Shown piece after piece: positions 1-64,000 of a stretch of DNA of 64,000 nucleotides (positions are counted from its first letter, which is position 1; the number at the start of each line of letters is the position of its first letter). The translations under genes were made by a program, and so were the position numbers. This DNA is from an uncultured Opitutaceae bacterium (GTDB lineage Bacteria; Verrucomicrobiota; Verrucomicrobiia; Opitutales; Opitutaceae). The notes under the pieces were generated by a model. The model was given only the letters and a program-made list of their open reading frames with translations. It did no database searches and had not been told where the DNA came from. The stretch spans positions 124,001-188,000 of the forward strand of contig CALFNN010000010.1 in assembly GCA_937902925.1 (NCBI GenBank), given 5' to 3'.

Positions 1-2279
1 GCGAGCCAGCGATGACCAAGGCGGTCGGTGTAATCGGGGCCGCCGCAGTTCACCCGATAGAGGTAGTTGCGGCCGGCCAGCGGCGTGGTCGGGTCCTCGG
101 CGCCGGTTGCGCGGCTCGCATCCGTCGGGCCGGGAGGGGCGGGCAGGTGGTGGAGTTGGATGCGGTCGGTGGCCACGATCCGTCCGTCGACGCGGCCCTC
201 GGCGAGAAGCGTGTTGTAACGGATCTCGACGTTGTCCCACTGAAAGTGCGTGCCCTTCGGGCCGCGGGTGCGCCGGCCGAGCGAGCGGTGGCCGTCGTCG
301 TTGAACAGTTCCACCTCGTCGCAATTCGAATAGACGACGATGCCGTTCTTGATGCCGGGAGTTGTCCAGCGGTCCGGCCAGGTGTGCGACACGATATACA
401 CGATCGGCTGCGTCGCGGCGGGGGCGTAGTTGCTTCGGTAGAGGTAGAACGCGTCCAGCGGCTCGCCCCAGAGCGTGAAGAGGCCCTTGTTGTTGGCGGG
501 GCCGATCCGGTCGAGCTCACGGAAGCCGTCGCGGGTTTGCTCGCCCTGGTCGCCCGCGGTGCGGCCGGGATTCTCGTGCGTCGTGAGCGGCCACATGAAC
601 TGGCCGCAAACCTCGTCGCGCACCGACTCGGCGAGCCGGATCTTCGTTTCAAGGAGCGAGCACATGCGGTCCTCGCTCAACGGACCCTTGGCATCGAAGC
701 CGCCCTCGGTGTGCAGGCCGAGACTGCGCCACGCGCCATACTCGCCGACGAGATGCTCGCGGCGCAGGTCGTCCGCGTAGGCCGCCGGATCGCCGCCATA
801 GGTGCCGCTCCAGTTTTGCGGCACGTCCCAATCCGTGCCCGTGCCGCCGTTGCAGGTGGCGATCGGCCGCTGGACGGAGGCGGTCGGGTCGAGTTCGCGG
901 ATGATGTCGCAGCACTCCCGGGCAAAATCCGCCGGCAGCACGCTTTCGTTCTGGAGACCCCACAGGACGAGCGACGGGCTGTTGCGACGCTCCTTCACCC
1001 AGTCGCGGAGGAGTGCCTTGAAGTTCGCGCGGAACGCATCGTTATCGAACCAGATGTGTGCGCCGAACTGCGGCCACCACAGCAGACCGTCGCGATCCCA
1101 GAATTCCTGGAACCGCAGGTCATGCGGATGATGTGCGTCGCGGAAGGCGTTGAACCCGGCCGCTTCCACCTGGTGGACGCGCGCGGCGATCTGCTCGGCG
1201 GTGAAGGCGTGGCTCGTGCCGAGCAGGTGTTCGTAGTCGGCGACGCCGTTGATAAAAACAGGTTTGCCGTTCAGCCGAAACGGCTGGTGCGCGTCGCCGC
1301 CGGGTTTCGGCCACTCGATCCAGCGAAAACCAAAGGGCGTGTCGACTTCGTCAACGGTGGCGCTGGCTTCGGCGAGCGTGGTCGCGACGGTATACAGATA
1401 CGGATCATCGAGCGACCAGAGGTGAGGCGAGACGACCGGCGGCAGCTCCTGCGGCACGATGGTCGACTGGCCGGGTGAGAGCGTGCAGTCGGTCTGCGAC
1501 ACGGCGACGGCAGCGCCCTGGTGGTCGATGACGCGGGTCGTCACGGTCACCGTCCGGCTGGTCGCGCCGTAGTTTTTTATTTCCGTTCGAACATGCGGCA
1601 CCGCGGCGGCGCGGATGGGGGCGTCGTTCCAGACGTGCACCCCGAACGGCTCGATGCGGATCGGCGCCGTGACGACGAGGTGCACCGGGCGGAAGATGCC
1701 GAAGGGCTGCGTGCCTTCGGAAAAACCGGTGGCGAGTTCGGAGCCGCCGCAGACCCACGGCAGATCGCGAATGCCGTTCGGATGATCGGCGCGAACGGCG
1801 AGGACGTTCGCGCCGGGGGCGACGACGTTGGTGATATCGAGCGTAAACGTGGTGAGCCCGCCGGCATGCCGGCCGACGAGGTGACCGTTGACCCAAACGG
1901 TCGCATACGAACCCACGCCCTCGAAAAAAAGAAAAAACCGCCGGTCCTGAACGGCGTCGCCGGCGGGAACGGTGAAGGTGCGCCGATACCAGGCGAAACC
2001 GTGGCGGTCGCCGTGCCGGACTTGATGAGCGCCTTCATAGCGATCCCAATTGTGCGGCACGTCGACCGGTGACCACGTGTGGTCGTCGAAACCGGGTTGC
2101 TCGAAGCCCGGATATTTCTCGCGGTCGTTGTCGTCGGCGATCGAGCGCCATCCGGTATCGAGCGAAAAGTCCGTCCGCGTTCCGGCGGGAGCCGTCGACG
2201 CCGCGGCGAATCCCGGCGTGCCGGGCAGCCAGCCGGCCAGGACGAGCAGAACGATAACGGTGAAACGAGTGGGGCGCAC
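1..2279 (-). CDS. GH2 beta-glycosidase with C-terminal malectin-like domain (3' end outside window)
   Basis: The reading frame is open from a GTG at 2279 to the window edge and gives at least 759 residues. The GTG start is chosen because it opens a clear signal peptide (about residues 1-26, RFTVIVLLVLAGWLPGTPGF), so the product is exported. A GH2 sugar-binding domain follows, with the family motif VPHNWDR near residue 74. The catalytic barrel shows LWGLQNES, with acid/base Glu445, and VGEYGAWRS, with nucleophile Glu513. The last visible residues, YRVNCGGPDYTDRLGHRWL, match the start of a malectin-like carbohydrate-binding domain. GH2 covers beta-galactosidases, beta-glucuronidases and beta-mannosidases; specificity cannot be read here. 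It follows the sialidase-like fusion gene by 78 bp and is probably cotranscribed with it. Confidence 0.9.
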   Translation of the reverse strand, partial: MRPTRFTVIVLLVLAGWLPGTPGFAAASTAPAGTRTDFSLDTGWRSIADDNDREKYPGFEQPGFDDHTWSPVDVPHNWDRYEGAHQVRHGDRHGFAWYRRTFTVPAGDAVQDRRFFLFFEGVGSYATVWVNGHLVGRHAGGLTTFTLDITNVVAPGANVLAVRADHPNGIRDLPWVCGGSELATGFSEGTQPFGIFRPVHLVVTAPIRIEPFGVHVWNDAPIRAAAVPHVRTEIKNYGATSRTVTVTTRVIDHQGAAVAVSQTDCTLSPGQSTIVPQELPPVVSPHLWSLDDPYLYTVATTLAEASATVDEVDTPFGFRWIEWPKPGGDAHQPFRLNGKPVFINGVADYEHLLGTSHAFTAEQIAARVHQVEAAGFNAFRDAHHPHDLRFQEFWDRDGLLWWPQFGAHIWFDNDAFRANFKALLRDWVKERRNSPSLVLWGLQNESVLPADFARECCDIIRELDPTASVQRPIATCNGGTGTDWDVPQNWSGTYGGDPAAYADDLRREHLVGEYGAWRSLGLHTEGGFDAKGPLSEDRMCSLLETKIRLAESVRDEVCGQFMWPLTTHENPGRTAGDQGEQTRDGFRELDRIGPANNKGLFTLWGEPLDAFYLYRSNYAPAATQPIVYIVSHTWPDRWTTPGIKNGIVVYSNCDEVELFNDDGHRSLGRRTRGPKGTHFQWDNVEIRYNTLLAEGRVDGRIVATDRIQLHHLPAPPGPTDASRATGAEDPTTPLAGRNYLYRVNCGGPDYTDRLGHRWL

Positions 2280-2357
2280 GGCGGACTTCGCGCGATCATG
2301 CGGAGGGAACCGCGGCGTGCGAGCGTTCGCTGTTCGCCGGACGCCCGCGGCAATCGA

Positions 2358-4739
2358 TCACGGCTGGCCGGCGAGGGAAGGATGGTCGTAGAATTTGTCG
2401 GTGCCGGGGATGAGTTCGTGATTCTTCCAGGTCGACTCGGAGCGTTTGGTGCCGTCGGACCAGTAGGTGGTCCAGTCGCTGGTGCCGTCGTCGTGGTGGT
2501 GCCACTCCCATTGCTTGAGCCCGGTGGGCGACCAGTAGGTCTCGACGCCGGTTTTCACGCCGAGGCGGTAGTCGGCTTCGTGCTGCTTCGCGCCATCCGC
2601 ATAAAACCAGGTCTCCCGACCTTGCAGCAGAACCCGGCCGTCATCACCCACGCCGCTGCTCCATGTGATGTGCGGGTGGCCGTCGGCGTAGCTTTCAGAG
2701 TGCGATTGGACCTTTGAGATCTTGGTCGCCACGCTCCCGTCCATCCGCGGATCGTCGTCGGGGAAAGTCGCGTCGCTCATGATCCAGGCTTCATTCATTT
2801 CGAAGTGCAGGGCGGGGTGGTTGAGCGAGGTGATGAGATGGATGACGCCGTTCGGCGCCTGGCGCGCGACGCAGTAGCCAACGCTGCCCATGTTGCGGTG
2901 CAGCGAAAACGCGCCGGGCAGCCGCTTGATGCGCCACGTCGCGCCGTCGTCATCGGAGAGTGCCACGTAGGAACCGCTCTCGGTGATCGAGGCCGGTTTC
3001 TTGGTTTTCTTCGACGGCTGGTAGTCGCCGGCCATGAAGAGCCGCCCGCTGGCGAGCCGGATGACGCAGGGGCGCTGGCCGCTGTTGAGCTGCGAGAACG
3101 GCGTCTTGCCGAGCTTGTAGGTCCGGCCGCCGTCGTAGCTGATCGCGCTCGGCATGAAGTCGTCGACGCCGGAATTCTTGCCGCCGAGACCGAGAATGCT
3201 GCCATCCTTGCGGAGGACAAACGTCGTGTGCCGTCCGAAGGTGCGGCCGAGCGTGTCATGCCACGTCGCGCCATCGTCGTCGGTCGCCCACAGCATCGCC
3301 TGGGAGCCGAGCGGGCCGCCGCCGGCGGCGTCGACCGCGAGCATGAGCGTGCTGCCACCCTCGGCCCGGGGAGCACGGATGACCGTGTTGATCGGCTGCG
3401 GGCGCTCGAGACTCTTGCCGAGCGGTCCGGTGATATGCGGATAGTTGGCGGGGCTCCACGTCGCACCGTCGTCGTGCGACGTCAGGAAGTTGAACGGAAA
3501 ATGTCCCTCGGCGTAGGGATTGCCCCAGAAAAGCCACAGCGTGTCGGTGCCATCGTGCCAGAGCAGCGGCGCGTGATCGTTGGCGCCGGCGGTGTCGAGA
3601 AACGGCGACGGCATGTCCCATTCCTCGGCGCCGAAACGCAGCCGCGCGGCCATCAGGCTGACCTCGGGCTCGTATTCGTTGTAGGAGGTATAGATGACGA
3701 GGAGCGCGTCGCCATTCGGCAGCACGGCGAAGCCGGGACTGTGGTTGTGATCGCGAAACGATGGATGGAGCCCGGCGTGATTGATCTCGGGTTGCTTCGT
3801 GTCCTCCGGCGGAATCGGCAGCAGACGCCGGCGGCGGAAATAGGGACGATTGGCGTCCGGGCCCTGCGCGGCGCCGGCGGTGGTCTGCTTCACGCCTTGC
3901 CGCGCGTAGGTGGCGACATAGGGATGAGGCGCCGTGGCGGGAAGCGGAGCGGCGACCACGCGGAATCCGATCCGGTGCAGTCCGTAGCCCTGCGGATTCG
4001 GCGCGCCGTCGGCGGAGGGGCCGAACGACGGGGGGGCGGCCGCGCGGTTCGAGGGGCGCAGATAATTCGCCGGCTTGTATTTTTCGGGCGTGTCGAGGTA
4101 ACCACCGCGGACGACCTTCGCGAAACCGGCGGCATATCCCACCGGGTCGCGTTCGCTCGGAAAATCATATTCGCCATACCAGTCGTTGCACCATTCGACC
4201 GGGCCGCTAAGGAGATCGCGCAAGCCCCACGGGTTCGCGGCGCCGGCGGCGGTTTCCCACGCGGCGCCGTCCGCGCGACCGGCCCGGCAGGCGTATTCCC
4301 ATTCGGCCTCGGTCGGGAGCCGGTAGGTGCGTCCTTCTTTTTTTCCCAGCCAGTCGCAAAAGGCCACGGCGTCGGCCCAGGTGACGCCGGCGGCGTAGGG
4401 TGCATAGGCGGGATTGAGCGGCGCACCGGGTTTGAATTGGTGGAACTGCTCCGCGGTCACCTCCGTCTCCGCCATGAGGAACGGCGCAGCGATCGTGACG
4501 CGGTGCAGCGGGAGTTCGTCCCAGTTCGCGGGCTTCTGGTCGGAGCCCATCACAAAACTGCCGGCAGCGACAGGCACGAGTTTCATGCCGAGCGAATTGA
4601 CGGCCGGCTCCGCGGCGCGGGCAGTCAGGCACAGGGCGGCAAGCGCGGTTGCAACGAGGCCGCGCGAGCAGCGCCGGGTGGCCGGTTTCCGATCGGGGCG
4701 GTGCCCGGCGGCGAGTTTCGATGGGGTTGATGCTTTCAT
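2358..4739 (-). CDS. secreted fusion: FGE-sulfatase-like domain, sialidase-like propeller, MORN-like repeats
   Basis: About 793 residues from the ATG at 4739. An upstream ATG at 4796 is possible, but the MKASTPSKL start is followed by a basic stretch and a hydrophobic segment (GLVATALAALCLTARA) that reads as a signal peptide. Residues about 45-270 form a formylglycine-generating-enzyme/SUMF1-like domain (NSLGMKLVPVAAGSFVMGSD, RLPTEAEWEYACR, VVRGGYLD, GFRVVAA). Residues about 310-690 form a BNR/sialidase-like beta-propeller with four Asp boxes (SHDDGATW, TDDDGATW, SYDGGRTY, SDDDGATW). The C-terminus has MORN_2-like repeats (ETWFYADGAKQHEADY, TYWSDGTKRSES). It may bind or hydrolyse acidic sugars such as sialic acid, KDO or DHA outside the cytoplasm; the FGE domain may be only a binding module. 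The substrate is unknown. Confidence 0.8.
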   Translation of the reverse strand: MKASTPSKLAAGHRPDRKPATRRCSRGLVATALAALCLTARAAEPAVNSLGMKLVPVAAGSFVMGSDQKPANWDELPLHRVTIAAPFLMAETEVTAEQFHQFKPGAPLNPAYAPYAAGVTWADAVAFCDWLGKKEGRTYRLPTEAEWEYACRAGRADGAAWETAAGAANPWGLRDLLSGPVEWCNDWYGEYDFPSERDPVGYAAGFAKVVRGGYLDTPEKYKPANYLRPSNRAAAPPSFGPSADGAPNPQGYGLHRIGFRVVAAPLPATAPHPYVATYARQGVKQTTAGAAQGPDANRPYFRRRRLLPIPPEDTKQPEINHAGLHPSFRDHNHSPGFAVLPNGDALLVIYTSYNEYEPEVSLMAARLRFGAEEWDMPSPFLDTAGANDHAPLLWHDGTDTLWLFWGNPYAEGHFPFNFLTSHDDGATWSPANYPHITGPLGKSLERPQPINTVIRAPRAEGGSTLMLAVDAAGGGPLGSQAMLWATDDDGATWHDTLGRTFGRHTTFVLRKDGSILGLGGKNSGVDDFMPSAISYDGGRTYKLGKTPFSQLNSGQRPCVIRLASGRLFMAGDYQPSKKTKKPASITESGSYVALSDDDGATWRIKRLPGAFSLHRNMGSVGYCVARQAPNGVIHLITSLNHPALHFEMNEAWIMSDATFPDDDPRMDGSVATKISKVQSHSESYADGHPHITWSSGVGDDGRVLLQGRETWFYADGAKQHEADYRLGVKTGVETYWSPTGLKQWEWHHHDDGTSDWTTYWSDGTKRSESTWKNHELIPGTDKFYDHPSLAGQP

Positions 4740-4743
4740 GAAA
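4734..4743. promoter_or_regulatory. TTTCATGAAA palindrome overlapping a start codon
   Basis: A perfect 10-bp palindrome that contains the ATG of the minus-strand fusion gene. On the minus strand it sits in the 15-mer TATTATTTCATGAAA, which also occurs exactly at the 5' end of the Fe-alcohol dehydrogenase gene. It is one of four intergenic copies. Confidence 0.5.
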
Positions 4744-4810
4744 TAATAGGAGGAGCCGAGGGTGGGACGAGGTAAGCGCTCAAAATCCGCAGGCAAAATA
4801 GCGAAACCTA

Positions 4811-4820
4811 TTTCATGAAA
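4811..4820. promoter_or_regulatory. TTTCATGAAA operator-like palindrome
   Basis: A perfect 10-bp palindrome in the divergent region between the fusion gene and the alpha-glucuronidase-like gene. It lies 4 bp upstream of a TTGACC hexamer (4825-4830), a possible -35 element for the rightward gene. Binding by the neighbouring LacI-family protein is inferred. Confidence 0.55.
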
Positions 4821-4836
4821 ATAATTGACCGCGGAT

Positions 4837-4854
4837 TTTTTTCATGTGAAACAA
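4837..4854. promoter_or_regulatory. 18-bp operator-like palindrome, 16/18 match to those upstream of both TonB genes
   Basis: TTTTTTCATGTGAAACAA differs at two positions from TTGTTTCATATGAAACAA, which is found exactly upstream of both TonB-dependent receptor genes. It lies 6 bp after the TTGACC hexamer and about 100 bp before the rightward start codon. No gene is seen between 4740 and 4957; this region appears to be a shared divergent promoter. Confidence 0.6.
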
Positions 4855-4957
4855 AGATTTCCCGACGGCTGCTGGCGGCAAGCCGAAAGAGCAACCTCCC
4901 AGAAAAATTTCCCCGATTTCATGCAGATTTCCCGCGCATTTCCGTGGCCGACCTCCC

Positions 4958-7666
4958 ATGCGAAGTGACCTCGTCCGAGTAATTATCTTCTTCGCCGGCG
5001 CCGTGGGTGGAATGCTCCGCGCCGAGCCGGTGCGCGTCGTCATCGACACCGCCGCCGTTCCGCGCGTCGAGTATGGCGCCGGCCAGCTGGTAGCCGCGCT
5101 GCAGGCGACGGGATTGGAGGCCGCGCTCTCGCGCGGACCGGTCGCGGTCTCCGGTGCACCGACGGTGGTGGTCGGCAACGTGCAGCAGTCCGCGGTGAAG
5201 GCGCTGGTCGATGCAAACGAAATCACGCTCGCGGCCGGCGAGCCGGGACCGGAGGGCTTCGTGCTGGCGACGTGCCGGGGCGGTGTCACCGCGGTGGCGG
5301 GTGGCGACGATTCGGGCGCACTCTACGGCTGCATGGAACTCGCGCGCCGCGTGCGCGAGAGCGGGCGGCTTCCGGCGCAGTTGCGCTTTGCCGACAAGCC
5401 GGCGTTCGTCCTGCGCGGGCCCTGCATCGGGATGCAGAAGACCTACATCCTGCCCGGCCGGCACGTTTACGAATATCCCTACACGCCGGAGCTGTTCCCG
5501 TTCTTCTACGACAAGGCGTTCTGGCGGCAGTATCTGGATTTCCTCGCGGAAAACCGGATGAACACGCTCTACCTGTGGAACGGCCACCCGTTCGCGTCGC
5601 TCGTGAAGCTCAAGGATTATCCGTATGCGCTCGAGGTTTCCGACGAGGACTTCGCGAAGAACGTCGCGATGTTCCGCTATATCACCGAGCAGGCCGACCG
5701 GCGCGGCATCTGGCTGGTCCAGATGTTCTACAACATCATTCTCTCGAAACCGTTCGCCGAGCACAACCACCTCGCGACGCAGCTCCGGGCGCCCAACCCG
5801 ATCGCCGCGGACTACACGCGGAAGTCGATCGCCGAATTCGTCCGCCAGTATCCCAACGTCGGGCTGATGCCGTGCCTCGGCGAGGCGTTGCAGGGGACAG
5901 CCAACCAAATCGACTGGGCGACCAACGTCATCCTGCCCGGCGTGCACGACGGGATGCGGCAGGCCGGGCTCACGGTGGAGCCGCCGGTCGTTTTTCGCAC
6001 CCACGCGATGGACCCGGTCGCGATCATGCCGGCGGCGTTCAAGGTCTACGGGAATCTCTTCACCATGACGAAATTCAACGGGGAGTCGCTGACGACGTGG
6101 GAGCCCCGCGGGAAAAACCAGGCGACGCATCTCGCGATGGCCAAACTCGGGCCGCACGTGGTGAACATTCACATTCTCTCCAACCTGGAGCCGTTCCGCT
6201 ACGGGGCGACGCGTTTCATCCAAAAATCCATGCAGGCGGCACGCGACCGGCTCGGAGCGACCGGCGTGCATCTTTATCCGCTGTCCTACTGGAACTGGCC
6301 GGATGCCCCGGACAAGACCGCGGTCCCGCTCAAGCAACTGGACCGCGACTGGATCTGGTTCGAGGCGTGGGCGCGCTATGCCTGGAATCCCGACATCGCG
6401 CCGGCGGCGGATGAGGCGTATTGGACCGGCCGGCTCACCGAGCGTTACGGTTCGGCGGCGGCCGCGGCACCGATCCTCGAAGCCTACAATAATGACGGCG
6501 AGGTCGCGCCGCGGCTCATCCGGCGCTTCGGCATCACCGAGGGCAACCGGCAGACCCTCTCGCTCGGCATGACGCTCGACGAACTGGTTCATCCCGAAAA
6601 ATACGGTGTGCTGGCGGACCTCTGGGAGTCGCAGTCGCCCCCGGGCGAGCGGCTGCAGGATTACGTCGAGAAGGAATTCGCGCATCAGCCGCACGAGGGC
6701 GAAACGCCGCCGCAGATCATCCGCGCGGTGGACGAGTTTTCGCAGCGCGCGGTGGACGAGCTCGCCGCGGCGGCGCCAAGCGTGACGAAAAACCGCGAGG
6801 AATTCGACCGCCTGCGCAACGATGCCGCGTGCATCCGGGCCATGGCGCTGAATTACGGGGCGAAGGCGGAGGCGGCGCTGCATGTGCTGCGCTACGCCCG
6901 CAACCACGACGTCGCCGAGATGGAACAGGCGCGCACGGCGCTCGCGCGCAGCCTCGAAAGCTATCGCACGCTCGAGCGGCTGACCCGCGACACCTATGTC
7001 TATGCGAACTCGATGCAGACGAGCCAGCGGCGGATTCCCGTCGTCGGCGGAGAGGGCGGCCAGCCGGCGAATTTTCACTGGACCCAGTTGCTGCCGGTCT
7101 ATGAAAAGGAATTCGCGGACTTCGACGCACAGGTGACCGCCCTCAAATCCGGCGGTCGAGCCGCCGCGCAGGCGCAGTTGCTGGCGACCATGACCGCCGC
7201 GCCGTTCCGGTTGCTGGGCCGGGGTGCGGAAGTCTACACGGTGAAAGTGGGTGCGCCGGTTTTCACCGACGTGCGTGCCCCGATCCAGGCGGTCGCGTCC
7301 GAGCTCGACGGGCTCAAGGGCATTCGTTTTTCGAACGAGGCGGCGAAGGCGGGACGTTACGAACCGATCGAGTTTTCGACCGCAGGGCCCGTGCGGGTGC
7401 TGATCGGATATTTGAAGGCGGACGATCCCGCGTGGCGCCGCCCGCCCTCCTCCGAGACCGACGCCGCGGCCGCGGAGCGTGGAGGCACCGAGCCGTTGCT
7501 GGTGAATGCCGTCACGATTCCGACGCTCCCGGCGGTCGACGTCTATGAACTTTCGTTCGGTGCCGGCCGCCACCGGATCGATCCGCCCGGGTCGGGCAGC
7601 TTCCTCGTGCTCGGCGTGGTCCGGGCCGCCGCCGCGGTGGAGCCGGGCGGCATGCCGGCTCCTTAA
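4958..7666 (+). CDS. secreted alpha-glucuronidase-like glycoside hydrolase (GH67/GH115-like)
   Basis: 902 residues starting MRSDLVRVIIFFAGAVGGMLRA, a short signal peptide. Residues about 24-150 resemble the N-terminal domain shared by GH67, GH115 and GH20 enzymes (nucleotide-fold-like, ending PAFVLRGPCIGMQK). Residues about 180-500 look like a TIM barrel (FWRQYLDFLAENRMNTLYLWNGHPF, GIWLVQMFYNIIL, YPLSYWNWPDAPD). A long, largely helical region follows, then a beta-rich C-terminus. The length and order suit alpha-glucuronidases that remove terminal uronic acid from plant glycans; the exact family and substrate are not certain. It is followed after 37 bp by the LacI regulator and is probably cotranscribed with it. 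Operator-like palindromes precede it. Confidence 0.65.
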   Translation: MRSDLVRVIIFFAGAVGGMLRAEPVRVVIDTAAVPRVEYGAGQLVAALQATGLEAALSRGPVAVSGAPTVVVGNVQQSAVKALVDANEITLAAGEPGPEGFVLATCRGGVTAVAGGDDSGALYGCMELARRVRESGRLPAQLRFADKPAFVLRGPCIGMQKTYILPGRHVYEYPYTPELFPFFYDKAFWRQYLDFLAENRMNTLYLWNGHPFASLVKLKDYPYALEVSDEDFAKNVAMFRYITEQADRRGIWLVQMFYNIILSKPFAEHNHLATQLRAPNPIAADYTRKSIAEFVRQYPNVGLMPCLGEALQGTANQIDWATNVILPGVHDGMRQAGLTVEPPVVFRTHAMDPVAIMPAAFKVYGNLFTMTKFNGESLTTWEPRGKNQATHLAMAKLGPHVVNIHILSNLEPFRYGATRFIQKSMQAARDRLGATGVHLYPLSYWNWPDAPDKTAVPLKQLDRDWIWFEAWARYAWNPDIAPAADEAYWTGRLTERYGSAAAAAPILEAYNNDGEVAPRLIRRFGITEGNRQTLSLGMTLDELVHPEKYGVLADLWESQSPPGERLQDYVEKEFAHQPHEGETPPQIIRAVDEFSQRAVDELAAAAPSVTKNREEFDRLRNDAACIRAMALNYGAKAEAALHVLRYARNHDVAEMEQARTALARSLESYRTLERLTRDTYVYANSMQTSQRRIPVVGGEGGQPANFHWTQLLPVYEKEFADFDAQVTALKSGGRAAAQAQLLATMTAAPFRLLGRGAEVYTVKVGAPVFTDVRAPIQAVASELDGLKGIRFSNEAAKAGRYEPIEFSTAGPVRVLIGYLKADDPAWRRPPSSETDAAAAERGGTEPLLVNAVTIPTLPAVDVYELSFGAGRHRIDPPGSGSFLVLGVVRAAAAVEPGGMPAP

Positions 7667-7703
7667 CCTGCAGCGCAATTCCCGTCCGCTAAACCTCAAG
7701 ATC

Positions 7704-8789
7704 ATGGCAAAGAAAAAACGAATGACGATCACGGACGTGGCGAAAGCCGCCGACGTGGCCCTCGGCACGGTGTCGCGGGTGTTGAACAATCATCCGGATG
7801 TGAATTCGGAGATTCGCGTGCGGGTGCTGGAGGCGGCGCGGGCGCTCAACTACACGCGCATCCGGCAGAAGAAAAGCAACGGGGCGCGGGTGAACGGCGA
7901 CGGCGTCGTCGGCAACATCGCGGTCATCTTCTTCGGCATGGAGGACACGCTGGCGCAGTTGCCGATCGTCGGGGCGGCATTGCAGGGCATCGAGGGTGCG
8001 CTCTCGGGCCACGGGCGGAATCTCATGCTGGCCAGTATTCCGAAAGGCGACCGCGTGCCGCCGTTCCTGATGGAAAAACGCATCGAGGGGTTGATCCTGA
8101 AAGGACCGAACCAGGGACTGCTGCCGTCGCCCGCGGAGTGCGAGCTGCTCGCGCACATTTATCGCTGGCCGCACGTGTGGCTGATGGGCCACCTTGCCAA
8201 TGCGCGCGGCGACCATTGCAACTTCGACACCGACGCCGCGGGCCGCCTCGTGGCGGAGCACCTGAATGAGCGCGGGCACCGGCGGGTCGGGTTCTTCAAT
8301 CCCAAGCCGGGGCAGAACCAGTTTGAAAAGCTCAAGAGTTCGTTCAGCAACTTTGCCGCGCGCCTCGGCTGCGAAGTCACCCTCCTGGAGGCCGAGCCGT
8401 CCGACCGGTTGATCTGGCCGCTGCCGGCGACGACGGTGCAGCACAAGGTGAACGCGCTCGTCGACCAGTGGATGGCGTCGCCGGCGAAGGTGCGGCCGAC
8501 GGCGCTCTTCGTGCCGTCGGACCGGACGGCGGTGCAGGTTTACTCGGCGCTGGAACGCCGCGGGCTGCGGGCCGGGGTGGACGTAAGCGTTGTCTCGTGC
8601 AACAACGAGCTGTCGCTGCTGGCGGACCTGCATCCGGCGCTGACGACGATCGACGTTCACGCCGAATACACCGGCCGGCGCGCGGTCGACCAGCTGTTGT
8701 GGCGGATGCGGCATCCGGACGAGCCGCTTTCGATGCAACTGCTCGTCGAACCGACGCTCGTGGAGCGCGATTCCGTGGTCGTGCTCTGA
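7704..8789 (+). CDS. LacI-family transcriptional regulator
   Basis: 361 residues from the ATG at 7704 (MAKKKRMTITDVAKAADVALGTVSRVLNN). A longer in-frame extension upstream overlaps the preceding gene and is not used, because the DNA-binding domain normally begins at the N-terminus. Residues 7-53 form the LacI helix-turn-helix with the hinge region after it. Residues about 70-361 form the periplasmic-binding-protein-like effector domain (VGNIAVIFFGMEDTL, HLNERGHRRVGFFNPK, PTALFVPSDRTAVQVYSALERRG, HAEYTGRRAVDQLLWRM). It is the only LacI regulator in the window. The palindromes at 4837, 18946 and 22761 are plausible operators. The effector is unknown, probably a sugar or sugar acid from the same pathway. 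Confidence 0.92.
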   Translation: MAKKKRMTITDVAKAADVALGTVSRVLNNHPDVNSEIRVRVLEAARALNYTRIRQKKSNGARVNGDGVVGNIAVIFFGMEDTLAQLPIVGAALQGIEGALSGHGRNLMLASIPKGDRVPPFLMEKRIEGLILKGPNQGLLPSPAECELLAHIYRWPHVWLMGHLANARGDHCNFDTDAAGRLVAEHLNERGHRRVGFFNPKPGQNQFEKLKSSFSNFAARLGCEVTLLEAEPSDRLIWPLPATTVQHKVNALVDQWMASPAKVRPTALFVPSDRTAVQVYSALERRGLRAGVDVSVVSCNNELSLLADLHPALTTIDVHAEYTGRRAVDQLLWRMRHPDEPLSMQLLVEPTLVERDSVVVL

Positions 8790-8811
8790 GAGGCGGGGAA
8801 GTGGAGAGTGG

Positions 8812-10728
8812 TCAGGGCGCGGCGGCCGTGCGCTGACGCGCCGCGGCCAGATTGCGGCGCGCCTGCATGTAGTCGGGCCGGACGCGCAACGCGGCCTCGA
8901 AGTGCGCGATGGCTTCTGGCATCCGGCCGGCGTTGACCAGCATGGAGCCAAGGTTGTTGTGGGCCTCGACGAAATCGGGGTCGAGGCCCAGTGCGGTTTC
9001 AAACTGTGCCATCGCCTCAGCGGAATGGCCGGCCTGGGCGAAGGCGTTGCCGAGATTGTAGTGAGCCGTCGCGAAGCCGGGGTCGAGTTGCACGGCGGCC
9101 TGGTCGTGGGCGATGGCGTCCGCGACGCGCCCGGCGGCGAGCAGGGCGACGCCGAGATTGTTGTGCGTCATCGCCTGGTGCGGCTGCAACTCGAGCGCGC
9201 GCTCGAAACTCGCGATCGCAGCCGGCAGCGCGCCGGTCTGGAACTGTGCCTGGCCGAGATTGTAGTGCGCGTCGGCGAAGTCGGGCTTCAGGCGCAGCGC
9301 GGCTGCGAGCGGTGCGAGGGCGTCCGCCGGCCGGCCGGACTGGATCAGCGCGGCGCCGAGATTGTTGTCGGCCTCGGGATAGGCGGACTTGAGGCGGAGT
9401 GCGGATTCAAACTGGACAATCGCCTCGGGAACGCGGTGGTCGCGAAGCAGCGCCCCGCCGAGATTGTTGTGGGCGCGCGCGTTTTCCGGACGCTTCGCAA
9501 TCGTGTCCGTCCAGAGCGCCACGTCGGTGCGATAGTCGAAGTTGCGCTGCCAGGTGGCCACGCCCAGCGCGACGGCGACCACCGGCCACGCGAGAAGTGT
9601 GCGTCGGCCGAAAATCCGATAGAGTCCAATCACGAGCAGCGCGATCATGGCGACGAGCGGTAGATACATCCGGTTTTCCGCGGTTGGTTGCTGGATGATC
9701 GGCACCACGCTGGACGACGGCGAGAGGATCACGAAGAACCACGCGCCCAAGAATCCGAGCATTGGCCGCCGCCGGAGCGCGAGTGCGGCGGTGGCGAGGA
9801 GCAGCCCGAGCGCAACCGCCCACGGTGCGGCGGCGGCGATGCCACCCACGAAGTCCCAGCCATAGTCGAACACGAGCGGATGCGGCCAGAGCGCGAGCCG
9901 CAGGTAGATCAACACGGCGCGGCATTCGGTCAGCGCGTAGTCAAACGAGGAAACGCCGAGTGCGTAGCCGACGCCGCGATCCGCAAGGCGTGCGTCCAGC
10001 ATGCACGTGGTCAAGACCAGCCACGTGGCGGCGAGAGCCAGATGCAGCCGCCCACGTTGCCGCCACGCGGCGCGGATCGACCCCGCGACGAACGTGCGGT
10101 CGAATAGCAACGTCATGACTGGCGCCGTCACCATCACTTCCTTGCTCGCCATGCCCAGCGCGCAAGCGGTCACGGTGGCGACGGGCCACCAGCGCGAAGC
10201 CGATTGGGTGCTGCGAATGAATCCATAGAGCGTCGCGAGGTAACATAATCCCATCAGGGCCTCGACGCGCTGCGAGAGGTAGTCGACCACGTTCGTCGCC
10301 ACCGGATCAAGCGCCCACAACCCCGCCGCCGACAGTGCCAGCAGCGACGCATCGCGACCGAAACGTTCGCGCAGCGCGGGCAGCAACAACGTGCGCCGGA
10401 TCACGCCGAACAGCGCCAGCACGGCCAGCGTGTGAATGAGCAGGTTGCCGACGTGATAGCCGCGCACGTCGAGGCCGCCGGCGGCGTAGTTGCACGCGAA
10501 GCTGAGATTCGCCAGCGGCCGCCCGCGGACACCAGCCGCGATCGGCGGGCTCAACAGGGAGCCGGGCGGCCAGAGCTGGCGGATGGACGTGTTCTCGAGG
10601 ATGGCGGACTGGTCATCGAAGACGAACGCGCCGGAAAAACTATTGAGATAGGCCGCGAGGGTCGCCCCGACGAGCACGGCGAGCGCAAGCGCGGTCCGGG
10701 CGGGGTTGCTTGATGGGGGAGCGACCAT
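8812..10728 (-). CDS. TMTC-like membrane glycosyltransferase with TPR repeats
   Basis: 638 residues from the ATG at 10728. The first 400 or so are strongly hydrophobic with about nine to ten predicted membrane helices, beginning ARTALALAVLVGATLAAYL. The segment AFVFDDQSAILEN carries the Asp-Asp pair seen in TMTC-type and related GT-C mannosyltransferases. Residues about 415-638 are six to seven tetratricopeptide repeats (ARAHNNLGGALL, ADNNLGAALI, AHYNLGQAQF, THNNLGVALL, AHYNLGNAFA, AHNNLGSMLV). A role in protein O-glycosylation in the envelope is possible. It starts 42 bp after the sialidase-like gene's stop, so it may be the last gene of that operon, and converges with the LacI gene. Its link to sugar degradation is unclear. 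Confidence 0.75.
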   Translation of the reverse strand: MVAPPSSNPARTALALAVLVGATLAAYLNSFSGAFVFDDQSAILENTSIRQLWPPGSLLSPPIAAGVRGRPLANLSFACNYAAGGLDVRGYHVGNLLIHTLAVLALFGVIRRTLLLPALRERFGRDASLLALSAAGLWALDPVATNVVDYLSQRVEALMGLCYLATLYGFIRSTQSASRWWPVATVTACALGMASKEVMVTAPVMTLLFDRTFVAGSIRAAWRQRGRLHLALAATWLVLTTCMLDARLADRGVGYALGVSSFDYALTECRAVLIYLRLALWPHPLVFDYGWDFVGGIAAAAPWAVALGLLLATAALALRRRPMLGFLGAWFFVILSPSSSVVPIIQQPTAENRMYLPLVAMIALLVIGLYRIFGRRTLLAWPVVAVALGVATWQRNFDYRTDVALWTDTIAKRPENARAHNNLGGALLRDHRVPEAIVQFESALRLKSAYPEADNNLGAALIQSGRPADALAPLAAALRLKPDFADAHYNLGQAQFQTGALPAAIASFERALELQPHQAMTHNNLGVALLAAGRVADAIAHDQAAVQLDPGFATAHYNLGNAFAQAGHSAEAMAQFETALGLDPDFVEAHNNLGSMLVNAGRMPEAIAHFEAALRVRPDYMQARRNLAAARQRTAAAP

Positions 10729-10770
10729 GCTACCGGCGTTCCATGGTCTGGAGCCGAGGGCGGAGCGATC

Positions 10771-12633
10771 CTATTTCTCGGGTGTGATTAGCACGTCGTC
10801 GACGAGGAAGACCGCGGCCGGTGCCTTCACGTCCGCGCCCGGCGCCTCCTTGCCCGCAAAGCCGGTGCGGCGATAGGCGCCGGTGCGGAACGAGAGCCGC
10901 TCGACACTCGTGACGGGTTCCGTGAAGACGGCGGCGCGGGCGAGCGGCGACTTGCCGTCGACCCGCACGTCGACGCGGTCGGCGGTGAGCGCGCGGGGGA
11001 TTTCGAGATTGAAGGTCGTCCAGTGCCCGGGCGTATAGGCGCCGGCGTCGTTCCATACGCCTTCATGGCAGGCCCAGAGGTGGCCGTCCTCCTCGAATGC
11101 GAGGCGCACGGGGCGCGTGCCATGGCCGTCGAGAATCTCGATGTCGAGCCGGGCGTCGGGCTGCTCCGCGAGGACCTTGAAGCTGATCCGCACGCCGTGC
11201 GTCTCGGGGAAAATGCGGATGGCGCGCGCGTAGTCGGAGGGATCCTCGTCGCGCAGCTCGAGCGCGCGGCCGGCTTTCGCGGCGGCCTCGGCGGGGAGGC
11301 CGGCGTCTTTGACGTCGACGACGCGGACGGGAGCCCAGGCGGGACTGTAGATATTCCAGCCTTCCGGCAGGCTGCCGGCGGGGGTCGATTCGAAATTGTC
11401 GTCGACCGGCGCATCGACACGACCGCGAATCGGCACGGGCACGCGGCTGACCCAGATGTCCTCCTTGTTGACACTGTAGGCGATCCAGGTGGCGCGGGCG
11501 GAGTCGGGCGGCGTGCCGTTGCCCTCGACGATGCCGCGGGTGTATTGGGGGCCGATGTTCTTGAACTTGCCGGGAAAACGCTGGTCGGGCAGTTCGCCGT
11601 GCACGGTGAGCAAACCGGAGAAGTTCGCGCAATCGTCGCTCGTCATCACGGCGAGCGGGTAGCGCAGGCGGTCGGTGGGATTGAGGAAGAGCGCGTAGCG
11701 GCCGTCGCCGGTGTGCGTCAGCCAGTATTTCGAGGCGTTGTTCGGCATGTTCGCGGCCTGCAGCTGGCGCGACCACGTGCGGCCGTTGTCGGTCGTGACG
11801 GCGGTGAGCGCATTTTTCCAGATGCCGAGCACGGAGCCGTCGGGGCGGTGCACGAAGGAGAACGCCCGGCCGTGGATCGAGAAGAAGCCGTCCTCGGTCA
11901 ACTGGTCCTCCTCCCACCACTGGGTGGTCATGAGTTTGTTGGCGAGGAGCGCGTCGCAGGCGGCGACGAAACCGGCGTCGGGGGAAGTTTTGTAGAGGGG
12001 ATAAGTCTGATTGGGACCACGATCCGCCCACGGGCTGTGCAGGCCATAACGGATGAAATAGATCGGACCGAAGCCGCCATCCTCGTGAATCTCGCGCACG
12101 ACGCGACCGACGCCCGTGCCGTCGTTCGGCGAGGGCTCCTTGCCGTGGAAGCCGAGCACGAGCAGCCGGCCGTCGGGCGCGACGTAAAACGCCATCCGCT
12201 GGTGCATGTCCGACATGCTGCCGTCGGGCAGCTTGATGGCGGGAAAGACCGTGCGCGGCGCCGCCCAATGCACGCCGTCGGGCGAGGTGGTGAGCGAATC
12301 GGAGCACGGCGCCTGGCTCTCGTCGCGCGGGCCGCTGAGGTATTCGAGGTAGAATTTGCCGCGCCACCACGCGAGCATCGGCTGGTGGAGGTAGGTGTCG
12401 GTGAGATGGTCGAGGTGGGTCGGTGCGGTGCGATTGGCCCGGTAGACCTGGATGTTCTGCACGCCGACCGCGAGGCGGAGGCCGCCGTCGGCGCTGGTGT
12501 CGGGGCGGACCGAGTCGGTGTAGGTGACGACGGGTTTTTCCGCGGCGCGGACCGCAGGCGCGACCGGAAACAGGGCAGCGAGGCCGGCGAACGTGAGGCG
12601 GGAGAGGGAACGTAAAATTGCTTTCGGCGGCAT
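10771..12633 (-). CDS. secreted sialidase-like beta-propeller protein with C-terminal laminin-G-like domain
   Basis: 620 residues starting MPPKAILRSLSRLTFAGLAALFPVAPAVRA, a signal peptide. Residues about 50-400 form a BNR/sialidase-like propeller with two clear Asp-box-like motifs (SPDGVHW, TTDNGRTW). Residues about 410-620 look like a beta-sandwich of the concanavalin/LamG type (DDNFESTPAGSLPEGWNIYSP, WTTFNLEIPRAL, VFLVDDVLI). No gene in the operon other than this one appears to encode an exported hydrolase. Because sialidase folds often act on ulosonic acids, an enzyme that frees DHA or KDO from pectin is an attractive but unproven role. A lyase or phosphorylase on a similar propeller is also possible. 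The gene lies 12 bp after the symporter gene. Confidence 0.75.
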   Translation of the reverse strand: MPPKAILRSLSRLTFAGLAALFPVAPAVRAAEKPVVTYTDSVRPDTSADGGLRLAVGVQNIQVYRANRTAPTHLDHLTDTYLHQPMLAWWRGKFYLEYLSGPRDESQAPCSDSLTTSPDGVHWAAPRTVFPAIKLPDGSMSDMHQRMAFYVAPDGRLLVLGFHGKEPSPNDGTGVGRVVREIHEDGGFGPIYFIRYGLHSPWADRGPNQTYPLYKTSPDAGFVAACDALLANKLMTTQWWEEDQLTEDGFFSIHGRAFSFVHRPDGSVLGIWKNALTAVTTDNGRTWSRQLQAANMPNNASKYWLTHTGDGRYALFLNPTDRLRYPLAVMTSDDCANFSGLLTVHGELPDQRFPGKFKNIGPQYTRGIVEGNGTPPDSARATWIAYSVNKEDIWVSRVPVPIRGRVDAPVDDNFESTPAGSLPEGWNIYSPAWAPVRVVDVKDAGLPAEAAAKAGRALELRDEDPSDYARAIRIFPETHGVRISFKVLAEQPDARLDIEILDGHGTRPVRLAFEEDGHLWACHEGVWNDAGAYTPGHWTTFNLEIPRALTADRVDVRVDGKSPLARAAVFTEPVTSVERLSFRTGAYRRTGFAGKEAPGADVKAPAAVFLVDDVLITPEK

Positions 12634-12645
12634 GGGAAATGGGAA

Positions 12646-14181
12646 TTACGCGCGGCTTCGTTTGAGCCAGCCCCACAGCGTCATGTCACGGCAGATGGGA
12701 GCGGGCGCAGGAAAGAGGTAGCTGGCCAGATAGCCCACCACGAGCAGCACGACATGGGCGAACACGCCGATCATGATCGGGGCGAGGGTGAAATTGCCGG
12801 CCCCGAGGTCGAGCACCGGGGCCTTGCCGCTGGTCAGCGTTCCCCACGTCGTGAACAGCAGGCACGCGATGATGCCGGCGGCGGCGCCCTGCCGATTTGC
12901 CCGCGGCGAGAGAAAGGCCAGGAGAAAGAGGCCGGCGAGGCCGCCGGCGACGATCGAGGACGTCGTAAACCAGAACGACAGCACGCGTTCGGATTTCCAC
13001 GCGATGATGACAGCGACCCCGACGGCGAGCGTGCCACAGACCCCGACGATGAGCTTGCCGACGGCGAGGCGGCGGGCGTCGGTGGCGTTAGGACGCAGCC
13101 GGCGGTAATAATCCTCGACGCCCACGACCGAGAGGCAGTTGAGGTCGGACGAGAGCATCGACATCGCGGCGGAAAACAACGATGCCATGAACAACCCGGC
13201 GAGACCCGCGGGGATCTTGGTGGTCAGGAAATACGGGAAGATTTGATCGGGCTTGGTGATCGAGGCCGGCAGCATCTCGTGCGAAAGCTGGTAGTAAGCC
13301 CAGACGAGTGTGCCGATGAGCATGAAGAGGGTCCACGCCGGGATGCAGAGCAAGGCGCCAAGCGCGACACCCTTGAGCGCGTCGCGGTCCGTCTTGGCGA
13401 CGAGGTAGCGCTGCACGAGGGTCTGGTCGGCGGTGTATTGCTGCAGGTAGCGGAAGAAGCCGTAGAGCGACATGACCCAGATGCTGCTCTTGTCGGCGAG
13501 ATTGAAGGCGGGGTTGCCGAGGCTGAATTTGTGATTGTGCGCCGCGAGCGAGAAGGCGGCGCCGATGCCGCCGGGCATTTGGGTGCACAGCCAGCCGAGA
13601 CACACGACCACGCCGATGACCTTGACGAAACCCTGGATGACATCCGTCCAAATCACCGCCTCGAGCCCGCCGATGACGGTGTAGTAGATCGTGATGGCGC
13701 CCGTGCCGACCATGACGAAATAGATGTTCCAGCCCGTCATGCTCGAAACGGTCAGCGCCGTCGTGTAGAAAACGAACCCCATCTTCGAGAAATGGCCGAG
13801 CGTGAAGGCGAGCCCGCTGTAGGCGCGCACGCCGTAGCCGAAGCGCTTTTCAAAGTATTCATAGGCGCTCATGCCGACCGCGTGGCGGAAAAACGGAATG
13901 ATCACGGTGCCGACGAGGATCAGCGCGCCCACGACCATGAAGCCGGGCACGAGCTCGCTCCAGTTCCCGGCATACGCCGAACCGGGATAGGCGATGAAGG
14001 TGATGCTGGTGATGAGCGCGGCGTAGATCGAGATGCCCATCGCCCAATGCGGCACCGAGCGCTTCGCCACGAAGTAGGCCTCGGTCGTCGTCTGGCGTCG
14101 CGCGAACCAGCGGCCGACCGCCAGCATGGCGACCATGTAAACTGCGATGACGAAGAAATCGAGCCAGCGAAGGGTGGTCAT
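12646..14181 (-). CDS. sodium:solute symporter (SSS family)
   Basis: 511 residues from the ATG at 14181 (MTTLRWLDFFVIAVYMVAMLAVGRWFA). An upstream in-frame ATG adds a non-hydrophobic, proline-rich extension overlapping the upstream gene and is not used. About 13 membrane helices are visible. Family features include FVAKRSVPHWAMGISIYAALITSITFIAYPG in the first helices and the TADQTLVQRYLVAKTD segment in the middle. SSS proteins import sugars, sialic acid and other carboxylates with sodium. Its position between cytoplasmic acid-sugar enzymes and a secreted sialidase-like protein suggests uptake of the released acidic monosaccharide. It follows the PdxA2 gene by 40 bp. Confidence 0.93.
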   Translation of the reverse strand: MTTLRWLDFFVIAVYMVAMLAVGRWFARRQTTTEAYFVAKRSVPHWAMGISIYAALITSITFIAYPGSAYAGNWSELVPGFMVVGALILVGTVIIPFFRHAVGMSAYEYFEKRFGYGVRAYSGLAFTLGHFSKMGFVFYTTALTVSSMTGWNIYFVMVGTGAITIYYTVIGGLEAVIWTDVIQGFVKVIGVVVCLGWLCTQMPGGIGAAFSLAAHNHKFSLGNPAFNLADKSSIWVMSLYGFFRYLQQYTADQTLVQRYLVAKTDRDALKGVALGALLCIPAWTLFMLIGTLVWAYYQLSHEMLPASITKPDQIFPYFLTTKIPAGLAGLFMASLFSAAMSMLSSDLNCLSVVGVEDYYRRLRPNATDARRLAVGKLIVGVCGTLAVGVAVIIAWKSERVLSFWFTTSSIVAGGLAGLFLLAFLSPRANRQGAAAGIIACLLFTTWGTLTSGKAPVLDLGAGNFTLAPIMIGVFAHVVLLVVGYLASYLFPAPAPICRDMTLWGWLKRSRA

Positions 14182-14221
14182 GGGGAAGGGGTTTGAGGCG
14201 GGCGGGAAAGCGCGAGCGAGT

Positions 14222-15238
14222 TCAGGGTGGAGGCGGCGGGGCGGCGCGTGCCATGATGGCGGCGAGCTTGATCGCCTCATTCAGGCTGCGCGGATCGGAT
14301 TTGCCGGTGCTCGCCATGTCGAAATTGGTGCCGTGCTCGACGGAGGTCCGCACGATGGGCAGGCCGAGGGTGACGTTCACGCCGCGCCAGATGCCGAGCA
14401 TCTTGACGGCGACGTGGCCCTGGTCGTGAAACATCGCGACGACGGCATCGAATTCGCCGTTCAACGCGCGGAAAAAAACCGTGTCGCCGGGATAGGGTCC
14501 GGACGCGGCGAGGCCCAGGCGCTGGGCCTCGGCGATGGCGGGCTCGATGAACCTGGCCTCCTCGTCGCCGAAGAGTCCGTGCTCGCCCGCATGCGGATTC
14601 AGGCCGGCGACGGCGAGGCGCGGTCGCTCGATCCCGAGCCGGCGGACGGCGTCGTGCGTGAGCTCGAGAACTTTCAAGATGCGCTCGGGTTTGACGCGCT
14701 CGATGGCGACGCGCAGCGGCACATGCGTGGACACGTGGCTGACGCGCAGGCCCTCGGCGGCGAGCATCATCGTGGCGCCCGGGGAATTGCAGAGGTGGGC
14801 GAGGAGCCCGGTGTGACCGTCGTAGTGGTAACCGGCCTGGTTGAGCGACTCCTTGTTTATCGCCGAGGTGACGATCGCCCCGACGCGACCGGCGAGCGCC
14901 AGCTCGGTGGCGGCCTTGATGTATTCGTAGGCCGCCTTGCCGGCCATCGGGTCGACCCGGCCGGCCTGGAGTTTCGCGAGATCGAGGTTCGCGAGGTCGA
15001 GCACGTCGATTTCGCCGGGGCCCGCGCCGGCTTCGGCCACGTCGCGGATGGGGCGGATCGAGAGTTTCACCCCGGTGTAGCCCAGCGCACGGGTCATCAT
15101 GGCCGCATCGCCGACGACCACCGGACGGCAGAGCGCGCGGATTTCGGGCAAGGCGAGGGATTTCGTGATGATTTCCGGCCCGGTGCCGGCCGCATCGCCC
15201 ATGGTGATCGCGAGCAACGGAGGAGAAAGGGCGGTCAT
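14222..15238 (-). CDS. pdxA2: PdxA2-type four-carbon acid-sugar 4-phosphate dehydrogenase
   Basis: 338 residues from the ATG at 15238, whose first bases overlap the stop of the upstream kinase gene (ATGA). It has the PdxA signatures TMGDAAGTGPEII near residue 12, GHTGLLAHL, NPHAGEHGLFG and FHDQGHVAVK; the three His residues in the last three motifs match the metal ligands of PdxA. In families studied so far, PdxA2 proteins beside DUF1537 kinases oxidise and decarboxylate D-threonate or D-erythronate 4-phosphate to dihydroxyacetone phosphate, rather than acting in pyridoxal phosphate synthesis. The kinase directly upstream makes that the likely role here. Cytoplasmic, NAD(P)-dependent by family. 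Confidence 0.88.
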   Translation of the reverse strand: MTALSPPLLAITMGDAAGTGPEIITKSLALPEIRALCRPVVVGDAAMMTRALGYTGVKLSIRPIRDVAEAGAGPGEIDVLDLANLDLAKLQAGRVDPMAGKAAYEYIKAATELALAGRVGAIVTSAINKESLNQAGYHYDGHTGLLAHLCNSPGATMMLAAEGLRVSHVSTHVPLRVAIERVKPERILKVLELTHDAVRRLGIERPRLAVAGLNPHAGEHGLFGDEEARFIEPAIAEAQRLGLAASGPYPGDTVFFRALNGEFDAVVAMFHDQGHVAVKMLGIWRGVNVTLGLPIVRTSVEHGTNFDMASTGKSDPRSLNEAIKLAAIMARAAPPPPP

Positions 15239-16452
15239 GGGAGATTGGACTGCGCGGAGGTCGAGGGAGTGGGGCGGGATTGGAGAACGTGCTGCCACAA
15301 AGCCGAGGGCCAGGCATAACTGCCGGGCTTCATGGTCACCACCAGCGGGATCCGGCCCGCGGGGCGGAGAGATGCAACGCCCGTGGCCCACTCGTGGGCA
15401 AGCCGTAGTTCGTGCCAGCCGAGCGCGCGGGTGATGGTTGCCGCGGTCGCGCCTCCCTCGACGACCAGGTGCTGGAACGCACGCCGGTCGACCAACCCGC
15501 GAACGCCGTCGGCAAACGCCGTGCGAATCGCGGTTGCGAGGCGCGGGTCGGACGAGTGCGGTCCATCGAACACGGCGACGGCGTTTCCGGCCGCGGAGAG
15601 TTGAGTTTGCAGCGCCGTGATCCACTGCCGGACAACGGGTGACGCCGCCGAAGAATCGGACACGGCCTCCGCCGGCATCGGCACGATCGGCACGCCGTCC
15701 CGCCGACTGGCGTCGCGCAGGACTTTTCCAGCGGAGCTGGCGGTGCCGGAAATGATCAACGTCGGGGCGCCGGGCGAAAACGCCGCCGGCCGGGCCACCG
15801 GTGCGAAGCCGTGCGCGGCGAGCAGGGCGGCGAAGAATTCTCCGCCGCCGGCCGGCAGGGTTTCGGCGGCGAGGCCGCGCGCCCAGCCGACGAGGTCGGC
15901 GGAACTCGTCGCGTTGCCGGCGATGATTCCGCCGGTGGGGCGCGGGTCGGTCGCATTGAGGACAGCGACAGGGAGCGTTCCGTTCGGGCCGAGCAGGTCG
16001 CGCACGGAATCGGTCGCTGCCGGGTGGTGCGGATCATGGGCGAAGGTCGTTTCGTGCAGCGGCACGCCTCCAACCGAATAGCGCCCGTCGCGCACGGTCC
16101 GGCCCAGGGCCGGATTCGCGGACACGAGCACGATGCGCCCGCGACCGAGGCCGGACGCGAGCGATTCCAACTCGACCCGCACGGCGCCGCGCAGGACGGA
16201 ATCGGTCTTCTTGTAGACGAGCGCTGGCGGCCGGGCGGCGATGACGCGTGCGAGCGCGGCGAGTTTTTCCGCGGCGACGGCGGGCGGATCGAGCCGCGTG
16301 TCGGTGTCGAAAACCACGAGCCCCGTATCGCCCGGCGGCAGCTCGAAATTCGAGACGACCGCCGCCGCGAGTCCGTGGCGGTGACCGATGGCCGCGATCT
16401 CGGCGGCCCCGGTGAGGTCGTCCGCGACTGCGATGATGGGAACCCGCGCCAT
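15235..16452 (-). CDS. DUF1537 four-carbon acid-sugar kinase
   Basis: 405 residues from the ATG at 16452 (MARVPIIAVADDLTGAAEIAAIG). Longer upstream in-frame sequence is antisense-like and overlaps the aldolase gene. The N-terminal ADDLTGA motif and KKTDSVLRGAVRVEL are typical of the DUF1537 sugar-binding domain. The C-terminal nucleotide-binding half shows LIISGTASSAGKVL, VVEGGATAATI and VVTMKPGSY. The family includes kinases for D-threonate, L-threonate, D-erythronate and 3-oxo-isoapionate. Immediate coupling to PdxA2 (4-bp overlap) favours D-threonate or D-erythronate as substrate, giving the 4-phosphate. It starts 5 bp after the stop of the DapA-family gene. Confidence 0.9.
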   Translation of the reverse strand: MARVPIIAVADDLTGAAEIAAIGHRHGLAAAVVSNFELPPGDTGLVVFDTDTRLDPPAVAAEKLAALARVIAARPPALVYKKTDSVLRGAVRVELESLASGLGRGRIVLVSANPALGRTVRDGRYSVGGVPLHETTFAHDPHHPAATDSVRDLLGPNGTLPVAVLNATDPRPTGGIIAGNATSSADLVGWARGLAAETLPAGGGEFFAALLAAHGFAPVARPAAFSPGAPTLIISGTASSAGKVLRDASRRDGVPIVPMPAEAVSDSSAASPVVRQWITALQTQLSAAGNAVAVFDGPHSSDPRLATAIRTAFADGVRGLVDRRAFQHLVVEGGATAATITRALGWHELRLAHEWATGVASLRPAGRIPLVVTMKPGSYAWPSALWQHVLQSRPTPSTSAQSNLP

Positions 16453-16457
16453 GAAAC

Positions 16458-17363
16458 TCAGAGCAGACCGAAGGCGGCGGCGGCCTGGCGAATGGATTCG
16501 CGCTCCGCGGCACCCAGGGTCACCAACGGCGGGAGCATCGCCGCGGTGCAAAGCCCCTGGGAGGCGATGGCGGCCTTCAAGGCCGCGAGCGACTGCGCGA
16601 GCGAGCGATCCCGCTGGACGATCTCGCCGATCGCGTCGAGCCGGGCCTGGGTCGCCTCGGCCTGCGGCCATTCGCCCGCCCGCACATGCGCATATAAATC
16701 GCGCCAGAGCGCGGGGGCGATGTTGCCAGAACTCGGGACGGCGCCGTTGAAGCCGGCGCGGAAAGCGCGCGTCGCGTTTTTCGCGACCCCCATGAAGATG
16801 GCGAAGTTGGCGCGGCCGCCAAAACGCTCCGCGACGGCCTCGAGCCGGCCGGGGGTTCCCTCCGAGTCTTTCAGGCCAACGACATTGGGCAGCGTGCTGA
16901 GCCGGTCGATGACCTCGAGCGGAAGGGACATGCGCGTCGTCTGCGGCATGTTGTAGATCAAGAGCGCCCCGGGAATATCGCGAGCAATTCGTTCGAGGCA
17001 GGCGTGCATTTCACCGGGGGTGAGGACGTAGTAGGCGGGAAGAAGGGAGACCACGGCGTCGACGCCGAGTTGAATGTAGCGGCGGCCCATCTCGATCGCG
17101 CTGCTGACGCAATCCGAACCGATGCCACCGTAGACGACGACGCGGCCGGCCGCGGTCTTGACGGCGATCTCGACGAGTCGCTCGCGTTGCGCCGCGGGAA
17201 TGGAGGGCGCCTCGCCGGTCGTGCCGAGCACGAAGACCCCGAGGCCATGGTCGGCCAGGCGCGCGACCATGCGCTCGGCGGCAGCCTCGTCCAGATCCCC
17301 GGACGTGGTGAAGGGCGTGCTCATCGGCACGACGATGCCGTGGTGTTTGGCGGAGGAAGTCAT
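16458..17363 (-). CDS. DapA/NanA-family pyruvate-dependent aldolase
   Basis: 301 residues from the ATG at 17363; the start overlaps the stop of the upstream Fe-alcohol dehydrogenase gene (ATGA). The protein has the family motifs GTTGEAPS (residues 47-54), YNMP with catalytic Tyr137, and GLKDSEGT with Schiff-base Lys165. The superfamily includes dihydrodipicolinate synthase, sialic acid lyase and 2-keto-3-deoxy-acid aldolases. Its place in a catabolic operon with an acid-sugar kinase argues against lysine synthesis and for cleavage of a 2-keto-3-deoxy acid into pyruvate and an aldehyde. DHA (3-deoxy-D-lyxo-2-heptulosarate) is proposed as substrate because its second product would feed the rest of the operon. 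Other keto-deoxy acids are possible. Confidence 0.88.
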   Translation of the reverse strand: MTSSAKHHGIVVPMSTPFTTSGDLDEAAAERMVARLADHGLGVFVLGTTGEAPSIPAAQRERLVEIAVKTAAGRVVVYGGIGSDCVSSAIEMGRRYIQLGVDAVVSLLPAYYVLTPGEMHACLERIARDIPGALLIYNMPQTTRMSLPLEVIDRLSTLPNVVGLKDSEGTPGRLEAVAERFGGRANFAIFMGVAKNATRAFRAGFNGAVPSSGNIAPALWRDLYAHVRAGEWPQAEATQARLDAIGEIVQRDRSLAQSLAALKAAIASQGLCTAAMLPPLVTLGAAERESIRQAAAAFGLL

Positions 17364-18586
17364 GGGTGAAATGCGTTGCGATAGATTTGCTCCGCGTCGG
17401 CCAGGGTGACCTCGCGGGGATTGTTCTGGAGGAGACGAGTGACCTTCATCGCGTCGGCCGCCATGTGCGGGATGGCGTCGGCGGGCACGCCGTGAGTCGA
17501 CAGCCCGGCGGGAATCCCGCATTCGGCGCACAAGGCCGACAGGCGGTCGGCGCCGAGAGCGGCGGTCGCGAAGGCGTCGCCGGTGTCGGCAACGCCCAGT
17601 GCGCGCGCGACGCCGGCGTAGCGCCCGGGCGCGGCGGCCAGGTTGAAGCGCACCACGTGTGGCAGAAGCAGCGCGATCGACAGGCCGTGAGCCAGACGGA
17701 ATTCGCCGCCGAGCGGGTAGGCAAGGGCGTGGACCGCGGCAGTGTTGACGGGGCCGAGGCAAAGGCCGCCGTAAAGACTGCCGAGCGAGATCGCGCAACG
17801 CGCGTCGAGATCGTCGCCGTGATCGACCGCGCGTTTCAAGTGGGACGCGATCAGTTTCACGCCTTCCAAGGCATAGAGGTCGATCAGCGGATGGGCCGCA
17901 CGATTGGCGTAGGCCTCGAGGCAGTGGGCGAGCGCATCGATGCCAGTGGCGGCCGTGAGGGCGGGCGGCATGGTCACGGTCAATTGGGGATCGATGAACG
18001 CCGCGTCGGGCACGAGAAACGGACTGATGACTGCCTTTTTTAACCGGGCCGTCTCGTCATAGAGAATCGCGTTGGGCGAAACCTCGCTACCCGTTCCGGC
18101 GGTCGTCGGCAGGCAAACGAGAGCGAGAGACCGGGAGGGCAGAAGGCCGCTGCCGAAGAATTCGCGCACCGACTCGGTCCGGCCATGGAGCGCGGCGACG
18201 AGCTTGGCCACGTCCAGGACGCTGCCGCCGCCAAATCCGACGACGGAGTCGAGCGATAGGCCTCGGGCCGTCGCGAGGATGTTTTCCAGGCTTGCGACGC
18301 CGGGTTCCGGGGGAATTCCAGAAAGCGGGGTGGTGGCGATGCCGTGCTGATTCAGTTGGGCGAGAAACGCCTGCACGGCATTTTTCGTGGCGGAGGAATG
18401 GATCACCAGCACGCGGCGGCGGCCTTGTTGGACGAGGTGAGGTCCGACCTGGGTGGCGCAACCGACGCCAAATCCGATCGTGGCGGGCTGCCGGAGAACA
18501 AGGCTTCGGTGGGAACTCAAGATCACAAGGCGGGAGCAGCAGTCGGCCGGGGGCGTTTCATCGCAAAAGGCGTTATGTATTTTCAT
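17360..18586 (-). CDS. iron-containing (group III) alcohol dehydrogenase
   Basis: 408 residues from the ATG at 18586; the true start may be a GTG at 18526, because residues 1-20 (MKIHNAFCDETPPADCCSRL) do not look like family sequence and the ATG lies inside an operator-like palindrome. NAD-binding GGGSVLDVAK is at residues 120-129. The metal ligands Asp217, His221, His286 and His300 have the same spacing as in lactaldehyde reductase FucO. The enzyme would reduce an aldehyde or oxidise an alcohol with NAD(P)H. As first gene of the operon, before an aldolase, it probably handles the aldehyde released by aldol cleavage, here proposed to be reduced to D-threonate. Lactaldehyde reduction is an alternative. 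Confidence 0.9.
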   Translation of the reverse strand: MKIHNAFCDETPPADCCSRLVILSSHRSLVLRQPATIGFGVGCATQVGPHLVQQGRRRVLVIHSSATKNAVQAFLAQLNQHGIATTPLSGIPPEPGVASLENILATARGLSLDSVVGFGGGSVLDVAKLVAALHGRTESVREFFGSGLLPSRSLALVCLPTTAGTGSEVSPNAILYDETARLKKAVISPFLVPDAAFIDPQLTVTMPPALTAATGIDALAHCLEAYANRAAHPLIDLYALEGVKLIASHLKRAVDHGDDLDARCAISLGSLYGGLCLGPVNTAAVHALAYPLGGEFRLAHGLSIALLLPHVVRFNLAAAPGRYAGVARALGVADTGDAFATAALGADRLSALCAECGIPAGLSTHGVPADAIPHMAADAMKVTRLLQNNPREVTLADAEQIYRNAFHP

Positions 18587-18602
18587 GAAATAATACAGTC
18601 AA
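18574..18602 (-). promoter_or_regulatory. possible promoter of the Fe-ADH operon
   Basis: On the minus strand TTGACT (18602-18597) is followed after 17 bp by TACATA (18579-18574). The palindrome TTTCATGAAA lies in the spacer. If this promoter is used, the transcript begins near 18566 and the ATG at 18586 is upstream of it, which supports the GTG at 18526 as start. An alternative -10 (TATTAT, 18595-18590) has no good -35. Confidence 0.4.
18581..18590. promoter_or_regulatory. TTTCATGAAA operator-like palindrome
   Basis: A perfect 10-bp palindrome in the spacer of the possible Fe-ADH promoter, where a bound repressor would block RNA polymerase. On the minus strand the surrounding 15-mer TATTATTTCATGAAA repeats exactly at 4734-4748. 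Confidence 0.6.
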
Positions 18603-18945
18603 CCCGTAATTTCATGCGATACGCCCGTCCGGCGCCGGATGGTGCCGCGGCGCGAGGTGTTACCGCGGCACGCTCCGACATTGGAAGTCAACGGAGAGTG
18701 GGGTGAAGACGAATCGAGGCGGCGGCGTCCGCGGCAAAATATAAAATTCCCGAAGCGCCGGCCGAGCGGAAACCCGCGTGCGGCGACCGTGCCGCTGGGA
18801 TGGAGCGGGCTTGAAGCGCGCATATTTCGGCCGGTGGCGAACAGTGAAGGAGTGACGGATCGGCGCGGCCAGGGGCGTGCGCCGATCCGGTGGGTGAGAA
18901 ATACCGTTGACTTTCGTTTCATCTCTTTTTCGCTCAGCGCTGTCG
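18587..18945. other. intergenic region between Fe-ADH operon and first TonB gene
   Basis: No gene is supported here; short open frames lack family-like sequence. A perfect 11-bp inverted repeat, CGGATCGGCGC and its complement (18856-18889) around a 12-base loop, lies about 130 bp before the TonB gene start. It has no T-run, so it is not a simple terminator. A TTGACT hexamer at 18907-18912 may be the -35 of the TonB promoter, followed 4 bp later by the half-site TTTCAT. Confidence 0.5.
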
Positions 18946-18963
18946 TTGTTTCATATGAAACAA
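18946..18963. promoter_or_regulatory. 18-bp perfect operator palindrome upstream of TonB gene 1
   Basis: TTGTTTCATATGAAACAA is a perfect palindrome found again, base for base, at 22761-22778 in the same position relative to a second TonB gene (55 and 53 bp before the start codon). It lies about 33 bp downstream of a TTGACT hexamer, so it probably overlaps or follows the transcription start. Confidence 0.75.
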
Positions 18964-19018
18964 TAATGCATGTTTCAGGCATGCAGGAACCTGCCGGCAC
19001 AACCTCAACCTGATCCCC

Positions 19019-22000
19019 ATGAAAACAAATCCGTTTGTTGCATGGAGTGGAGGCCTTTGCCGCCGGCTGCAAAGTTTCCGCTCCTTTCCCCGCTATTGGT
19101 CGTGCGCGCTCCTCGGCGCTGGCTTCGTCCTTGTCACAACCGCGCCGATGCGCGCGCAGGGTGCCCGTGGCGCGATTATTTCCGGCCGCGTCCAGAGCGC
19201 CGTTTCCGGCAATTATCTCATCAATGCAAGGGTCCGCGTTGCGGGCACCAATCTCGAGGCGTTCACGGACGCGGCGGGCGAATACCGGCTTGCCGGGGTG
19301 GCGGCCGGCCAGGCAACCCTCGACGTCTTCTACACGGGCATGGCGGAGCAAAAGCTCCTCGTCAGCGTGCCGGCAGCCGGCTCCCTGACGCAGGACGTGT
19401 CGCTGCGCGACATCGGATCCGAAAACGGCGCCGTGGTCATGAGCCAGTTTGTGGTGCAAAGCCAGCGGGAGACCGACGCTGCGGCGATCGCGATCAACGA
19501 GCAGCGGTTTGCCCCCAACCGGAAGGATGTCGTCGCGACGGATGCGTTTGGCGACATCAACCAGGGCAACATCGGCGAGTTCGTTAAATTCATCCCGGGC
19601 ATCTCGCTCGATGTGAAGGACGGCAACAGTCCCTCCGGAATCATGATTCGCGGCTTTGACCCGAACTATACGAACGTCACGATGGATGGCGGGCAGCTCG
19701 CCAGCACGCAGATTGCGAACACCCAGACAGGATCGCGCGGGTTCCTGCTCGAGCAGGCCAACATCAACAATCTCTCGCGCATCGAGGTGACGAAGCTTCC
19801 GACCCCGGACATGTCGGCCAATCTGCTCGGTGGGGCGGTGAATTTCGTGAGCAAGAGTGCCTTCGAGCGAGCGCGGGAGGAACTTCGGTTCCAGGTGTTC
19901 TTGTCGGCCAATACGAAGGCGATGGACTTCAGCCAAACCCCGCTCCCCGAGCATGGGGACACCTATAAGGTGCGGCCGAGTTTCGATCTCACCTATGTCA
20001 AGCCGGTGAGCAAGCGGTTGGGGTTTGTCGTCAACGTCTCGCAGTCGAGCCAATACTATCTGCAAAACAAGGCGGTGCCGGGCAGCCGCTACACCAGTGG
20101 CGGCGCGACGCTCGCGAATCCGCAGATCGTGTCGATGTCGACGAGCTATAATCCCAACATTATCGACCGCACCTCGGGCTCGATCAAAGTCGATTGGAAG
20201 CCGGCCGACCGCAGCGTCCTCTCGTTCACGGCGGATGCGAACGCCAACCGGCAGCAGAATGCAAGCCGCAGCCTGAGCTACAGCGTGGGTGGCGGCACGC
20301 CGGTCAAATGGGACCAGCACAACACGTTTGGCTCGACCGGCGCCTCCGGCACGGGCTCGGCGAACGAGGGCAACAGCTACCAGAACCGGAACGGCCTCTT
20401 GCGGCACCTCGCGTCGAGTTGGACTTACACCGGCAGCGACTGGGATTTTGACCTGGCCGGCAGTTGGTCAAATTCGAACAATCGCGTGCGCGACACGGCC
20501 AAGGGCTTCTTCAACGGTATTTCGACCAGCCTGCCCAATGTGAAGACCGTCAACCTGCAGGATGTCGACAATTCGAAGGCGTCATTCGGCAGGGCGACCG
20601 TGCTCGACGCCAACGGCAACCCAATCAACGAACTGAAGCTTGCGAGCTACAATCTCGGCCAGCTGACCAGCCAGCCGGCGGACAACGAGGACAACGTCAA
20701 GGAAGTGCGCGGCAATGTCGCGCGCCACCTGACCTTCCTCGCGAATCCGGTGGTGCTGAAGGTCGGTGGATCCGTCAACGACATGACCCGCGATGCGCGG
20801 TATACGGCCGTCTACACGAATTATGCGGGACCGGACGGGATTTTGAACAGCGGCGACGAATCGGCTGCGCCGTTTGCGGACAAGAGCGACCTGAACCGCA
20901 GTCCCGGCTACGGGAGGCCGGGCCCGGAGTGGGTTGATCCGTGGAGCGTCTATCAGGCGACCAAGGATCATCCCAACTGGTTTGTGAGCACGCCGAAAAA
21001 TCAAGGCGACCAGATCAAGAATTACGCGGTGCGGTCGCCGTGGTTGCATGAGACGATCCAGGCGGGCTATCTCATGGCCGACACGAAGTTTTTCCAAAAC
21101 CGCCTGCGGCTCGTGGGTGGCGTGCGCTACGAGAAGACGATCGACGAGGGCCGGGGCTACAAGCAGGACGGCAATGCGATCTACGTGCAGGATGCGGATG
21201 GTCACCCGGTCAAGGACGCGGGCGGCAAATATATCCTGAAGCCGGAACTGGCCGGCACCCTCAGCGGCGGCCCCGAGCAAAACGCGCTGATCTATCAGTT
21301 CCGCGGGACCTACAATAAACGGGACTACGCCTACTATTTTCCGAGTGCGCACGCGACGTTCAATCTCACGGACAATCTGCTGCTGCGCGCGGCGTTCGCG
21401 CGGACGATGGGCCGCCCCAACATTTCGGACACCGTGCCGAACGTCTACGTGGGCGACAATATCAACTACGGGATTGCCGGCAGTTCCTCGGCCAGCATCC
21501 CGGGTTACATCGTGACCAACAACTCCACGCTGCGGCCGTGGACCGCGAAGAACTACGACTACTCGCTCGAATATTACCTGCCGCGAAACGGGCTGATGAG
21601 TTTCAACTTCTACAAAAAGGACATTCGCGACTTCTTCAGCACGCTCCATGAGGTGGCGGACATTCCGTTGCTCGATTCGCTCGGCATCTCGCACGACGCG
21701 GTGGGTTACGATTACCAAACCCGCATCAACATCAGCGACGCGATGATCAAGGGCTGGGAGGCGACGATCAACCTGCCGCTCGAGAATCTCACCGCCTGGG
21801 GGCCGTTGGAGCGCTTCGCGCCGTTTGCGCGGCATTTTACCGTGATGCTCAATACGACCCATCTGCAGCTTTCCGGCTCGCGTATCTCGGCCAGCGACTG
21901 GAAGCGCTACATCCCACGGTCGCGCAACGCGCAACTGCGCTTCCATTTTGGCAAGCTGTCGGGCAACGTGCTCGTCAACTGGCGGGGCAAGATGCTGCGC

Positions 22001-22237
22001 GACACGAGCAGCGCCTTCCCCGGTGCCAACGAATACATCCGGGCGCGCTACCAACTGGACGGCAACGTCGACTACCAGATCACGAGGCACTATGCGCTCT
22101 ACCTCGCGGGTCGCAATATCCTGAACGCATCGAGCGAGTGGGAGGTTTCGGGGCCGGGCGTCGCGACCTATGATTTCATGACCAACCATGAGACCTATGG
22201 GGCGCAGCTTTCGTTCGGTGTGCGTGGCAGCTTCTGA
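19019..22237 (+). CDS. TonB-dependent receptor 1
   Basis: 1072 residues from the ATG at 19019, which is preceded by CTGATCCCC and has no Shine-Dalgarno sequence; the second receptor gene has the same leader. A long signal peptide ends near residue 46 (APMRAQG). Residues about 50-125 are a carboxypeptidase-regulatory-like beta-sandwich (SGRVQSAVSGNYLINARVRVAG). The plug follows at about 150-290 (IGEFVKFIPGISLD, IMIRGFDPNYTNVTMDGG, RIEVTKLPTPDMSANLLGG). The rest is the outer-membrane barrel ending FGVRGSF, with a terminal Phe. It probably imports oligosaccharides through the outer membrane. No SusD-like gene is nearby, as is usual for this phylum. Confidence 0.93.
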   Translation: MKTNPFVAWSGGLCRRLQSFRSFPRYWSCALLGAGFVLVTTAPMRAQGARGAIISGRVQSAVSGNYLINARVRVAGTNLEAFTDAAGEYRLAGVAAGQATLDVFYTGMAEQKLLVSVPAAGSLTQDVSLRDIGSENGAVVMSQFVVQSQRETDAAAIAINEQRFAPNRKDVVATDAFGDINQGNIGEFVKFIPGISLDVKDGNSPSGIMIRGFDPNYTNVTMDGGQLASTQIANTQTGSRGFLLEQANINNLSRIEVTKLPTPDMSANLLGGAVNFVSKSAFERAREELRFQVFLSANTKAMDFSQTPLPEHGDTYKVRPSFDLTYVKPVSKRLGFVVNVSQSSQYYLQNKAVPGSRYTSGGATLANPQIVSMSTSYNPNIIDRTSGSIKVDWKPADRSVLSFTADANANRQQNASRSLSYSVGGGTPVKWDQHNTFGSTGASGTGSANEGNSYQNRNGLLRHLASSWTYTGSDWDFDLAGSWSNSNNRVRDTAKGFFNGISTSLPNVKTVNLQDVDNSKASFGRATVLDANGNPINELKLASYNLGQLTSQPADNEDNVKEVRGNVARHLTFLANPVVLKVGGSVNDMTRDARYTAVYTNYAGPDGILNSGDESAAPFADKSDLNRSPGYGRPGPEWVDPWSVYQATKDHPNWFVSTPKNQGDQIKNYAVRSPWLHETIQAGYLMADTKFFQNRLRLVGGVRYEKTIDEGRGYKQDGNAIYVQDADGHPVKDAGGKYILKPELAGTLSGGPEQNALIYQFRGTYNKRDYAYYFPSAHATFNLTDNLLLRAAFARTMGRPNISDTVPNVYVGDNINYGIAGSSSASIPGYIVTNNSTLRPWTAKNYDYSLEYYLPRNGLMSFNFYKKDIRDFFSTLHEVADIPLLDSLGISHDAVGYDYQTRINISDAMIKGWEATINLPLENLTAWGPLERFAPFARHFTVMLNTTHLQLSGSRISASDWKRYIPRSRNAQLRFHFGKLSGNVLVNWRGKMLRDTSSAFPGANEYIRARYQLDGNVDYQITRHYALYLAGRNILNASSEWEVSGPGVATYDFMTNHETYGAQLSFGVRGSF
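19481..19629 (+). repeat. near-identical tract shared with TonB gene 2 (copy 1)
   Basis: 149 bp in the plug region that match 23300-23448 with a single mismatch, including silent codon positions. Sequence directly on either side shows many silent differences. This pattern suggests local gene conversion between the two receptor genes. Confidence 0.75.
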
Positions 22238-22266
22238 GAAAACCGCTCGCGGAACGCGAATACTTC

Positions 22267-22295
22267 GGGCCGGCGTTGTTCGCGCCGGCCCTTTT
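22267..22295 (+). terminator. rho-independent terminator of TonB gene 1
   Basis: A 9-bp GC stem (GGGCCGGCG / CGCCGGCCC) with a 7-base loop followed by TTTT, starting 29 bp after the receptor stop codon. Confidence 0.85.
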
Positions 22296-22720
22296 CGTTG
22301 ACGCGAGCGCAACTCGCGGCATCGGCTTCCGGCGGGCCGGGCGCAAAGTCCCGTGACGGGGCGAGGCACGCCGGTCGCGTGAACCACCTGGTGGCGTGCA
22401 GCGAAGGATTCAAGGCATATTTTCATGAAATTAATGTGGATTTTAGTATTTCATGGCCGACGGGGCGGCCGATCGTCGCGGGCGTATTTCGGCGGCCTGC
22501 GCGGTAAAAGTCCAGGCGGTGGCGCCGCGCAGTTTCGGCGCCAGGCGGATCGCCGGTGCGTCGATCCTGCAGGGTCCGGATTCCCCTGCGCCCAGCGGGA
22601 GAGGGGATCGGTGCGTGCCCGAGGGCCCCGACCCGGCGGCGATTTTCCGGAGTGGGCGAACGCGGGGGCGGATTGCAGGATCCGGGAAATATCATGAAGC
22701 AATTTTTAAGCGGGAGAAAA
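22296..22720. other. intergenic region between the TonB genes
   Basis: No gene is supported. Open frames here, including one starting at an ATGAAA inside the palindrome at 22421, give proline- and arginine-rich translations without family features. It holds a TTTCATGAAA palindrome (22421-22430), a further TTTCAT half-site near 22449, and the promoter and operator of the second receptor at its right end. Confidence 0.5.
22421..22430. promoter_or_regulatory. TTTCATGAAA operator-like palindrome
   Basis: The fourth perfect copy of the 10-bp palindrome, in the region between the two TonB genes. No good promoter hexamers are seen beside it, so it may act as an auxiliary site about 330 bp upstream of the 18-bp palindrome. 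Confidence 0.5.
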
Positions 22721-22723
22721 CTA

Positions 22724-22753
22724 TTGACATGGATTTCATGAATTTCGTCTACT
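22724..22753 (+). promoter_or_regulatory. possible sigma-70-type promoter of TonB gene 2
   Basis: TTGACA (22724-22729) is followed after 18 bp by TCTACT (22748-22753). The spacer contains TTTCATGAAT, a near copy of the 10-bp palindrome. TonB gene 1 has the parallel arrangement TTGACT-N4-TTTCAT at 18907. Confidence 0.55.
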
Positions 22754-22760
22754 CGCGCCG

Positions 22761-22778
22761 TTGTTTCATATGAAACAA
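22761..22778. promoter_or_regulatory. 18-bp perfect operator palindrome upstream of TonB gene 2
   Basis: TTGTTTCATATGAAACAA, identical to the site at 18946-18963, placed 31 bp after the TTGACA hexamer. It would overlap or immediately follow the transcription start, as expected for a repressor roadblock. Confidence 0.75.
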
Positions 22779-22831
22779 TTATGCATCTCACCCGTGCATA
22801 TCCAAAGTAACCTCACCTCGCCCTGATCCCC

Positions 22832-25800
22832 ATGATCTCGAACCTACCCGTCCATTGGCGTGGAGACTTTTGCCGCCGACTGCGGAGTCTCCGCTTTTGC
22901 TCGTTCCGCATATTTTGCGCACTCGCCGCCTGCGCGATCCTAGCGGTGGCCATGCCGCTGCAGGCGCAGGGCACGAGCGGCGCCGTCGTGACCGGACGCG
23001 TGCAAAACGCCGTCTCCGGAAACTACCTGACCAACGCCCGGGTGCGGGTGGCCGGGACCAAGCTCGAGACCTTCACCGATTCCTCGGGTGAATACCGGCT
23101 CACGGGTGTGCCCGCCGGGCAGGCGACACTGGATGTCTTCTACACCGGCATGGCGGCACAGAAAGTCCTGGTCAGCGTTCCAGCTTCCGGCTCGGTCAGC
23201 CAGGACGTCGCGCTCCGCGGCGTCGGCGCGACGACGAAGGAAGGCGATACGCTCGTGATGGGTCAGTTCGTCGTGGAGAGCCAGCGCGAAACCGATGCCG
23301 CGGCGATCGCGATCAACGAGCAGCGGTTTGCCCCCAACCGGAAGGACGTCGTCGCGACGGATGCGTTTGGCGACATCAACCAGGGCAACATCGGCGAGTT
23401 CGTTAAATTCATCCCGGGCATCTCGCTCGATGTGAAGGACGGCAACAGCCCGTCCGGAATCATGATTCGCGGCTTCGACCCGAACTATACGAATGTCACG
23501 ATGGACGGCGGTGCACTCGCCAGCACCCAGATCGCCAACACGCAGACCTCGTCGCGCGGCTTTCTGCTCGAGCAGGCCAGCATCAACAATCTCGCCCGCA
23601 TCGAGGTGACCAAGCTGCCGACGCCCGAGATGTCCGCCAACGTGCTGGGCGGCTCGGTGAATTTCGTGAGCAAGAGCGCGTTTGAGCACTCCCGCGAGTC
23701 TCTGACGTTTAACGCCTTCTTGTCGGCGAACAGCAACACGATCACGTTCGACCAGACACCTGGTCCCGGCGCCGATTCCACCTACAAGATTCGACCGAAC
23801 TTCGATCTCACCTATATCAAGCCGATCAGCAAAACCCTGGGCTTTGTCGCCACGTTGCAGCAGTCCAGCCAGTCCTACCTGCAAAACAAGTCGGTGCCGA
23901 CGCGTCGCTACACGTCGGGCGGGGCGACCCTGACGAATCCGCAGACGACGGCGATGGCGTCGAGCTACAATCCCAACCAGATCGACCGCACGTCCGGTTC
24001 GATCAAGGTCGATTGGAAGCCGTTCGATCACCAGGTGCTTTCGTTCACGGCGGATGCCAGCGCGAACCGCCAGCAAAACGCCAGTCGCACGCTGACCTAC
24101 AACGTGGGCGGCGGCACACCGGTGGCGTGGGATGAGCACAACACCTTCGGTTCGGTCGGCGCGACCGGCACCGGCACCGCCAACGAGGGCAACAGCTACC
24201 AGAATCGCAACGGTCTGCTGCGCCACGTGGCCGGCAGTTGGAATTACACCGGCAACGACTGGCTGTTCGAACTCGCGGGCAGCTACTCCAATTCGAACAA
24301 TCGCGTTCGCGACACCGCCAAGGGCTTCTGGAACGGTCTGTCGACTTCGCTCCCGAATGTGAAGACCGTCAACATCGAGGGCATCGACAATTCCTCGGCC
24401 TCGTTCGGCAAGGCCACGGTCCTCGATGCCACCGGCAAGCCGATCGACGAACTCAAGGCCGCCAGCTACAATCTCGGCAAGGTGACCAGCCAGCCCGCGG
24501 ACAATCAGGACACCATGAAGGAGGTCCGTGGCAGCGTCACCCGGAACCTCACGCTGTTGGGCAACACTTTTGCCGTCAAGGCGGGCGGATCGATCAACGA
24601 CATGATCCGCGACCAGCACTATTCGCTGGTGGAAACAACCTACGTCGGGCCGGACGGAATCGCGAACTCGGGCGACGAGACGGCCGCGCCGTTTGCCGAT
24701 GCGAAGGATCCCAACCATACGCCGGGCTTTGGCCGGCCCGGCCCGCAATGGATCGATCCTTATCTCGTCTACCAGGCGTATCAACAGCACCCGACTTGGT
24801 TTTTCCGCGCGCCAAGCAATTTTGGCGACACGGTGAAGAACTACGCGGTTCGGTCGCCGTGGCTGCACGAGACCATCAAGGCGGGCTACGTGATGGCGGA
24901 CGCGAAGTTCTTTTCCAACCGGCTGCGCATGGTCGGCGGCGTGCGCTATGAGCTGACGATCGACGAGGGCCGGGGCTACAAGCAGGACGGCAACGCCATC
25001 TACCAGCAGGACGCTTCCGGGCACCCGATCAAGGGCTCCAACGGCGCATATCTGTTGCTGCCTTCGCTCGCCGGAACGGTCAGCGGCAGCGGCGAGCAGA
25101 ACTCGCTGATCTATCAATACCGCGCCAGTTACAACTCCCGCGACTATGCCTACTACTTCCCGAGCCTGAACACCACCTACAACATCACGGACAACCTGCT
25201 GCTGCGTGCGGGCTATGCCGAAACGATGGGCCGGCCGAATGTCTCGGATGTCGTGCCGACGCTCTTTGTCGGCGACAACGTCAGCTTCGGCAACGGCACG
25301 TCGGCCGGCACGTATCCGGGCTTCATCACGGCCTCGAACACGACGTTGAAGCCCTGGACGGCGAAGAACTACGATTATTCGCTCGAGTATTATCTCCCGC
25401 GGAACGGGTTGATTTCCGTCGACTGGTATAAGAAGGACATTCGTAACTTCTTCAGCACGCAGACCTCAATCGCCGACGTCGCGTTGCTCGACAAGCTCGA
25501 CCTGTCGCACGACTACGTCGGCTACCAGTATTCGACCCGCATCAACATCAGCGACGCGATGATCAAGGGCTGGGAAGTCAATTTCCAGCTGCCGTTGCAG
25601 AATCTCACGGCGACGGGACCGCTCGAACGTTTCGACTCGATCGCCCGCCATTTCACGATCGGGCTGAACACGACGCACCTGGAACTCTCCGGCTCGCGGA
25701 TCACGGCATCCGACTGGAAGCGCTACATCCCGCGTTCGCGCAACGCCACACTGCGGTTCAACTTCGGCAAGGTGTCCGGCAATCTCCTGCTCAACTGGCG

Positions 25801-26053
25801 CGGCAAGATGCTGCGCGACACGGCGAGCGATTTCCCGGGCGCCGCGGAATACATCCGCGCGCGCTACCAGCTGGATGGCAACATCGACTACCAGCTCACG
25901 AAGCGCTACGCGCTCTATCTCGCCGGCCGCAATATCCTGAACGCATCGAGCGAGTGGGAGCATTCGGGCCCGGGACCGGTGCCGTATGATTTCATGGTCA
26001 ACTACGAGCGTTATGGCGTCCAGTATTCGCTCGGCGTTCGTGGCAACTTCTGA
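22832..26053 (+). CDS. TonB-dependent receptor 2 (paralogue of receptor 1)
   Basis: 1073 residues with the same layout as receptor 1: long signal peptide ending near residue 48 (AMPLQAQG), regulatory-like beta-sandwich, plug (IGEFVKFIPGISLD, IMIRGFDPNYTNVTMDGG), and a barrel ending LGVRGNF. Most of the plug is identical to receptor 1, while extracellular-loop regions differ more, for example around residues 300-320 and 570-640. The two probably take up related but distinct glycans. The gene has its own promoter, operator and terminator, and the same CTGATCCCC leader just before the ATG. No SusD partner is present. Confidence 0.93.
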   Translation: MISNLPVHWRGDFCRRLRSLRFCSFRIFCALAACAILAVAMPLQAQGTSGAVVTGRVQNAVSGNYLTNARVRVAGTKLETFTDSSGEYRLTGVPAGQATLDVFYTGMAAQKVLVSVPASGSVSQDVALRGVGATTKEGDTLVMGQFVVESQRETDAAAIAINEQRFAPNRKDVVATDAFGDINQGNIGEFVKFIPGISLDVKDGNSPSGIMIRGFDPNYTNVTMDGGALASTQIANTQTSSRGFLLEQASINNLARIEVTKLPTPEMSANVLGGSVNFVSKSAFEHSRESLTFNAFLSANSNTITFDQTPGPGADSTYKIRPNFDLTYIKPISKTLGFVATLQQSSQSYLQNKSVPTRRYTSGGATLTNPQTTAMASSYNPNQIDRTSGSIKVDWKPFDHQVLSFTADASANRQQNASRTLTYNVGGGTPVAWDEHNTFGSVGATGTGTANEGNSYQNRNGLLRHVAGSWNYTGNDWLFELAGSYSNSNNRVRDTAKGFWNGLSTSLPNVKTVNIEGIDNSSASFGKATVLDATGKPIDELKAASYNLGKVTSQPADNQDTMKEVRGSVTRNLTLLGNTFAVKAGGSINDMIRDQHYSLVETTYVGPDGIANSGDETAAPFADAKDPNHTPGFGRPGPQWIDPYLVYQAYQQHPTWFFRAPSNFGDTVKNYAVRSPWLHETIKAGYVMADAKFFSNRLRMVGGVRYELTIDEGRGYKQDGNAIYQQDASGHPIKGSNGAYLLLPSLAGTVSGSGEQNSLIYQYRASYNSRDYAYYFPSLNTTYNITDNLLLRAGYAETMGRPNVSDVVPTLFVGDNVSFGNGTSAGTYPGFITASNTTLKPWTAKNYDYSLEYYLPRNGLISVDWYKKDIRNFFSTQTSIADVALLDKLDLSHDYVGYQYSTRINISDAMIKGWEVNFQLPLQNLTATGPLERFDSIARHFTIGLNTTHLELSGSRITASDWKRYIPRSRNATLRFNFGKVSGNLLLNWRGKMLRDTASDFPGAAEYIRARYQLDGNIDYQLTKRYALYLAGRNILNASSEWEHSGPGPVPYDFMVNYERYGVQYSLGVRGNF
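23300..23448 (+). repeat. near-identical tract shared with TonB gene 1 (copy 2)
   Basis: 149 bp matching 19481-19629 with one mismatch in the segment encoding the N-terminal plug. Flanking codons differ at silent positions. Confidence 0.75.
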
Positions 26054-26101
26054 GCGCGCTCGACAGCTGGTTGCGGAATAATGTTCTCTCCGCGACTTCC
26101 A

Positions 26102-26135
26102 GGGGCCGGCGCGATTTGCGCCGGCCCCTTTTTTT
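26102..26135 (+). terminator. rho-independent terminator of TonB gene 2
   Basis: An 11-bp GC-rich stem (GGGGCCGGCGC / GCGCCGGCCCC) with a 5-base loop followed by seven T residues, 49 bp after the receptor stop. Confidence 0.92.
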
Positions 26136-26136
26136 C

Positions 26137-26150
26137 GTTCAACTTTGAAC
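26137..26150. promoter_or_regulatory. GTTCAA-N2-TTGAAC inverted repeat before the hydrolase operon
   Basis: A 14-bp interrupted palindrome (GTTCAACTTTGAAC) directly after the TonB terminator and 53 bp before the next start codon. It differs from the TTTCAT-type palindromes and could be an operator for the hydrolase operon. No clear promoter hexamers are visible. Confidence 0.3.
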
Positions 26151-26202
26151 CCCTCCGTCCCTCCAACCGTCAACCGAGATGACTGAACCGCATCGCCGGC
26201 GC

Positions 26203-27747
26203 ATGAAACGATTTCTCCCCTCCGCCGTCCCCCCCCTCGCTCTCGTGCTGGGCCTGTTTGGCATTCCGTCCGTTCGCGCCGAACCCGCGGTGCTAAAAAC
26301 CGACGGTCTCGCGCGGCACGTCGCGCACTTCAACGCGATGGAGAACGAGCCGGTCGTCAACCTGGTGCCGAACGCCGGGGCGGAAAAGTGGCTGGCGGCG
26401 AACATTCCGCTGTTCGAGTGCCCCGATACCTCCGTCGAGGAAATGTATTTCTTCCGCTGGTGGGCGATGCGCAAGCAGCTCCGGCGGGCGCCCGACGGCA
26501 GCTATGTTTTCACCGAATTCATCACGCGGGCCGATCCGATCAGCAGCGCCCTGGGGCACCATTTGATGGAAGGCCGCTGGCTGCACGACCAGGAATATCA
26601 CGACTCCTATGTCCGCTGGTGGTTTCGCGGCAACGCCGGGAAGCCGCAGCCCAAGTTTCACAATTACAGCCAGTGGGTGGACGACGCGCTCTACCAGCGC
26701 TACCTCGTGACGCTCGACCGTGCGCCCCTGGTCGCGCTGCTCGACGACCTCGTCGCCGACTATGGCCAGTGGGAAAAGGAGAAGCAGCTCCCGGGCGGCC
26801 TGTTCTGGCAGTTCGATGTGCGCGACGCGATGGAGGAGTCGATCAGCGGCTCGCGCACGAAGAAGAATGTCCGCCCGACGATCAACAGCTACATGTTCGG
26901 CAACGCCCGGGCGATCGCGGCCATCGCGCGGCTCGCCGATCGCGCCGACGTTGCGACGGAGTTCGCCGCGAAAGCCGCTGCCCTGCGACGGCTGACCGAG
27001 GACAATCTCTGGGACGCCGACGCGAAATTCTTCGAGGTGAAACTGGAGGACGGAAGGTTTTCCGACGCGCGCGAGGAGATCGGTTTCATCCCGTGGTATT
27101 TCGAGCTGCCGGAGAAGGACCGGGGCTTCGAGGCGGCGTGGGCGCAGCTAACGGACGAGCAGGGGTTCAAGGCGCCGCTGGGCATCACGACGGCGGAGCG
27201 CCGGCATCCGCAGTTTCGCTCGCACGGTGTCGGCGGCTGCGAGTGGGATGGGGCGGTCTGGCCATTCGCAACCTCCCAGACGTTGACGGCGCTCGCGAAT
27301 GTGCTCCGCGACTATCCGCAACAAGTCGTGACGAATCGCGACTACTTCGACGCCTTCCTGACCTACGTCAAAAGCATGCACTGGGGCGACAAGCCCTACA
27401 TTGGCGAATACCTCGACGAGAAGACCGGCGCGTGGCTCAAGGGCGACAATCCGCGGAGCCGCTGGTATAACCACTCGACGTTTGCCGACCTGCTCATCAC
27501 CGGAGTCGTCGGATTGCGGCCCCGCGCCGACGATCAACTCGAGATCAGCCCGTTGTTGCCGGCCGACACGTGGAATTGGTTTTGCCTGGACGACGTGCGG
27601 TATCACGGTCGCGCGCTCACGATCATCTGGGACCACGACGGCACGCGCTACGGGCGCGGGCGCGGACTGATTGTCCTGGCGGACGGCAGGGAACTCGCGC
27701 GGGCCGATTCGCTGCGACCGCTGACTGCGAAACTTTCCCCGCGTTGA
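26203..27747 (+). CDS. secreted MGH1/GH63-like (alpha/alpha)6-barrel glycosidase
   Basis: 514 residues from the ATG at 26203 (MKRFLPSAVPPLALVLGLFGIPSVRA, a signal peptide); an ATG at 26179 would add eight residues. The mature part is a single helical-barrel domain of the mannosylglycerate-hydrolase/GH63 type (MYFFRWWAMRKQL, GLFWQFDVRDAMEESISG, RPTINSYMFGNARAIAAIARLAD, GCEWDGAVWPFATSQTLTALAN). The paired acidic residues in FDVRDAMEES and the Glu of CEWDGAVWP are candidate catalytic residues. Specificity is not evident; related helical-barrel enzymes include GH142 beta-L-arabinofuranosidases from RG-II degradation. It is the first gene of the rightward hydrolase operon. Confidence 0.75.
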   Translation: MKRFLPSAVPPLALVLGLFGIPSVRAEPAVLKTDGLARHVAHFNAMENEPVVNLVPNAGAEKWLAANIPLFECPDTSVEEMYFFRWWAMRKQLRRAPDGSYVFTEFITRADPISSALGHHLMEGRWLHDQEYHDSYVRWWFRGNAGKPQPKFHNYSQWVDDALYQRYLVTLDRAPLVALLDDLVADYGQWEKEKQLPGGLFWQFDVRDAMEESISGSRTKKNVRPTINSYMFGNARAIAAIARLADRADVATEFAAKAAALRRLTEDNLWDADAKFFEVKLEDGRFSDAREEIGFIPWYFELPEKDRGFEAAWAQLTDEQGFKAPLGITTAERRHPQFRSHGVGGCEWDGAVWPFATSQTLTALANVLRDYPQQVVTNRDYFDAFLTYVKSMHWGDKPYIGEYLDEKTGAWLKGDNPRSRWYNHSTFADLLITGVVGLRPRADDQLEISPLLPADTWNWFCLDDVRYHGRALTIIWDHDGTRYGRGRGLIVLADGRELARADSLRPLTAKLSPR

Positions 27748-27829
27748 TGGCAAAGCATCGCTGGAGTTTTCCGTGGTGCCCTGCCAAGCTGCCCGGTCCG
27801 CCCAGTGCGGCGGGTCGATTTTACCCTTC

Positions 27830-29470
27830 ATGAATCCGTTGTCCCTGTTGTTTCCTCGCCTCGGCCGAGTCGCGGTCGTCGCGGCGGTCGCTTCCGTGCT
27901 CTCCCCGGCGCAGCCGCTCCGCGCGGCCGAGGCGCCGCAGACGGTCCGTCAATGGGATATCTTTGAGCTCGAGCTCAAGGGGCCGGCGGAAGGCAATCCC
28001 TTTGTCGACGTCCAGGTGGGTGCGCGTTTTTCCGACGGCAGCCGCACGGTCGATGTGGCCGGGTTCTACGACGGCGACGGCGTCTACCGCGTGCGGTTCA
28101 TGCCCGATCATACCGGCGGGTGGCGCTACGAGACGAAGAGCAACCGTTGGCCGCTCACGGGCAGGATCGGCTCGTTCACCGTCACGCCGCCCGCGAAGGG
28201 CAGCCACGGACCCGTGCGCGTGCACAACACCTATCACTTCGCCTATGCCGACGGCACGCCGTTCAAGGAGATCGGCACGACGATCTACAACTGGCTCGAC
28301 ACGCCGGAGGAAGTGCAGGAGCAAACGCTGCAGACGCTCGCCGCGTCGCCGTTCAACAAGGCCCGGATGCTGATCACGCAGCAACCCGAGTCGTATCAAC
28401 GGAAATTCGCGCCGCCGCGCTGGCCGTTTGCGGGCAAACCGCCGCACGACTGGGATTTCACGCGGTTCAATCCCGATTTTTTCCGGCACTACGAACAACG
28501 GCTCGGCCAGCTTCGCGACCTTGGCGTCGAGGCCGACCTCATTCTTTTCAATCCCTACGGCAAATGGGGCTTCGAGACGATGGACGCCGCCTCCGACGAA
28601 CGCTACGTGCGCTACGTGGTCGCGCGTTTTGCCGCCTACTGCAACGTCTGGTGGTCGCTGGCCAACGAGTATGATTTCCTGCGGACGAAGACCGAGGCCG
28701 ACTGGGACCGGCTCGGCACGCTCGTGCAGCAGTGCGACCCCTACAATCACCTGCGCTCGATTCACAACGGCAGCCTCGTCTACGACCACAACAAGCCGTG
28801 GATCACGCACGCGAGCATCCAGAACGGCTCGGCGGTCGAGGAGCCCGGCCGCGCGGAACTCTATCGCGACGTTTACCGCAAGCCGATCGTTTACGACGAG
28901 GTAAAATACGAGGGCAGGAGCCCCTACCGCTGGGGCAACCTCTCCGGCCCCGAGATGGTTCATCGCTTCTGGTGCGGCACGGTCGCCGGCACCTACGTCG
29001 GGCACGGCGACTATTTTTTCACGACAGTCGAGGACACCTGGACGTCGTTCGGCGGCCAACTCACCGGCGAAAGCGCGCCGCGACTCGCGTTCCTCCGGAA
29101 GATCATGGAGGACGGCCCGGCCGACGGCATCGACCCGATCGACAAATGGCAGGACCCGCGCGTCGGCGGGAAACCCGGCGACTATTATCTGATTTATTTC
29201 GGCCACGAGACGCCGACCTCGTGGCCGTTCCAACTCTACAAGAACGGCGTCACGGCGGGCATGCGATTCAAGGTCGAGGTCATCGACACCTGGGCCATGA
29301 CCATCGCGCCCGTCGAGGGTGATTTCGTGGCGAAGAAGAAAGACGGCTACGACTTCGTCGATGCCCAGAACCGTGCGGTTGCGCTGCCGGGGAGGGCCGT
29401 GATGGCGATTCGCATCCGCCGGCTCGGCGCCGACGGCGCGCCCGTGAAAACCGAACTGCCGACCGACTAA
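27830..29470 (+). CDS. secreted apiosidase-like hydrolase A (DUF5060/DUF4038/DUF5605)
   Basis: 546 residues from the ATG at 27830 (MNPLSLLFPRLGRVAVVAAVASVLSPAQPLRA, signal peptide). Residues about 35-125 are a DUF5060 beta-sandwich (FELELKGPAEGNPFVDVQVGARF, GFYDGDGVYRVRFMP). Residues about 130-430 are the DUF4038 TIM barrel (apiosidase-like, GH140-related) with NVWWSLANEYD and YDEVKYEG as candidate active-site Glu segments. The C-terminus is a DUF5605 sandwich. Three paralogues lie at 53915-58743. This copy differs from paralogues C and D in having IYNWLDTPEEVQ and a FFTTVEDTWTSFGG loop where they have CYAWV and LDPxDVLWWSKGG. Beta-apiosidase activity is plausible but not shown. Confidence 0.8.
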   Translation: MNPLSLLFPRLGRVAVVAAVASVLSPAQPLRAAEAPQTVRQWDIFELELKGPAEGNPFVDVQVGARFSDGSRTVDVAGFYDGDGVYRVRFMPDHTGGWRYETKSNRWPLTGRIGSFTVTPPAKGSHGPVRVHNTYHFAYADGTPFKEIGTTIYNWLDTPEEVQEQTLQTLAASPFNKARMLITQQPESYQRKFAPPRWPFAGKPPHDWDFTRFNPDFFRHYEQRLGQLRDLGVEADLILFNPYGKWGFETMDAASDERYVRYVVARFAAYCNVWWSLANEYDFLRTKTEADWDRLGTLVQQCDPYNHLRSIHNGSLVYDHNKPWITHASIQNGSAVEEPGRAELYRDVYRKPIVYDEVKYEGRSPYRWGNLSGPEMVHRFWCGTVAGTYVGHGDYFFTTVEDTWTSFGGQLTGESAPRLAFLRKIMEDGPADGIDPIDKWQDPRVGGKPGDYYLIYFGHETPTSWPFQLYKNGVTAGMRFKVEVIDTWAMTIAPVEGDFVAKKKDGYDFVDAQNRAVALPGRAVMAIRIRRLGADGAPVKTELPTD

Positions 29471-29544
29471 ACACCATGCCTCGCGCGAAGAATTCATCCG
29501 GTTCGAGGGTAGGTCGGGCCCGGCCGCGCGCCGCCAATCTCCTT

Positions 29545-31503
29545 ATGAAACGCCTCACTGCCATTGTTGTCGCCACTCTCGGGCTGATCGCGCCGCGCCT
29601 CGCCAGCGCCGTTCCCGCCGATCTGCCGGACACATGCTACCTGTTCTCCTATTTCTATCACGACCGGCAGGCCGACGGCTTGCGCCTTGCGTGGAGCCGC
29701 GACGGGTTTTCGTGGACGATGCTGAACGGCGGCGAGAGCTGCCTGCACCCGATGGTCGGCGAGTCGGAACTCATGCGCGACCCCTGTCTCTACCGCGGAC
29801 CGGACGGAGTGTTTCGTCTCGTCTGGACCACTTCATGGGCCGGCAAAACCATCGGCTATGCCTCGTCGCGCGACCTCATCCATTGGTCGGAGCAGAAGGC
29901 GATTCCCGTGATGGCGCACGAGCCGAAAGTCGTGAACACCTGGGCGCCCGAGGTCGTGTGGGACGAAGCGAGGCAACGTTACGTCATCTTCTGGTCGTCG
30001 ACCGTTCTCGGGATCAATCCGCAAACCGCGAACTCGAACAAGCGCCCCGAAAGCAACAATCGCATCTACGCGACGGAAACGAAGGACTTCGAGACTTTCA
30101 CGCCGACGCATCTTTTTTACGATGGCGGCTTCAATGTCATCGACGCCACGCTCGCGCCAAATGGCGGCGACTGGCTCATGTTCGTGAAAAACGAGACGCT
30201 CACGCCGCACACGGAAAAAAACGTCCGCATGATTCGCGGCCCGTCGCCCGAGGGACCATGGGGTGAGGCGTCGCCGGCGATCACCGGCGACTACTGGGCC
30301 GAAGGGCCGACGGCGCTCAAGGTCGGCGACGAGTGGCGCGTGTATTTCGACAAGCACCGGCTCAACGCCATCGGGCTCGTCGTTTCGAAGGATCTCAAGT
30401 CGTGGACCGATCTCAGCGACAAGGTTTCGTTCCCGAAGGATGCGCGCCACGGCACCGTGCTCGCGCTCCCGCGCGCCGTCATCGCCAACCTGCTGGCGAA
30501 TGGCGATGAACTTGGCGCGGCCGTGTTGCACTCGGAGTTTCTCAACGAGAACGCGCCTTATCCCGAGTGCCACGCCTCGACCATCGCCGAACTCGCGCCG
30601 GGTCAGCTCGCCGCGGCGTGGTTCGGCGGCACGAAGGAGCGCAATCCCGACGTCGGCATCTGGTTCACGCGGCAGGAGAACGGCAAATGGCAGAAGCCCG
30701 TCGAGGTCGCGGATGGCGTGCAGCCGGACGGAAAGCCGCGGTTGCCGACCTGGAATCCGGTGTTGTTCCAGGCGCCGCAACACGGGGCGCTGTTTCTGTT
30801 CTACAAGGTCGGCCCGTCGCCGAGCGCGTGGTGGGGCGAGGTGAAGACTTCGACCGACGGTGGTCGCACTTGGAGCGCCGCGCGCCGGCTGCCGGAGGGC
30901 ATCCTCGGGCCGGTGAAGAACAAGCCCGTCGTCCTCGCCGACGGCGCGTGGCTTTCGGGTTCGAGCACCGAGGGAAATCCCGATGGCTGGCGGGTGCATT
31001 TCGAGTTGAGCCGCGACGCGGGCCAGACGTGGTCGATGATGGCCCAACCTTCCAAGGGCGTCGGCTTCGATGCGATCCAGCCGAGCATTCTGTTTCATCC
31101 CGACGGAAAACTCGAAGCGCTTTGCCGCACGAAGCAGGGCGTTGTCGCGCAAACTTGGTCGAAGGATGGCGGCAAGACTTGGAGTGCGCTGACCGCGACC
31201 GACCTGCCGAATCCGAACTCCGGCACGGACGCCGTCACGCTGGCCGACGGCCGGCAGTTGCTGGTCTACAATCACTCGGCGCACCGCGCCGAGGAGGCCA
31301 AGGGGAACCGCTACCCGCTCGACCTTGCGCTTTCGAAGGACGGCGTGCGCTGGCAGCACGTCCTGACCCTCGAGGACCAGCCGGTGGGCAACGGCTACGC
31401 GTATCCCGCGGTCATCCAGACCAGCGACGGACGCGTGCACATCACCTACACGTGGAACCGCAAGATGATCAAACATGTCGTCCTCGATCCGGCAAAATTG
31501 TGA
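29545..31503 (+). CDS. secreted fusion of GH43-like propeller and sialidase-like propeller
   Basis: 652 residues from the ATG at 29545 (MKRLTAIVVATLGLIAPRLASA, signal peptide); an upstream ATG at 29476 would place a basic stretch before it and is less likely. Residues about 25-310 resemble five-bladed GH43-type propellers (YLFSYFYHDRQADGLRLAWSRDGFSW, LMRDPCLYRGPDG, NTWAPEVVWDEARQRYVIFWSS). Residues about 325-652 are a BNR/sialidase-like propeller with several Asp boxes (TDGGRTW, SRDAGQTW, SKDGGKTW) and an ECHASTIAEL start common in sialidase-like proteins. Two catalytic domains in one chain could remove two neighbouring side-chain sugars. Substrates are not known. Confidence 0.8.
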   Translation: MKRLTAIVVATLGLIAPRLASAVPADLPDTCYLFSYFYHDRQADGLRLAWSRDGFSWTMLNGGESCLHPMVGESELMRDPCLYRGPDGVFRLVWTTSWAGKTIGYASSRDLIHWSEQKAIPVMAHEPKVVNTWAPEVVWDEARQRYVIFWSSTVLGINPQTANSNKRPESNNRIYATETKDFETFTPTHLFYDGGFNVIDATLAPNGGDWLMFVKNETLTPHTEKNVRMIRGPSPEGPWGEASPAITGDYWAEGPTALKVGDEWRVYFDKHRLNAIGLVVSKDLKSWTDLSDKVSFPKDARHGTVLALPRAVIANLLANGDELGAAVLHSEFLNENAPYPECHASTIAELAPGQLAAAWFGGTKERNPDVGIWFTRQENGKWQKPVEVADGVQPDGKPRLPTWNPVLFQAPQHGALFLFYKVGPSPSAWWGEVKTSTDGGRTWSAARRLPEGILGPVKNKPVVLADGAWLSGSSTEGNPDGWRVHFELSRDAGQTWSMMAQPSKGVGFDAIQPSILFHPDGKLEALCRTKQGVVAQTWSKDGGKTWSALTATDLPNPNSGTDAVTLADGRQLLVYNHSAHRAEEAKGNRYPLDLALSKDGVRWQHVLTLEDQPVGNGYAYPAVIQTSDGRVHITYTWNRKMIKHVVLDPAKL

Positions 31504-34240
31504 GCGGGCGGCGCCACGTGTCCGCCCCCTGAAAAATTGGCGGTGGTGTGGCGTGCTGCTTGCGTTGATCGCGGCGTCGAGCGCGATGGCCCAGCTGCAG
31601 GTGGTAAACTTGAAGTGCGAATTTGGCGTCGATCCGCTTGGCCTCGATGTCGCGCAACCGCGGCTGTTCTGGCAGGTGGCCGGTGAGGCGCGCGGCGAAC
31701 GGCAGACCGCCTGGCAGGTCCTCGTCGCAAAATCCGCGGAGGCGCTCGCGCAGGACCGTGGCGACCTGTGGGACAGCGGGCGCGTCACCGGGGACGACAC
31801 CACCTTCGTTTCCTACGCCGGCGCGACGCTGCACTCCTCGCAGGAAGTTTTCTGGAAGGTGCGCGCGTGGGATCGCGGCGGCAACCCATCGGCCTGGAGC
31901 GCCTCCGCCAGATGGACGATGGGTCTGCTCGCCGCGGCCGACTGGAAGGCCCAGTGGATCGCCGCGCCCTGGGCGAGCGAAGGGTTGCTCCTCCGCCACG
32001 ATTTTCCGGTGAAGCCGGGACTGCGGCGCGCGTTGTTGCACGCCTGCGGGCTCGGCCAATACGAGGTCTCCTTCAACGGTGCGAAAGCGGGCGACGACCT
32101 GTTATCCCCGGGTTGGACCAACTACGACGAGACGACGCTCTACGACACGCGCGACGTGACGGCGCTGCTGCATGCCGGAGCAAACGCGATCGGCCTCTCG
32201 CTGGGCAACGGGATGTATAATGTGGTTCGCCGCGACCGCTTCGCGAAGTTCACCGGTTCGTCCGGGCCGCTGCGGGCAATCGCCCAGCTCGAGCTCGAAT
32301 ACGCCGATGGTTCGAAGCAGATGGTCGGCACCGACGATTCGTGGCGCGTGAACCGCGGTCCGGTCACCTACAACAGCATCTATGGTGGCGAAGACTACGA
32401 CGCCCGGCTGCTGCCGGCCGGCTGGAACCGGGCCGGGTTCGACCAATCGACCTGGGCGCCGGCGGTCTACATCGTTCGTCCGTCTCCGACCTTGAAAGGA
32501 TTCACCCACGCGGCGAATCCGCTGCGCGCAATCGAGACCCGGGCGCCCGTGTCGGTGCGGACGCTCGCGGCGGACACGGTGCTCTACGATTTCGGGCAGA
32601 ACACGTCGTTCATGCCGCGATTGCGCGTCACCGGGCCGGCGGGCTCGACGGTCCGGCTGACCGGTGGCGAGGTCGTCAAGGCCGACGGCATGATCGATCG
32701 CGACACGATGGGTGGGGCGCACCGGGGCAGCGCGTGGTGGCAATACACGAAGGCGACGGACGGGGAGGAAACCTGGTTTCCGCAGTTTTACTACGTGGGC
32801 TCGCGTTATATCAGCGCCGAACTCAGGCCCGCGGCGCCGGGCGCGCCGCTGCCGAAGATCGCGTCGCTGGACATGGTGATGGTTCACTCGGCGGCACAGC
32901 CGTTGGGAAAGTTCGCGACGTCGAACCCGCTGCTCAACCGCATTCGCGAGCTCGTGCGCTGGGCGCAGATGGCCAACATGGTTTCGGTTCTGACCGACTG
33001 TCCGCACCGCGAAAAACTCGGCTGGCTGGAGCAATACCATCTCAACGGTCCGTCGATCCGCTACGAATTCGACGTGGCGCGAATCTACACCAAGGGCCTG
33101 TGGGACATGGCCGAGGCGCAGACAGAGGAAGGGCTGGTGCCGAACATTGCGCCGGAATACACGAAATTCAAAGGCGCGTTCCGGAATGCCGCGGAGTGGG
33201 GCGCCTCGTTCATCCTGGTGCCTTGGCAGCAATACGAGTTCACGGGCGACACGGGACCGATGCAGGTGCACTTCGCGGCGATGAAGCGTTATTTTGCGTT
33301 TCTCGAAAGCCGCACCCACGACGGTCTGCTGGCCGACGGGCTGGGCGACTGGTATGATCTCGAACTGCCGAAAAAGGGCCGCGCCGGGCTCACGCCGGCG
33401 CCGATCACTGCGACCGCGTTTTTGTTCGAGGACGCGCAGACGCTCGCCCGCATCGCGACGGTGCTGGGGCGTGACGCCGACGCGAAAGACTTCGCGACGC
33501 GGGCGGCGCAGATTCGTGAGCGCTACAACCGGGAGTTCTTTCACGCCGCTCCCGTGAGTTATGCGACCGGCTCGCAGGCTTCGCTCGCTTTGCCGCTCGT
33601 GATGGGGATCGCGCCGCCGTCGGAGCGCGAGGCGCTGGTCGCGGCGTTGGCGCGTGACGTCGATGCCCGCGGCTACGCGACGGCGGGCGACATCGGGTTT
33701 CGTTATCTCTTGCAGGCGCTCGCGCAGGGCGGACGGTCGGATGCGGTTTACCGGCTCATCGACCAAGACGAGAAGCCGGGTTACGGCTACCAACTCAGGC
33801 AGGGCGCAACCGCGCTGACCGAGTCGTGGGATGCCAGCCACGGCGCATCGCAGGACCACTTCATGCTCGGCCAGATCACCGAGTGGTTTTATCGCGATCT
33901 CGCGGGCATCGATGTCGATCCCGATGGTCCGGGTTTCAAGAAAATCGTCATCCACCCGCAACCCGTCGGTGACCTCGCCTGGGTCGAGGCCAGTTACGAC
34001 TCGATCCACGGACCGATCTCGGTGCGGTGGGAACGGAGTGACGGAAAATTTACGCTGCAAGCCACGATACCCGCGAACACCACCGCGACCGTCAGCGTGC
34101 CGGCGCGCGAGGGCGCGGCGGTGGAGGAGGGCGCGGTGCCGGCGGAAAGCAGTCCCGGTGTGCGTTTTCTTCGGCGGGAAGGCGATCGGATGGTCTACGC
34201 GATTCAGTCGGGTTCCTATCGTTTTACCTCGCGCCCCTGA
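31475..34240 (+). CDS. secreted GH78 alpha-L-rhamnosidase
   Basis: 921 residues. The ATG at 31475 lies 29 bp inside the previous gene; no other good start keeps the signal peptide (NWRWCGVLLALIAASSAMAQ, residues 21-40). The GH78 domain order is visible: an N-terminal Fn3-like domain (LKCEFGVDPLGLDVAQPRLFWQV), beta-sandwich (ACGLGQYEVSFNGAKAGDDLLSPGWTNYDE), and a concanavalin-like domain (VLYDFGQNTSFMPRLRV). The helical-barrel catalytic domain has VLTDCPHREKLGWLEQ, with its acidic residues in the place of the GH78 general acid, and a C-terminal sandwich. It removes alpha-L-rhamnose from pectin or glycosides, in the periplasm or outside the cell. Confidence 0.93.
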   Translation: MSSSIRQNCERAAPRVRPLKNWRWCGVLLALIAASSAMAQLQVVNLKCEFGVDPLGLDVAQPRLFWQVAGEARGERQTAWQVLVAKSAEALAQDRGDLWDSGRVTGDDTTFVSYAGATLHSSQEVFWKVRAWDRGGNPSAWSASARWTMGLLAAADWKAQWIAAPWASEGLLLRHDFPVKPGLRRALLHACGLGQYEVSFNGAKAGDDLLSPGWTNYDETTLYDTRDVTALLHAGANAIGLSLGNGMYNVVRRDRFAKFTGSSGPLRAIAQLELEYADGSKQMVGTDDSWRVNRGPVTYNSIYGGEDYDARLLPAGWNRAGFDQSTWAPAVYIVRPSPTLKGFTHAANPLRAIETRAPVSVRTLAADTVLYDFGQNTSFMPRLRVTGPAGSTVRLTGGEVVKADGMIDRDTMGGAHRGSAWWQYTKATDGEETWFPQFYYVGSRYISAELRPAAPGAPLPKIASLDMVMVHSAAQPLGKFATSNPLLNRIRELVRWAQMANMVSVLTDCPHREKLGWLEQYHLNGPSIRYEFDVARIYTKGLWDMAEAQTEEGLVPNIAPEYTKFKGAFRNAAEWGASFILVPWQQYEFTGDTGPMQVHFAAMKRYFAFLESRTHDGLLADGLGDWYDLELPKKGRAGLTPAPITATAFLFEDAQTLARIATVLGRDADAKDFATRAAQIRERYNREFFHAAPVSYATGSQASLALPLVMGIAPPSEREALVAALARDVDARGYATAGDIGFRYLLQALAQGGRSDAVYRLIDQDEKPGYGYQLRQGATALTESWDASHGASQDHFMLGQITEWFYRDLAGIDVDPDGPGFKKIVIHPQPVGDLAWVEASYDSIHGPISVRWERSDGKFTLQATIPANTTATVSVPAREGAAVEEGAVPAESSPGVRFLRREGDRMVYAIQSGSYRFTSRP

Positions 34241-34271
34241 ACCCTGCCGCCCTGCGCCCGAACCTCGGCCC

Positions 34272-35387
34272 ATGAAAACCCTGTCAGCTTTCATTCGCTC
34301 CCCGCTGGTCGGGATCGTGGCCGTCGCTTGCGGGATGGGCGGCGTGGCGCGCGCCGCGGGGGAACCACCCCCGGTGCCGGCGACCGACATGCAACGCGTC
34401 TATGCCGAGGTCAAAACGCCGTTCAAGTATGGCATCGTCCTCCGGCCCGGGCCCGGCGAGATCGTGGATTGCCCGAGTGTTTTCCGGTTCGCGGGCCAAT
34501 GGTTCATGCTTTACGTGGCCAGCAGGGACAAGGTCGGCTACGAAACCCATCTCGCCACCAGCGCGGATCTCCTGAATTGGACTGCGCTCGGCACGGTTCT
34601 GCCGTTCGCGCGCGACGGCTGGGACGCGTGGCAGGGCGACGGCGGCGTCGCGTTGGTCGATCCGGCGTGGGGCGGATCCGCGGCGCTGCAAACTTTCGAT
34701 GGGAAATACTGGATGTCCTACATCGGCGGAGCGAAGCAGGGCTATGAGCCTGATCCGCTCGCGATCGGCCTCGCCTGGACGACCGCACCCGACCGCCCGC
34801 AACCGTGGACGCGGCTTGCGGAAAATCCCGTGCTCTCGCCCGACCAGCCCGACGTGCGGGCATTCGAACGCCGCACGCTCTACAAGAGCCAGGTTCTCTG
34901 GGACCGCGGCGAGACACTCGGGGCGCCGTTCGTGATGTATTACAACGGCAAGGAACAGGGTGGCGGCGGCTACGAGCGGATCGGCATGGCGGTGTCGAAG
35001 GACATGCGGCACTGGCGGCGGTTCGGCGACGGACCGGTCGTCGCCAACGAGACGGGCAGCAAATACAGCATCAGCGGCGATCCCCAGATCGTGCGCATCG
35101 GCGATCTCTGGGTGATATTTTATTTCGGCGCGTTCTGGCGGCCGAATGCCTTCGACACGTTCGCGTGTTCCCGCGACCTGGTGAACTGGACGAAATGGGA
35201 TGGCCCGGACCTGATCGCGCCGAGCGAACCGTGGGACAAGCAGTTCGCGCACAAACCGTGGGTCTTGAAACACGACGGCATCGTCTATCATTTTTACTGC
35301 GCCGTGGGCTCGGACGGACGGACGATCGCGCTTGCGACGTCGAAGGATCTGCGCGCGGCGCCGATTAAACCCCGATCGCCGCCATGA
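34272..35387 (+). CDS. secreted GH43/GH130-like five-bladed propeller enzyme
   Basis: 371 residues from the ATG at 34272 (MKTLSAFIRSPLVGIVAVACGMGGVARA, signal peptide). A single five-bladed propeller is suggested by repeated blade motifs: IVDCPSVFRFAGQWFMLYVASR, YWMSYIGGAKQGYEPDPLAIGLAWT, YKSQVLWDRGETLGAPFVMYYNG, ISGDPQIVRIGDLWVIFYFG, AHKPWVLKHDGIVYHFYCAV. Conserved Asp residues near the start of blades are typical of GH43, GH117 and GH130. I cannot place it in one family, nor tell hydrolase from phosphorylase. The stop overlaps the start of the GH95 gene by 4 bp, so the two are translationally coupled. Confidence 0.7.
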   Translation: MKTLSAFIRSPLVGIVAVACGMGGVARAAGEPPPVPATDMQRVYAEVKTPFKYGIVLRPGPGEIVDCPSVFRFAGQWFMLYVASRDKVGYETHLATSADLLNWTALGTVLPFARDGWDAWQGDGGVALVDPAWGGSAALQTFDGKYWMSYIGGAKQGYEPDPLAIGLAWTTAPDRPQPWTRLAENPVLSPDQPDVRAFERRTLYKSQVLWDRGETLGAPFVMYYNGKEQGGGGYERIGMAVSKDMRHWRRFGDGPVVANETGSKYSISGDPQIVRIGDLWVIFYFGAFWRPNAFDTFACSRDLVNWTKWDGPDLIAPSEPWDKQFAHKPWVLKHDGIVYHFYCAVGSDGRTIALATSKDLRAAPIKPRSPP

Positions 35388-37810
35388 TTCCGATTCGACT
35401 GGTGCTGACATCGATTGTCTCCGGACTCGTGGGTGCGACCCTGGCCGCGGCGCCGGATGCCGTAACAAAAATCCGGTTCGACGCGCCGGCGGCGCAGTTC
35501 ACGGAATCCTGTCCGCTCGGCAACGGCCGGCTCGGCGCGATGATGTTCGGCGGCGTCGCCGAGGAACGGATCGTGCTCAACGAGACCGGCATGTGGTCGG
35601 GTTCGCCGCAGGACGCGGACCGCCCGGACGCGTTCAAGGCGCTGCCCGAGATCCGCCGGCTGCTGCTGGCGGGAAAAAACGCCGAGGCCGAGGCGCTGGT
35701 GAACGCCAACTTCACCTGCGCCGGCGCAGGCTCGGGCAAGGGTGCCGGCGCGAACGTGCCCTACGGCTGCTATCAGGTGCTCGGCAACCTGCGATTGAAG
35801 TTCACCGGCGTGGCGGCCGATGCGCCCGTGAAAAACTACCGCCGCGAATTGGACCTCGCGACGGCGATCGCGCGGGTGACCTACGAACTCGATGGCGTGC
35901 ACTACACGCGCGAGGCGTTCGTCAGCGCGCCGGATCAAGTGATCGTGGTCCGGCTCACGGCGGACGAGAAGCCCGCGCTGTCGTTCGACGTTACGCTCGA
36001 CCGGCCGGAGAATTTCCAGACGACGGCGGTCGGGGGTGACTCGCTGCTGATGACGGGACAGTTGCCCGACGGCAAAGGCGGTGCGACGGGAGTCCGCTAC
36101 GCGGCGCGACTGCACGCGAAGCTGCCGGAAGGCGGGGAGGTGTCGAGCACGGGCAACGGGCTGCAGATCCGCAACGCGCGCGAGGTGGTGCTGTTGATCA
36201 GTGCGGTCACCGACATGAAGAGTTTCGCGGGGCGGCGCTCCGACGACCCGGTGGCGGCGACGGCGGCGGACTTGGAGCGTGCGGAGGGCTGGAGTCGCGC
36301 GAAACCATGGAGCATGGCGGAGCTGCGGGCGGCGCATGTGGCGGACTACGCGAAATACTTTGACCGGGTCAGCCTCGACCTCGGTCCTGGCGGGGCCGCG
36401 GTCGAGGGGAAGGCGACGCCCGAGCGGCTGACGGCGTTTGCGGCGGGGGCGAACGACCCGGCGTTCGTGGCGCTCTATTTTAATTTTGGCCGCTACTTGT
36501 TGATCTCGTCGTCGCGACCGGGTGGGTTGCCGGCGAATTTGCAGGGTCTGTGGGCGGAGGAAATCCAGACGCCGTGGAACGCCGACTGGCACCTGAACAT
36601 CAACGTGCAGATGAACTATTGGCCGGCCGAGGTGTGCAACCTCTCCGAGCTGGCGCGGCCGCTGTTCGATTTGATCGCATCGCTGCAGCAGCCTGGCGCG
36701 CGGACCGCCCAGGCCTACTACAACGCCCGGGGCTGGGTCGCCCACGTCATCACCAACCCGTGGGGTTTTACGTCGCCGGGCGAGCAGGCGAGCTGGGGCG
36801 CGACGAGTTCCGGCTCGGCCTGGCTCTGTCAGCATCTTTGGGAGCACTATCTGTTCACCGGCGACCGCGCGTTTCTTGCGTGGGCCTACCCGATGCTCAA
36901 GGGGTCCGCGCAGTTCTACCTCGACACGCTGATCGAGGAGCCGGCGCATCACTGGCTGGTCACCGCGCCGTCGAACTCGCCGGAAAACAGCTTTTATCTG
37001 CCCGACGGCAAGGTGGCGCACATCTGCCTCGGGTCGACGTCGGACGAGCAACTCGTCCGTTATCTGTTCGGAGCGTGCGCGGAGGCGGCGCGGGTTCTTG
37101 GGCGCGATGCCGGGCTGAGTGCGGAGCTTGACGCCAAGCGCGCGCAGCTGGCGCCCACGCGGATCGGCTCGGACGGTCGCGTCATGGAGTGGCTCGAGGA
37201 ATATCGCGAGGTCGATCCCCACCACCGGCATGTGGCCCACCTGCTCGGGCTTTTTCCCGGCAACGAAATCACCCCGGAACGCACGCCGGAACTCGCCGCC
37301 GCGGCCCGCAAGTCACTCGAGGCCCGCGGTGATGCGAGCACCGGGTGGAGCGTTGCGCTGAAGACGGGCATGTGGGCGCGACTGGAGGATGGCGACCGGG
37401 CGTTCCGCGTCTTGCGCGAGCAGCTCAAACCGGTCCTCGCCCAATCCGATCGCCGCTGGACCGGCGGCACTTATCCGAATTTGTTCGATGCGCATCCGCC
37501 GTTCCAGATCGACGGCAATTTCGGCGGCACCGCCGTGATCGCGGAGATGCTGCTGCAGAGCGAACCCGGCGAAATCCATCTACTGCCCGCACTGCCGAAG
37601 GCGTGGCCGCAGGGTGCGGTCCGCGGCCTGCGCGCCCGCGGTGGCTTCGAGGTCGCGCAGACCTGGCGGGAGGGCCGGTTGATCTCGGCGCAGGTGCAGA
37701 GCGCCGGTGGCGGCAAAGTGCGTGTCCGCTACGGCGAAAACTCGGCCGAGGTCGTCCTTAAACCGGGCGAAACCGCCCGTTTCGACGGCGAACTGCGACG
37801 CGCCGACTGA
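35384..37810 (+). CDS. secreted GH95 alpha-L-fucosidase or alpha-L-galactosidase
   Basis: 808 residues with a short signal peptide (residues 1-23). The N-terminal GH95 domain is clear (ESCPLGNGRLGAMMFGGVAEERIVLNETGMWSG). The helical barrel carries NADWHLNINVQMNYWPAE, whose Asn residues activate the water in GH95, and PPFQIDGNFGGTAVIAEMLLQ near the C-terminus. Length fits the family. GH95 members remove alpha-1,2-L-fucose or alpha-L-galactose from plant glycans; RG-II and xyloglucan both contain such sugars. The gene begins within the stop of the preceding propeller gene (ATGA). Confidence 0.93.
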   Translation: MIPIRLVLTSIVSGLVGATLAAAPDAVTKIRFDAPAAQFTESCPLGNGRLGAMMFGGVAEERIVLNETGMWSGSPQDADRPDAFKALPEIRRLLLAGKNAEAEALVNANFTCAGAGSGKGAGANVPYGCYQVLGNLRLKFTGVAADAPVKNYRRELDLATAIARVTYELDGVHYTREAFVSAPDQVIVVRLTADEKPALSFDVTLDRPENFQTTAVGGDSLLMTGQLPDGKGGATGVRYAARLHAKLPEGGEVSSTGNGLQIRNAREVVLLISAVTDMKSFAGRRSDDPVAATAADLERAEGWSRAKPWSMAELRAAHVADYAKYFDRVSLDLGPGGAAVEGKATPERLTAFAAGANDPAFVALYFNFGRYLLISSSRPGGLPANLQGLWAEEIQTPWNADWHLNINVQMNYWPAEVCNLSELARPLFDLIASLQQPGARTAQAYYNARGWVAHVITNPWGFTSPGEQASWGATSSGSAWLCQHLWEHYLFTGDRAFLAWAYPMLKGSAQFYLDTLIEEPAHHWLVTAPSNSPENSFYLPDGKVAHICLGSTSDEQLVRYLFGACAEAARVLGRDAGLSAELDAKRAQLAPTRIGSDGRVMEWLEEYREVDPHHRHVAHLLGLFPGNEITPERTPELAAAARKSLEARGDASTGWSVALKTGMWARLEDGDRAFRVLREQLKPVLAQSDRRWTGGTYPNLFDAHPPFQIDGNFGGTAVIAEMLLQSEPGEIHLLPALPKAWPQGAVRGLRARGGFEVAQTWREGRLISAQVQSAGGGKVRVRYGENSAEVVLKPGETARFDGELRRAD

Positions 37811-37840
37811 CGCGGCGGGGAATTTGGAAAACCTTCATCC

Positions 37841-39730
37841 ATGAAATCCAGCCTCCGACGGATTTGTGCTGCATCGCTGGCCATCGCCGCTCTTGCGATG
37901 GCGACGACAAGAGCGGCCGAAATCTGGGTGGCCACCAATGGAGACGATACGAATCCGGGGACGGCGGAGCGGCCGGTTGCCTCCGTGGCGATGGCGCAGC
38001 GCAAGGCCCGAGAGTTACGGCGGCTGGCCGATCTCTCGGCGACGGACGGCGTGCGCATCGTGGTGCGCGGTGGCGTCTATCCGTTGACCCGACCACTTTT
38101 TTTCCGGAGCGAGGACGCCGGCACGCCGTCGTCTCCGACCACCGTCGAGGCGGCGAGGGGCGAGCGTCCGGTCCTGAGTGGCGGCGTGCAGGTCATCGGG
38201 TGGCGAAAGCTGGAGGAGGACGTCCCCGGTCTGCCCGGCGCGGCGAAGGGCCATGTCTGGGTGGCGGCGGCGCCGACCTTCGGGGGGCGGCCGTTGGAAT
38301 TCCGGCAGCTTTGGGTTGGCGATCGCAAGGCGACACGCGCCCGGCTGTCGAACGGCGACACGATGGAGCGGCTCGCCGGCTGGGACCGCACGAAACGCGA
38401 GGCGATCATTCCGGCGGCGTTGGTCGCGTCGTTGCGCGGCCCGGCCGGAGTCGAGATGTTCCTCAGCCAGCAATGGGAAATTGCGATCCTGCGCGTGAAG
38501 ACGATCCGCATCGCGGGCGAACAGGCGCACCTCACTTTTCAGGAGCCGGAAAGCCAGGTCGAATTCGAGCATCCCTGGCCGCAGCCGATTCTGCCGCCGC
38601 AGGGCGGGGGCGCGTTCACGCTCGTGGGCGCCATCGAGTTTCTCGACCAGCCCGGTGAGTGGTGGCAGGAGGCGCCCGGCGGGCGGGTTTTCTATTGGCC
38701 GCGCGCTGGCGAGGATTTGAGCAAGGTGCCGGTGGTCGCGCCGGCGCTGGCCACGTTGGTGGAGATCGAGGGCACCGTCGAACGTCCGGTCGCGTATCTC
38801 CGGTTCAAGGGAGTGACTTTCGCGCACACGACCTGGATGCAACCGGCGGAAAGCGGTCACGTGCCGCTCCAGGCGGGCATGCCCCTGCGGGAAGCCTACA
38901 AGCTCAAGCCGCCCGGGACGCCGGACAAGAAGGCGCTCGAAAACCAGGCGTGGATCGGCCGGCTGCCGGCGGGCGTGACCGTGCAGGACGCGCACGACGT
39001 CGCGTTCGACCGTTGCCGGTTCGAGCATTGCGCGGCGGCGGGCCTGGATCTCGTGCGGGGGACGCACAACGACGTGGTCGAAGGCTGCCTGTTTCGCGAC
39101 GTTGGCGGCAATGGCGTTCAACTCGGAAATTTTCAAGCCGCCGGTCTCGAAACCCACGTGCCTTACACGCCGGCCGACGAACGCGAAGTCTGCCAGCGCG
39201 AGCGGATCGCGAACAATCTCGTGACCGATTGTGCCAACGAGGACTGGGGCGGCGTGGGCATCTGCGCCGGCTACGTGCGGGATGTCGCCGTCGAGCACAA
39301 CGAGGTCACGAACACCTCCTACACCGGCATCAGCGTCGGCTGGGGCTGGACGAAGAGCGCAACCGTGCTGCGCGACAATCGCATTCACGCGAATCTTCTC
39401 CGCCATGTTGCGACGCGGATGTGCGACACGGCGGGCATCTACACGCTCTCGGCGCAGCCGGGCACAATCGTCGACGAGAATTGCGTCGAGGATATCGCGA
39501 TGAGTTCCTACGTCGACCGGCCGGACCACTGGTTCTACCTTTATACGGACGAGGGCTCGTCGTTCATCACGGTGCGCGACAACTGGTGCCCGGCGGAGAA
39601 ATTCCTCAAGAACGCGAACGGTCCCGGCAACATCTGGGAACGCAATGGCCCGATGGTGCCGGCGGCGATCAAGGATGCCGCAGGGCTGGAGGCGGCGTTT
39701 CGCGACTTGAGGAGCGCCGTGGCCGAATAG
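37841..39730 (+). CDS. secreted right-handed beta-helix enzyme (GH141-like)
   Basis: 629 residues with a signal peptide (MKSSLRRICAASLAIAALAMATTRA). After IWVATNGDDTNPGTAERPVASVAMAQRKAREL, a parallel beta-helix begins. Characteristic turns include IVVRGGVYPLTRPLFF, HDVAFDRCRFEHCAAAGLDLVRG, NDVVEGCLFRDVGGNGVQLGNF and DVAVEHNEVTNTSYTGISVGWG. The overall layout, with an inserted beta-sandwich at about 200-300, resembles GH141 (alpha-L-fucosidases and xylanases). It is the last gene of the hydrolase operon and ends 21 bp before the convergent AraC gene. Activity is not certain. Confidence 0.7.
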   Translation: MKSSLRRICAASLAIAALAMATTRAAEIWVATNGDDTNPGTAERPVASVAMAQRKARELRRLADLSATDGVRIVVRGGVYPLTRPLFFRSEDAGTPSSPTTVEAARGERPVLSGGVQVIGWRKLEEDVPGLPGAAKGHVWVAAAPTFGGRPLEFRQLWVGDRKATRARLSNGDTMERLAGWDRTKREAIIPAALVASLRGPAGVEMFLSQQWEIAILRVKTIRIAGEQAHLTFQEPESQVEFEHPWPQPILPPQGGGAFTLVGAIEFLDQPGEWWQEAPGGRVFYWPRAGEDLSKVPVVAPALATLVEIEGTVERPVAYLRFKGVTFAHTTWMQPAESGHVPLQAGMPLREAYKLKPPGTPDKKALENQAWIGRLPAGVTVQDAHDVAFDRCRFEHCAAAGLDLVRGTHNDVVEGCLFRDVGGNGVQLGNFQAAGLETHVPYTPADEREVCQRERIANNLVTDCANEDWGGVGICAGYVRDVAVEHNEVTNTSYTGISVGWGWTKSATVLRDNRIHANLLRHVATRMCDTAGIYTLSAQPGTIVDENCVEDIAMSSYVDRPDHWFYLYTDEGSSFITVRDNWCPAEKFLKNANGPGNIWERNGPMVPAAIKDAAGLEAAFRDLRSAVAE

Positions 39731-39750
39731 CACCGATGGTTGGGGGCGGG

Positions 39751-40608
39751 TCAGTCTTCCAACCGATGCTGCCGCCGGTATTCGCGCGGCGAGCAACCGC
39801 AGGCGCGGCGAAACGCCTCGTTGAAGCGGCTGATCGAGTTGAATCCCGAGCTGAAGGCGAGCTCGACGATCTTCTGATCGGTGGTGGCGAGCAGACCCTG
39901 GGCATGCGACACCCGGTGGTGCGTGAGATAGTCGATCAGCGTCGTGCCAAAGGCTTTCTTAAAAAGATTCATCGCGTAGTTGGGGTGCAGCCGCACGGCC
40001 CGGCCGATTTCCGTGACCGTCAACGGCTCGGTATAGCGCTGGGCGATCACGCAGGCCATCTGTTCGACCTTGTTGAGGCCGCCGGTGTGCAGCGTAAGAT
40101 GCCGGCTCCGCGCCTTGCGCGAATGCGCGCTCGGCATCGCGACCGACAGCCGCCGCAACCGCGCCTCCATTTCCAACATCACGATGCCCCGGAGCGACTC
40201 CCGCGGTTCGTGCAGGTCCTGGCTCCACCGTGCGAACAGTTCGGCGTCGCTTTGGGCGCGGCCCGGCTCCGGTTCGCTCAGGACTTCGCCGCGCAGGAGC
40301 GGGCGGACCAGGTTCTCCGGCAACCGGCATTGCAGGAAGGACGCGAACGGGATCGTGGCCACAAAGTATTCGGTCTCGGCCCCGAAATCGATGATCTGGT
40401 GCGGAATCGCCGCCCAGAAAATGCTCAGGTGCCCGGCGCCGATGCGCACCTTCCGGCCGCCGAGCAGGTAGGTCAGCCAGCCGCTGCCAAGCATGTTCAG
40501 TTCGATCTCGTTGTGGTGGTCCGGCCGCCGCATCGGCGAGGGATTCCAGCGCACGCAGGTGAGTCCATACGGCGAGAAGTCGGGACGGTTCGGATCGAAC
40601 TGGACCAT
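39751..40608 (-). CDS. AraC-family transcriptional regulator
   Basis: 285 residues from the ATG at 40608. The N-terminal half is a cupin-like sensor domain (HHNEIELNMLGSGWLTYLLGGRKVRIGAGHLSIFWAAIPHQI). The C-terminal hundred residues carry two AraC helix-turn-helix motifs (YTEPLTVTEIGRAVRLHPNYAMNLFKKAFG and TTDQKIVELAFSSGFNSISRFNEAFRRACGCSPREYRR). It faces the fucose-isomerase-like gene across 167 bp and probably activates that operon in response to its sugar. It might also act on the hydrolase operon on its other side. Confidence 0.93.
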   Translation of the reverse strand: MVQFDPNRPDFSPYGLTCVRWNPSPMRRPDHHNEIELNMLGSGWLTYLLGGRKVRIGAGHLSIFWAAIPHQIIDFGAETEYFVATIPFASFLQCRLPENLVRPLLRGEVLSEPEPGRAQSDAELFARWSQDLHEPRESLRGIVMLEMEARLRRLSVAMPSAHSRKARSRHLTLHTGGLNKVEQMACVIAQRYTEPLTVTEIGRAVRLHPNYAMNLFKKAFGTTLIDYLTHHRVSHAQGLLATTDQKIVELAFSSGFNSISRFNEAFRRACGCSPREYRRQHRLED

Positions 40609-40775
40609 GGCTTAGAATACCGCAGATATTGAGGACAATGTCGGAAGAACCGGCCGGAAAATTACCCTATGCTGTTTCTCCCCGTCAACAGCGACCCTCA
40701 AACCCTCGTCCCGCGACGGCGCCCCGGCTTTTTTGCTGAAGCGTTTCGCGACCGGTGATTGTCTTTCCGCTCTCC
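40609..40775. promoter_or_regulatory. divergent regulatory region between AraC and isomerase genes
   Basis: 167 bp with no gene. It contains a small inverted repeat GACAATGTC near 40633 and an AT-richer stretch AAAATTACCCTATGCT near 40659 that could be a -10 region. No TTTCAT-type palindrome is present. Promoter assignment is tentative. Confidence 0.35.
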
Positions 40776-42200
40776 ATGAAACCAACCGCTTCGTCCCTCG
40801 GCGTTATTTTTGGCAATCGCGACTTTTTCCCCGACAAGCTCGTCGCGGAGGCGCGGAAGGATCTCGCCAAGCTCTTCCAGGAAATCGGGATTAGCGCGGT
40901 GATGCTCGGCCCCGACGATACGAAACTCGGTGGCGTCGAAACCCACGCCGAGGCCCGCCAGTGTGCCGATCTCTTCCGCCGCAATCGTGACCGCATTCTG
41001 GGAATCCTGGTCGTGCTGCCCAATTTCGGCGACGAGAAGGGCGTGGCCGATTCGCTCAAGCTCGCCGGCCTCGACGTCCCCGTGCTCGTGCAGGGCTATC
41101 CCGACGATCTCGACCGGCTCGACGTGGCGCGGCGGCGCGACGCGTTTTGCGGGAAAATCTCCGTTTGCAATAATCTCCGCCAGGCGGGCATTCCATTTTC
41201 GCTCACGCGCAAGCACGTCGTCCATCCGGGCGAACTGGGATTCCGCGAGGATCTCGTGCGCTTCCTGGCGGTTTGCCGGGTGGTGCACGGTCTGCGTCAT
41301 GTGCGCCTGGGCGCGGTCGGCGCGCGGCCCGGGGCGTTCAACACCGTCCGCTACAGCGAAAAGATTCTCGAACGGAACGGCATCAGCGTCACCACGGTCG
41401 ATTTGTCGGAAATCCTCGGTCTCGCTGCGAAACTCGGCACGACGCACCCGCGCGTGGCGCGCAAGGTCGAGGAAATCACGGCCTACGCCTCGACCAAGGG
41501 CGTGCCGCCGGCGAAACTCGTGCAGATGGCGCAGCTCGGCGTGGTGTTGGACGATTTTGTGGCGGACAACCACCTCGATGCGACTGCGATCCAGTGCTGG
41601 ACCTCCCTGCAGCAGAACCACGGCTGCAACGTCTGCACGAGCATGAGCATGATGAGCGAGAATTTTCTCCCGAGCGCCTGCGAGGTCGATGTCACCGGTG
41701 TGCTGACGATGTATGCGATGCAGCTCGCGTCGAATTCGCCGAGCGCGCTCGTCGACTGGAACAACAACTACGGCGCGGACGACGACAAGTGCGTCCTCTT
41801 TCACTGCGGGAACTGGGCGAAGTCGTTCTTACCCGATGCCAGGGTCAGCACGGCGCCCATCCTCGGCACGATCGTCGGCACCGAGAACACCTACGGCGCA
41901 CTCGAGGGCCGCACGCCGGCGAGTCCGCTCACCTACGGGCGCCTCACGACCGACGATCCGCACGGCGTGATCCGCGCCTACGTCGGCGAGGGCGAGTTGA
42001 CGAACGATGACCTGAAGACCTTCGGCAATCGCGCCGTCGCCCGCGTGCCCAAGCTGCAGAAGCTCCTGCGTCACGTCTGCAACGAGGGCTTCGAGCACCA
42101 CGTCGTGATGAACGCGTCGCACACCGCCGGGATTCTCGCCGAGGCGTTCGGCCGCTACCTGCGGTGGGAGGTCTACCACCACGAGCGGACCGACGACTGA
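40776..42200 (+). CDS. fucose-isomerase-like sugar isomerase
   Basis: 474 residues from the ATG at 40776 (MKPTASSLGVIFGNRDFFPDKL); the ATG at 40755 adds seven unlikely residues. It belongs to the L-fucose/L-arabinose isomerase superfamily: N-terminal Rossmann-like domain (GISAVMLGPDDTKLGGVETHAEARQCADLF), then the catalytic domain (QCWTSLQQNHGCNVCTSMSMMSENFLPSACEVDVTGVLTMYAMQ) with metal-binding candidates Glu and Asp in ACEVDVTG and His in NASHTAG. It would convert an aldose to a ketose in the cytoplasm. With a ketose kinase and a split transketolase downstream, D-apiose to D-apulose is a plausible reaction. L-fucose, D-arabinose or similar sugars remain possible. Confidence 0.8.
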   Translation: MKPTASSLGVIFGNRDFFPDKLVAEARKDLAKLFQEIGISAVMLGPDDTKLGGVETHAEARQCADLFRRNRDRILGILVVLPNFGDEKGVADSLKLAGLDVPVLVQGYPDDLDRLDVARRRDAFCGKISVCNNLRQAGIPFSLTRKHVVHPGELGFREDLVRFLAVCRVVHGLRHVRLGAVGARPGAFNTVRYSEKILERNGISVTTVDLSEILGLAAKLGTTHPRVARKVEEITAYASTKGVPPAKLVQMAQLGVVLDDFVADNHLDATAIQCWTSLQQNHGCNVCTSMSMMSENFLPSACEVDVTGVLTMYAMQLASNSPSALVDWNNNYGADDDKCVLFHCGNWAKSFLPDARVSTAPILGTIVGTENTYGALEGRTPASPLTYGRLTTDDPHGVIRAYVGEGELTNDDLKTFGNRAVARVPKLQKLLRHVCNEGFEHHVVMNASHTAGILAEAFGRYLRWEVYHHERTDD

Positions 42201-42202
42201 GC

Positions 42203-43039
42203 ATGCACACCGATCATCAACTCGCCCTGAAGTCGCTGCGTTACCGGCGCGGCGTCCTGCAGGCGATCAAGCACGCCGGCGCCGGCCACACCGGCGGCAG
42301 CCTGTCGTGCGTCGACATCCTCAACGTCCTCTACAACCGGGTCCTGAAAATCTCGCCGGCGACGTTTAGCGATCCGCACCGTGACCGCTATGTGCAGAGC
42401 AAGGGGCACTCGGTCGAGGCGTTGTTCGTCGTGCTGGCGGAACGCGGTTTTTTTCCCGCCGCGGAACTGGACACGCTCTGCCAGTATCGCTCGCACTTTG
42501 TCGGCCATCCGACCCGCAAGATTCCCGGCGTCGAGCAGAATACCGGTGCGCTCGGCCACGGTCTGCCGATTTGCACGGGCATGGCCATCGGCGGGAAACT
42601 CGATGCGGCGGACTTCCGCGTCTTCACCTTGCTCGGCGACGGGGAACTGGCCGAGGGTTCCAACTGGGAGGCCGCGATGGCGGCGGCGCATTACAAGCTC
42701 GATAACCTGACCGCGATCGTCGACTGCAACACTCTTCAGATCACCGGGCGCACCCATGAAGTGATGAGCACGGAACCGTTGACGGAAAAATTCGCGGCAT
42801 TCGGCTGGGCCGTGCGCAACGTCGATGGACACGATTTCGCCGCGCTCACGTCCGCGCTGTCGGCGCCGCTCGAGCCCGGCAAACCCAGTGCGATCATTGC
42901 CTGCACCATCAAGGGCCGCGGCGTGAGTTTCATGGAGGACAAGGTCAAGTGGCACCATGGCGTGCCGAACGACGACGAATACGTCCGCGCCCTCGCCGAG
43001 CTCGACGCCGCGATCGCCAAACAGGAGGCCCTCGGATGA
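42203..43039 (+). CDS. transketolase N-terminal (thiamine-diphosphate) subunit
   Basis: 278 residues from the ATG at 42203, two bases after the isomerase stop. It matches the N-terminal half of transketolase: HTGGSLSCVDILNVLY, SKGHSVEALFVVL, TGALGHGLPICTGMAIG, and the ThDP/Mg motif starting GDGELAEGSNWEAA (145-158) and ending DCN at 174-176. Split transketolases occur in central metabolism and in sugar-specific pathways, including D-apulose-4-phosphate transketolase. Partner subunit is the next gene, with 4-bp overlap. Placement in an inducible sugar operon favours the specialised role. Confidence 0.92.
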   Translation: MHTDHQLALKSLRYRRGVLQAIKHAGAGHTGGSLSCVDILNVLYNRVLKISPATFSDPHRDRYVQSKGHSVEALFVVLAERGFFPAAELDTLCQYRSHFVGHPTRKIPGVEQNTGALGHGLPICTGMAIGGKLDAADFRVFTLLGDGELAEGSNWEAAMAAAHYKLDNLTAIVDCNTLQITGRTHEVMSTEPLTEKFAAFGWAVRNVDGHDFAALTSALSAPLEPGKPSAIIACTIKGRGVSFMEDKVKWHHGVPNDDEYVRALAELDAAIAKQEALG

Positions 43040-44046
43040 GCGCGCCTGCTCCCTCGATGTATTCGGATGCCGCGAAGCAGACCGCGGCGCGGCTCGGCCT
43101 GAAGCCCGGCCGCGCTAATTTGGAGGAATTCGCCGACACGCTGCTGGCGCTCGCGCGGGCCGACCGCAACGTGCTCGCCGTCACCAGCGATTCGCGCGGC
43201 TCGGGCAAGCTCGGGCCGTTCGGCCAGGCGCTGCCGCAGCAGATCGTCGAGCTGGGGATCGCCGAGCAGAATCTCGTCGGCGTCGCCGCGGGCCTCGCGT
43301 CCGTGGGCAAGACGGTCTTTGCCGTGTCACCCGCGTGCTTCCTGACGGCGCGCTCGCTGGAGCAGATCAAGAACGATGTCGCCTATTCCGACAACCCCGT
43401 GAACCTGGTCGGCATCAGCGCGGGCGTGAGTTACGGTGCGCTCGGGACGACGCATCACTCGCTGCACGACTTCGCGGTCCTGCGGGCGATCAACAATCTC
43501 ACGATCGTCGTCCCCGCGGACAACTACGAGACGCGTGAAGCCGTCAGGGCGGCCGCCGCGCACGGCAAGCCGGCCTACCTTCGCTTCGGCAAGGCCGCGC
43601 TCTACACGCTGCCCGGCGAAGTCACCGCACCCTTCGCGTTGGGAAAGGCCCGCGTGCTGCGCGAGGGCAACGACGTTGCGTTTCTCGCCACCGGCGAGAC
43701 CGTCATCCACGCGTTGCTCGCCGCCGCCCACTTGGAGACGACGGCCAATTTGCAGTGCCGGGTCGTGAGCCTGCCGACGTTGAAACCGCTCGACCCCACC
43801 GCCGTGCTCGCCGCCGCGCGCGAATGCCGCGCGGTCATCACGGCCGAGGAACACATGGTCAACGGCGGACTGGGAGAGGCGGTCGCAGGCGTGATCGCCC
43901 AAGCGGGCCTTGGCACGCGCTTCAAGATCGTCGGCATTCCCGACGAATACACGGTGACGGGAAGCCAGGCGGATATTTTCCGCCACTACGGCATTTCGAT
44001 GGAAGGGCTCGCGCAAACTGCACGCGAAGTCCTGCGCTCCACCTGA
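43036..44046 (+). CDS. transketolase C-terminal (pyrimidine-binding) subunit
   Basis: 336 residues from the ATG at 43036, overlapping the previous stop (ATGA) and preceded by a good Shine-Dalgarno AGGAGG, one of the few in this window. It has the transketolase pyrimidine domain with LGIAEQNLVGVAAGLASVG, where Glu77 would activate the cofactor, and the C-terminal domain (VAFLATGETVIHALLAA, AEEHMVNGGLGEAVAG). Together with the previous subunit it would transfer a two-carbon unit; in the apiose pathway it acts on apulose 4-phosphate and glyceraldehyde 3-phosphate. Confidence 0.92.
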   Translation: MSAPAPSMYSDAAKQTAARLGLKPGRANLEEFADTLLALARADRNVLAVTSDSRGSGKLGPFGQALPQQIVELGIAEQNLVGVAAGLASVGKTVFAVSPACFLTARSLEQIKNDVAYSDNPVNLVGISAGVSYGALGTTHHSLHDFAVLRAINNLTIVVPADNYETREAVRAAAAHGKPAYLRFGKAALYTLPGEVTAPFALGKARVLREGNDVAFLATGETVIHALLAAAHLETTANLQCRVVSLPTLKPLDPTAVLAAARECRAVITAEEHMVNGGLGEAVAGVIAQAGLGTRFKIVGIPDEYTVTGSQADIFRHYGISMEGLAQTAREVLRST

Positions 44047-44051
44047 CCGCC

Positions 44052-45542
44052 ATGCCCTGGATTCTCGCCATCGACCAAAGCACATCGGCGACCAAGGCGC
44101 TGCTGTTCGACCGCGATGGCGGACTCCACGACAAGGAGTCGCGCGATCACCGGCAGCTCTATCCGCAGCCCGGCTGGGTCGAGCACGACGCGGAGGAAAT
44201 CTGGCAAAATACGCTCGCGACGCTGCGCGCGCTCCTCGGCCGTCATGCGGATAAGATTGCCGACCTTGCGTGCCTGAGCCTGACGAACCAGCGGGAGACG
44301 ATCGTCGTGTTCGATCGCGCAACCGGCCGGCCGCTCCATCCGGCGATCGTCTGGCAGTGCCGGCGTGGCGATCCGTTTTGCGCGGAACACGCCACCGCCG
44401 GCCGCGAGGCGCTGGTGCGCGCGCGCACCGGGCTGCGGCTCGATGCCTATTTCTCGGGGTCGAAACTGCAGTGGCTGCTCCGTCACCGACCGGAGTTGCG
44501 CCGGCAACTCGCCGACGGCACCGCGTTGATCGGGACCATCGACACCTATCTCATCCACCGGCTGACGAACGGCGCCGTGTTTGCGACCGACCACACCAAC
44601 GCCAGCCGCACGCTGCTCTACGACATCGGCCGGCTGCGGTGGGACGAGGAATTGTGCGCGATGTGGGAAGTGCCGCTGGCGGCGCTGCCTCAGGTGCGGG
44701 AAAGTTCCGCGCGCTTTGGCGAGACCACGCTCGACGGGACGTTGGCGCGCGCCCTGCCGATTTGCGGGGTGATGGGCGATTCCCAGGCGGCGTTGTTCGC
44801 GCAGCGCTGTTTCGAGCCCGGCGCGGCGAAGGTGACGTTCGGCACGGGTTCGTCGATCCTGCTGAACATCGGCCCCCGCCCGCAGCTTTCCGAACGCGGC
44901 GTGGTGACGGCGCTGGCCTGGGTGCATCGCGGCGTGCCGACCTATGCGTTCGAAGGCATTGTGATCAGCTCGGCGGCGACGCTCACCTGGTTGCGCGATC
45001 AACTCGGCGTCATCGATGACATCGGCAACGCCGAGTCGCTCGCGCGCGAATTGGCGGACAACGACGGCGTCTATCTCGTGCCGGCCTTCTCGGGACTCGG
45101 CCTGCCGCACTGGCGGCCGGCGGCGCGGGCGGCCATCGTCGGCCTCAGCGGGCACAGCGACCGGCGGCACGTCCTGCGCGCGGGGCTGGAATCGATCGCC
45201 TACCAGCTCCGCGACGCGCTCGATGCGATGCGCGCGGACGCGGGGGTGGAATTGCGCGCCGTCCACGGCGACGGCGGCCCGGCGGCAAACCGTTTCCTGA
45301 TGCAGTTCACGGCCGATCTCACGGGCGTGGAATTGCGAATCGCCACGATGGCCGACTGCTCGGCGCTGGGTGCGGTGCTCGCGGGGATGCTGGGGCTCGG
45401 CCTCCGCGGGTCGCTCGACGAAATCGCCACAGCGCCGCGCGACGATGTTGTCTACCGGCCCGCCATGCCGCGGGAGCAGGTGCAAAAAAACTACGACGGC
45501 TGGCAGCGCGCCGTCCGCCAGGTTCTCGCCGCCGCTTCCTGA
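44052..45542 (+). CDS. FGGY-family carbohydrate kinase
   Basis: 496 residues from the ATG at 44052. N-terminal phosphate-binding motif AIDQSTSATKALL (6-18), substrate-region TNQRETIVVFDRATGRPLHPAIVWQ, GVMGDSQAALFAQRCFEPGAAKVTFGTGSS, and the C-terminal adenosine motif VHGDGGPAANRFLMQFTADLTG. Sequence details lean towards glycerol-kinase-like members. Its position directly after the transketolase subunits and before the sugar importer suggests it phosphorylates the ketose formed by the isomerase, for example D-apulose. Xylulose, glycerol or another polyol are alternatives. Confidence 0.92.
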   Translation: MPWILAIDQSTSATKALLFDRDGGLHDKESRDHRQLYPQPGWVEHDAEEIWQNTLATLRALLGRHADKIADLACLSLTNQRETIVVFDRATGRPLHPAIVWQCRRGDPFCAEHATAGREALVRARTGLRLDAYFSGSKLQWLLRHRPELRRQLADGTALIGTIDTYLIHRLTNGAVFATDHTNASRTLLYDIGRLRWDEELCAMWEVPLAALPQVRESSARFGETTLDGTLARALPICGVMGDSQAALFAQRCFEPGAAKVTFGTGSSILLNIGPRPQLSERGVVTALAWVHRGVPTYAFEGIVISSAATLTWLRDQLGVIDDIGNAESLARELADNDGVYLVPAFSGLGLPHWRPAARAAIVGLSGHSDRRHVLRAGLESIAYQLRDALDAMRADAGVELRAVHGDGGPAANRFLMQFTADLTGVELRIATMADCSALGAVLAGMLGLGLRGSLDEIATAPRDDVVYRPAMPREQVQKNYDGWQRAVRQVLAAAS

Positions 45543-45554
45543 AATCTCCTTTCC

Positions 45555-46520
45555 ATGAAAATCCCCAAAATCCCAACCCTGCTGTTTGCCGCTGCCGCGG
45601 CGTTACTGATCGTGGTCGCCGGCTGCGGCAAATCGGCGGCGCCTGCCGCGACCGGCGCCAAGCGCGTCGCGGTCGTCGTCTCGACGCTCAACAATCCGTG
45701 GTTTGTCGTCCTCGCCGACACGGCGCGCGACCGGGCGAAGGAGCTCGGCTACGAGGTCACCGTCTTCGACTCGCAGAATGACCCGGCGAAGGAGTCGACG
45801 CACTTCGACAACCTCATTTCGTCGGGCTACAGCGCGGTGTTGTTCAATTGCACCGACGCGCAGGGCTCCGTTGCGAACGTCCGCCGCGCCAAGGCCGCCG
45901 GCATTCCGGTGTTTTGCATGGACCGGGAAATCACCGCCAACGACGCGGCCACCGCGCAGATTCTTTCCGACAATTATTCCGGGTGCGTCGCGCTTGGGCA
46001 GTATTTCGTCGAGCAGGTGGGTGAGACGGGCAGCTACGTCGAGTTGCTCGGCATCGTCGCCGACACGAACACGTGGAATCGCTCGAAGGGGTTTCACAGC
46101 GTCGTCGACCGTTATCCCGGCCTGAAGATGGTCGCACAACAGAGCGCCGAGTTCGACCGGACGAAGGCGCTGGAAGTGCTGGAGGCGATTTTGCAGGCGC
46201 ATCCCGACATCAACGCGGTCTTCTGCGGCAACGACGCGATGGCGATGGGCGCCTACCAGGCGCTGCTCGCCGCGAAGAAGGCCGACCAGGTGAAAGTGTT
46301 CGGTTTCGACGGCGCCGACGATGTCGTCAAGTCGGTCGCCGAGGGCAAGATCGTCGCGACCGTGATGCAGTTTCCGAAGACCATGGCGCGCACCGTGGCG
46401 GAATACGCCGACCGCTATATCAAGGGCGAACGCAACTTTCCGCAGCGGGTCCCGGTCGCCGTCGAATTGGTGGACAAGCAAAACGTCGCGAAATTCGGCG
46501 ATTACGGACGCAAGCCGTAA
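45555..46520 (+). CDS. sugar ABC transporter substrate-binding lipoprotein (RbsB-like)
   Basis: 321 residues. The lipobox LIVVAGC gives a lipidated Cys24. The mature protein is a type I periplasmic binding protein ([94 protein letters not shown]). This family binds pentoses, hexoses and polyols. Solute-binding proteins of this type include the D-apiose binders that led to discovery of apiose pathways. It is the first gene of a complete importer. Confidence 0.93.
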
Positions 46521-46599
46521 GCGTCTGTCGGGAGAGTCCGCTCACTCGGTGAGAGCGGTTCCCGCTGATGCGAGATGGAAGGCTCCGCTCCGACCCCAC

Positions 46600-47277
46600 A
46601 TGACCACCTCATCCCGCTCCAACGCGCCGGCCCGCGGCACCTTCGCGTGGCCGTGGATTGGGTTGACGCTGGCCGTCGTGGTCCTGCTTTGCCTGTTTCC
46701 GCCTTTTCGCGTCGTGTCGCGGCAGCCGGCTCTGTCCGCGGCGCCGACGGGCGGGGCGGCATTCGATCCCGTGGCGTTTGTGGCGCGGTTCTGGAGCGAG
46801 CAGCTCCAGCCCGCCGCCGGGCGCGCGGCGGCGCTGGCGCCGATTCTGGCGGAACTGCGCCGCGATCCGGCGGCCGCGGTGCAGCAGCACGCCCGGTCGG
46901 CGGACCTCGGCGGGACGGCGTATTTTTTTTCGCGCGGGTCCGGCCGCGTCACGGCTGTCGAGAAATCGCAGGTGGTCGTTGCAGTCGACGGTGCCGAAGG
47001 CGGCACGATCGCGATTCGCACGGGGCCGATTTTCGGAAACGCGGTGCGCGACGGTTGCGGCCTGCTCGAGGTGAATCGGGTTCCGGGCCTCGCCGAGTTC
47101 AACGCGGTCTCGGCCGAGCTTAATCGCCTCGTCGAGGAGCGCGTCCTGCCGCCGCTTCGCCACGCGGCGAAAGTCGGCGGCCGGATCACCTTCGCCGGTT
47201 GTGCCGCGGCACCCGATGGACCCGGGGCCGGTGCGTTGCTTGCGTTTATTCCGGTGCAGGCGGAGGCGACCCCGTGA
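46600..47277 (+). CDS. DUF2291-like membrane-anchored protein of sugar importer operon
   Basis: 225 residues from the ATG at 46600; an ATG at 46549 would add 17 residues. One membrane segment near the N-terminus (WPWIGLTLAVVVLLCLFPPF) is followed by an extracytoplasmic domain (FDPVAFVARFWSEQLQPAAGRA, YFFSRGSGRVTAVEKSQVVVAVDG, RTGPIFGNAVRDGCGLLEVN). These features match DUF2291, a family repeatedly found inside ribose-type ABC importer operons but of unknown function. It may help assemble or gate the transporter. The stop overlaps the ATPase start by one base. Confidence 0.8.
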   Translation: MTTSSRSNAPARGTFAWPWIGLTLAVVVLLCLFPPFRVVSRQPALSAAPTGGAAFDPVAFVARFWSEQLQPAAGRAAALAPILAELRRDPAAAVQQHARSADLGGTAYFFSRGSGRVTAVEKSQVVVAVDGAEGGTIAIRTGPIFGNAVRDGCGLLEVNRVPGLAEFNAVSAELNRLVEERVLPPLRHAAKVGGRITFAGCAAAPDGPGAGALLAFIPVQAEATP

Positions 47278-48812
47278 TGGACGCCCGCGATGCAATTCTC
47301 GAGGCGACCGGGATCGAGAAATCGTTTCCCGGCGTGAGGGCGCTCGACGGCGTAGGCCTGCGGGTGCGACCGGGCCGGCTTGTCGCGCTGCTTGGCGAGA
47401 ACGGCGCGGGCAAGTCCACGCTCATGAACGTTCTGTCCGGCGTGTTTCCGCCCGATGCCGGCACGATCCGGCTCGACGGGCGGGAGGTGCGTTTCGCGAA
47501 TCCCCGCGAGGCGCAGGCGCACGGCGTCGGGATTGTGCACCAGGAGCTCAATCTCGTTCCGCACCTCTCCGTGGCGGAGAATGTCCATCTCGGACGTGAG
47601 CCGCGGACGCGGCTTGGGTTGATCGACTATGAGAAGCTGCATGCCGACACAACCGCCGTGCTGGGGCGGCTCGACCTGCATGTGGCACCGGACGCATTGG
47701 TCGCCGACTTGCGCGTGGGTCAGCAGCAACTCGTCGAAATCGCGCGCGCCGTGTCGGCCGAAGTGCGCGTGCTCGTTCTGGACGAACCGACCTCGTCGCT
47801 CTCCGCCCACGAAGTCGACGTGCTCTTCGGGGTGATCCAGGATCTCAAGCGTCGCGGGGTCGGCGTCGTCTACATTACCCACAAGCTCGAGGAGCTCGCC
47901 CGCATCGGCGACGACGTGACGGTCATGCGCGACGGCCGCGTGGTCGGCGAGGCACCGCTGGCCGAGCTGACCCGCGAGGAAATCGTGCGGTTGATGGCAG
48001 GTCGGGAGGCGAAGGAGATTTTCCAGAAGTCGACCGTGGCTCCGGGCGGGGAGCTTTTGCGCGCGGAGAATATTTCACTGCCGGGCGACGGGGTGGGGCG
48101 GCCGCTGCTGGTTGACCGCGTCTCGCTGTCGTTGCGGCGGGGCGAGGTGCTGGGGATCTTCGGCCTGGTCGGCGCCGGCCGCACGGAGCTGCTGGAAACG
48201 CTCTTTGGCGTCCATTCGGATCGCGCGACCGGGCGCGTGGCGGTCGACGGCCGCCCGGTTGGCTTCAAGTCGCCGCGCGATGCCGTGGCCGCGGGCCTGG
48301 CGTTCGCGCCCGAGGATCGCAAACGCGACGGGCTCGTGTTGACGATGAGCGTCGCCGCGAATGCGAGCCTCGCCAGTCTCGATCGCACGGTCCGCGGCGG
48401 ACTCGTGAGCGCTGGACGCGAGGCCGCCCACGTCACGCCCTACATCGAACGCTTCCGGGTGAAAACGCCGTCGCTCGCCCAGCTCATCGTCAATCTCAGC
48501 GGCGGCAACCAGCAGAAGGTGATTCTCGCGAAGTGGCTCGCCACGGCGCCGAAGATTCTCCTCCTCGACGAGCCAACCCGGGGCATCGACGTGAACGCCA
48601 AGCGCGAAATCTACGCGTTCATCGACGAGCTGGCGCGCACCGGCCTCGGCTTGATCGTGGTGTCGTCCGAGCTGCCCGAAATCCTCGCGCTGGCCGACCG
48701 CGTGCTCGTGATGTGCGAGGGACGCAAGACGGCGGAATTCGCCCGCGCCGACGCCACGCCCGAACGCGTGCTGCACGCCGCGTTGCCGGATCTCGCGGCC
48801 CTCGCTTCCTGA
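47277..48812 (+). CDS. sugar ABC transporter ATPase with two nucleotide-binding domains (RbsA-like)
   Basis: 511 residues from the ATG at 47277. First domain: Walker A GENGAGKST (40-48), HQELNLVPHLSVAENVHLG, and Walker B VLVLDEPTSSLS. Second domain: a degenerate Walker A (GLVGAGRTELL), signature LSGGNQQKV, and LLLDEPTRGID. This two-domain layout with a degenerate second Walker A is standard for RbsA/MglA/XylG proteins. It powers import of the sugar captured by the lipoprotein encoded upstream. Confidence 0.95.
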   Translation: MDARDAILEATGIEKSFPGVRALDGVGLRVRPGRLVALLGENGAGKSTLMNVLSGVFPPDAGTIRLDGREVRFANPREAQAHGVGIVHQELNLVPHLSVAENVHLGREPRTRLGLIDYEKLHADTTAVLGRLDLHVAPDALVADLRVGQQQLVEIARAVSAEVRVLVLDEPTSSLSAHEVDVLFGVIQDLKRRGVGVVYITHKLEELARIGDDVTVMRDGRVVGEAPLAELTREEIVRLMAGREAKEIFQKSTVAPGGELLRAENISLPGDGVGRPLLVDRVSLSLRRGEVLGIFGLVGAGRTELLETLFGVHSDRATGRVAVDGRPVGFKSPRDAVAAGLAFAPEDRKRDGLVLTMSVAANASLASLDRTVRGGLVSAGREAAHVTPYIERFRVKTPSLAQLIVNLSGGNQQKVILAKWLATAPKILLLDEPTRGIDVNAKREIYAFIDELARTGLGLIVVSSELPEILALADRVLVMCEGRKTAEFARADATPERVLHAALPDLAALAS

Positions 48813-48813
48813 A

Positions 48814-49797
48814 ATGAGCGCGAAAAACATTTCCACCGTATTCGCGCGCTTCCGGTCGCTGCTCGCACTGGCGCTGATGATCGGGGCGCTCAGTTTGCTG
48901 TCGGAGCATTTTCTGACTGCGGACAACGGCTGGAACATCCTCCGGCAGATTTCAGTCAATCTCTGCCTCTCGATCGGCATGACGCTGGTCATCCTCAGCG
49001 GCGGGATCGATTTGTCGGTCGGCGCGATTCTCGCGCTTGCCGGGGCCATGGCGGCTGGGCTGCTCAAGCAGGGTCTCGCGCTCCCGGGTTCCTCTCTGCT
49101 CCTCCAGTTCACCACCTCGGGCGCGATCCTTGCGGCTGTGATCGTGGGCGCGGCGATGGGCTGGTGCAACGGCGTCGCGATCACGCGCTTTCAACTGCCG
49201 CCGTTCGTCGCGACGCTCGGCATGTTCAGCATCGCGCGCGGACTCACGATGCTGTGGACCGGCGGGTTTCCGATCACGGGGCTGGGCGACCAATTTGGAT
49301 TTGTCGGCACCGGCTTCGTCCTGGGCGCGCCCATGCCGGTCTGGATCATGACCGCGCTGGTCGCGGTCTTCATGGTCGTGACGCGGCGGACGCGTTTTGG
49401 CCGGCACCTTTATGCCGTCGGTGGCAACGAGCGCGCCGCCCGACTCACGGGCCTGCACGTCGGACGCATCAAGGTCGCGGTCTACACGCTCGCCGGCGCG
49501 TTGAGCGGCGTCGCAGGCCTCATCGTGACGGCGCGCCTCGATTCGGCGCAACCCAACGCCGGGCTCGGCTACGAACTCGACTCGATCGCCGCGGTCGTGA
49601 TCGGCGGCACCTCGCTCTCCGGCGGCCGCGGCTCGGTCGGTGGCACGGTGCTCGGCTGCCTCATCATCGGTGTGCTGAACAACGGCCTCTTCCTGCTCAA
49701 CGTGTCGCCCTTCTGGCAGCAGGTGATCAAGGGCCTGGTCATCCTGCTGGCGGTGGCCATCGACAAGGTGAACGTCCGGCAACGCGACTCCTCATGA
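48814..49797 (+). CDS. sugar ABC transporter permease (RbsC-like)
   Basis: 327 residues starting one base after the ATPase stop. About eight to ten membrane helices are visible, with the family motifs MTLVILSGGIDLSVGAILALAGAMAA, LPPFVATLGMFSIARGLTMLW, YAVGGNERAARLTGLHVGRIKVAVYTLAGALSGVAGLI and VIGGTSLSGGRGSVGGT. It completes the importer. Its stop overlaps the first DUF1593 gene (ATGA), tying import and the following hydrolase-like genes into one transcript. Confidence 0.95.
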   Translation: MSAKNISTVFARFRSLLALALMIGALSLLSEHFLTADNGWNILRQISVNLCLSIGMTLVILSGGIDLSVGAILALAGAMAAGLLKQGLALPGSSLLLQFTTSGAILAAVIVGAAMGWCNGVAITRFQLPPFVATLGMFSIARGLTMLWTGGFPITGLGDQFGFVGTGFVLGAPMPVWIMTALVAVFMVVTRRTRFGRHLYAVGGNERAARLTGLHVGRIKVAVYTLAGALSGVAGLIVTARLDSAQPNAGLGYELDSIAAVVIGGTSLSGGRGSVGGTVLGCLIIGVLNNGLFLLNVSPFWQQVIKGLVILLAVAIDKVNVRQRDSS

Positions 49798-51128
49798 ACT
49801 CGATTCGTTTCGTCTTACTCAAAACCGTGGCCGTCGCGCTTGGCATCGGCGCGGTGGTGCCGTCGCTCGTGTCGGCCCCGGCGGGTGGCGCACTGGCGGG
49901 CGACCGGCCGCGGGTCATCGTTTCCAGCGACATCGGCGGGACGGATCCCGACGATTTTCAATCGATGGTGCATCTGTTGGTTTATGCCGATGTGCTCGAT
50001 CTCGAGGGCTTGATCTCGTCGCCCTATGGCCCCGGCCGGAAGGAGCACATCCTCGCGATGATCGACCGTTACGAGCACGACTATCCGAATCTCAAAAGCT
50101 ATTCGGCGCGCTATCCGACGCCCAACGCGTTGCGCGCGATGGCGAAGCAGGGCGCGATCGACGGCGCCGGACTCGCGGGTTTCACCCGGCCGACCGAAGG
50201 CTCCGAGTGGATCGTCCACTGCGCGCGACGCGACGACCCGCGTCCGCTCTGGGTGCTCGCGTGGGGCGGCATCGAAGATCTCGCCCAGGCGCTGCACGAT
50301 GCGCCCGACATCCTGCCGAAGCTCCGCGTCTACTTCATCGGCGGACCGAACAAGATGTGGAGCGCGAACGCCTACGACTACGTGGAGCAGAATCACCCGA
50401 AGCTCTGGATGATCGAGGCGAACGCGACCTACCGGGGGTGGTTTACCGGCGGCAACCAGACCGGCGAGTGGGGCAACACCGCGTTCGTGACGGCGCACGT
50501 GGTCGGGCGCGGCGCGCTCGGCGAATATTTTGCCTCGTTGCTGCGCGGGTCGATCAAGATGGGCGACAGCCCGTCGGTCGGGTATTTGTTGCACGGCACG
50601 CCCGACGATCCGACGCAGCCGGGGTGGGGCGGTCGGTTCGTGCGCATCTGGGATGGGCGCAAGACCGTGTTCGACCGGCTCACGACCGCCGCCGATGAGG
50701 TCGAGGCCTTCGGAACCGTGGAGTTTGCGCTCCCGCTGCCTCCGGGAATGTCGCGCGAGAACACATTCGGCGCGCTGATCGACAACCGGATTCGCGTCGC
50801 CGGCGAGAACGACGGCCACACGCTGCGCTTCCGTTTTTCGCCCCGCGACGCGAAACGGTGGCCCTATGTGATCCAGAGCGACTTCGCCGCCCTCGATGGC
50901 AAGACGGGCGCCTTCACCGCCGTGCCGCCGCCGGTGGCGCGCACCAGCCATCCTTCCAGGATTCATCCCGATTGGTGGATCGACGACCCTGATCCCGCCG
51001 CGGCCGAGGGCGTCCATCCCGGCGCGAAAAGCGTGAATCGCTGGCGCGAGGACATCCTGCGCGATTTCGCGGAGCGAATGGCGCGGTGCAAGGCGCCTGC
51101 TGCGACCAACGCGAATTCAGCCCCATGA
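49794..51128 (+). CDS. secreted DUF1593 nucleoside-hydrolase-like protein, copy 1
   Basis: 444 residues with a signal peptide (FVLLKTVAVALGIGAVVPSLVSA). Residues about 38-300 resemble nucleoside hydrolases: VIVSSDIGGTDPDDFQS matches the Asp-rich calcium-binding motif of that fold, and LWVLAWGGIEDLAQALHD and VYFIGGPNK follow. The C-terminal part, about 305-444, ends in a beta-rich segment and a [32 protein letters not shown] motif shared with copy 2. DUF1593 proteins have no established substrate. Export and location beside a sugar importer and hydrolases suggest a glycosidase, perhaps on furanosides. Confidence 0.85.
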   Translation: MNSIRFVLLKTVAVALGIGAVVPSLVSAPAGGALAGDRPRVIVSSDIGGTDPDDFQSMVHLLVYADVLDLEGLISSPYGPGRKEHILAMIDRYEHDYPNLKSYSARYPTPNALRAMAKQGAIDGAGLAGFTRPTEGSEWIVHCARRDDPRPLWVLAWGGIEDLAQALHDAPDILPKLRVYFIGGPNKMWSANAYDYVEQNHPKLWMIEANATYRGWFTGGNQTGEWGNTAFVTAHVVGRGALGEYFASLLRGSIKMGDSPSVGYLLHGTPDDPTQPGWGGRFVRIWDGRKTVFDRLTTAADEVEAFGTVEFALPLPPGMSRENTFGALIDNRIRVAGENDGHTLRFRFSPRDAKRWPYVIQSDFAALDGKTGAFTAVPPPVARTSHPSRIHPDWWIDDPDPAAAEGVHPGAKSVNRWREDILRDFAERMARCKAPAATNANSAP

Positions 51129-52417
51129 GAATATTCCCGAAACTCCTGCCCTGGTTGTTGGGTGGCCTTGGCCTCGCCCTGCTTTCTATCGCAGCATCCG
51201 CTGACGCGCCGCGCTTCCGCGCGATCGTCTCCACCGACATCGGCGGCAGCGACCCAGACGACCATCAATCGATGGTGCACGTGCTCGCTTACGCGGACAG
51301 TCTGGACCTCGAGGGCCTGATCTCGACCCAGCCGCGCGGCACCAAGAAGGATGAAATCCTCAAGGAGATCGATCTTTACGAGCACGACTTCCCGAACCTC
51401 AAAACTTATTCGGACCGATACCCGACGCCGGACGCATTGCGGGCGATCACGAAATCGGGCGTGGCGACGCATATTGGGGCGTCGGGCTTTGGTCCGGCGA
51501 CCGAAGGCTCGGATTGGATCATCCAGTGCGCGCGGCGGGACGATCCGCGGCCGCTTCACATCCTGGTCTGGGGCGGGATTTACGACGTGGCCCAGGCGTT
51601 GCACGACGCGCCGGACATCCTGCCGAAGCTGCGGGTTTACTTCATCGGCGGTCCGAACAAGCAGGGCAGCGTGAACGCCTACAATTACATCGAGCGGAAT
51701 TTTCCCAAGCTCTGGATCATTGAGGACAACGACACGTATCGCGGCTGGTTTGTCGGCGGCAACCAGACCGGCGAGTGGGATGACACCAGGTTTGTGACCA
51801 CCCACGTCGCCGGCCACGGCGCGCTCGGCGATTTCTTTGCCACCCTGCTCAAAGGCAAGCTGAAGATGGGCGACACCCCGTCCGTGGCGTGGCTGCTGCA
51901 TGGCGTGCCGGAAGATCCCACGCAGCCCGGCTGGGGTGGAAAATTCGTGCGCACTTGGGACGGGCGCAAAACGATCTTCGACCACCTGCCCACGAGCGAG
52001 ACCGAGCAGGCCGAGGTTTTCGGCGTGATCGAAATCGCGCTGCCCGTGCCCGTAGGTTATTCCGCCGCCAATACCGCCACGCTGGTCCTCGACACGCGCG
52101 CCACCGCCACGGGCGTGGACGAGGGCGAAGTCCTGCGCTTCCGGTTCGCCACGCGCGACCCGAAAGTCTTTTCATATGTGATTCAAAGCGACTTTGCCGG
52201 ACTCAATGGGAGGTCGGGCAAGTTCCGCACGGTGCCGCCCCCTCTCGAGCGCACGAGGAAACCTTCCGCCGTGCATCCCAACTGGTGGAGCGACGATCCC
52301 GACCCGGCGATGGCCGAAGGCACGCACCCGGGCGCGAAGAGCGTGAACCAGTGGCGCGTGGATTTCCTCCGCGACTTCGCTGCGCGGATGGAGCGCTGCA
52401 AATCCCCTAAATCATGA
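51125..52417 (+). CDS. secreted DUF1593 nucleoside-hydrolase-like protein, copy 2
   Basis: 430 residues from the ATG at 51125, overlapping the previous stop. Signal peptide [21 protein letters not shown]. The Asp-rich motif reads [19 protein letters not shown]. It is a clear tandem paralogue of copy 1, sharing YPTPxALRA, [18 protein letters not shown], [22 protein letters not shown], [14 protein letters not shown] and the C-terminal [11 protein letters not shown] motif. The duplicated pair probably acts on related substrates. Confidence 0.85.
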
Positions 52418-53844
52418 AATACCGCACCCCGCCCTTGTTGTTCCTCGCGTTGATCGTCGGCTTGGCGGCATCGGTTTTCGCCGCGGACAAACCCCGCGTC
52501 CTCGTTCTGACCGACATCGAGAACGAGCCGGATGACGCGATGTCGATGGTGCGATTCCTCGTTTACGCGAACCAGTTCGATATCGAGGGTCTCGTCGCCA
52601 CGACGTCGATCCACCAAAAGAGCCGGGTCGCCCCGGACCGCATCCGGCAGATCGTCTCGGCCTACGCGAAGGTGCGGGACAATCTCGAGGGGAATGAGCC
52701 CGGCTTTCCCACGGGAGATTTTCTGCTCGCGCGGATCAGCGAGGGATTGCCGGTCTACGGAATGGCCGGGGTGGGGGCCGGCAAGGATTCGCCGGCTTCC
52801 GCAATGCTGATTCGCGCGGTGGACCGCGCCGACCCGCGGCCGCTGTGGGTGACGGTGTGGGGCGGGCCGAGCGTGCTCGCCCAGGCGCTCTGGACGGTGC
52901 GCGCGACGCGAACGCCGGCTGACGTCGCCAGGTTTGTCGCGCGGCTCCGCGTTTACACCATCTCCGACCAGGACGACACGGGCCCGTGGATCCGCCAGAA
53001 TTTTCCGGGGCTGTTCTACATTGTGAGTCCCGGGCTGGGGGCCGGCGGCGCCTATCACCACGCGACCTGGAGCGGCATCAGCGGCGACAACTTCAGCGGG
53101 CGTTTTGACGGGGCGGACTTCGCCGTCGTGACCAATGAATGGCTCGATCAAAACATCCGAGCGAAGGGTCCGTTGGGCGCGGAATATCCGTTGTGGAAAT
53201 ATTTGATGGAGGGTGACACGCCGTCGTTCCTCAATCTCGTCGGCAACGGACTGAGCGATCCCGAGCATCCCGACTGGGGTGGCTGGGGCGGGCGCTACGA
53301 ACTCTACGTTCCGCACACTCAGAAATGGTTTCTTCAACCGGAGACGCGTCCAATCTGGACCGACGCCGAGGACGAAGTCTTCGGAACCGACGGCAGATGG
53401 CACACCGGCAATCACGAAACAATCTGGCGGTGGCGCGATGCGTTTCAAAACGACTTCGCCGCGCGGATGGACTGGACGATCAAGCCCTACGCCAAGGCGA
53501 ACCATCCGCCGGTGCCGAAGCTCGGCACCCCGGCCGAAATCACCGCCAAACCCGGCCAGCGCGTCGAGCTCAGCGCGGAAGGTTCGACCGATCCGGACGG
53601 CGATGCACTTTCCTACCAGTGGTTCTACTACGGGGAGCCCGGGACCATCGCGCTGTCGAACTCCCGCACGGGTCAGCCGCTCGAGATCAAGGATTTCGAC
53701 CAACCCAAGGCCTGGTTTACGGCTCCGGCCCGGCTGGCGATGCCGACAAACAACGGCACCCTGCACATCATTCTGGCCGTGACCGACCACGGTATTCCGC
53801 GCCTCACGCGCTACCGCCGGGTGATTGTGACCGTCAGTCCGTGA
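52414..53844 (+). CDS. secreted DUF1593 nucleoside-hydrolase-like protein, copy 3 (divergent)
   Basis: 476 residues, start overlapping the previous stop (ATGA), signal peptide [18 protein letters not shown]. The Asp motif is [31 protein letters not shown]. Unlike copies 1 and 2, it has a longer middle region ([47 protein letters not shown]) and a C-terminal Ig/PKD-like sandwich ([26 protein letters not shown]). It belongs to the more usual DUF1593 architecture. Function unknown. Confidence 0.85.
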
Positions 53845-53914
53845 ACGTGCGCGGTCTGTCACCTGATTGCCGTCCACCATCATCCACCAGTCCACGAGCC
53901 ACCGGCCCCAAGTC

Positions 53915-55543
53915 ATGAACTCACATTTGTTTTTTCACCCGCTGCGCGGGATCGTTGCACTGTTCGTCGGTCTCGCGCTTGGCCTGCCGGCCACGGCCGC
54001 GCCGGCTGCGACCGGCGCTTCGGTCGAACAATGGGGGGTGTTTGAACTGACGCTGGCCGGTCCGGCGAGCGGGAATCCGTTCACCGAGGTCGAGCTGACG
54101 GCGCGCTTCACCCAGGGCGCGCACACGGTGCCGGTGACCGGCTTCTACGATGGCGACGGTGTCTACAAGATTCGTTTCATGCCGGATGCGACCGGCGAAT
54201 GGCACTACGAGACGGCGAGCAACCAGGCCGAACTCGGCGGCAAGAGCGGTTCCTTCACGGTCACGCCACCGGCGAAAGACAACCACGGCCCCGTCCGGGT
54301 CGCGCGCACGTTTCACTTCGACTACGCCGACGGCACGCCCTACCGCGAACTCGGCACGACCTGCTACGCGTGGACGCAGCGACCCGATGCCGACGAGGAG
54401 TTGACGCTCAAGACGCTCGCGGCGTCGCCGTTCAACAAGATCCGCATGTGCGTGTTTCCGACCGGCCGCGGACCGCGGAGCATGCGCTATCCGCCATTCG
54501 AGGGCCCGATGCCGCGCGGGTGGGACAAAACGCGTTTCAACCCGGTGTTTTTCCGGCACCTCGAGCAACGCGTGGGCCAGCTGCGCGACATCGGCGTCGA
54601 GGCGGACCTGATCGTCTTTCATCCCTACGAGACCTACTGGGGGTTCAACTCGATGGATGCCGCGAGCGACGATCGCTACGTGCGCTATCTCGTCGCCCGG
54701 CTCGCGGCGTATCGCAACGTCTGGTGGTCGCTCTCGAACGAATATGACTTCAACCGCGCGAAAAAGGAATCCGACTGGGACCGCTTGTTCCAAGTCGTGC
54801 AGGCGGCCGATCCCTACGGGCACCTCCGCTCGATCCACAACGGCACGATGATCTACAACCAGACGCATCCGTGGGTGACGCACGCGAGCATCCAGAACGG
54901 CGCGGCGGTGCTCGATTCCGAGCGCGCGCTGCTCTACCGCGACGTCTACCGGAAGCCCATCGTGTTCGACGAGGTGAAATACGAGGGCAACAACGCCGCG
55001 CGCTGGGGCCAGCTCAAGCCGGAGGAACTCGTGTTGCGCTTCTGGGAAGGCACGATCGCGGGCACGTATGTCGGGCACAGCGAAACCTATCGCGGCGCGA
55101 TCGGCGCGTGGCTCAGCGTGGGCGGCGAGCTGAAGGGCGAGAGCGTCGCCCGCCTCGCGTTTCTGAAAAAAATCCTCGCCGACAGCCCACCCGAGGGCAT
55201 CGACCCGATCGACAAATGGCAGGATCGCCACACGGGTGGCAAGGCGGGCGAGTATTACCTCGTTTACCTCGGCGAGCAGGCGCCGACCGCGTGGCCGTTT
55301 GTGCTCTACAAGACCGCGCTCGCCGACGGGTTGAAGTTCAACGTCGACGTGATCGACACATGGGCGATGACGATCACGCCGGTCGAAGGCCCGTTCGAGA
55401 TCAAGAAGCGCGACAACTACGTTTTCGCCGACAAGGACGGCCGCAGCGTTTCGTTGCCCGGCAAACCCTACCAGGCGATCCGGATCCGCCGGATCGGCCC
55501 GCCGGCGGCGAATCCGATTCCCGAGACGCAAACCGAACCCTGA
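53915..55543 (+). CDS. secreted apiosidase-like hydrolase B (DUF5060/DUF4038/DUF5605)
   Basis: 542 residues from the ATG at 53915 (signal peptide ending near LPATAAPA). Same three domains as paralogue A: sandwich with FELTLAGPASGNPFTEVELTARF, barrel with NVWWSLSNEYDF and FDEVKYEG, and C-terminal sandwich (DGRSVSLPGKPYQAIRIRRI). Like A, it lacks the LDPxDVLWWSKGG segment of C and D; it has YRGAIGAWLSVGGELKGE there. The SN in place of AN in the NE motif is the only change near that active-site segment. First of three tandem copies after the DUF1593 genes. Confidence 0.8.
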   Translation: MNSHLFFHPLRGIVALFVGLALGLPATAAPAATGASVEQWGVFELTLAGPASGNPFTEVELTARFTQGAHTVPVTGFYDGDGVYKIRFMPDATGEWHYETASNQAELGGKSGSFTVTPPAKDNHGPVRVARTFHFDYADGTPYRELGTTCYAWTQRPDADEELTLKTLAASPFNKIRMCVFPTGRGPRSMRYPPFEGPMPRGWDKTRFNPVFFRHLEQRVGQLRDIGVEADLIVFHPYETYWGFNSMDAASDDRYVRYLVARLAAYRNVWWSLSNEYDFNRAKKESDWDRLFQVVQAADPYGHLRSIHNGTMIYNQTHPWVTHASIQNGAAVLDSERALLYRDVYRKPIVFDEVKYEGNNAARWGQLKPEELVLRFWEGTIAGTYVGHSETYRGAIGAWLSVGGELKGESVARLAFLKKILADSPPEGIDPIDKWQDRHTGGKAGEYYLVYLGEQAPTAWPFVLYKTALADGLKFNVDVIDTWAMTITPVEGPFEIKKRDNYVFADKDGRSVSLPGKPYQAIRIRRIGPPAANPIPETQTEP

Positions 55544-55564
55544 TCGAATCAACCGCCTTACCCC

Positions 55565-57145
55565 ATGAAACGAATTCTCCTCGCCGCCGTGTGCTTGCTG
55601 CTGGCCACTTTCTGCTCCGCCGCGTCCGCCCCTGCAACAGTGGAGCAATGGAATGTTTTTGAACTGACGCTCGAAGGCCCGGGTAGCGGCAACCCGTTCG
55701 TTGACGTGACGCTGGCGGCGAAGTTCACGCAAGGCGAACGCACGGTGACGGCGCAGGGATTCTACGACGGCGCGGGCATCTACAAAATAAGATTCATGCC
55801 CGAGACCGTCGGTGAGTGGCGCTATACGACGGCGAGCAACCGGCCGGAACTCGACGGAAAGTCCGGCGCCTTCACGGCGACGGCGGCAACGAAAGGGAAC
55901 CACGGGCCGGTCCGCGTCGCGCACACCTTTCACTTCGCGTATGCCGACGGCACGCCGTTCCACGAGATCGGCACGACGTGCTATGCGTGGGTGCACCAGA
56001 CGGAGGAGTTGCAGGAGCAAACGCTGAAGACCCTCGCGGCCGCGCCGTTCAACAAGGTGCGGTTCTGTATTTTTCCGAAATACTACGACTGGAATCACAA
56101 CGACCCGCTCCTCTATCCCTACGAGGGCGCGCCGAACAAGTGGGACACGGCCCGCTTCAATCCGGAATTCTTCCGCCACTTCGAGCAGCGCATCGCCCAA
56201 CTGCGCGATCTCGGCATCGAGGCCGACATCATCCTGTTTCACCCTTATGACCGCGGCCACTGGGGCTTCGACCGGTTGGATGCCGCCGGCAACGATCGTT
56301 ACCTGCACTACGTCGTCGCGCGTTTCGCGGCGTATCGCAACGTCTGGTGGTCGCTCGCGAACGAGTTCGATTTCATCACGAACAAGACCACGGCGGATTG
56401 GGACCGTTTTTTCCAGATCGTCCAAGCGGACGACCCTTACGGTCATCTGCGCTCGATCCACAACGGCGCGCGGATGTATGACAACAACAAGCCCTGGGTG
56501 ACGCACGCGAGCATCCAGAACGGCTCGGCGGTCGTGGACTTCGGGCGGGCCGAGATTTATCGCGAGGTCTGGGGCAAACCGGTCGTGTTCGACGAAGTGA
56601 AATACGAGGGCAACATCCCGCAGCGCTTCGGCAGCCTCTCTGCGGAGGAAATGACCGCGCGGTTCTGGGAAGGCACCGTGGCCGGGACTTATGTGGGCCA
56701 CGGGGAAACTTATCTCGATCCCAACGACGTCCTCTGGTGGTCGAAGGGCGGCGTGCTCCACGGGCAGAGCCCGGCGCGAATCGCCTTCCTGCGGAAAATC
56801 ATGGAAGACGGTCCGCCGACGCTCGAACCCATCGACAAGTGGCAGGACAATCCGTTCGCCGGCGTGCGCGGCCGGTATTATCTCGGTTACCTCGGGCGCC
56901 AGGCGCCGACCGCGTGGAAATTCGAGCTCTACAAGGGTGGGCTGACGGAAGGCATGAAGTTTCGCGTCGAGCTCATCGACACGTGGAACATGACGATCAC
57001 ACCCGTCGACGACGTGTTCACCGTGAAGAAAAAGGCCTTCCTCGGCGACGCCGCGGCCAACTATGCGTTCGAGGACAAGGACGGAAAATCGGTGCCGCTG
57101 CCGGGGAAGCCCTACATCGCGCTGCGGATCCGCCTCGTCGAGTGA
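55565..57145 (+). CDS. secreted apiosidase-like hydrolase C (DUF5060/DUF4038/DUF5605)
   Basis: 526 residues with signal peptide MKRILLAAVCLLLATFCSAASA. Barrel motifs are NVWWSLANEFD and FDEVKYEGN. It shares with D the segments FNKVRFCIFPKYYDWNHNDPLLYPYEG and ETYLDPNDVLWWSKGGVLHGQSPAR. C and D are therefore the closest pair among the four paralogues. Apiosidase-type activity is inferred from the DUF4038 family and the adjacent putative apiose pathway. Confidence 0.8.
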   Translation: MKRILLAAVCLLLATFCSAASAPATVEQWNVFELTLEGPGSGNPFVDVTLAAKFTQGERTVTAQGFYDGAGIYKIRFMPETVGEWRYTTASNRPELDGKSGAFTATAATKGNHGPVRVAHTFHFAYADGTPFHEIGTTCYAWVHQTEELQEQTLKTLAAAPFNKVRFCIFPKYYDWNHNDPLLYPYEGAPNKWDTARFNPEFFRHFEQRIAQLRDLGIEADIILFHPYDRGHWGFDRLDAAGNDRYLHYVVARFAAYRNVWWSLANEFDFITNKTTADWDRFFQIVQADDPYGHLRSIHNGARMYDNNKPWVTHASIQNGSAVVDFGRAEIYREVWGKPVVFDEVKYEGNIPQRFGSLSAEEMTARFWEGTVAGTYVGHGETYLDPNDVLWWSKGGVLHGQSPARIAFLRKIMEDGPPTLEPIDKWQDNPFAGVRGRYYLGYLGRQAPTAWKFELYKGGLTEGMKFRVELIDTWNMTITPVDDVFTVKKKAFLGDAAANYAFEDKDGKSVPLPGKPYIALRIRLVE

Positions 57146-57162
57146 AACCGGAGAGCCTCAAA

Positions 57163-58743
57163 ATGCCGCGCCATTTTTCCCGCTTGATCATTGCGACGTG
57201 GTGGCTCGCGTTGCGTTGTTTCACTGTCGTGCAGGCGGCGCCGGGCGGGACCATCGCACGCTGGGACATCTTCGAGGTCACCCAGTCCGGGCCGGCTGAC
57301 GGGAATCCCTTTGGCGACGTCGAATTCGGCGCACGCTTCACCGAGGGCGCCCAGACCATTCGGGTGAATGGATTCTACGACGGGGGCGGAACCTACCGCG
57401 TTCGGTTCATGCCGGAAACCACGGGCGAATGGCGCTACGAGACGTTCAGCAACCGTCCGGAGCTGGCGGGCAGGACCGGAACCTTCACGGTGACGCCGGC
57501 GACCGCCGGCGATCACGGGCCGGTGCGGGTGGCGCACACGTTTCATTTCGCGTATGCCGACGGCACGCCGTTTCGCGAGCTCGGCACGACCTGTTACGCG
57601 TGGGTGCAGCAGGGCGACGCGCTCGAGGAGCAGACGCTGAAAACGCTCGCCACCTCGCCGTTCAACAAGATCCGTTTTTGCGTCTTCCCGAAGAATTTCG
57701 ATTGGAACCACAACGAGCCGGTTTACTACCCGTTCGAAGGCACGCCGCCGAACCGGTGGGATTTCTCGCGGTTCAATCCCGAGTTTTTCCAGCACTTCGA
57801 AAAACGGATCGGCCAGTTGCGCGATCTCGGCATCGAGGTGGACATCATCCTGTTTCATCCCTACGATCACGGTCACTGGGGCTTCGACCGGATGGGCGCG
57901 GCGAACGACGACCGCTATGTGCGTTACGTCGTCGCGCGCTTCTCCGCCTACCGCAACGTCTGGTGGTCGCTGGCCAACGAGTATGACCTGCTCGAAAGCA
58001 AACAGACGTCCGATTGGGACCGGCTGTTCCAGATCGTGCAGGCTTCCGATCCGGCCCAGCACCTGCGCTCGATCCATCAGGACAAAATCTATTACAACCA
58101 CAACCAGCCGTGGGTGACGCACGCCAGCATCCAGAACAGCGCGGCGGTCCTCGATTACGGCCGGGCGATGGTTTACCGCGACGTGTATCGCAAGCCGATC
58201 GTGTTCGACGAGGTGAAATACGAGGGCGATATCCCGGCGCGCTGGGGCAATCTTACGGGGCAGGAGATGGTGCTCCGGTTCTGGACGGGTGCGGTGGTTG
58301 GCACCTACGTCGGGCACGGCGAAACGTTCCTCGATCCACACGACGTCTTGTGGTGGTCGAAGGGTGGGGTGCTGCGCGGCCAGAGTCCCGCGCGCCTCGC
58401 GTTCCTGCGTCAGATTCTGAACGACTCGCCGGCGGCCGGCATCAACCCGATCGACAAGTGGGAGGAGATCGCGATCGGCGGCCAGCCGGGCGAATACTAC
58501 CTCGCCTATTTTGGCAACGACGCGCGCTCCTCGTGGCCGTTCGAGTTGTTTCACACCGGGGTCGCCGACGGAATGAAATTCAAGGTCGACGTCATCGATA
58601 CGTGGAACATGACGGTCACGCCGGTGCCGGAGGTGTTTGAATTGAAGAAGCGCGACGCCTACTATTTCGCCGACAAGGATGGCCGGGCCGTGACGTTGCC
58701 GGCGCGGCCCTATATGGCGCTGCGCATCCGCCGAGTGCATTGA
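57163..58743 (+). CDS. secreted apiosidase-like hydrolase D (DUF5060/DUF4038/DUF5605)
   Basis: 526 residues from the ATG at 57163, preceded by GGAGAG. Signal peptide RLIIATWWLALRCFTVVQA. Same domain order as paralogue C, and the barrel has NVWWSLANEYD and FDEVKYEGD. Compared with C, one differing site is HASIQNSAAV in place of HASIQNGSAV. Three such genes in a row separated by about 20 bp point to tandem duplication, with later divergence for different side-chain contexts. Confidence 0.8.
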   Translation: MPRHFSRLIIATWWLALRCFTVVQAAPGGTIARWDIFEVTQSGPADGNPFGDVEFGARFTEGAQTIRVNGFYDGGGTYRVRFMPETTGEWRYETFSNRPELAGRTGTFTVTPATAGDHGPVRVAHTFHFAYADGTPFRELGTTCYAWVQQGDALEEQTLKTLATSPFNKIRFCVFPKNFDWNHNEPVYYPFEGTPPNRWDFSRFNPEFFQHFEKRIGQLRDLGIEVDIILFHPYDHGHWGFDRMGAANDDRYVRYVVARFSAYRNVWWSLANEYDLLESKQTSDWDRLFQIVQASDPAQHLRSIHQDKIYYNHNQPWVTHASIQNSAAVLDYGRAMVYRDVYRKPIVFDEVKYEGDIPARWGNLTGQEMVLRFWTGAVVGTYVGHGETFLDPHDVLWWSKGGVLRGQSPARLAFLRQILNDSPAAGINPIDKWEEIAIGGQPGEYYLAYFGNDARSSWPFELFHTGVADGMKFKVDVIDTWNMTVTPVPEVFELKKRDAYYFADKDGRAVTLPARPYMALRIRRVH

Positions 58744-58766
58744 AACCCTGAAAGGAAAATCCGCCC

Positions 58767-60824
58767 ATGAAACTCATCTCAATCCTCCTCCTCGCTGGCG
58801 CCGGTTTCGTTGCGTTTGCCGTCGCGCCCGCCCGCGCCGGGGAGCGCGGTCTCGTCGACACCACGCGCTCGCCGGATGCGAAGATGTATATGCCGGACCT
58901 CGGCGATGCGAAATGGACCGGCGGCCTCTGGGGCGAGCGCTTCGCCGTCTGCCGCGATACGATGGTGCCGCACCTCTGGGAAATCTTCAGCAGCGACACG
59001 GAAAGCCATGCGTGGGCGAACTACCGGATCGCGGCGGGCCTCCAGCAGGGGAAATTCGCCGGGCCGCCGTTCAACGACGGCGATTTCCTGAAATGGTTCG
59101 AGGCGCTCGCCCAGATCTACGCGGTCACGCACGATCCCAAGATCGACGCACAGATGGACGAGATCATCGCCGTCATTGCCAAGGCGCAGCGCGAGGACGG
59201 CTATCTGCACACGCAGACGATCATTCCGCAGCGCCAGGGCGATCCGAAGGTGAAGGAGTTTGCCGATCGCAATCATTTCGAAACCTACAACATGGGGCAC
59301 CTCATGACGGCGGCCTGCGTCCACTATCGCGCCACCGGCAAAACCACGCTGCTCGACTGTGCGCGCAAGGCGGCGGACTACATCGACCACCTTTGCCAGA
59401 CCGTGCCGGCCGACCTCGCCCGCAACGCGATTTGCCCCTCGCACTACATGGGCGTCGTCGAACTTTACCGCACGACACACGAGCCCCGCTACCTGGCGCT
59501 GGCGAAGCGGCTGATCGAGATTCGCAGCCTCGTGCCAGAGGATGTGGGCAGCGACATGAACCAGGATCGGGTTCCCTTCCGGCAGATGGCGGAGGCGGTC
59601 GGTCATGCGGTGCGCGCGAACTATCTCTATGCCGGCGTCGCCGACGTCGTCGCCGAGGACGGTGACCAGTCGCTGTTCAAGACCGTGTCGAAGATCGCGG
59701 ACAACGTCTCGGGCGAGAAACTCTACATCACGGGGGCAACCGGTGCGCTCTACGACGGCGCGTCGCCCGACGGCTCGAAGGACAACGGCGCGATCAAGAC
59801 CGTCCATCAGGCCTACGGCCGCGACTACGAGTTGCCCAATCTCACCGCCTACAACGAGAGCTGCGCGACGGTCGGCTATGTGCTCTGGCAATGGCGGATG
59901 TTCGAGCTGACCGGCGATGCGCACTATGCCGATTTGGTCGAGCAGTCGCTCTACAACGGCGTGCTGCCGGCGATCGGCCTCGAGGGGAAAACCTATTTTT
60001 ATGTCAACGCGCTGCGGAAGTTGAAGGACTTCGACTGGCCGATGCGGTGGTCGCGCACCCGCCAGCCGAACATCAAGTCGAGTTTTTGCTGCCCGCCGAA
60101 CGTCGTCCGCACCATCGCCGAGGCGCAGGACTACATCTACACACTCTCCAAGGACGCGCTGTGGGTGAACCTCTATGGCTCCAGTGCGCTCGATACCGCG
60201 TGGATCGACGGCAGCCGGATCAAGGTTTCGCAGGAAACCGATTATCCGTGGAACGGCGCGGTGAAGCTCACGATCGGCGAGGCGCCGGCGCGCGAGATCG
60301 CGCTGAAGTTCCGGATTCCCGGGTGGCTCCACGCGGGCGCTGCGCGGCTGCGCGTCAACGGCCAGCCCGTCGCGGGCGAGCCCGCGCCCGGCAGCTACGC
60401 TGAGGTGAAGCGCGTCTGGAAAGCCGGCGACACCGTGGACCTGTCGCTCGATTTCAAGCCGGCGCTCTGGGAGGCAAACCCGCTCGTGGAGGAAACAACC
60501 GATCAACTCGCCGTGCGCCTCGGGCCCATCGTGTATTGCCTCGAGTCGAACGACCTGCCCGCCGGCGTGCGCCTCACCGATGTGGCACTTGCGCTCGACG
60601 ATGCGGGGCGGATGACGGAGCACCGCGAAAAAATCGACGGCGCGAGTCTCGTGACGCTGACGCTGCCGGCTTTTGCCATGGGCCGCGCAACGTGGAAGCC
60701 GGGCCAGCTTTATCGCGAGGTCGCGGCCCCGGCGCCGCACGAATTTCCTCTCAAACTCGTGCCGTATTACGCGTGGGGCAACCGCGGCGATACCGAGATG
60801 AGCGTCTGGCTGCCTTTGCGCTGA
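58767..60824 (+). CDS. secreted GH127 beta-L-arabinofuranosidase-family enzyme
   Basis: 685 residues with signal peptide LISILLLAGAGFVAFAVAPARA, preceded by an AGGA sequence. The GH127 helical barrel is recognisable: GGLWGERFAVCRDTMVPHLW, CATVGYVLWQWRM next to Glu364, and the metal-and-thiol motif SFCCPPNVVRT with Cys441 and Cys442, the second being the expected catalytic nucleophile. C-terminal sandwiches follow. GH127 enzymes remove beta-L-arabinofuranose, and one RG-II member acts on aceric acid. Its presence beside apiosidase-like genes fits RG-II side-chain breakdown. Confidence 0.92.
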   Translation: MKLISILLLAGAGFVAFAVAPARAGERGLVDTTRSPDAKMYMPDLGDAKWTGGLWGERFAVCRDTMVPHLWEIFSSDTESHAWANYRIAAGLQQGKFAGPPFNDGDFLKWFEALAQIYAVTHDPKIDAQMDEIIAVIAKAQREDGYLHTQTIIPQRQGDPKVKEFADRNHFETYNMGHLMTAACVHYRATGKTTLLDCARKAADYIDHLCQTVPADLARNAICPSHYMGVVELYRTTHEPRYLALAKRLIEIRSLVPEDVGSDMNQDRVPFRQMAEAVGHAVRANYLYAGVADVVAEDGDQSLFKTVSKIADNVSGEKLYITGATGALYDGASPDGSKDNGAIKTVHQAYGRDYELPNLTAYNESCATVGYVLWQWRMFELTGDAHYADLVEQSLYNGVLPAIGLEGKTYFYVNALRKLKDFDWPMRWSRTRQPNIKSSFCCPPNVVRTIAEAQDYIYTLSKDALWVNLYGSSALDTAWIDGSRIKVSQETDYPWNGAVKLTIGEAPAREIALKFRIPGWLHAGAARLRVNGQPVAGEPAPGSYAEVKRVWKAGDTVDLSLDFKPALWEANPLVEETTDQLAVRLGPIVYCLESNDLPAGVRLTDVALALDDAGRMTEHREKIDGASLVTLTLPAFAMGRATWKPGQLYREVAAPAPHEFPLKLVPYYAWGNRGDTEMSVWLPLR

Positions 60825-60864
60825 ACCCACCGTTGTCCAGTCAGTCAACCCCGTCACACCCCTC

Positions 60865-62166
60865 ATGAGTCAACCCCCGTCCTCCTCCCCGGCGCCGAGC
60901 CCGTTCACTTCCGCCGGCGACGACACGACCATCACCCGCCAGCAGTGGAAATGGTCCGCGCTCGCCGGCATGGCCTCCTACCTCGACGCCGGCTCGATCG
61001 TCGCGATCGGCGCGGGTCTGGCCTTGTTTCAGGCCGAATTCAAACTGAGCGACGGCGCGGTCGGCGCGCTGCAGGCCTTCGGGCCGAACGCGCTCGGTTG
61101 TGCGCTCGGTGCGTTCCTCGGCGGCTGGCTCGGCGACAAGCTCGGCCGCAAGCGGATCTACCAATACGATCTCATCGTCTACGCGCTGGGCATCCTGTGC
61201 ATCGCGCTCGCGATGAACCGCGAAATGCTCTTTCTGGGGACGCTCGTGGTCGGCGTCGCGGTGGGTGCCGATGTTCCGACCTCGCTCGCGCTGGTCGGGG
61301 AGTTCGCCCCGGCGAAGGCGCGCGGCAAACTGCTCGGGTTCACCCAGGTGGCGTGGTGCCTCGGGCCCTCGATCGTGCTGTGGCTGGCGCTCGGGCTCGC
61401 ATCGCTCGGGTTGCTGGGCATCCGGATCGTTTTTCTCCACCTGTTCGTCGTGGCCATCGTCACGTGGGCCCTGCGCCAGGGGCTGGCGGAATCCGCGCGG
61501 TGGAAAGCCGCCGCCCACACGGCCTCGGATGTTCGCAACCAGGTGGGCGCGCTCTTTTCCGGGGCCAATCTCCGGGCCATCGTCTGGACGGCCACCATCT
61601 ACACGTTCTGGAATCTCGCGGCCGGCACCGCGGGGGCGTTCAATTCCTATCTCATCACGACGCATAACGCCGGCAGCCAGGCGCTCGGCGTCGGCCTGCC
61701 CAGTGCGGCATTTGTCACGATGATGGTCGTCACGGTCACGGTGTTCATGCGTTTCTCCGACCGCGACCACGCGACCCGGAAACGGCTCTGGGCGATCGGG
61801 TCGGTCACGCAAATCTTCGCCTACGCTCTGCTGATCGTGGTGCCTTTCAGCATCCCGGCGATCGTGGCGAACATCGTGCTGTTTGCCGGCGGCGGCGCCC
61901 TGGCGGGGGAAGCTTTCTACAAGGTCTTCAGCCAGGAACTTTTCCCCACCATGCTCCGCGGCACCGCCCAGGGGATCACGTTCGGCCTTGCCCGGATCGC
62001 GGTCGGCGTGTGGAGCTTTTTCGTGCCGAAACTCGCCAATGAAGGGATCGGCGTGCTCGCGGGATTGCTCACGCTGTTTCTCGTCATCAGCGGTGCCGTC
62101 GGCTACTTCTTCATGCCCGATACCTCCGGCAAGTCGCTCGAGCAGATTCAGACGGAGCGGGCGTAG
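60865..62166 (+). CDS. MFS transporter (sugar-porter-like)
   Basis: 433 residues with about 12 membrane helices and a hydrophilic N-terminus of about 30 residues. The MFS signature between helices 2 and 3 is clear (GGWLGDKLGRKRIYQYD), with VGVAVGADVPTSLALVGEFAPAKARGKLLGF and FPTMLRGTAQGITFGLARI in the equivalent second-half position. It resembles sugar or inositol porters. Since the next gene encodes a cytoplasmic GH78, it probably imports a small rhamnose-containing oligosaccharide or the sugar itself. Confidence 0.9.
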   Translation: MSQPPSSSPAPSPFTSAGDDTTITRQQWKWSALAGMASYLDAGSIVAIGAGLALFQAEFKLSDGAVGALQAFGPNALGCALGAFLGGWLGDKLGRKRIYQYDLIVYALGILCIALAMNREMLFLGTLVVGVAVGADVPTSLALVGEFAPAKARGKLLGFTQVAWCLGPSIVLWLALGLASLGLLGIRIVFLHLFVVAIVTWALRQGLAESARWKAAAHTASDVRNQVGALFSGANLRAIVWTATIYTFWNLAAGTAGAFNSYLITTHNAGSQALGVGLPSAAFVTMMVVTVTVFMRFSDRDHATRKRLWAIGSVTQIFAYALLIVVPFSIPAIVANIVLFAGGGALAGEAFYKVFSQELFPTMLRGTAQGITFGLARIAVGVWSFFVPKLANEGIGVLAGLLTLFLVISGAVGYFFMPDTSGKSLEQIQTERA

Positions 62167-62174
62167 AATTCGCC

Positions 62175-64000
62175 GTGGCTGCCACCACCGTTTCAAATCT
62201 TCGCTGCGAATACCTCGTCGAGCCACTCGGGATCGACGAGACCGCCCCGCGACTGGGCTGGTGCCTCGAAACCGACCGGCGCGGCGCGCGCCAGGCGCAG
62301 TATCGCATCCTCGTCGCTTCCGGCCCGGACTGGCTGGTCCGGGGCGAGGGGGATCTCTGGGATACCGGTTGGGTCGAAAGCGATCGGACAACGCACGTCG
62401 TCTACGCGGGCCGCCCGCTCGGTTCGCGGCTCGTGTGCCATTGGTGCGTCGAGGTTCTCGACGAAACGGGCGCTTTCGCGCGATCGACGCCTTCGTTTTG
62501 GACGATGGGCTTGCTCACGCCCGCCGACTGGTCGGCAAAATGGATCGCCGCCGATCCGGAGATCATCCGCCGCGATCCCGGGGCGGTGGCCCCGACCTCG
62601 CTCGATCCCGGCTCGCCGGCGGTATTTTCGCGCCGGTTCAATCTGCCGGTGGCGCCGCACCGGGCGACCCTTTACGCATCGGCCCGTGGGCTTTTTGAAA
62701 TCGCGGCGAATGCCCGGCGCGTCAGCCGCGATCTCTTCGCGCCGGAGTGGACCGACTACGACAAACGGATCCAATACCGGGCCTACGATGTCACGGCGCT
62801 GCTGCTCGCCGGCGAAAACGAGCTTGCCGCCACCTTGGGCGATGGCTGGTGGAGCGGCTACGTCGGCTGGCAGGAAACGCGCGGCCGGCATGGGTCGCTC
62901 GAGAATTCCCTGCTCCTCCAACTCGAGATCGAATCCACCGATGGCACGCGAATGACCGTCGGCACCGACGGTGCCTGGCGGTGCGCCACCGGCCCGATCG
63001 TCAGCTCCGATTTCATGATGGGCGAAATCTACGACGCCCGCCGGGTGCCGCGCGATGGGTTGCCGGCTCGCGAAGTGCTGGCGCCGGCCGCCCCGCTTGT
63101 CGCGCAGCGGAACGAGCCGGTCCGCGTCACGGAGAAGTTCGCTCCGATCGCGGCAGGGGAGATTGGTCCCGGCGTGTTCATCTACGATTTCGGGCAGAAC
63201 ATCGCCGGTTTTGTCCGGTTGCGCGTCCGCGGTCTTCCGGCCGGCACGCGACTCCAGTTGCGTCACGCCGAGCGACTCAGTCCCGACGGCACGCTCTACA
63301 CGGAAAACCTCCGGCGCGCGAAAGCCGTCGATGTCTACATCGCCCGCGGCGACGCCGAGGAGGTCTATCAGCCGCACTTCACCTTTCACGGTTTCCAATA
63401 CGTCGAGCTCACCGGTTTCCCCGGCAGGCCGCCGGCGGACACGGTCACGGGCCTCGCGATCCAGTCCGCCGCGCCGCCCGCGGGAAGCTTCGAGTGTTCC
63501 CATGCCGGGGTGAACCGTCTCTGGCTCAACGGCGTTTGGTCGCAACGGGACAATTTCATCTCCGTGCCGACCGACTGTCCGCAACGCGACGAGCGCCTCG
63601 GCTGGATGGGTGACGCCCAGGTTTTTCTTCGCACGGCGTCCTACAACAGCGATGTCGCCGCATTCTTCACCAAGTGGATGGTTGACGTCGAGGACGCACA
63701 GACCGCGGACGGCATTTTTCCCGATACCGCGCCGCGACTCCGCGAGGGCGAAAACTTCACCGGCCTCGGCAACCTGGGTGGCTCCGCCGGCTGGGCGGAC
63801 GCGGGCGTGATCATTCCCCACACGCTCTGGCGTGTTTACGGCGACCGCCGCATTCTCGAGCGCCACTACGCCGCGATGGTGAAGTGGGTCGACTGGATCG
63901 CCCGGCACAACCCGACGGGTCTTCGTGTGCACCAGCTCGCGAACAACTACGGCGACTGGCTCTGCGTCCCGAGCGACACGTCGTTCGGCACGCATTCGCC
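62175..64000 (+). CDS. cytoplasmic GH78 alpha-L-rhamnosidase (3' end outside window)
   Basis: Open from a GTG at 62175 to the window edge, 608 complete codons. No in-frame ATG or GTG exists between the MFS stop and this codon. The protein begins VAATTVSNLRCEYLVEPLGIDETAPRLGW, directly with the GH78 N-terminal domain and no signal peptide. Later motifs are IYDFGQNIAGFVRLRVRG and VPTDCPQRDERLGWMGDAQVF, the GH78 catalytic segment with its acidic residues. Unlike the secreted GH78 at 31475, this would cut rhamnosides inside the cell after import by the MFS protein encoded 8 bp upstream. Confidence 0.9.
   Translation, partial: MAATTVSNLRCEYLVEPLGIDETAPRLGWCLETDRRGARQAQYRILVASGPDWLVRGEGDLWDTGWVESDRTTHVVYAGRPLGSRLVCHWCVEVLDETGAFARSTPSFWTMGLLTPADWSAKWIAADPEIIRRDPGAVAPTSLDPGSPAVFSRRFNLPVAPHRATLYASARGLFEIAANARRVSRDLFAPEWTDYDKRIQYRAYDVTALLLAGENELAATLGDGWWSGYVGWQETRGRHGSLENSLLLQLEIESTDGTRMTVGTDGAWRCATGPIVSSDFMMGEIYDARRVPRDGLPAREVLAPAAPLVAQRNEPVRVTEKFAPIAAGEIGPGVFIYDFGQNIAGFVRLRVRGLPAGTRLQLRHAERLSPDGTLYTENLRRAKAVDVYIARGDAEEVYQPHFTFHGFQYVELTGFPGRPPADTVTGLAIQSAAPPAGSFECSHAGVNRLWLNGVWSQRDNFISVPTDCPQRDERLGWMGDAQVFLRTASYNSDVAAFFTKWMVDVEDAQTADGIFPDTAPRLREGENFTGLGNLGGSAGWADAGVIIPHTLWRVYGDRRILERHYAAMVKWVDWIARHNPTGLRVHQLANNYGDWLCVPSDTSFGTHS

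Follow-up and report, generated by a model that had tools for sequence, protein, structure and literature searches.

A six-gene operon on the minus strand of a 64,000-nucleotide stretch of DNA from an uncultured Opitutaceae bacterium (the window) is read here, with a probability of about 0.78, as the branch that breaks down DHA (3-deoxy-D-lyxo-2-heptulosarate) inside the cell, as part of a locus for the use of RG-II. DHA is a rare sugar acid of RG-II, the plant pectin of greatest complexity. There is no biochemistry behind this reading, and substrates and reactions are inferred. That the operon serves DHA, as originally predicted from chemistry, is supported but unproven. The support comes from the GH143 identity of a secreted protein, from a GH142 homologue, and from a block of four enzyme genes that is conserved beside GH143 across phyla. 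The broader proposal, a dedicated DHA pathway present in several phyla, with a new aldolase activity in the KDSE clade, a new D-threuronate reductase activity and D-threonate as an intermediate, is also considered likely, if with slightly more reserve.

Gene organization

The six minus-strand genes were expected to be mostly overlapping or closely spaced, and coordinates, starts and stops, and Pfam matches bear this out. They encode an iron-containing alcohol dehydrogenase (Fe-ADH, 17360..18586; PF00465, 1.8e-39; PF25137, 5e-49), a DapA/NanA-superfamily class I aldolase (16458..17363; DHDPS/DapA PF00701, 1.7e-50), a DUF1537 sugar-acid kinase (15235..16452; PF07005, 5.1e-33; PF17042, 5.9e-10), a PdxA2-type dehydrogenase (14222..15238; PF04166, 2.9e-105), a sodium:solute symporter (SSS, 12646..14181; SSF PF00474, 4.8e-39; TIGR00813 above cut-off) and a secreted GH143-type propeller of 620 aa (10771..12633; PF24067 Beta-prop_BT_1020, 8.5e-80; PF22585, 3.7e-29). 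There is a 4-bp overlap both between Fe-ADH and DapA and between DUF1537 and PdxA (starts and stops checked); gaps are 5 bp for DapA/DUF1537, 40 bp for PdxA/SSS and 12 bp for SSS/propeller. Family-search queries were one codon short of the start at 16452 for DUF1537 (15235-16449) and four codons beyond the start at 14181 for SSS (12646-14193). The annotated ATG of Fe-ADH (18586) falls inside a palindrome (18581-18590), and the true start may therefore be downstream. A Sec-like signal peptide at the propeller N-terminus was judged by eye, without a predictor.

The propeller and the surrounding RG-II locus

The description of the propeller as sialidase-like holds, and PF24067 together with the N-terminal half of 5mqr places it in GH143. 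Residues 42-589 align to residues 35-576 of 5mqr/5mqs (phmmer, E 2.8e-113), which satisfies homology with GH143; the 5mqr/5mqs protein is taken, from the Pfam name, to be BT_1020. By sequence the propeller belongs with the N-terminal part of BT_1020 in GH143, the family of DHA hydrolases; release of DHA by the window protein, from RG-II side chain D, is inferred. The gene at 26179..27747 (plus strand) matches 5mqr residues 616-1102 (phmmer, E 2.5e-171), a C-terminal half that is presumably GH142, so that GH142 homology is likewise met. As a GH142-type beta-L-arabinofuranosidase, near GH143 in many loci, its product would strip the capping arabinose from DHA of side chain D. GH143 was founded on a two-site Bacteroides thetaiotaomicron enzyme that releases DHA (PMC6811678), and the DHA activity also appears in a table row of PMC7761036. 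Propeller residues Y81, Y364, E105 and E181 are invariant across 19 aligned relatives; the Tyr/Glu catalytic pair reported in PMC6811678 is unmapped onto them. BT_1020 is a GH143-GH142 protein (family names from PMC6811678 and PMC7761036), and both halves have homologues in the window; there, in contrast, GH143 and GH142 are two separate genes and GH143 shares an operon with catabolic enzymes.

The window as a whole is an RG-II locus, with GH142, GH137-like, GH141, GH95, GH78, aceric acid hydrolase, alpha-galacturonidase and apiosidase-like genes. On the plus strand are the alpha-D-galacturonidase (4958..7666; NF049878, 1049 bits against a cut-off of 1300), which is near GH143 in several loci, TonB-dependent receptors 1 (19019..22237) and 2 (22832..26053), GH141 (37841..39730; PF21231, 3.9e-52) and an aceric acid hydrolase type GH127 (58767..60824; NF049879, 934 bits against 950; PF07944). 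A GH137-like beta-L-arabinofuranosidase candidate (33831..35387, plus strand) matches positions 17-355 of the 1400 in NF049877 (E 4e-115; 386 bits against 1800); this part of the model is taken to be its GH137 half.

A proposed route from DHA to dihydroxyacetone phosphate

Enzymatic release of DHA from RG-II has been described. What becomes of the freed sugar in bacteria? No account of its fate was found in the reachable literature. The original prediction knew of no described DHA catabolic pathway, and none came to light in a search mostly of titles and abstract openings, with passages of PMC12168206.

The proposed route begins outside the cytoplasm, where GH142 would take off the L-arabinose cap and GH143, which is secreted, would free DHA. 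The SSS symporter would import it, the transport step being inferred. The aldolase is predicted to cleave DHA between C3 and C4 to pyruvate and D-threuronate (tartrate semialdehyde), and Fe-ADH to reduce this aldehyde to D-threonate. The DUF1537 protein, as a putative D-threonate 4-kinase, would give 4-phospho-D-threonate; the PdxA2-type dehydrogenase would oxidise C3 of the latter, and the resulting beta-keto acid would lose CO2 to yield dihydroxyacetone phosphate. With a single reduction offset by a single oxidation, the pathway would be redox-neutral, and it would provide two C3 units per ATP. The earlier argument that the lyxo stereochemistry leads to D-threonate was re-derived by hand with the same result. 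To call the pathway complete is fair for the set of enzymes, but many GH143 carriers have no such block nearby.

How does this compare with known systems? GarL, GarR and GarK are the aldolase, reductase and kinase of galactarate/glucarate breakdown. There, likewise, a keto-deoxy-aldarate is split into pyruvate and a semialdehyde acid, and a reductase and then a kinase follow; the window route differs in starting from C7 and not C6, in its enzyme families and in the additional oxidative decarboxylation by PdxA2. By this analogy the four-enzyme route is best read as a seven-carbon counterpart of galactarate catabolism that would feed the known D-threonate route. In the latter, a kinase and a dehydrogenase convert D-threonate to dihydroxyacetone phosphate (PMC10079672). 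The DtnK + PdxA2 system (Zhang 2016, as cited in PMC10971088 and PMC10079672) has the same two families, adjacent, for the same proposed last two steps. The window adds a preceding aldolase and reductase and a link to a polysaccharide sugar, and its kinase and dehydrogenase sequences fall below the DtnK and PdxA2 cut-offs.

The kinase has SBD_N and NBD_C domains, both above Pfam cut-offs, as a DUF1537 kinase should. Its best NCBIfam match is the D-threonate kinase DtnK (gamma model), at 91 bits against a cut-off of 450; this weakens its identification as a DtnK, not its possible action on D-threonate. The dehydrogenase reaches 332 of the 583 bits required by PRK03371 (D-threonate 4-phosphate dehydrogenase), and is a PdxA paralogue adjoining a DUF1537 kinase, the context expected of PdxA2. 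Because both proteins are well below their NCBIfam cut-offs, their substrates rest on family. Fe-ADH is above no NCBIfam cut-off.

If the route is correct, functions can be assigned to genes annotated only by family, a KDSE aldolase beside GH143 becomes a marker for finding DHA users, and plant RG-II is a natural source of D-threonate for DUF1537/PdxA2 enzymes. Green algal scales contain DHA (PMC10762512), and might be another such source. Because the hypothesis names four enzymes and fixes the stereochemistry exactly, the fate of DHA becomes directly testable.

The aldolase signature

The aldolase (residues counted from 17369) carries the Schiff-base lysine K167, Y139 and GTTGE at 49-53, which do not vary in alignments with 14 and with 16 relatives and qualify it for the DapA/NanA class I superfamily. 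It also carries KDSE, R175 and Q252. The string K-D-S-E at the Schiff-base lysine is found in 35 of 35 block aldolases (34 loci and the window; 7 loci repeat genomes) and is absent from NanA, YagE, DapA and, among relatives ranking next, the 18 examined; only this string is treated as specific, as R175 is also in E. coli DapA. An AF2 model (pLDDT 93.7) has N-acetylneuraminate lyase 5c54 as its best solved fold, and NAL, DHDPS and KDG aldolase folds match alike. Equivalog cut-offs are unmet for nanA (82 against 382 bits; PRK04147, 96 against 281) and dapA (132 against 206), and the genome has its best DHDPS match at C39. SSS proteins can also transport sialate. NanA is of the same superfamily, but has KQTS where the window enzyme has KDSE, and the downstream enzymes differ. 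In a plasmid collection, the top matches to the aldolase, among the best 15 of 405 records, were about 31% identical.

Conservation beside GH143

Fe-ADH, aldolase, DUF1537 kinase and PdxA adjoin GH143 on 24 distinct contigs, the window included, from Verrucomicrobiota, Planctomycetota and Bacteroidota, and in differing gene orders; the Bacteroidota loci L159 and L166 have the block with GH143+GH142 in other orders. Within the window's own GH143 family, 13 of the 34 places have all four genes next to GH143, each with an SSS gene at one or other end of the block (13/13). A scan of species genomes found them in 15 of 80 best loci, 7 of which repeat own-family loci, and two further block contigs lie beyond both sets. 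Twenty arbitrary 20-kb control stretches had no aldolase, kinase or PdxA, one Fe-ADH and one weak SSS match, and none had more than one of the four enzyme genes. Aldolase matches below 1e-70 occur in 22 of 30 genomes with strong GH143 and in 1 of 120 others (Fisher 1e-18, relatedness ignored). Among 387 genomes of the phylum there were 12 aldolase matches below 1e-90, all with KDSE and 11 beside GH143; the twelfth (L225) is in a block without PF24067 and adjoins the same isomerase/transketolase genes as in the window.

The association is far from universal. None of the four genes is nearby in 55 of the 80 GH143 loci (9 of these under 10 kb), and in 50 of the 55 GH143 is only 39-49% identical to that of the window. 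Where identity is at least 50% (17/80), ten loci have all four genes, in two PdxA stands at the end of the contig, and five have none. The block is absent from 20 of the 34 own-family loci, seven of them with GH143 at 55-63% (L036, L048, L049, L053-L055, L064). G013, G081, G104 and G139 have a variant block elsewhere in the genome, with its aldolase and kinase, and G007 has only fragments. DUF1537 was not found in G142 (83% complete) or G087 (93% complete), no such aldolase is present in G025, a GH143 carrier listed as 100% complete, and the G301 aldolase gene has an internal TGA.

Alternative explanations

Could the aldolase act mainly on Kdo, from side chain C of RG-II, and split it into pyruvate and D-arabinose, with the tetronate enzymes serving something else? 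E. coli NanA cleaves Kdo (PMC13220900) and Kdo is present in RG-II (PMC12168206), and a GH33-like + GH78 pair (29476-34240) could free it. The only other strong DapA-family match in the genome is dapA-like, so there is no other obvious Kdo lyase. Yet the block is found repeatedly with GH143, and in many cases with GH142, of the DHA chain, and D-arabinose would need neither the kinase nor PdxA with which the aldolase is paired; a main role in Kdo breakdown is unlikely. A side activity on Kdo is compatible with the DHA pathway. In a variant of that pathway, which one cannot exclude but which remains doubtful, a single aldolase would serve both sugars, kinase and PdxA handling DHA, and isomerase/kinase genes at 40755-45542 D-arabinose. 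DHA and Kdo have the same configuration at C4-C6 (derived by hand) and there is a single candidate aldolase in the genome; the 40755-45542 genes, though, better resemble a set for apiose catabolism, with a split transketolase and with apiosidase-like genes close by.

Little credence is given to a KdgD-type dehydratase/decarboxylase acting on DHA, with kinase and PdxA for free D-threonate or D-erythronate. A KdgD profile does match (86.7 bits against a cut-off of 374), and DUF1537-PdxA pairs without aldolase or Fe-ADH exist (L067-L070, L072, from genomes without strong GH143), but Fe-ADH would be left without a role, and Fe-ADH, kinase and PdxA share a locus with 34 of 35 KDSE aldolases, the exception being on a 4-kb contig (L138). 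It is similarly improbable that the same logic serves another sugar acid, such as a C6 keto-deoxy-aldarate, and that GH143 proximity reflects co-selection in pectin loci. Pectin supplies uronates, the enzymes are assigned only at family level, and the L225 block lacks PF24067; against this, the C6 homologue would presumably lead to tartronate semialdehyde and glycerate, with no need for PdxA2, and block and GH143 recur together in three phyla. Vitamin B6 synthesis by PdxA and its neighbours can hardly be entertained: TIGR00557 pdxA is above its cut-off (357 against 290 bits), but the genes around it encode enzymes of catabolic type and belong to an RG-II locus, and the role was set aside as a second PdxA is elsewhere in the genome (PdxJ and other B6 genes were outside the search).

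Palindromes and a LacI-type regulator

A LacI-family regulator (7506..8789, plus strand; PF00356, PF13377; true start probably inside the frame) is probably the repressor of the locus, a role that is inferred. The palindrome TTTCATGAAA is at the operon start (18581..18590), as a putative LacI-family operator, between the two TonB receptor genes (22421..22430) and before the alpha-galacturonidase and LacI genes (4811..4820). With a further copy at 4734-4743 there are 4 in the window against 0.06 expected; a related sequence is at 4839-4852. The perfect 18-bp palindrome TTGTTTCATATGAAACAA is found, identical, before TonB receptor 1 (18946..18963) and receptor 2 (22761..22778). A LacI-type palindrome is thus common to the operon start, both receptors and the galacturonidase. 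LacI relatives, 58-63% identical, are present in 7 of 34 GH143 loci examined. The palindrome scan covered 24 selected loci, 22 of them distinct (L100 and L103 repeat L041 and L039). The motif occurs in 5 of 7 distinct loci with a LacI relative in view (it is absent from L036 and L046) and in 1 of 15 without one, L101, where it stands directly before the isomerase gene.

The operon and the proposed route

The six genes of the original prediction and their minus-strand order are confirmed, and Pfam confirms the family of each: Fe-ADH (17360-18586), DapA-family aldolase (16458-17363), DUF1537 kinase (15235-16452), PdxA (14222-15238), sodium:solute symporter (SSS, 12646-14181) and a secreted propeller (10771-12633). 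NCBIfam names these proteins at family level only: PdxA passes the cut-off of the general pdxA model and the symporter that of a superfamily model, none is reached by the aldolase, kinase or Fe-ADH, and the propeller has no match in this search. Kinase and dehydrogenase are family-level matches, with enzymatic roles that are predicted without any assay.

Does the chemistry hold? By hand derivation, D-lyxo places C4 left, C5 left and C6 right. Cleavage of DHA (3-deoxy-D-lyxo-2-heptulosarate) between C3 and C4 would give pyruvate and OHC-CHOH-CHOH-COOH; reduction of the aldehyde, with the chain turned so that COOH is C1, would leave C2 left and C3 right. This is D-threonate, and the stereochemistry first proposed is borne out. 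The known D-threonate branch, in which a kinase and a dehydrogenase convert D-threonate to dihydroxyacetone phosphate (PMC10079672), would form the last part of the route, with aldolase and reductase joined to it after the pattern of galactarate catabolism. D-threonate and D-erythronate kinases are credited to DUF1537 (PMC10971088). No description of DHA catabolism was found in the literature searched; the proposed route would be a known branch extended by an aldolase and a reductase, for a sugar without a described catabolism that we could find.

The propeller and the RG-II locus

What had been called a sialidase-like propeller is, by its sequence matches, a GH143 protein. Beta-prop_BT_1020 is the top Pfam match (8.5e-80), and phmmer against PDB sequences matches only 5mqr/5mqs, in the N-terminal half (2.8e-113). 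GH143 was created for a two-site enzyme of Bacteroides thetaiotaomicron that first removes arabinose and next releases DHA, both from side chain D of RG-II (PMC6811678), and a table lists DHA hydrolase as GH143 and beta-L-arabinofuranosidase as GH142 (PMC7761036). The window gene at 26179-27747 matches the C-terminal half of 5mqr (2.5e-171). Going by the Pfam name, we take the two-site enzyme to be BT_1020, i.e. 5mqr.

The window as a whole is an RG-II locus, with strong matches, all below cut-off, to alpha-galacturonidase (NF049878), aceric acid hydrolase (NF049879) and part of NF049877 (a GH137-like protein), together with GH78, GH95, GH141 and two TonB receptors; GH141, GH137 and GH95 are families with roles on RG-II.

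Association of the block with GH143

PF24067 matches 40 of 150 family genomes, and in 30 the match is at E<1e-50 (strong GH143). At 34 GH143 places sampled in the family, all four enzyme genes (the block) adjoin GH143 at 13, a contig end cuts one locus after PdxA (L058), and the block is absent at 20. In 20 control stretches of 20 kb, picked arbitrarily in eight family genomes, there was one Fe-ADH match, one weak SSS match and no match to aldolase, kinase or PdxA. The 20 places without a block comprise 13 with a less similar GH143 (39-47%) and seven with a similar one (55-63%; L036, L048, L049, L053, L054, L055, L064), six of these seven having GH142. Four (L049, L053, L054, L055) come from one genus, g8, where a variant block lies elsewhere in G081 (L084) and G139 (L080), aldolase and kinase are 4 kb apart in G104, and G007 has fragments only. 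G013, the source of L036, has a variant block elsewhere (L081); genome searches found no kinase or aldolase in G142 and G087 (L048, L064). At L077 (G079) the block appears frameshifted or fragmented, with PdxA in two pieces and short Fe-ADH and kinase matches.

In a reverse search of the 150 genomes with an aldolase profile (threshold 1e-70), 22 of the 30 strong-GH143 genomes have a match vs 1 of the other 120. In that one, G045, the block (L078) is accompanied by a weak GH143-like gene next to it. The eight strong-GH143 genomes without a match at this threshold are G007 (where a fragment reaches 1.5e-55), G022, G025 (listed as 100% complete), G087, G121, G138, G142 and G145. At L075 (G138) a contig end holds kinase, PdxA and Fe-ADH as a group, with no aldolase match between PdxA and Fe-ADH. 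Among 387 phylum genomes there are 12 aldolase matches below 1e-90, and 11 adjoin GH143, one of these (G301) with an internal TGA. The twelfth (L225) is a complete block with symporter, without PF24067; it has GH2 and an AraC regulator and lies next to an isomerase and transketolase that share 70-73% identity with those of the window. At L067-L070 and L072, in genomes without strong GH143, DUF1537 and PdxA are paired in the absence of aldolase and Fe-ADH. Such pairs would be expected of a general tetronate module for the last two steps, with only the first two being specific.

A GH143 alignment was also used to scan species genomes, limited to the best 80 of 576 relatives, more existing; the window's proteins served as tblastn queries (1e-8) for block genes. 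Four genes were found at 15 loci, two at 4, one at 6 and none at 55; seven of the 15 duplicate DNA already counted in the 34-place comparison. Where GH143 reaches at least 50% (17 of the 80), ten loci have four genes, two have PdxA at a contig end and five have none; all four occur in 5 of the other 63. By record titles, new four-gene loci include Planctomycetota (L110), Verrucomicrobia subdivision 3 (L112) and Bacteroidota (L159 and L166, with GH142 and differing gene orders), and a 4-kb contig titled Gammaproteobacteria (L138) carries Fe-ADH, aldolase and GH143. With G257 and G301 added, block and GH143 occur together on 24 distinct contigs, the window counted. Against the proposed route, some GH143 carriers lack the block, G025 with its listed 100% completeness included. 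One locus titled Akkermansia muciniphila (L092) is the same DNA as L051 (G097:C1), from the window's own family, and its title is probably a misassignment.

The aldolase and its substrate

K-D-S-E at the Schiff-base lysine, together with R175 and Q252, is common to all 35 aldolases compared (the window's and those of 34 loci, with seven repeats). The corresponding Escherichia coli strings are KQTS (NanA), KDTI (YagE) and KEAT (DapA), and DapA-family genes near GH143 without kinase or PdxA (L128, L151) read KDSS. In the phylum search, checked at 30 loci of 51 matches, the top 12 have KDSE (10 also in the earlier sample) and the next 18 have KDSS (17) or KDSA (1). AF2 models the aldolase with high confidence (mean pLDDT 93.7). 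Among solved folds the best match is 5c54, an N-acetylneuraminate lyase (E 1.5e-23), followed closely by DHDPS and YagE. The model supports a class I keto-acid aldolase and singles out no particular substrate. Could the enzyme cleave Kdo? A dual role, on Kdo from side chain C as well as DHA, is compatible with the DHA route and is a minority possibility; Kdo as sole substrate, set beside the recurrence of the block next to GH143, seems improbable. DHA also occurs outside RG-II, in the scales of green algae (PMC10762512), which leaves other sources possible for relatives in aquatic bacteria.

Putative regulation and other genes

The window has four copies of the palindrome TTTCATGAAA vs 0.06 expected: two upstream of galacturonidase/LacI genes, one over the annotated Fe-ADH start and one between the TonB receptors. 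Before each receptor stands a perfect palindrome of 18 bp that shares these half-sites. With repeats removed, 5 of 7 other loci with a LacI relative in view have the motif next to the block, LacI or a TonB gene, and it occurs in 1 of 15 without. These palindromes are consensus matches to a putative operator, without binding data. A copy sits in the 5' end of a minus-strand frame (2358-4796) shared by an FGE-sulfatase-type domain and a BNR_2 propeller, and the start of this frame may therefore be downstream.

Four apiosidase-like proteins (DUF5060/Apiosidase/DUF5605) lie at 27773-29470, 53867-55543, 55565-57145 and 56737-58743, three of them consecutive. An isomerase (Fucose_iso_C), split transketolase, FGGY kinase and ABC sugar transporter (40755-49797) form a set that resembles apiose catabolism; relatives are found near GH143 in L104, L121 and L101, and next to the block in L225. 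A GH43-like plus sialidase-like (BNR_2) protein overlaps the GH78 gene (29476-34240), and relatives of both recur around GH143 in Bacteroidota loci. They could be a pair for side chain C (Rha-Kdo), the first a Kdo hydrolase. Two Sde182/nucleoside-hydrolase-like proteins lie side by side in the RG-II locus (51086-53844), and a TPR protein (8812-10728), weakly PMT_2-like in one region, follows GH143 by 42 bp on the same strand. Three GH143-type genes per locus (L110, L124, L126) suggest further substrates in the family.
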